Positions 1 to 20,110 of a DNA stretch of 20,110 nt are shown here, in pieces. This DNA comes from a virus, in IMG/VR virus record IMGVR_UViG_3300037041_000450, positions 1 through 20,110 of that record. One strand, written 5' to 3'. Under the pieces are notes generated by a model. That model had not been told where the DNA came from. It did no database searches and saw nothing but the letters and a program-made list of their open reading frames with translations. The translations under genes were made by a program, and so were the position numbers. Numbering within the stretch: the stretch's first letter is position 1; each line of letters begins with the position of its first letter.

Positions 1-730
1 CCATAAAACCATCCTGTGCCTTGTCTACAAAGCCACCATTACGTTTAAGAACATTTGTACCTACACCCATTGTAGGGAACACTTGATTACCACTTGTCAA
101 CGCATCTTCAGGTCTTACATATTTACGTTCAATAGGTTCAGCTCTTGTTCTAGAAGCTTTAAGTTGTACATCACTTATGGCTTTATCTTGTTTTGCTTTA
201 TTAACTGCATCTTTCTCTTGTTCAAATGCATCAAGTCCTTGTACTATTCCACCTATTATTGGAAGTGCACCTAGGGAACTGCTAAGACCATCTTGTTCTT
301 TTGCAGGAGATTGAGGAGTAACTCCTATATCTTCAGGAACACTTCTATCTGTAACACCTGCTGGAAGTTGATTGTTTGTAGCCCATCGTTTTCCAACTTT
401 ATTATTTAACGCAAATGGATCTTGTGTTTGAAATGATTGATTAGCAAAGGCTTGCGCATTAGGTGTAGTTATTCCTCCTGCTGGAATGTTTGTATTCCCA
501 GGATTGAATCCTGCACCAGGAGTTGATGATATACCATATGGTTGATTATTCTGATACCAATTAGGGGCAGAAAATTGATTACCAAATTGAGCTTTCTCAA
601 CAGCATTAGAAGTTTGAGCTTTCTTAAACTCTTTACCATGCACTTTCATAAATGCTTCTTCTGAAGGAAACTTTTTATAGAATTCTTTTTCAGATTTAAC
701 ACCAGCGATTTTTAATATTTGAGCCTTCAT
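1..730 (-). CDS. Gln/Gly-motif virion protein, N-terminal part (3' end outside window)
   Basis: An open frame starts at ATG 728-730 and runs to the window edge without a stop, giving 243 codons. The start lies 15 bases after the endonuclease stop. The N-terminus (MKAQILKIAGVKSEKEF..., then a Lys/Phe-rich stretch to about residue 40) is a short charged helical segment of a kind I remember from large crAss-like and other Bacteroidetes phage proteins. It is followed by a low-complexity Asn/Gln/Pro/Gly region. Short motifs KAQFG, RNGGF and KAQDG resemble those in the 1233-residue protein upstream, so the two probably share a role such as virion cargo or ejected protein. A hydrophobic patch (LGALPIIGGIVQGL) lies near residue 155. 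In crAss-like phages this position often leads into giant RNA-polymerase-type virion proteins, but no such domain is visible here. Function unknown. Confidence 0.75.
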   Translation of the reverse strand, partial: MKAQILKIAGVKSEKEFYKKFPSEEAFMKVHGKEFKKAQTSNAVEKAQFGNQFSAPNWYQNNQPYGISSTPGAGFNPGNTNIPAGGITTPNAQAFANQSFQTQDPFALNNKVGKRWATNNQLPAGVTDRSVPEDIGVTPQSPAKEQDGLSSSLGALPIIGGIVQGLDAFEQEKDAVNKAKQDKAISDVQLKASRTRAEPIERKYVRPEDALTSGNQVFPTMGVGTNVLKRNGGFVDKAQDGFM

Positions 731-745
731 ATTAATTGTATTTGT

Positions 746-1369
746 TTAACCTTGATTTATATATGTCCATTTAAAACCTCTTACAGTATTATAAGACTTT
801 TTATTGTTACAGCAATTACATATATTATTTGCTGGTATGTTTAATTCTTTTTTAACATGTTGGGCAGAAGCCCATTCTTTAATAAACTCTCCTTCTAAAG
901 AATATTGATAAACTTTTTTATATTTACTTTCTTTAGATTTTATAATCTGCTCCTCTGATTGTTTTTTTCCCAATTGCTTTTCTCTAAACAATTGTTTATA
1001 TTCATCTGACCATTTTCTACCAGTAGCCTTTAATCTAATTTTTGTTCTAGTTTCTTCAGTACAAATAGAAATATTATTTGGATGCGTTGGTTTTAAATTA
1101 AATCCATATTTTTCATTATGAGAATTCAACATATTGCACCAATAATGTTCTTGAGAGTATAAATATATTTTATTACACTCTTCTAATAATTCAAATGTAA
1201 AAGAACCTTCACCATATTTGTTCCAAGAATTTTGCATATAATTATTAACATGTAGATTTTTTCTTAATGAACATAAATGATCATTTAATCTTTTTGTAAT
1301 ATTAGATGCAGCTCCTACATAAACATGTTTAGTTACATTATTAGTTATAGTATATATTCCTGTTTTCAT
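746..1369 (-). CDS. GIY-YIG homing endonuclease (freestanding), with NUMOD-type DNA-binding repeats
   Basis: This 207-residue protein is a site-specific DNA endonuclease of the GIY-YIG family, normally a selfish homing enzyme. The N-terminal nuclease domain (about 1-95) shows GIY at 4-6, YVG at 17-19 (Val replacing the usual Ile), the catalytic Arg at 27 and the catalytic Glu at 74 in an SQEHYW context. These positions match I-TevI-type spacing. Residues about 104-148 (TEETRTKIRLKATGRKWS and the Lys-rich stretch after it) look like NUMOD3 repeats. Residues about 150-203, from KVYQYSLEGEFIKEW to GFKWTY, look like a NUMOD1 helix-turn-helix that recognises DNA. The start codon overlaps the upstream stop as ATGA, so translation is coupled. 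I see no intron boundaries, so the gene looks freestanding and wedged between two cargo-type genes. By eye it is more AT- and Lys-rich than its neighbours, which suits a mobile gene. Confidence 0.93.
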   Translation of the reverse strand: MKTGIYTITNNVTKHVYVGAASNITKRLNDHLCSLRKNLHVNNYMQNSWNKYGEGSFTFELLEECNKIYLYSQEHYWCNMLNSHNEKYGFNLKPTHPNNISICTEETRTKIRLKATGRKWSDEYKQLFREKQLGKKQSEEQIIKSKESKYKKVYQYSLEGEFIKEWASAQHVKKELNIPANNICNCCNNKKSYNTVRGFKWTYINQG

Positions 1370-4300
1370 TTATAAGCTTCTAACCATCCACCTGGTTGTG
1401 GTTTGTTATAGTTTGTAAAGTTAGTTAATTGATCTAGGTTAACCAAACCTTTTTGTTCTTGCCTCATTCCATTGTTAGCCATAGGATATTCAGTTACCTT
1501 CTTTCCTTTGAACTTATAATTCTTTCCTGGTTTCATTAGTTTTGTATCTCCTGTATCTGATATACCTAATACATCATAAGGAACTCCTTGCATGGTTATA
1601 TTGTTAGAACCTATTTCTGTTATCTCTCCTGGATGAGCCCATTGTCCTCTATCATCTTTTATAACTCCTCCTTGTTTCTTTTGTTCTAATTGTCCAACTC
1701 CTAATACTACTGGTGGAGCTCCAAGAGCATATTTATTCATTGCTTTTAAAAATCCTTGTTTATCTTTCAAAGAATTAAGCATTGATGTCATGGTGTTATC
1801 AAGACCTGTGTCTTTTACATAATTTTCAATAGCATCATCTAATTGTGATTGTGTAACTGTAAAATCTTTATTTAAAGGTATTCCATTTTTTTGTGCAATG
1901 TAATCTTTTAATTGCGCTGCTCTTTCTCTTATTTCATCTCCATGTGGAACACCTTCTTTTTGTAAATTTAATCCTTTAAATTCTGGTTTAACATTAGAAG
2001 ATCCTGATGCTGTAGGTTTCCCTTTTAAATAAACTTTAGTTTTATGTTTAAGTTTTGAAAAATCAAAAAAAGAATTCCAATCATTAGCTTCATCAGCCAT
2101 GTTTCTATAAAAATGTCCTGTTTCATGTGCTGCCACTCTTGCTTGATTTGCAGCAGATAAACCATTATCTGTAAATACAAATGCTTTACCATAAGCATTT
2201 GTTCCAAGAACTTCAGGATTTTTACCTATTTCATTTGCATAAATTTCTTCAAAATTATCATTAATGTTTGTAAACTTATCTTTTGTATAACTATTACTAT
2301 TAACGTTCCATTTAGATTCTTGAGCTAACATTCTTTCTGCTCTTGCACTAGCTGCTTCTTGTGGACTAACGTATGTAGAAAATATGTTTTCTTCTATTGG
2401 AACTGATTTACTAAATGCTGATTTTACTGTTTTAAGTGTTTTTGGTACAAAAGGTAATGCTGCTATTCCAGCATTTATTGCTGCATTTTTATAATCTCCT
2501 TCGTAAAGATTTAAACCAGAATTAATACCTGCTTGCATAGAACCTATAATAGCTCCTTCAGGAGTAAAGTATCCTGGAGACATTAATGGGGATTCATATG
2601 CATCCTCCATATTAGCCTGTATATTTGATTTTATAAGTGCTTCTTTATTTTGTTCTACAGCTCTTTTTTCTTTTTGTTCCTTTTGTTTAGCAGTTATAGG
2701 TTTATCTACTTTAGGTGTAACAGTTCTTGTGTTATCTTTTTGTGTAACATTAGTTTCTCTACCTCTACCTTTACTAGCTGCAATCTTTTTATTCATTGCA
2801 TCATTCTTCAATTTTCTTAAGAAAGCATGATGATTTGTTGGAGGGACAGTTATTCCTTTTTCTGCCTCATCGTATTTACTCAACCACCCACCATTCTCCA
2901 TTCCTTTAGGTTTCCAATCAAGTCCATGTTGGTAGTAAGACATCTCTCCACCATTTTGAAACCTTGTAGTATTTAAAGAAAGTTCAGATTGTTGTTTACT
3001 AATATCAACTCCTGTATCTTCATAAAACTTTGCTTCTCCTTCTAAATTTGCAGGGTTATCATATCTCTGTCTATCAAGAACTTTATCAAATAATAAGTTT
3101 TGATTAAGGATTCTTGATTCTGGATAACTGTTTATCATCTCTTGATAATCTTGTTCATCTTCAAAATCACTTCTGTTATAGAAATTATTATAAACAGCAT
3201 CAGTGGTCATCATCTGTGGACGCTTTTGCATTTGTGCCCATTGTGCATTATCTGTATTATGAGCTATATCATAATTATCTCTATCTTGTGAGTGTTGTAT
3301 AGCATGATAATTTTCATGTGCTAACATTTTATCTTGATGGTATTTTAAATCATCTCCTGTTAATAGTTCACCAGTGTATTCATCCTTCCATGCATTGTAA
3401 TCAGTTCCTATGTTCATTATGTTTAACCTAGGATCGTAGTAACTTCTATTTACATTAGGATTATCTACTCTTCTTGCAAGCATAGGGTTTTCATACATGT
3501 CCACACCATTCTGTGCACTAGCTAATGTCTTCTTTGCATATGGGCCATTGGAAGGAATACCTTTCGTGCGTGCGTATGTGAATCCTACAGCTCCTGGAAT
3601 AGAACCACCATCATTAAATCTATATTTAAGTCCTGCTCCAATATTCTCTTTTGATAAATTTGCATTTACAGAAAGACTATCTGTTGGATTATATGATCCT
3701 CTAATTCCATAATCAACAAGAGGATTTACAAAATCTTTATTACCTACACCAACAGCAGATGCTCCTATAGAGAAATCTTTTGTTGAGTAAGTTGGATTGA
3801 CTCCACCTATAAAGATACCATGTTGAGGATCTCGAAAAATAAAAGGATTAATTCTAGAAAAATGATCTGCTTTAGGATAATTAAAAGGGTTAAGTTTTTC
3901 ACCACTCTGTGCTTGAGGAACATAGTTAACTGGATAGACATTTCCACCCATTTGATATTCAGGAGTGATTGTTACATTATCTTTTAATGTATTTAATCTT
4001 TCAATTGCCTTTGGATTTGCAGACTTGCCATACTTATTTTGCCAGTATTCATTCTGTCTATTTGCTTGTTCTATAGCTCTAAGTGCAGTTGCCTCATCAG
4101 TATTTAATTTTTGATTACCACTATAATATCCTCCAGGCCCATTCATTCGCATTCCTGAATATTCTACATCATATGAATTAGGACTCACTGCTTCAGGTCG
4201 TATAGTTGGAAGTGTAGAGATTAAATCTGTATTTCCATAAACTAATCCTGCTGGATGCAGATTGTTTTCTATTGCGTATGTAGGTTCTCTATCTTGTACT

Positions 4301-5067
4301 ATTTCTTCTACAGTAAGATCTTCAATTGCAGGTCTTACTATTACTTCTTGTTGTGGTTTTACATTCGAATAATCTTCATTAATTGCTAATCCTTTCCATG
4401 TTCCTTTTGGTAAAATATTTGGATTATAAATATCCCAACTACCTCTTTTTTCATAACCTTCTAATGGAGTTTCATTTTTAGAAATATTACCACGTCTATC
4501 TTTTGTAAACTTAGGTTCATCTTTATTATAATTAGTTCCAAATTTTATTCTTCCATCACTTTCTTTTACTGCTTTTTTTGCAGCAGCTTCTAATATTTTT
4601 TGTTTTCTTTTTGTTTCTTCTACAGCAGAATCTAAACCAAAAGTATTTAAAAATGAATCATTTTCTTCTCCAGGATTTTCTAATTTTCTTTGTAGTTTAT
4701 TGTAATTATATAAACTTAAACTATCCTGATAAGCTTTATATCTAGGATTACTTTCTGATTCTACATATATAGGTTTCTTTTTACCACCATTCTGAAACTG
4801 TCCCCCCCATGCAGGAGAATAATTACGTCCTATGTTAGAATGTCCATTCCCTTTAAATCCTTCAGGAGCAGAAACTTTATAATCATTGTAATTCTCTTGG
4901 TGTTCTTGCATAGATCCACCATCAGCATAGTTATCTAGCCAACCACCATTCTTCATGTTGTTACTATTGTCTCTACCACATTCGTGGCATACATACATGT
5001 CTTTCTGACTAGAATCAGATTTGTTCCATGACCATCCACAACTTGAACATGTTACCTTTCCTTTCAT
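1366..5067 (-). CDS. Large virion-associated/cargo protein with zinc ribbon and two HExxH zincin motifs
   Basis: This 1233-residue protein is probably packaged in the virion or ejected. A zinc ribbon uses Cys7, Cys10, Cys27 and Cys30. GGWL occurs at 41-44, 726-729 and 1226-1229, and Gln-x-Gly motifs lie near 92, 372, 387, 519 and 704. Residues 425-485 alternate like beta strands. The first zincin motif is HENYH at 584-588, with a possible third ligand at Glu677/679. The second is HETGH at 981-985, with Glu1045 or Glu1048 downstream. Between them lie a Lys/Gln-rich stretch (about 755-815) and a Gly/Ala-rich hydrophobic segment (about 835-876) that resembles pre-toxin linkers. The C-terminal segment from 1133 (KKQGGVIKDDRGQWAHPGE, then NNITMQGVPYDVLG) is a tail I recall from other crAss-like cargo proteins. 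The start overlaps the upstream stop by one base (TAATG). Protease activity is inferred only from the HExxH motifs; no substrate can be named. Confidence 0.9.
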   Translation of the reverse strand: MKGKVTCSSCGWSWNKSDSSQKDMYVCHECGRDNSNNMKNGGWLDNYADGGSMQEHQENYNDYKVSAPEGFKGNGHSNIGRNYSPAWGGQFQNGGKKKPIYVESESNPRYKAYQDSLSLYNYNKLQRKLENPGEENDSFLNTFGLDSAVEETKRKQKILEAAAKKAVKESDGRIKFGTNYNKDEPKFTKDRRGNISKNETPLEGYEKRGSWDIYNPNILPKGTWKGLAINEDYSNVKPQQEVIVRPAIEDLTVEEIVQDREPTYAIENNLHPAGLVYGNTDLISTLPTIRPEAVSPNSYDVEYSGMRMNGPGGYYSGNQKLNTDEATALRAIEQANRQNEYWQNKYGKSANPKAIERLNTLKDNVTITPEYQMGGNVYPVNYVPQAQSGEKLNPFNYPKADHFSRINPFIFRDPQHGIFIGGVNPTYSTKDFSIGASAVGVGNKDFVNPLVDYGIRGSYNPTDSLSVNANLSKENIGAGLKYRFNDGGSIPGAVGFTYARTKGIPSNGPYAKKTLASAQNGVDMYENPMLARRVDNPNVNRSYYDPRLNIMNIGTDYNAWKDEYTGELLTGDDLKYHQDKMLAHENYHAIQHSQDRDNYDIAHNTDNAQWAQMQKRPQMMTTDAVYNNFYNRSDFEDEQDYQEMINSYPESRILNQNLLFDKVLDRQRYDNPANLEGEAKFYEDTGVDISKQQSELSLNTTRFQNGGEMSYYQHGLDWKPKGMENGGWLSKYDEAEKGITVPPTNHHAFLRKLKNDAMNKKIAASKGRGRETNVTQKDNTRTVTPKVDKPITAKQKEQKEKRAVEQNKEALIKSNIQANMEDAYESPLMSPGYFTPEGAIIGSMQAGINSGLNLYEGDYKNAAINAGIAALPFVPKTLKTVKSAFSKSVPIEENIFSTYVSPQEAASARAERMLAQESKWNVNSNSYTKDKFTNINDNFEEIYANEIGKNPEVLGTNAYGKAFVFTDNGLSAANQARVAAHETGHFYRNMADEANDWNSFFDFSKLKHKTKVYLKGKPTASGSSNVKPEFKGLNLQKEGVPHGDEIRERAAQLKDYIAQKNGIPLNKDFTVTQSQLDDAIENYVKDTGLDNTMTSMLNSLKDKQGFLKAMNKYALGAPPVVLGVGQLEQKKQGGVIKDDRGQWAHPGEITEIGSNNITMQGVPYDVLGISDTGDTKLMKPGKNYKFKGKKVTEYPMANNGMRQEQKGLVNLDQLTNFTNYNKPQPGGWLEAYK

Positions 5068-5933
5068 TATTTGTAAGAGATTTGCGCAGGAGTTATTATG
5101 AATTGACTAACTAAGTGTACTGTGCAGCTATTATCTAAGATGTGTCTCACTTTGAGTTCCTTGGCTCTAAGGGGAGCTTTCTTAAATGATCTAGTTCCAT
5201 AGTCCATGTTAGATTGATTAATCACCTTATCAATTGAAAGGCTTTCACAAGACGTATTGAATAATGGAATCTGAGAACTCTTCTGTAATGCCCAGAATGT
5301 ATTATACTGATAGAAGTTGTCACTCTTAGTATATGTAATAGTTTTGCTATTACTGTTATACTTAGGATATAAATTGTATGCTTGTAAGTTATGCATTGGT
5401 TTTGGAACAAGTTCTAATAACCCTGAGCTTTGTTGTCCATTATATAGAATAGCTTTATTGAACCATTTATCGTTTGTTTCAACTTTTGTATTGTAACTAA
5501 ATACACCATCAGGAATAGGAATGTATTCATATGCCTTGGTGTAATCTTTTACATTCTGTAAAATCTCATCTTGGTATTGATATGTAAAAGGGTATTCAAT
5601 AATGTATGGTTCTATTTTTCCATAGTAGTAGTTATATGTATGTATGTCAGTAAGATGTCTCCATAGACACGCACTAGTAGATTGTGTATATGTTAAAGCT
5701 GCATAGTCAGTTCTAGTAATTGATTGTAGAGTGAATGATTTTTTTAATTTACATTTTCCTGTAGATTCAATTGTTATTATGTCAACTACATTATCAACTA
5801 CATAACTAATTCCTGCCATCAATGATTTTTTCGAAACGTTTGTAGCTATAACATTACCAAACTGATCTGTGATCGTGAATGGTCCAGTACCTGCTCCAGC
5901 TGTTGTTAATCGTATTGTTATAACCTTTGACAT
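5067..5933 (-). CDS. Muzzle-type protein, C-terminal fragment fused to a small N-terminal beta module
   Basis: This protein has 288 residues. I chose the ATG at 5931-5933, four bases after the upstream stop. A longer in-frame ATG at 5984 would only translate the neighbour's poly-Thr tract in another frame as Gln repeats. Residues 1-70 (VITIRLTTAGAGTGPF, then LMAGISYVV) match the N-terminus of the 270-residue fibre protein at 15848-16660. Residues about 84-288 look quite different: Tyr/Trp/Asn-rich, with SACLWRHLTDIHTYNYYYGK, PYIIEYPFTYQYQDEILQ, DKWFNKAILYNGQQSSG and NFYQYNTFW, ending in a basic stretch (FKKAPLRAKELKVRH). I recall this pattern as the C-terminal end of muzzle-type (tail stabilisation) proteins of crAss-like phages. 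My reading is that this ORF carries the displaced muzzle C-terminus and assembles with the two preceding gene products. An alternative is an independent fibre-attachment protein. Homology is from memory and not aligned. Confidence 0.85.
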   Translation of the reverse strand: MSKVITIRLTTAGAGTGPFTITDQFGNVIATNVSKKSLMAGISYVVDNVVDIITIESTGKCKLKKSFTLQSITRTDYAALTYTQSTSACLWRHLTDIHTYNYYYGKIEPYIIEYPFTYQYQDEILQNVKDYTKAYEYIPIPDGVFSYNTKVETNDKWFNKAILYNGQQSSGLLELVPKPMHNLQAYNLYPKYNSNSKTITYTKSDNFYQYNTFWALQKSSQIPLFNTSCESLSIDKVINQSNMDYGTRSFKKAPLRAKELKVRHILDNSCTVHLVSQFIITPAQISYK

Positions 5934-5937
5934 ATCA

Positions 5938-7698
5938 TTAAGGAATAGTTGTTGTTGTTGTCGTTGTTGGTGTACAATCTCCATCAGATGTACAAGAAGT
6001 TATTCCTCCTGTAAGAGTAACTATAGCTTCTCCAGTTGTTTCTCCATCAATAGTATTGAGTTGTGCACATATGTAAATTGTTTCATTAGTCAATGTTTGT
6101 GCTTGTGGCACTCCTAAATAATCTATCCAAGTAAATGTAGCTGATCCATTGCCAGATACAGTGATAGTATAACAGAATGGATTTGGAACAAACACTGTAG
6201 TTGTTGTAGTTGTTGTAGGTAAAATGTTACCATTACTATTAAGGGACTGTGGAACACAACTTGCTACTTGTGTAGCTGATTCAAAAATAAGCCCTGTACC
6301 AAATATAGGAATTAATACACCTGACAGTAATTCATCTACAGCGTATAAATTTCCAGAAGTATCTCCTGCAAATATAATACAATTACATTCTGATAATGTT
6401 ACAAGATCATAAGATGTTCCAACATTTAAATCTATCTCAATCACTGATGTAGCATAGTCATATTGTGTAATATAGTAATCAGAAGATATTGTATCCTGAT
6501 TGATTATAATAAGTTTAGCTTCTGTTGTATACAACATGTTTCCTATTGCAACTCTATCAGTTTGTAAACTAAACATTATAGTTGCAACTCCTACAAGTCC
6601 TGTAACATCCATTTCTATTACATCTTGAGGAGAAGTAGAATCATCTATTGTAATTAGTGTTACATCATCAATTGCTACAATTCCTGATGATGTTGTAAAT
6701 CCTACAGGGAATGTAATGTTTCTATTAAAGATTGCGCTAAATGGAGACAGTGCTATATCCCATTCAATAAATTGTGTATCAACAGACCAGAATTTATTTG
6801 CTGTCATAGCTATTCCATATCCACTTACATATCCTGGTACAATTACTTCTGTTATAGGATTATCATCATCATTAAGAACATAAATTTTATCTGCTGTACT
6901 AAATAAAAGTCCACAACATTCTCCTACTGTTGGTGCAATTGTGGTAGTGGTAGTTGTAGTTCCACAATTACAATCTACTAATCTAGCAATGTATCCATTA
7001 GTTACATAATATCCATATCCATCAGATAAGCTTTCTAATGTGTAATAATATCCATCAGGAATAAATGTACAACTAGAAAATTGATTATCATAAACAAGTT
7101 GTAAAACATCAAGACTAAATGCATAACCATTAATTGTTACAGCACTGATTGATGGATTACCAAGTCTGATGATTGCCATAGCATTACACATATCATTCAA
7201 ACTTGATGTTGAATCAATTGGTATACCACTACCATATTGATATCCAGCATATAAAGTATATGTAAATAAATTATCAGGTGGTGTACAAGTTGTAGTTGTT
7301 GTTGTTGTTGAAACTGTAATTACAACTTCACCAGCCAATTCACAAAACAGTTCTGTAGCTTCACCCACTAAATCACATGATGGAACATATCTTATAGTAG
7401 TTGTATAATTTGGTCTAGTTGGAATTGTGGTAGTTGTAGAGGTTGTTGGTTTATTTGTATCACCTACAAATGCAATAAAATTAGAATCAAAATCATCACA
7501 ACAGCCATTAATCCCTGAATAGAAAAAGTTATTCTCGCCCATATACCAATTAGGAATATAGCTGTGAAATGAAATCCAACTATTGGTATTCATATTATAC
7601 GAGATGGTCCAAGACTTATTACAGAAGAATTCAGGATCTGTTAAATAAACTTGTGTTCTTGTTACTATTGGTATTTGATCATCATTATTTGTTGACAT
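5938..7698 (-). CDS. Poly-Thr-linked modular tail protein starting with a muzzle-like segment
   Basis: This 586-residue mosaic begins 5 bases after the 1536-codon gene. Residues about 15-67 (QVYLTDPEFFCNKSWTISYN, WISFHSYIPNWY, ENNFFYSGINGCC) resemble an internal stretch of crAss-like muzzle proteins and look like a continuation of the preceding ORF. The rest is domains on Thr linkers: a short Cys-bounded module (about 95-128); a module of about 138-245 ending DGYYYTLE...YYVTNGYI; a region of about 258-485 with repeated beta-strand blades (IYVLNDDDNPI, LYTTEAKLIIIN, IIFAGDTSGNLYAV) that suggests a beta-propeller; and a Cys module of about 505-577 (PNPFCY...CTPT) that recurs in the 633-residue fibre protein. 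Linkers are at 85-91, 131-137, 247-253 and 495-501. The protein ends in seven Thr plus Ile-Pro, a linker with no domain after it. Its likely role is a virion surface appendage or receptor contact. Exact domain families are not assigned. Confidence 0.88.
   Translation of the reverse strand: MSTNNDDQIPIVTRTQVYLTDPEFFCNKSWTISYNMNTNSWISFHSYIPNWYMGENNFFYSGINGCCDDFDSNFIAFVGDTNKPTTSTTTTIPTRPNYTTTIRYVPSCDLVGEATELFCELAGEVVITVSTTTTTTTCTPPDNLFTYTLYAGYQYGSGIPIDSTSSLNDMCNAMAIIRLGNPSISAVTINGYAFSLDVLQLVYDNQFSSCTFIPDGYYYTLESLSDGYGYYVTNGYIARLVDCNCGTTTTTTTIAPTVGECCGLLFSTADKIYVLNDDDNPITEVIVPGYVSGYGIAMTANKFWSVDTQFIEWDIALSPFSAIFNRNITFPVGFTTSSGIVAIDDVTLITIDDSTSPQDVIEMDVTGLVGVATIMFSLQTDRVAIGNMLYTTEAKLIIINQDTISSDYYITQYDYATSVIEIDLNVGTSYDLVTLSECNCIIFAGDTSGNLYAVDELLSGVLIPIFGTGLIFESATQVASCVPQSLNSNGNILPTTTTTTTVFVPNPFCYTITVSGNGSATFTWIDYLGVPQAQTLTNETIYICAQLNTIDGETTGEAIVTLTGGITSCTSDGDCTPTTTTTTTIP
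5947..7446 (-). repeat. Poly-Thr-coding tracts within the 586-codon gene
   Basis: Tracts are at 7426-7446 (interrupted by Ser), 7288-7308, 6940-6960, 6196-6216 and 5947-5967. The last is terminal: only Ile-Pro and the stop follow. Confidence 0.87.
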
Positions 7699-7703
7699 AA
7701 TAT

Positions 7704-10700
7704 TTAGGATATTATTGTAGTAGTTGTTGTGGTTGTAGCATTTGGAATATACTGCACTGTCTCTATATAAAACTCTCTTTTATCAGCATCGTATTTTACA
7801 TCAGGATCAATAGGAATGTAATCAAGTTTTGTAAGAATAACTCTATCAAATTTAGAATCATACACTCCATGTAAACCAGTTCCTGTGAAATGATTATCTG
7901 TATTTACTTCAGGGAAATATCTAAGAATCTCAAATGCTAAATGGTCTGTAAAGAATCTATTCATTCCTGTGCCAAATGCAGAAAGATCTGTAGCTTGATT
8001 ACTATTAACAAGAAACACTTGTCCACGTTTAGCATCAACAGTAATTTGTCCTTGTGGAATCTTCAACAAGAACTTATTCTGACTTCCTACATATCCAAGA
8101 TCTGTTTCAGCAAAGTCAATAGGAGGGGATTGTTTAAACAATGTATCGTTTCCTATGTATGCTGCTTGTGGATTACTTGTGTTAATTGTAAGCAATGTAT
8201 TATATAACAATGACTTGTTTTCAAATCTAGCTAAAATAGCTTTATTCTGAATACCATCTAATGCTGTAAGACTTCCATAATTCTGAGGAAAGTCAAACAT
8301 TGCAGTTGCTCTATACGTCAACCAGTTATTAACTCTGTTATCAGCATTTGTGGTTTGGGGATCTGAGTATATTGCTCTGAATGGGTAGTTTGTATAACAC
8401 AATTGTTCTGTCCAATCAGGAGGTAAGTGTGTGAAATAATTCTCTTTATTCTGTTTAGAAAAAGTTGTATTATAGTAATATGTATTATCTTGAGAAATTG
8501 GTACATAGCTTTCTTGTACCCAATCATCAGGAATACTAGTACTAACATGTGGCCAGAAGTCACCTTCTCTATTATTGAATGCTTGACGCAAATCTAGATT
8601 ATAAGAACTTTCACAATAGAAGTTAGGAACTCCATATGCAAATAAATAAAAATATCCATCATAATAAGTTCTATAAGAACTCTCACTTCCTGGAGGTATC
8701 TTGGCAGGATCATTAGGGCAATCAAAATTATGTGCTTTGATTGAGACTATATTTGTCATTACAATTCCATTATCAAGACTAAAATCTGATAATACAGAAC
8801 GTGCTGAGTGCCAGTACTTTGGATAGGCTATGTTACCAATCTCATCATAGAATATCTCTGAATCATCAGGAGCTCCCACTCTATTATCAATAAAGTATGG
8901 AAGTTTTGTTTTAAATGCAAATCTAGAAATGAATGTATCACCTCCAAATATAGTGGCAGTTGACACTCCTGTAAATGGAACTGTTTTTTGAAAACCTGTA
9001 TCAACTGTTTCATAAGAATATATTTGTCCCCATTGGTTATCAAATACATTTTTCATTGAAGCATAATAAGATACTACTTTTACATCATCTTTTTCTTCTG
9101 CAGGAGTAATACAACGATCTGAACTAGTAATTGTATATCTTGAATAGTCGCTAATACCAGGAGATCCATTTATGCTAATACTTGGAATATCATTAGGAAA
9201 TAATAAAGGTGGAACAGTAATATTATTATTTCTATCTTCTATAGTTTTTATAAATACAGAAGATTCTCTATTAAAATTATTAATGTTATGATTATCTCCT
9301 ACAGATTGTACTCCTGGAATAAGATATTGTGTAATATCAATGTTACGTTGTTTAATTGCTAATGCTGGATTATTTTCAATATCTCCATAATAATCATAAC
9401 TAGCAATAGAGTTAAAAGAATATGCATAGTTCTTTCTTGTGATACCATTTATATAAATAGTTAAATATGCCTGATATGCTGTAAACGTAGCAGTAAAATC
9501 AAAAGGATTAGTCATTCTTGCTATATCATCAGAACTACGCAATGCATCTTCTTGAGCTTGTTTAGAAATAAGTTTATACTTAGCATTCTTATTAACTGCA
9601 ACAAAATGTCCAGTACCTGCTCCATACATAACATTCTCCAACTTAAGAACATTACCTAAGAAAGGTTGTCCAAAAGATGTCTCAGGAGAATTAAACACAT
9701 GTCTGTATTTTGATGCATCAGTTGTTATAGCAGGAAGTTGAGTTGTTCCACCACACTTAACACTAGATCTTCTAGAACGAGTAAAATCAAGAACTGCCAT
9801 AGGAGATTCACCAATAGGTGGTATATATTCTTCTCCTACACTACATTTACATGCTATATCATACCATTTATTTCTACACGCAGTACTAACAGTTCCACCT
9901 ACAGCAACAGTAGCATATAATGCTCTACCACCATCTACTACTATTCCTCCTACAATAACAACAGCTTCAATTCCAAGAAAAGCAATAGGTAATATTTGTA
10001 CTACAAGAAGACCTACAAGTACATTGGTTAGATTAAATTCTACAGCACTCCATCCATCTAACCATGGGCCTTGTGGATCGTACGCTGTGTTATCAAGTGT
10101 ATAAGGACTTGACCAGGTTACACGAAAACCTTTACATCCTCTACTTCTTATTTTATATACATCATAATTTCCAGGACCTATATATGCTTTACCTGTAACA
10201 AAAACAGGTCTACTATTTGAACAAAATTCTTTTATCTCGTTCAACCACATTCTCTCTGTAAAAGTTTTATTTGTATTAGGGTCTGTATATTCATAAGTTC
10301 CATATGGTCTAGGATCAGGATCAGCAGGATTATATAATGAACCACCTGGCTCTGTTTCAGGATCAATTTCTGTACACATAACTACCCAAGGTTCAGCTAA
10401 TTGTGAATATGCATTATTAGTTGTAAGTAAGAAAGGATCTTCACTAAGATCATTATATGGGTAATTAGGAAAATAAAAAGTTTGTTTTTCTCTTTCGTAT
10501 AAATTAAGATTTCTAAGAATACCTTTAGCAACAATTGATTTATTTGTTCCTCTGTCTCCTCTTATAATTTTAAATCCAGCAATGTCAGCTTTTTGATCTT
10601 CTGTTAAATTTGATTGTTGAATTAATTGTGTAACTTGACTAATATTAATTTTTACACCAATAGGAAATACAGCATCTGATGTTTGCATTTTCACTGTATA

Positions 10701-12314
10701 TTTATCAGCTTCAATTACTGGTGTAGCACTTTCAAATATAGGACTAACAAGAACATCAGGAAACTTGTGATGTCTAATAGGTTGATCTGCAAGATCTCCC
10801 CATAAAGCATCGTTACATGGGTATTTTTCTTTTGATTCCCAATATGCAAAATCACCATATTCATATGGTGTTGCATTTCCAATAGGTAATCCTCCACCAG
10901 TTCCAACTACTCTACCTGTATTATATATTTTCCAATAAGGGCTATATCCAACTCCTGTAAGAGGATCAATGTATTCAGGAGTTCCTATAAAATCAGGACT
11001 TGTGTCAGGTACATCTGGATAAGACTCATTATTATTTCTTTGTCTTCCAGGAATATGAAAACCATCTGTTTGCTTTCCATTCTTTAGTAAGAACACAATT
11101 TCAAATGCATACACTTCATCACGTAGATAACCACGTAAGTTTGTAGCATTTAATTCATCTGAATAGTTTTCATCAGAAGGGATTCTATATGTTTCCCACC
11201 CAAGAGTGATTTTACTTGCAATAGATTGATAGTTGATTCTATCAATAGATGTAAGATTATCCCATACAAGAATATCTTGTACAGATGTAAGATCTTGTGC
11301 TATTTCGTAATGAGGAAACTTTTCAAAAATATCAGCTGTAGAAAGTCTAATGTTTGTTTTATTTTGACCACTATATGTAATGCTCATTATTACATTATCA
11401 ATGAAGTATGTACCTATTAGTTCTACTGATGAAATAGCATTTATTGTTTTAATTACAGCTAAGTTGAAATATTGAAACTGTCCTGTAGCATCAAGATTAT
11501 TAATTCCAACTACAACTGATTTTCCAACAGGATAGTTAAAGTTAACATCTGTAACACGAGCATTTGCAATAGGTGTAGGATTTGTAACTGAATAATATGA
11601 TGTGTAAGGATTACTTGATGCATCACAATATTGAATTGCAAACTGCACTGTACCTGCAGTTAGGTCCCCCCCTGTTATAACATCTACAATAGTTAATTCA
11701 GGAATAGAAAAGTTAGGTTGTAATTTTAATTGATTACAATCTATTTGGCTTGTATAATTAGGATCACAAAAAGTAGAACTTTGTGCTAATGTATATGGAA
11801 TTTTAAGAGGGTCAAGATCCAAATATCTTCTAGGATTGAATCCATCTGTCCAATATATCTCTGTACTACAGTTAGTTATCTTGTGTACAATTTTGTGTAT
11901 AGGATAATCAATGTCAAAATTAAGACAAGGTGCACTAATAAACACATGATAGTTACAATCATTATTGTCCATGTATCCAATCTCTGACTCACCTGTTGAA
12001 GGATTAGTAAGAAAGAATATATGTTTATTTTTTTCTTGAATAAGATGTGTACCAATCAATATGTAATTAGCAGGAAAAAACTCAGCATTGTTATTGAAGC
12101 ATGGTTCATTTCCTGGTTCATTCTGATAGTTTACAGAGTTAGCATCAAAGTTCTCAAGAGAAGCATTCAATGCATAAGTAAGCATTCCTTTAGGAACTTG
12201 ACTAACAGTGTTATCCAAGTTCATTCCTATAGATGCTACATTATACTCTTGGTTAACATCACTTTGGTCACCACTGAGTAGTTTCTTAATTTTTTCAAGT
12301 TTATCGTCTGCCAT
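7704..12314 (-). CDS. Muzzle-type tail/stabilisation protein (crAss-like), main part
   Basis: At 1536 residues this is the largest gene here, placed directly after the tubular/ring protein, where crAss-like phages encode their muzzle (large tail stabilisation) protein. The N-terminus is charged and helical, followed by a start typical of this family as I remember it (VPKGMLTYALNASLENFD, then IYWTDGFNPRRYLDLDP). The body is rich in Tyr, Asn and aromatic beta strands, consistent with a large beta-propeller-like shell around the tail channel. Residues 765-793 (NVLVGLLVVQILPIAFLG, then VVIVGGIVV) form a strikingly hydrophobic stretch, unusual in a soluble virion protein. Near the end comes GLHGVYDSKFDRVILTKLDY. 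I expect this family to continue with a Trp-rich strand segment, but the ORF stops after seven Thr and Ile-Ile-Ser. The expected continuation appears in the next ORF. Identification is by context and recall of the family, not alignment. Confidence 0.85.
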   Translation of the reverse strand: MADDKLEKIKKLLSGDQSDVNQEYNVASIGMNLDNTVSQVPKGMLTYALNASLENFDANSVNYQNEPGNEPCFNNNAEFFPANYILIGTHLIQEKNKHIFFLTNPSTGESEIGYMDNNDCNYHVFISAPCLNFDIDYPIHKIVHKITNCSTEIYWTDGFNPRRYLDLDPLKIPYTLAQSSTFCDPNYTSQIDCNQLKLQPNFSIPELTIVDVITGGDLTAGTVQFAIQYCDASSNPYTSYYSVTNPTPIANARVTDVNFNYPVGKSVVVGINNLDATGQFQYFNLAVIKTINAISSVELIGTYFIDNVIMSITYSGQNKTNIRLSTADIFEKFPHYEIAQDLTSVQDILVWDNLTSIDRINYQSIASKITLGWETYRIPSDENYSDELNATNLRGYLRDEVYAFEIVFLLKNGKQTDGFHIPGRQRNNNESYPDVPDTSPDFIGTPEYIDPLTGVGYSPYWKIYNTGRVVGTGGGLPIGNATPYEYGDFAYWESKEKYPCNDALWGDLADQPIRHHKFPDVLVSPIFESATPVIEADKYTVKMQTSDAVFPIGVKINISQVTQLIQQSNLTEDQKADIAGFKIIRGDRGTNKSIVAKGILRNLNLYEREKQTFYFPNYPYNDLSEDPFLLTTNNAYSQLAEPWVVMCTEIDPETEPGGSLYNPADPDPRPYGTYEYTDPNTNKTFTERMWLNEIKEFCSNSRPVFVTGKAYIGPGNYDVYKIRSRGCKGFRVTWSSPYTLDNTAYDPQGPWLDGWSAVEFNLTNVLVGLLVVQILPIAFLGIEAVVIVGGIVVDGGRALYATVAVGGTVSTACRNKWYDIACKCSVGEEYIPPIGESPMAVLDFTRSRRSSVKCGGTTQLPAITTDASKYRHVFNSPETSFGQPFLGNVLKLENVMYGAGTGHFVAVNKNAKYKLISKQAQEDALRSSDDIARMTNPFDFTATFTAYQAYLTIYINGITRKNYAYSFNSIASYDYYGDIENNPALAIKQRNIDITQYLIPGVQSVGDNHNINNFNRESSVFIKTIEDRNNNITVPPLLFPNDIPSISINGSPGISDYSRYTITSSDRCITPAEEKDDVKVVSYYASMKNVFDNQWGQIYSYETVDTGFQKTVPFTGVSTATIFGGDTFISRFAFKTKLPYFIDNRVGAPDDSEIFYDEIGNIAYPKYWHSARSVLSDFSLDNGIVMTNIVSIKAHNFDCPNDPAKIPPGSESSYRTYYDGYFYLFAYGVPNFYCESSYNLDLRQAFNNREGDFWPHVSTSIPDDWVQESYVPISQDNTYYYNTTFSKQNKENYFTHLPPDWTEQLCYTNYPFRAIYSDPQTTNADNRVNNWLTYRATAMFDFPQNYGSLTALDGIQNKAILARFENKSLLYNTLLTINTSNPQAAYIGNDTLFKQSPPIDFAETDLGYVGSQNKFLLKIPQGQITVDAKRGQVFLVNSNQATDLSAFGTGMNRFFTDHLAFEILRYFPEVNTDNHFTGTGLHGVYDSKFDRVILTKLDYIPIDPDVKYDADKREFYIETVQYIPNATTTTTTTIIS
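7716..7736 (-). repeat. Terminal poly-Thr tract of the muzzle gene
   Basis: Seven Thr codons (ACA/ACC/ACT) precede Ile-Ile-Ser and the stop at 7704-7706. It has the same form as the inter-domain linkers in the fibre proteins, but no domain follows in this ORF. Confidence 0.9.
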
Positions 12315-12319
12315 GAGTA

Positions 12320-13243
12320 TTAATTATTACGTCTTCTACCATATCTATTAGTACGATTTGGTAACTCGTACATATTAAACCTGTTTAAATCTTTTATGAT
12401 TCGTCTTTGTTTAGTGTAAGCATCTTGTTTTTTGATTTCGATGTTTGCCATAATGAAAGCCTCGTCATGAAGTTGTTTGTAATAAACAAGTTTTTGTTGA
12501 AGTTGGTTAAAAGTTTCGTCGTTAGTTTGGTTTGCAAGTGTTTCAAACACTTTGTATTTAATGAATGCTTCTATAAACTCTCTGATACGATAGTTGTCAG
12601 GCATCATTTGATTTCCTGCATTATCATATTCTGTAGAGTAGAATACTAAGTGTACCACTCCATTTCTAAAGTTAGTGACAAACTTATTATCTCTGATGTC
12701 AAATGAGTCAGCAGCTGATGAACCAAAGTTTGCACAATCTAAAGAACAGTTTGCTCTAACAGAAATGTTTCCTGGTTTCAATAAGTATTGTCTATGATAT
12801 TCAACAGCAACTTGTTGATTTGTTTTATATACAGCTTGAACTAATGTTGGCATGCACGTAGGACATCCTGTAGTGCATTCTAAGTTAGTGCAAGGTTGTC
12901 CATTAGATGTAACAGGACTTATTTGTATTGTTGTCTCTGAAGCAGCTTGTGAGTAAAATGAGTTAGCTGTCTGATATGGATATCCAGGAATAGATGTACA
13001 CAACCAAGCTTCTCTAACAGCATGAAAGTTATCAGGAAGTCTAGCTTCAAAGTCCCCTATATGTAGAAGTTGTTGAGCTATTACATAACTAGATTGTCCA
13101 AGTTTCTTTAGACATTTATCTAAGTAGGTTGGAAATAACAAATCGTCTACAGCTCCTGTATCAAAGTAAGATTTTAATTCTTCTTTTACAAGTGCATAGA
13201 CTGGCTCTGGGCTAACAAAATTATATTTGTAATAGTAACTCAT
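12320..13243 (-). CDS. Tail tubular / ring protein (T7 gp11-like, crAss-like phage)
   Basis: This 307-residue protein lies between the IHF-like gene (12 bases upstream) and the muzzle gene (5 bases downstream). It probably forms a ring of the neck/tail tube, as T7 gp11-type adaptor proteins do. The N-terminal half is helical (LVKEELKSYFDTG, DLLFPTYLDKCLKKLGQSSY), followed by a beta part with a Cys cluster (Cys118, 123, 127 and 130 by approximate count). The C-terminal third is a long helix (IREFIEAFIKYKVFETL to KQLHDEAFIMANIEIKK) ending in a basic tail (RTNRYGRRRNN). The layout of helical base, beta domain and long C-terminal helix fits podovirus adaptor proteins. No catalytic motif is seen. 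The assignment rests on gene order and overall pattern. Numbering against ΦcrAss001 ring proteins would need an alignment. Confidence 0.8.
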   Translation of the reverse strand: MSYYYKYNFVSPEPVYALVKEELKSYFDTGAVDDLLFPTYLDKCLKKLGQSSYVIAQQLLHIGDFEARLPDNFHAVREAWLCTSIPGYPYQTANSFYSQAASETTIQISPVTSNGQPCTNLECTTGCPTCMPTLVQAVYKTNQQVAVEYHRQYLLKPGNISVRANCSLDCANFGSSAADSFDIRDNKFVTNFRNGVVHLVFYSTEYDNAGNQMMPDNYRIREFIEAFIKYKVFETLANQTNDETFNQLQQKLVYYKQLHDEAFIMANIEIKKQDAYTKQRRIIKDLNRFNMYELPNRTNRYGRRRNN

Positions 13244-13255
13244 TTTTATAAATGT

Positions 13256-13732
13256 TTATGTTATCCACTCTCTATATATGTGCTGATATTTATCATCAGC
13301 CTTTATGTAGTGAGATAGTAATCTTGATGTTGTTCTAGAAGGTTTAAAGTACCAAAGATCAGAATGTTTAAATCTAGCATTTTGTTTGAACCAGTGCCAT
13401 CCAAAAAAGAATCCTTCTGTGTGATAATTGAAGTTATAAATAACTTTTCCTTTCTCTCTAGTTTTCTGCCAGTCAATGGGAAGATTAATATATTCCTTTC
13501 CATCAACACCTTTCATCTTTCTTCTCTTCTTTTTCTTTATTGAGAACTCTCCAAAACCAAAAGGAAGTTTAATCTTCTCTCCAGTTTCTAATATGTATTG
13601 TTTGAATGCTTCGTTGAATGTATAAATGACACTTCTCCATTCATCAAAAGATAACAATATATTGGGATACTTTTTACAAAACTCCCTGTAGTTATCTTTA
13701 CTCGAACTTCTCCAATCAACCTTTGTTCTCAT
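13256..13732 (-). CDS. IHF/HU-like structural-block protein (crAss-like)
   Basis: This 158-residue basic protein matches the IHF-like gene found in the structural block of crAss-like phages. Residues about 25-75 contain a helix (FDEWRSVIYTFNEAFKQYIL) followed by IKLPFGFGEFSIKKKKRR, which resembles the HU/IHF core where an amphipathic helix leads into a beta strand with a Gly-Phe-Gly turn. The C-terminal half is rich in Trp, Phe and Tyr (NFNYHTEGFFFGWHWFKQ) and is not part of the normal ~90-residue HU fold, so the protein is an extended variant. Such proteins may bind DNA or be recruited as virion neck components; the sequence does not decide which. The start overlaps the upstream stop as TAATG, indicating coupled translation with the stabilisation protein. 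Confidence 0.78.
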   Translation of the reverse strand: MRTKVDWRSSSKDNYREFCKKYPNILLSFDEWRSVIYTFNEAFKQYILETGEKIKLPFGFGEFSIKKKKRRKMKGVDGKEYINLPIDWQKTREKGKVIYNFNYHTEGFFFGWHWFKQNARFKHSDLWYFKPSRTTSRLLSHYIKADDKYQHIYREWIT

Positions 13733-14457
13733 TAACTAGTTGGCTTTGAATTTGGGGCTTGTCCATCTACACCATCTTGTGTTATATCTGTTTTGATACT
13801 GAAGTATGTAGATAATAACTTCTGCGAAGTTAATTGTAACACTTGTTGTTCTAGATATCCTGGGCATGCAAACTCTTTGTCTAATGGATTAATACAATAC
13901 TCTTCTTCAGAATATTCTTTTCCACATCCACATTCTGGATATAAGATCTCATTGTCTACATCTTCTTCAAATAATGCTACAAATCGAATGGCTTGTAAGT
14001 TTGGATTGTTTACATACAGATATCCATTAGATATCCAGAAGTATTCTTGATTCTTTATAACAGGAAGTTTTAATAGATTTATATATCTATTAACAGAAAT
14101 TTCTTTTAACTTCTTTCCTTGACCACTCAATGCATTAATAGAATAAACTCCTTGTATTACATATTGGTAATTACCTTCTGATATACGTGGAATTTTATGT
14201 TTACTTCTTGCAATTGTGCATTCATCTACAAAGTCACAGCATTCAGAGATTGGCACTTGGCACATCTCTAAACAAGGAATTGTAGTGAACAATGTATCAG
14301 TTGCCCAAAGTTTTCTAAGATTGGTTTCTCTTTTGATAAGCAATAAAGAGTTGTTTCTGATTTCAGAAGCAATAGCTCTATCAGTGATTAAGCTGTCTGT
14401 AGAAAGCAGCTTATGTGTTGATCTTACGTCTGAAACTAATTTTCTTAATGTTGACAT
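13732..14457 (-). CDS. Tail stabilisation / head-tail connector ring protein (P22 gp4-like, crAss-like)
   Basis: This 241-residue protein starts MSTLRKLVSDVRSTHKLLST, a very characteristic N-terminus that I recall from crAss-like phage proteins annotated as tail stabilisation (P22 gp4-like). The first 60 residues are helical (LITDRAIASEIRNNSLLLIK), and a beta domain with many Cys follows (CLEMCQVPISECCDFVDEC, YPECGCGKEYSEEEYC). Cys pairs this dense may bind metal or stabilise the folded neck ring. It starts 2 bases after the phosphoesterase stop and overlaps the next start by one base. Its order before the IHF-like and tubular genes is the main support. The expected role is an adaptor ring under the portal. 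The C-terminus is a short disordered tail (GVDGQAPNSKPTS). Confidence 0.8.
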   Translation of the reverse strand: MSTLRKLVSDVRSTHKLLSTDSLITDRAIASEIRNNSLLLIKRETNLRKLWATDTLFTTIPCLEMCQVPISECCDFVDECTIARSKHKIPRISEGNYQYVIQGVYSINALSGQGKKLKEISVNRYINLLKLPVIKNQEYFWISNGYLYVNNPNLQAIRFVALFEEDVDNEILYPECGCGKEYSEEEYCINPLDKEFACPGYLEQQVLQLTSQKLLSTYFSIKTDITQDGVDGQAPNSKPTS

Positions 14458-14459
14458 AA

Positions 14460-15668
14460 TTAAATTCTTTCTTCAAATTCAGCAATCTTTCCTTTATGTT
14501 TATCATAAACTAAAACAAGTGCTGCTCGTACACTATGTACATAATTGTTATCTAAGTGCCATCTGTCAGTTCCTGAAAGACTAGGCATTTGTTGTATTCT
14601 CACTCCTTTGACTTCTTTAGCCATGTAGTGATGTTTGTCTCCTGTATGAACCTCTCTATATTTAGCATTACCAAATGCTTTACTATGTTCTGGATGTGTA
14701 GCAAATAATAAGGGAAGATCTTCCACTTTGCAATTACCATGATGCCATCCAATAAATGTATCTCCTAACGTCTTACCTTTTACAACACTATGCTCTCTAT
14801 CAAATGTAACATCAAGTTGACGTTTGAAATGTACTTCTAGTGCATGTGCTAGGTAGAAAGATTTAGTTCTATCATGGTTTCCTTGAACAAGGATTACGTG
14901 CACTTCACTTGAATAAAACCTCAACATGTTTATTGTATCTACAAGTATTGAGAATCCTAATTCATATTCAGAACTATAATCTAATATAGTGTCTTGTGGA
15001 GTTCCTTGTGTAGTTTGGTTTTGATAATTATCTGTATGGAAAAAATCGTTCGAGATAGGAAACACTAGGGTGTTTACATTGTATACAGATACAACTTTCT
15101 TAATCAAAGATTGAGCCACGTTGAAGTATCTATAAGCCCTTTCAACAGGATTATTATCGTCATCAATATGTCTCTTAGCTAAGTGATAATCAGAGATTGA
15201 TATTTCAATATCAACATGATCTTTTTCTTTACTATGATCAACAGGAGAAACTGTAATTGTTTTTGGTTTGTAGTTTTCTAAAAACTTTGAAAAGTCTTCA
15301 GCAGTATAATCTTTTGCTTGTTTGCGTTTAGAAAAAACTGAAGATGTAAACTTACCATTTGGTAAAAGCTTTGACCAGTAGTTTGTAATTACATAATTGT
15401 TTAAATCTATCTTATGTAAACTTGCAAGCTGTTTATCGTTCTTTGGTTCATAGTCGCAAACCACTGTGCTTTCTAATGTTCCCTTCTCAGCATCAACTTT
15501 AATTGTCTTAGTTGAGATTGTTTGAGGTTTTGCTTTAGTACTTAATTGTTGAAGAAGTTGATCTACTTCAAATACAGAAATTCCTAAAGCTTTAGCATAG
15601 TAATTCTTACTCTTTTTCCAGTGAAGCATATCCTTCAACTGATTCAGTAATTGTTGATTTTCAAGCAT
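14460..15668 (-). CDS. Calcineurin-like metallophosphoesterase with N-terminal helical/HTH-like domain
   Basis: This 402-residue protein is the first gene of the neck/tail operon. Residues about 1-45 form an HTH-like helical region (KKSKNYYAKALGISVFEVDQ). The metallophosphoesterase core is in the C-terminal half: D-x-H at Asp160/His162 (ISDYHL), Asp208 in SNDFFHTD (Asn207 replaces the usual Gly), GNHD at 263-266, WHHG at 308-311 and GDKHH at 343-347 in the place of the family GHxH. All expected metal-binding positions can be matched, so it is probably an active two-metal phosphodiesterase, perhaps acting on DNA like exonuclease-type relatives or on a nucleotide. The substrate cannot be read from the sequence. 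The ATG at 15668 is preceded by a short leader and a candidate promoter. Its place in a structural operon suggests a role in DNA packaging, or in virion DNA processing or ejection, but this is inference. Confidence 0.88.
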   Translation of the reverse strand: MLENQQLLNQLKDMLHWKKSKNYYAKALGISVFEVDQLLQQLSTKAKPQTISTKTIKVDAEKGTLESTVVCDYEPKNDKQLASLHKIDLNNYVITNYWSKLLPNGKFTSSVFSKRKQAKDYTAEDFSKFLENYKPKTITVSPVDHSKEKDHVDIEISISDYHLAKRHIDDDNNPVERAYRYFNVAQSLIKKVVSVYNVNTLVFPISNDFFHTDNYQNQTTQGTPQDTILDYSSEYELGFSILVDTINMLRFYSSEVHVILVQGNHDRTKSFYLAHALEVHFKRQLDVTFDREHSVVKGKTLGDTFIGWHHGNCKVEDLPLLFATHPEHSKAFGNAKYREVHTGDKHHYMAKEVKGVRIQQMPSLSGTDRWHLDNNYVHSVRAALVLVYDKHKGKIAEFEERI

Positions 15669-15696
15669 ATGCGTTCTAATTTAAATAAAAATATGG

Positions 15697-15729
15697 TAAA
15701 GATAAAAAATAGTTTTTATAATATGCAAA
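15697..15729 (-). promoter_or_regulatory. Candidate Bacteroidetes-type promoter for the phosphoesterase-led operon
   Basis: Read on the minus strand, TTTG (15726-15729) is followed after 21 bases by TATCTTTA (15697-15704). The Bacteroidetes primary sigma consensus is TTTG, about 19-21 bases, TAnnTTTG, so only the last base of the -7 element differs. Transcription would start near 15690, giving a leader of about 20 bases before the ATG at 15668. It sits just after the upstream terminator, where a promoter is needed. AT-rich DNA produces such matches by chance, so confidence is moderate. Confidence 0.4.
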
Positions 15730-15778
15730 TATTTTTAATTATGCAAGAAATTCTTTATAATTAAAAAAGTTATTAAAC

Positions 15779-15807
15779 AAAAACTCCCCAAGGAAAACCT
15801 TGAGGAG
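15779..15807 (-). terminator. Rho-independent terminator of the tail-fibre operon
   Basis: On the minus strand, CTCCTCAAGG, loop TTTT, CCTTGGGGAG form a 10-bp stem with one G-T wobble (15784-15807), followed directly by TTTTTG and more T-rich DNA. This is a classic intrinsic terminator 40 bases after the stop of the 270-codon gene and before the next promoter. Confidence 0.88.
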
Positions 15808-15837
15808 AAGTCTTGTAAAACCAACAAAACAAGACTT
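15808..15837. terminator. Second hairpin, possible plus-strand terminator
   Basis: AAGTCTTGT (15808-15816) and ACAAGACTT (15829-15837) form a perfect 9-bp stem with a 12-base loop. On the plus strand it is followed by a T run (TTTTTG when the last stem Ts are counted), so it could stop antisense transcription. On the minus strand it immediately precedes the main terminator and may strengthen it. Confidence 0.6.
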
Positions 15838-15847
15838 TTTGTATTTC

Positions 15848-16660
15848 TTATGCTGTACAATCTACATATATACTTTTAGCTTTCAGAGTTCCTAATGAAT
15901 CTCTAATAACCATCCAATACGTTCCTGGTGTAGATCCTATTCCTATTGCAAAGGATCCTGATGGTGGTCCAACCCAAGACGTATTAGCTAATGCAGCTGC
16001 CTCACTTGTAAAATAATTAGTTCCTGATTCATAAGGTCCTGTTCCTCCAGTGTAAGCACTCATGCTAAGTGTTGCACTTATTCCAGCACAACTAGATGTT
16101 AATACAAAATCAAGAGGGGCTAATGTGGTTGTAGTAGTTGTTGTAGTACAATCAGTAGTTATACTATTAACAGCAACGTTTCCTGCTGAATCTATGATTG
16201 CTACCCAGAACGTATTATTAGGTTCACTAGTACCATAACTAATAGACTCAATTGAAAATGCTGACCAACTTGTATTTGCAAGAGCAGAAGCTTCATCATA
16301 GAAATATGAATTTGCTGGATAATAACCTGGCGCACCTCCAGTGATTGTGTCTGCTGTAATTTGAATTACTGTTTCACCATCACATTCGTAACTTAATAAA
16401 AACTCTAATGGTAATGTTGTAGTTGTTGTAGTGGTTACAGGATATAATTCTAAATCAATGTAATTGGTACACAAAAAATTACTAGACATAACTCTAATGA
16501 TTGTTGTTGGATCAGGAACTAATGATGAAGAATATCCTGCTAATAAATCTATTTTAGCAACCCCCACTTCAAATGCTGATAAAAATCCATCTACATCTGA
16601 GTATAGATTGAATGGACCTGAGTCAGATCCTGCTGTTGTTAATGTTATTAATACTGTCAT
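15848..16660 (-). CDS. Small poly-Thr-linked fibre protein with two Ig/SprB-like repeats
   Basis: This 270-residue protein is the last gene of the fibre operon. Residues 1-72 (LITLTTAGSDSGPFNLYSDV, then LLAGY) form a beta module shared with the N-terminus of the protein at 5067-5933. Seven Thr (76-82) then link to two homologous repeats, 86-171 and 183-269, separated by eight Thr (172-179). Both repeats contain TGG, a Tyr-Phe strand, ALANTSW, an IxDSxG turn and a closing Asp-Cys-Thr. The TGGxxxY pattern resembles SprB/Ig-like adhesin repeats of Bacteroidetes, which suggests a surface-binding role. No signal peptide or enzyme motif is seen. It is probably an accessory fibre or a virion decoration. 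Start is 17 bases after the upstream stop. Confidence 0.85.
   Translation of the reverse strand: MTVLITLTTAGSDSGPFNLYSDVDGFLSAFEVGVAKIDLLAGYSSSLVPDPTTIIRVMSSNFLCTNYIDLELYPVTTTTTTTLPLEFLLSYECDGETVIQITADTITGGAPGYYPANSYFYDEASALANTSWSAFSIESISYGTSEPNNTFWVAIIDSAGNVAVNSITTDCTTTTTTTTLAPLDFVLTSSCAGISATLSMSAYTGGTGPYESGTNYFTSEAAALANTSWVGPPSGSFAIGIGSTPGTYWMVIRDSLGTLKAKSIYVDCTA
15854..16405 (-). repeat. Tandem protein-domain duplication in the 270-residue fibre protein
   Basis: Copy 1 lies at 16148-16405 and copy 2 at 15854-16114. Each encodes about 86 residues. Shared landmarks in order are F(L/V)L(S/T), Cys, TGG, Tyr-Phe, E(A)xALANTSW, (I/V)I(x)DSxG and SIxxDCT. DNA for ALANTSW is close between copies, while the rest has diverged. 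Confidence 0.8.
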
Positions 16661-16677
16661 GTTATTGTTGGTTTAAA

Positions 16678-17631
16678 TTAATCTTTTACTAGTCGAACAG
16701 ACATTCCAAATTTTACAGTTCCATCACTTCCATATGCAAGACCACTACTATTATAGTTTAATGAACGATAATAAATATATGGTGGAAAGAACACTGTACT
16801 TGTCCAGAAGAATCCAGTAGTTGTAAGTGCAAGAAATCCTCCACCTGGAAAACGTTCCCCACCTGGAAGACCTGTAAAACCAGTACTATTTATGGCTCCT
16901 ACATTAGGGCTTGCCCAATGAGATATTCCAATTTCTTTCAATTTTCCTCCAGCAGTAACACCTAAACAAGTTTCTAATTGATCAAATTCTGCATCAGTTG
17001 GTATATGATATCCTATAGGAGGTAATCCTCTTGGATCTGTTACAGCAAACCAATTATATAACTTACCATAAATAGCTTCATTAGCAGGGTCATTGTTGTA
17101 ATGACACCATGCACCTGTTGTAAGTGCAGCCCATGCAACAGGATCACTTACTTCTGGAATAGGATCACCATTTCTATATGTTGATACATTCAAGTTACTA
17201 GTTGTCCAACGTTGTTCACAAATTAACACTGTTGGTAATTGTGTAGTGGTGGTTGTAGTTGTACTACTTGTTGATGTAGTTGTCGAAGTTGATGTACTTG
17301 TTGATGTGCTTGTGCTTGTGCTTGTAGTTGTACTGGTAGAACTTGTAGTAGTTGTACTACTAGAACTAGTTGTTGTAGTAGTAGGACAAGGACATTCAGT
17401 GGTCGTTGTAGTGGTTGTTGAACTACTAGTTGTAGTAGTTGTAGGACAACAGACATTTAAACTATCTGTTATACTACAAATACGTTCTTCTATTTTTGTA
17501 AGAGCTATAGTGAGATCTTCTGATGTTTGGATATTTGTACATAGTAAATCTATTCCAAGATATGTCACTAAATCAGATTTAGTAATTTGTGTTGAACAAG
17601 AATCAGTATTTATACAATTGACAATACTCAT
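16678..17631 (-). CDS. Receptor-binding-type protein: shared anchor, Ser/Thr stalk, FISUMP domain
   Basis: This 317-residue protein has three parts. Residues 19-62 form a short helical Cys-containing module that is half identical to residues 27-70 of the 633-residue neighbour. Residues 63-130 are an almost pure Thr/Ser stalk. Residues about 133-317 are a FISUMP domain (Fibrobacter succinogenes major paralogous domain family), recognised by QRWTTSNLNV, YRNGDPIP, WCHYNND, YGKLYNWFAV, GYHIPTDAEFDQLE, GGKLKEIG, STGFTGLPGGER, FFWTST and the closing MSVRLVKD. FISUMP domains are common on surface proteins of Bacteroidetes and Fibrobacteres; their exact ligand is not established. In a phage, a stalk carrying such a tip suggests a receptor-binding fibre, with the shared N-terminal module anchoring it. 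The start is 18 bases after the upstream stop. The domain matches its usual length and shows no damage. Confidence 0.92.
   Translation of the reverse strand: MSIVNCINTDSCSTQITKSDLVTYLGIDLLCTNIQTSEDLTIALTKIEERICSITDSLNVCCPTTTTTSSSTTTTTTTECPCPTTTTTSSSSTTTTSSTSTTTSTSTSTSTSTSTSTTTSTSSTTTTTTTQLPTVLICEQRWTTSNLNVSTYRNGDPIPEVSDPVAWAALTTGAWCHYNNDPANEAIYGKLYNWFAVTDPRGLPPIGYHIPTDAEFDQLETCLGVTAGGKLKEIGISHWASPNVGAINSTGFTGLPGGERFPGGGFLALTTTGFFWTSTVFFPPYIYYRSLNYNSSGLAYGSDGTVKFGMSVRLVKD
17242..17442 (-). repeat. Long Thr/Ser-coding low-complexity stalk
   Basis: About 67 codons, almost all ACN, AGT or AGC/TCN, encode residues 64-130 of the FISUMP protein, interrupted only by a Glu-Cys-Pro-Cys-Pro island near 79-83. 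On the plus strand it reads as GTTGTAGTTG-type satellite DNA. The (Ser-Thr)n part near 104-117 is the purest. Confidence 0.92.
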
Positions 17632-17649
17632 AATTTTAGATTTAAAATA

Positions 17650-19551
17650 TTAACACAATGCTGAACCAAGTGGATTTCCAGAAACACCAATTTTCCAAGC
17701 ACCAATACCTAACATCTCTTTATACCATAAACCTCCTCCATTAAAAAGAGTTGTTAATCCTATCTCATTATAAAATGTGCTTGAGAAAGAAACTGTTGGT
17801 GTATTTGTATATATAGTGTATGTTCCAATGGTTTCAAGACAAGCTGTTGCACTATCAAAAAAATCTGCACCAAATGATTGTGCATATCCTATACCAGCAG
17901 CAGTAGTAGTTGTAGTTGTAGTACAACTTGATTCACCAGCAATTTCACCACTATTAAGAATAGCAAAAACCTTACCACTTCCAGATTCTTTATACCATCT
18001 TGCAGCTCCTGGGAAAGGAGTAGTCAATGCTAGATCTGTATACAAGAAAGATCCTAAATTAAGAGTTGCATCATCTGAATATAAAGATGTTGGAAAAGTT
18101 ACTTCATTACACGCTGATGCTGCTGAAATTGCAAAATTAGAAAAGAAATATTTAAAATTTGTAGGAGCAGGAGTTGTTGTTGTTGTCGTTGTAGGTGGAA
18201 ACAACGTAGTTGTTGTAGTAGTTGAACCACATGGTCCAAGATAATTTTTTATATATGCATTATCTAGAATCAATGTTTGAGGAATAATACATCCTGTAGG
18301 AACAGTAACACCACTAGGAGCAACTTCACCAACTCTATTTCCAGAACAATCAATTGCATCCCAAGATCCTACAGGAGAAAGTCCTTGTATCTCAAATGCT
18401 TCACAACTAACTTCTTCACAAGGTGCATCAGAAACAATTTCTAAATTAGCACCAAGCAATAATGAACCTTCTGTAATACATCCAGTTTCCATTGTTCCAG
18501 GGAAAGGAATAATTCCACTCACTGCAATATTTGAATTACAAGCAAATGCTTCCCATTCATTACCTAGTCCACCATCACCTGTACTTTGTAATAGATAAGA
18601 TACACATGCTAATGGGGCAACTGTTGTAGTAGTTGTCGTTGTTGGACACACTTCTTCAATACAAGCTCCTCCAGTTGTTACTATTACTAACTCACTGTCT
18701 GCTATACCATCACTTCCACAAAATTGTAATATCTCAGATGCAGAAATTGTAGTTTCAACAAATTCTCCAATACAATCATTATATCCAATAGTATGGTCTA
18801 TTATAGAACCATCTGTATTATTAAATGTGATACAGTTACAAGCTATTGTAGTAGTGGTTGTTGTAGTTGGTTGACACATTGTATCATTTGTACAAGCAAC
18901 AGTTCCTCCAGTTATAGAAATACCTCCACCTGCTCCACAAGAACTTGCAATAGAATCTTCGTCAGCACAAATGTTTATTGTACCATCTGTAAGGTTTTGT
19001 GATTGAGGATCACCATTTGCATCAGTCCAATAAACAGTACATCTATTTACAGCTGTAACTTCATAACAAAATGGATTTACTGGAACAGCAGTTGTAGTGG
19101 TTGTTGTAATATTTGAACAACAATCTTGTGTATCTATAACATTAATTGAACCAATTTCTATAATTGGATAGTTGTTGTCAACACAAGCAAATTGTACAGT
19201 GCTAGATGCAGTATCTGTAATTGGTTCTAATGTATTACATTCTACATATGTAATTGTACCAGGATTAATTCTTGGTCCAACATATCCATATGTAGTACAA
19301 GGACATATTGTTGTAGAAGTAGTAGTTGTAGTTACAGGTGTACAACATACATCTAGTATATCAAATATATTACAAACTGCATTATCAATTTTCTGGAGAG
19401 CAACAGTAAGCGTGTCACAAGATTCAATTCCTGTACAAGCCAAAGGAGGCCCTACGTATCTTACATTGTCTGATCCAACATCTGTTGTTGATTCATTAGA
19501 ACTCTCACAAGAGTCACACCCACATGGGTTTTGAGGTAAATATGGCCACAT
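17650..19551 (-). CDS. 633-residue mosaic fibre protein: Cys-bounded modules on poly-Thr linkers
   Basis: I chose the ATG at 19549-19551, two bases after the upstream stop. An earlier ATG at 19584 would overlap the fibre gene by 31 bases. Residues 27-70 form the anchor module shared with the FISUMP protein (22 of 44 positions identical, counted by hand). Then, separated by Thr tracts, come module 83-144; module 158-228 (VNPFCY...CQP), which recurs in the 586-residue protein; module 237-302; a tandem pair 315-378/383-441; and a tandem pair 465-543/555-633 whose copies share LTT(P/L)F.G...WYKE and a closing Cys. Thr tracts are at 74-81, 149-154, 229-235, 304-310, 444-449, 454-460 and 544-550. 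Cys at module edges suggests disulfides or metal binding. Its likely role is a flexible virion appendage contacting the host surface. No enzyme motif is seen, and module families are not named. Confidence 0.87.
   Translation of the reverse strand: MWPYLPQNPCGCDSCESSNESTTDVGSDNVRYVGPPLACTGIESCDTLTVALQKIDNAVCNIFDILDVCCTPVTTTTTSTTICPCTTYGYVGPRINPGTITYVECNTLEPITDTASSTVQFACVDNNYPIIEIGSINVIDTQDCCSNITTTTTTAVPVNPFCYEVTAVNRCTVYWTDANGDPQSQNLTDGTINICADEDSIASSCGAGGGISITGGTVACTNDTMCQPTTTTTTTIACNCITFNNTDGSIIDHTIGYNDCIGEFVETTISASEILQFCGSDGIADSELVIVTTGGACIEEVCPTTTTTTTVAPLACVSYLLQSTGDGGLGNEWEAFACNSNIAVSGIIPFPGTMETGCITEGSLLLGANLEIVSDAPCEEVSCEAFEIQGLSPVGSWDAIDCSGNRVGEVAPSGVTVPTGCIIPQTLILDNAYIKNYLGPCGSTTTTTTLFPPTTTTTTTPAPTNFKYFFSNFAISAASACNEVTFPTSLYSDDATLNLGSFLYTDLALTTPFPGAARWYKESGSGKVFAILNSGEIAGESSCTTTTTTTAAGIGYAQSFGADFFDSATACLETIGTYTIYTNTPTVSFSSTFYNEIGLTTLFNGGGLWYKEMLGIGAWKIGVSGNPLGSALC
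17653..18159 (-). repeat. Tandem WYKE-module duplication
   Basis: Copy 1 lies at 17923-18159 and copy 2 at 17653-17889, joined by a seven-Thr tract. Shared order: Phe, S-A-x-A-Cys, T-x-Y, S-x-(L/F)Y, LTT-F-G, WYKE, then an Ile-x-x-Ser-Gly turn and a final Cys. Confidence 0.78.
17902..19332 (-). repeat. Seven poly-Thr-coding tracts within the mosaic fibre gene
   Basis: Tracts of 6-8 near-pure ACA/ACT/ACC codons are at 19309-19332, 19090-19107, 18847-18867, 18622-18642, 18205-18222, 18172-18192 and 17902-17922. They fall between domains and are nearly identical at DNA level with tracts in the neighbouring fibre genes and in the muzzle region. Confidence 0.88.
18229..18609 (-). repeat. Tandem Cys-module duplication (no poly-Thr between copies)
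   Basis: Copy 1 lies at 18418-18609 and copy 2 at 18229-18405. Both read Cys, a short beta strand, a Gly-rich loop, W(E/D)A, (A/D)C(N/S), a Pro-rich strand, TGCI, L(I)L and a closing Cys. This pair alone lacks a Thr linker between copies (joined by EEVS). Confidence 0.65.
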
Positions 19552-19553
19552 AA

Positions 19554-20110
19554 TTAAGTTGGTATATACATTATATAATAACAAGGATAAACTGGTTGGA
19601 TATTTGAATGAGGTAGATTACCACCTGTGTAAGCATTGTTGATGTATGTAGTTATTGTTAAATTAGCATATCCAGTATCTGTATTATATTTTCCATCAAA
19701 TTGAAAGTTACTAGGAATAGCGCGAGCATAATTTAATCCATAAGGTCCATTAAACGTAACCACACCTCCTGCTAAACCATGACCATGTGGTGTTTGACTC
19801 CAGTCTGTAAAAACAGTATTAGCATGTACATGACTAGGTAATTGAAATTCATTAAGTGTTATAAAATTAACACCATGACTATTATCATTTATTACATAAT
19901 TAGGATTGAATAATGGATTTACTGCAGGATCTACTTGTGGATCTAATGTTCCACCACCCATATCTGTTATTGCACAAACAGCAACTCTACCTCGTTTATC
20001 AGGAGTGTTATTGTTTCCATTGCATAAATTAACATCTTTCCATATTCCAATACCTCCACCATTAGCATCAAACTTACCAATTAAATCACCATAGAACTCT
20101 AATGCTACAA
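19554..20110 (-). CDS. Tail fibre protein with C-terminal collar/receptor-tip domain (5' end outside window)
   Basis: The frame is open from the right window edge to the stop at 19554-19556, giving 185 codons. An internal Met at 19961 is not the true start, because the frame upstream encodes conserved collar sequence: FYGDLIGKF, IWKDVNLCNGNNNTPDKRGR and VAVCAITDMGGG. The LCNG...TPDKRGR pattern, the His-rich PSHVHANT and PHGHG, and the ending NLPHSNIQPVYPCYYIMYIP are hallmarks of phage tail-collar tips such as the end of T4 short-tail fibre gp12, where paired His bind metal and hold a trimer. It should form the receptor-contacting end of a trimeric fibre. The next gene starts 2 bases after its stop, so it belongs to the fibre operon. 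Confidence 0.87.
   Translation of the reverse strand, partial: VALEFYGDLIGKFDANGGGIGIWKDVNLCNGNNNTPDKRGRVAVCAITDMGGGTLDPQVDPAVNPLFNPNYVINDNSHGVNFITLNEFQLPSHVHANTVFTDWSQTPHGHGLAGGVVTFNGPYGLNYARAIPSNFQFDGKYNTDTGYANLTITTYINNAYTGGNLPHSNIQPVYPCYYIMYIPT

Follow-up and report, generated by a model that had tools for sequence, protein, structure and literature searches.

Modular tail fibres and receptor-binding proteins of phages combine a conserved N-terminal part with swappable downstream domains, and swaps between phages are ongoing (PMC10684548). In the T-even gp38 adhesin, hypervariable segments are located between glycine-rich motifs (PMC12892980), while the crAss-BACON tail proteins have gained their tandem domains through duplication and horizontal transfer (PMC6949934). 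Glycosylation of capsid and tail-tube C-termini is reported for mycobacteriophages (Freeman et al. 2023, cited in PMC12363180 and PMC12619734). The locus described here lies in a window which is a complete IMG/VR virus record of 20,110 bases, and it displays the features of the modular fibres, i.e., a fixed N-terminal domain with variable downstream domains and exchange of domains between related phages. Based on the directly observed architecture, breakpoint positions, linker length constraint, codon turnover and RecA, it is probably a family-wide kit of modular virion-surface proteins whose domains are exchanged between phages at Thr linkers.

Organisation of the locus

The minus strand of the window harbours a crAss-like structural module, in which a muzzle-protein homologue adjoins genes for ring-type structural proteins. 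With 25.8% identity over 81%, this homologue matches the protein annotated as the muzzle in csAssE-Sib, and it can also be aligned to Cellulophaga phi17:2 and Leptolyngbya phage Lbo-JY46. The single terminase model searched (PF03237) had no match among 13 long relatives. Upstream of the muzzle homologue, a group of genes without assigned function adjoins a collar-type tail fibre gene, which is the upstream neighbour of gene A and is cut by the window end. Fifteen poly-Thr or Thr/Ser linkers are distributed over genes A, B and C, the post-muzzle gene and the C-terminus of the muzzle homologue, as follows:

19554..20108, minus strand: collar-type tail fibre protein, C-terminal part, no linker (phrog_8763 tail protein, 3.3e-10)
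17650..19551, minus strand: gene A, 633 aa, ATG at 19551; anchor of family 0 followed by domains 14, 10, 1, 18, 11 and 11
19309..19332, minus strand: gene A, Thr/Ser linker after the anchor
19090..19107, minus strand: gene A, Thr6 linker
18847..18867, minus strand: gene A, Thr7 linker
18622..18642, minus strand: gene A, Thr7 linker
18172..18225, minus strand: gene A, double Thr linker STTTTTTLFPPTTTTTTT
17902..17922, minus strand: gene A, Thr7 linker
17655..17933, minus strand: gene A, last domain with its linker
16678..17631, minus strand: gene B, 317 aa; anchor of family 0, long Thr/Ser linker and FISUMP domain
17242..17442, minus strand: gene B, Thr/Ser linker
15848..16660, minus strand: gene C, 270 aa; anchor of family 2 and two family 20 domains on poly-Thr linkers
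16415..16435, minus strand: gene C, Thr7 linker
16124..16147, minus strand: gene C, Thr8 linker
14460..15668, minus strand: exonuclease/phosphoesterase, conserved flanking gene used as comparison anchor
7704..12314, minus strand: muzzle-protein homologue, 1536 aa (phrog_37948, 1e-96)
7716-7736, minus strand: muzzle homologue, C-terminal poly-Thr stub
5938..7698, minus strand: post-muzzle gene, 586 aa; anchor of family 16 followed by domains 34, 6, 8 and 10
7426-7446, 7288-7311, 6940-6960 and 6196-6216, minus strand: post-muzzle gene, linkers
5947-5967, minus strand: post-muzzle gene, C-terminal Thr7-Ile-Pro stub

The layout proposed in the initial annotation (short domain, poly-Thr, short domain) holds for genes A and C, the post-muzzle gene and the muzzle C-terminus, whose stub is often extended by further domains in relatives; gene B departs from it, as its anchor and one long Thr/Ser linker are followed by one 180-aa FISUMP domain (C-type-lectin-like, Fib_succ_major). 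Detected by PF09603 (5.9e-37, 128.2 bits against a curated cut-off of 33.9) and by TIGR02145 (1.5e-18, 68.1 bits against 41.65), FISUMP is the sole convincing Pfam domain among these four genes; at E 0.1, genes A and C and the post-muzzle gene were matched by no Pfam model, BACON (PF13004) included. A tblastn search of gene A against named phages gave no match. The same annotation had described tandem copies that had diverged to differing degrees. Such copies are restricted in the window to two pairs, one in gene C (37% identical) and one in gene A (29%), and recent ones were not found: no same-contig domain pair in the first set of loci exceeded 53% identity.

Cys makes up 3.0% of the linker proteins, compared with 1.4% of other ORFs. 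Of 90 inner domain families, 69 have an even modal number of Cys (P = 4e-7), and the two findings together suggest that the inner domains hold internal disulfides. AlphaFold models, of modest to low overall quality, depict the domains as separate and mostly beta, their confidence being low at the linkers, and Foldseek searches with the domain models returned no match at E <= 0.001. The model of gene C bears only a weak Ig/FN3-like adhesin resemblance. The proteins of the kit are probably fibres or adhesins, for which we infer a virion location, in view of the gene neighbourhood with its collar-type tail fibre, and a role in host binding.

Relatives and domain architectures

Viral contigs were scanned with the flanking exonuclease, gene A and gene C, yielding 196 loci (148 non-redundant) with 622 linker ORFs in the non-redundant set. 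Complete regions between a conserved 390-aa gene and the exonuclease encode two to six linker ORFs with 2-14 linkers (median 8 per region) and span 374-2268 aa, so that domain content varies about sixfold. The exonuclease itself is devoid of linkers in 123 homologues. Named relatives with a shared muzzle lack the linker system, bar isolated short runs, and a host search of bacterial genomes with the exonuclease and with gene A revealed no relative.

The 916 domains found in 356 proteins of the first 99 sequences were grouped into 106 families, of which 13 occur at the first position only, 91 internally only and two at both. Anchor families are thus nearly always first, while about 90 inner families switch neighbours and anchors, giving 152 distinct architectures among 261 multi-domain proteins. 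Domain order is not conserved among relatives. Certain forms are nevertheless shared: a form of gene B with anchor 0 and domains 8 and 9 is common to loci L002, L086, L097 and L098, and the loci L007, L008 and L084, from three separate datasets, have an identical layout. Recent in-genome duplicates were not seen, which favours exchange between phages over in-place duplication of whole domains; such duplicates might be concealed by collapsed assemblies.

Position of the breakpoints

A breakpoint was defined as an end of DNA homology at which identity reaches at least 90% over both the inner 170 and the inner 60 bases and drops below 60% over the 60 bases that follow, with muzzle-length ORFs left out. 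This sharp-end test took the place of an earlier one that relied on fragmented HSPs and produced divergence artefacts in the thousands. The null value of 21% is the share of the ORFs covered by linkers plus a 12-nt margin and is computed for one sequence. This uniform-position null ignores a possible general preference for domain boundaries.

Across the 148 loci, 58 of 68 distinct sharp breakpoints (85%, compared with the 21% expected) have a linker no more than 12 nt away in each member of a close-relative pair, bearing out the proposal that boundaries of domain gain, loss and swap fall in the Thr tracts. When linked events are grouped, 25 of 33 independent groups are at linkers (P = 2.6e-11). 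Most of the ten remaining breakpoints fall either at the extreme 3' end of a gene, within its final few codons, or in an anchor domain. The window itself provides two events at linkers: it is otherwise about 90-91% identical to L086, which lacks the last domain of gene A (17655-17933), with a boundary no more than 12 nt from the Thr tract, and carries an inserted family 8 domain of about 230 aa in the gene B linker at 17301-17405. Similarly, a family 7 domain is 99% identical in L011 and L018, while the proteins differ upstream with the break inside the tract. At recent breakpoints, the codon identity of the tract falls from 0.60-0.73 on the conserved side to 0.34-0.56 on the far side, and the crossovers therefore probably lie within the tracts.

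Conservation of the linker peptide

The linker homopolymers consist of Thr, occasionally Ser and hardly ever Gly, and their length is narrowly distributed: the 622 linker ORFs contain 827 Thr runs of length 7, a number well beyond chance expectation, 143 of length 8 and four of length 9. The underlying DNA behaves differently. The near-identity of linker DNA between genes, claimed on first inspection, does not exceed what codon usage produces, as the window tracts have a mean pairwise nucleotide identity of 0.792, and tracts drawn at random from their Thr codons reach 0.797. The longest exact run shared between window tracts has a median of 10 nt (maximum 21), while the best partner tract on the same contig shares a median run of 15 nt. 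Verbatim second copies of a whole tract in the same genome number 0 of 58, a result of low power given about 1.5 expected.

Thr codons in the tracts turn over 2-3.5 times as fast as other Thr codons of the same gene pairs. Where the domains are 98-100% identical, 26 of 729 tract codons differ (3.6%), compared with 14 of 1383 elsewhere (1.0%); the corresponding counts are 93/663 (14.0%) and 94/1690 (5.6%) at 95-98% identity, and 203/798 (25.4%) and 402/3220 (12.5%) at 90-95%. This excess is smaller when each locus is used once (61/620 and 93/1534, P = 0.003; 15 pairs up, 8 down) and is absent in the muzzle gene. The comparison of unselected gene pairs superseded a small ungapped-flank control, since selection of conserved flanks biases the contrast. 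The changes occur in blocks, with 97 of 137 tracts unchanged, 11 carrying one change and 29 at least two, and a shift by one codon gives the better explanation for 9 of 14 strongly changed tracts (3.4 expected). Avoidance of identical neighbouring codons in the tracts was not significant. These patterns may be read as frequent gain and loss of tract codons, with selection restoring the length. Taken together, the block changes, codon-shift signature, fast turnover and length peak argue that the linker is selected as a fixed-length peptide and that its DNA is not maintained for recombination.

Origin of the domain exchange

In the proposed mechanism, the N-terminal anchor domain, which hardly ever moves, probably docks the protein to the virion; downstream of it are one to seven small disulfide-type beta domains on flexible peptides of about seven Thr. 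Related phages would co-infect and swap DNA by general recombination using their own RecA; joins inside linkers would preserve both frame and fold and hence survive, so that what is gained, lost or exchanged as a unit would be a domain plus its linker, or a stretch from linker to stop. The linker codons would meanwhile drift quickly by codon gain and loss, the length being restored. RecA is encoded in all 15 long relatives (about 1e-84 or better), and a Sak4-like AAA_24 match is present in 13 of the 15, two of the 13 overlapping RecA. Profiles for ERF and RecT recombinases had no match in the longer relatives.

The alternative advanced in the initial annotation is that the genes retain similar linker DNA as a starting point for homologous recombination, making the Thr tracts the actual recombination sites. 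The location of breakpoints inside tracts, the higher codon identity on the conserved side of recently broken tracts, the RecA (often accompanied by the Sak4-like ATPase) and the 15-nt run shared with the best same-contig partner are all in its favour. Nevertheless, this mechanism is unlikely, as the linker DNA is alike only to the level of codon usage, tract codons diverge faster than their surroundings and recent in-genome duplication is not seen. Furthermore, the 10-nt median run shared by window tracts is short for RecA-type pairing. The codon gradient itself does not discriminate, since unbroken tracts also drift fast and the gradient fits homology-driven joins as well as random joins filtered by fold. 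We infer that selection on the joins, and not linker homology, positions the breakpoints.

Other origins of the mosaics are less probable still. Every sequence compared is an assembly and the tracts are of low complexity, so chimeras formed at short repeats during metagenome assembly have to be considered; they are very unlikely, given that the tracts differ in DNA and the same architectures recur across datasets (L007/L008/L084 and L002/L086/L097/L098). A diversity-generating retroelement (DGR) acting on FISUMP as its lectin-fold target would fit the C-type-lectin-like domain of gene B and has a precedent in the crAss-like relative csAssE-Sib, which has an annotated DGR elsewhere. It is extremely improbable and was rejected: the reverse transcriptase profile RVT_1 had no match in 24 longer relatives of up to 119 kb, while three control genomes were positive, and the variation consists of whole domains at linkers. 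The suggestion that diversity arises here without a dedicated diversifying enzyme agrees with this result, none having been found for the locus.

Possible glycosylation of the linkers

The Thr runs might, on the other hand, serve primarily as mucin-like O-glycan acceptors decorated by phage enzymes, with linker modularity as a by-product. Of 609 linker ORFs, 299 end in a poly-Thr stub, after which often just LIP, NIP or IP remains. Linkers of this kind are present in 100 of 102 homologues of the 390-aa gene, nearly all of which have the stub in the form of interrupted Thr/Ser runs, and around one in two muzzle proteins ends in a stub as well. The motif Pro-Thr7-[AILV]-x-Pro is common, Pro preceding 402 of the 827 Thr7 tracts. 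In addition, a GT2 glycosyltransferase is encoded in 12 of 13 long relatives and had no match in three muzzle-sharing phages that lack linkers. It is close to a recA or PhoH-like gene in the six stretches examined, and its cassette has variable companions (GT11 fucosyltransferase in 3 of 13, methyltransferase and others). The stubs on half of the linker proteins and the GT2 association thus indicate that the tracts may be glycan acceptors, either as a serious alternative or as an added function, and the mycobacteriophage C-termini described in PMC12363180 and PMC12619734 provide a precedent. As the primary role of the tracts this is nonetheless doubtful: G012, a linker-bearing long relative, has no GT2 match, the glycosyltransferases could instead modify DNA or host glycans, and the linker-lacking phages compared are just three, all distant. 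A fuller version, in which Thr7 would act as a mucin-like O-glycan acceptor, present in up to about 14 copies between the fibre domains and as C-terminal stubs of structural proteins, and would be decorated by a variable phage-encoded sugar cassette, is put forward tentatively and is rather doubtful. If the acceptor reading is true, these phages would vary their protein domains and their glycan coat alike; if the link to the sugar cassette is borne out, it would suggest glycosylated fibres in an environmental group of crAss-like phages that yielded no isolate in the searches.

Comparison with known systems

A literature search on poly-Thr linkers in phages found nothing relevant. Like the glycosylated mycobacteriophages (PMC12363180, PMC12619734), the relatives encode their own glycosyltransferases; structural-protein C-termini are modified there, whereas here the link is one of genomic association alone. 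The crAss-BACON tandem-domain tail proteins (PMC6949934) likewise belong to crAss-like phages and likewise string small beta domains together. Here, however, BACON has no match, the domains are heterogeneous instead of one repeated family, with FISUMP as the only convincing Pfam assignment, and the copies are not recently duplicated. The T-even gp38 adhesin (PMC12892980) likewise has variable modules bounded by a conserved low-complexity motif. Unlike gp38, the motif here is poly-Thr and not poly-Gly, the glycine-rich motifs of a polyglycine-II sandwich are lacking and the tract resembles a flexible spacer that keeps domains apart, not a polyglycine-II core; moreover, whole domains vary here, while gp38 varies its loops.

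The closest counterparts are the modular tail fibres and receptor-binding proteins (PMC10684548), from which the locus differs in that one fixed-length poly-Thr linker joins about 90 small domain families and in that several genes per genome, the muzzle and its neighbour included, are built in this manner. Since the joint between exchangeable domains is a single standard peptide, the recombination sites tolerated in phage proteins become directly measurable, and a low-complexity linker can act as a swap point without conservation of its DNA. The locus therefore belongs with the modular phage fibres and is set apart from them by its standard linker.

Linker ORFs

Among the linker ORFs (genes in which small domains are joined by poly-Thr runs) of the first 99 sequences compared, window included, ACC makes up 11.0% of the Thr codons within linkers as against 2.8% of the others, a fourfold enrichment. 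A recurrent C-terminus of linker ORFs is a Thr-rich run followed by (L/N/Q)IP right at the stop codon; its LIP variant alone accounts for 58 cases. An example from a related locus and the linker ORF designated gene C are as follows:

L018:1738-2904, Thr-rich run with (L/N/Q)IP C-terminus
Window 15848-16660 (-), gene C, anchor LITLTTAGSDSGPF

By eye only, the N-terminal part of the window gene at 5067-5984 (-), ITIRLTTAGAGTGPF, appears similar to this anchor.

Other genes of the window

Window 746-1369 (-), GIY-YIG homing-endonuclease-like gene, weak NUMOD1 match
Window 1366-5067 (-), 1233-aa protein, repeated GGWL motifs

The former shares 4 nt with the end of the gene that follows it. A search of the 1233-aa protein against NCBIfam gave no match; on visual inspection, two of its stretches (HETGH and HENYH) resemble metallopeptidase motifs.

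Sugar cassette and RecA in relatives

In longer relatives (L201 and L206-L211), a variable sugar cassette, some of whose genes were named by eye, lies near recA or a PhoH-like gene. A GT2 gene is present in every stretch examined; GT11 and methyltransferase genes, and genes resembling a hexapeptide transferase or a second glycosyltransferase, occur variably.

Full-length RecA is encoded in all 15 of the 15 long relatives examined (the long virus records behind L018, L022, L027 and others), as well as by the Leptolyngbya phage Lbo-JY46 and the Cellulophaga phage phi17:2.
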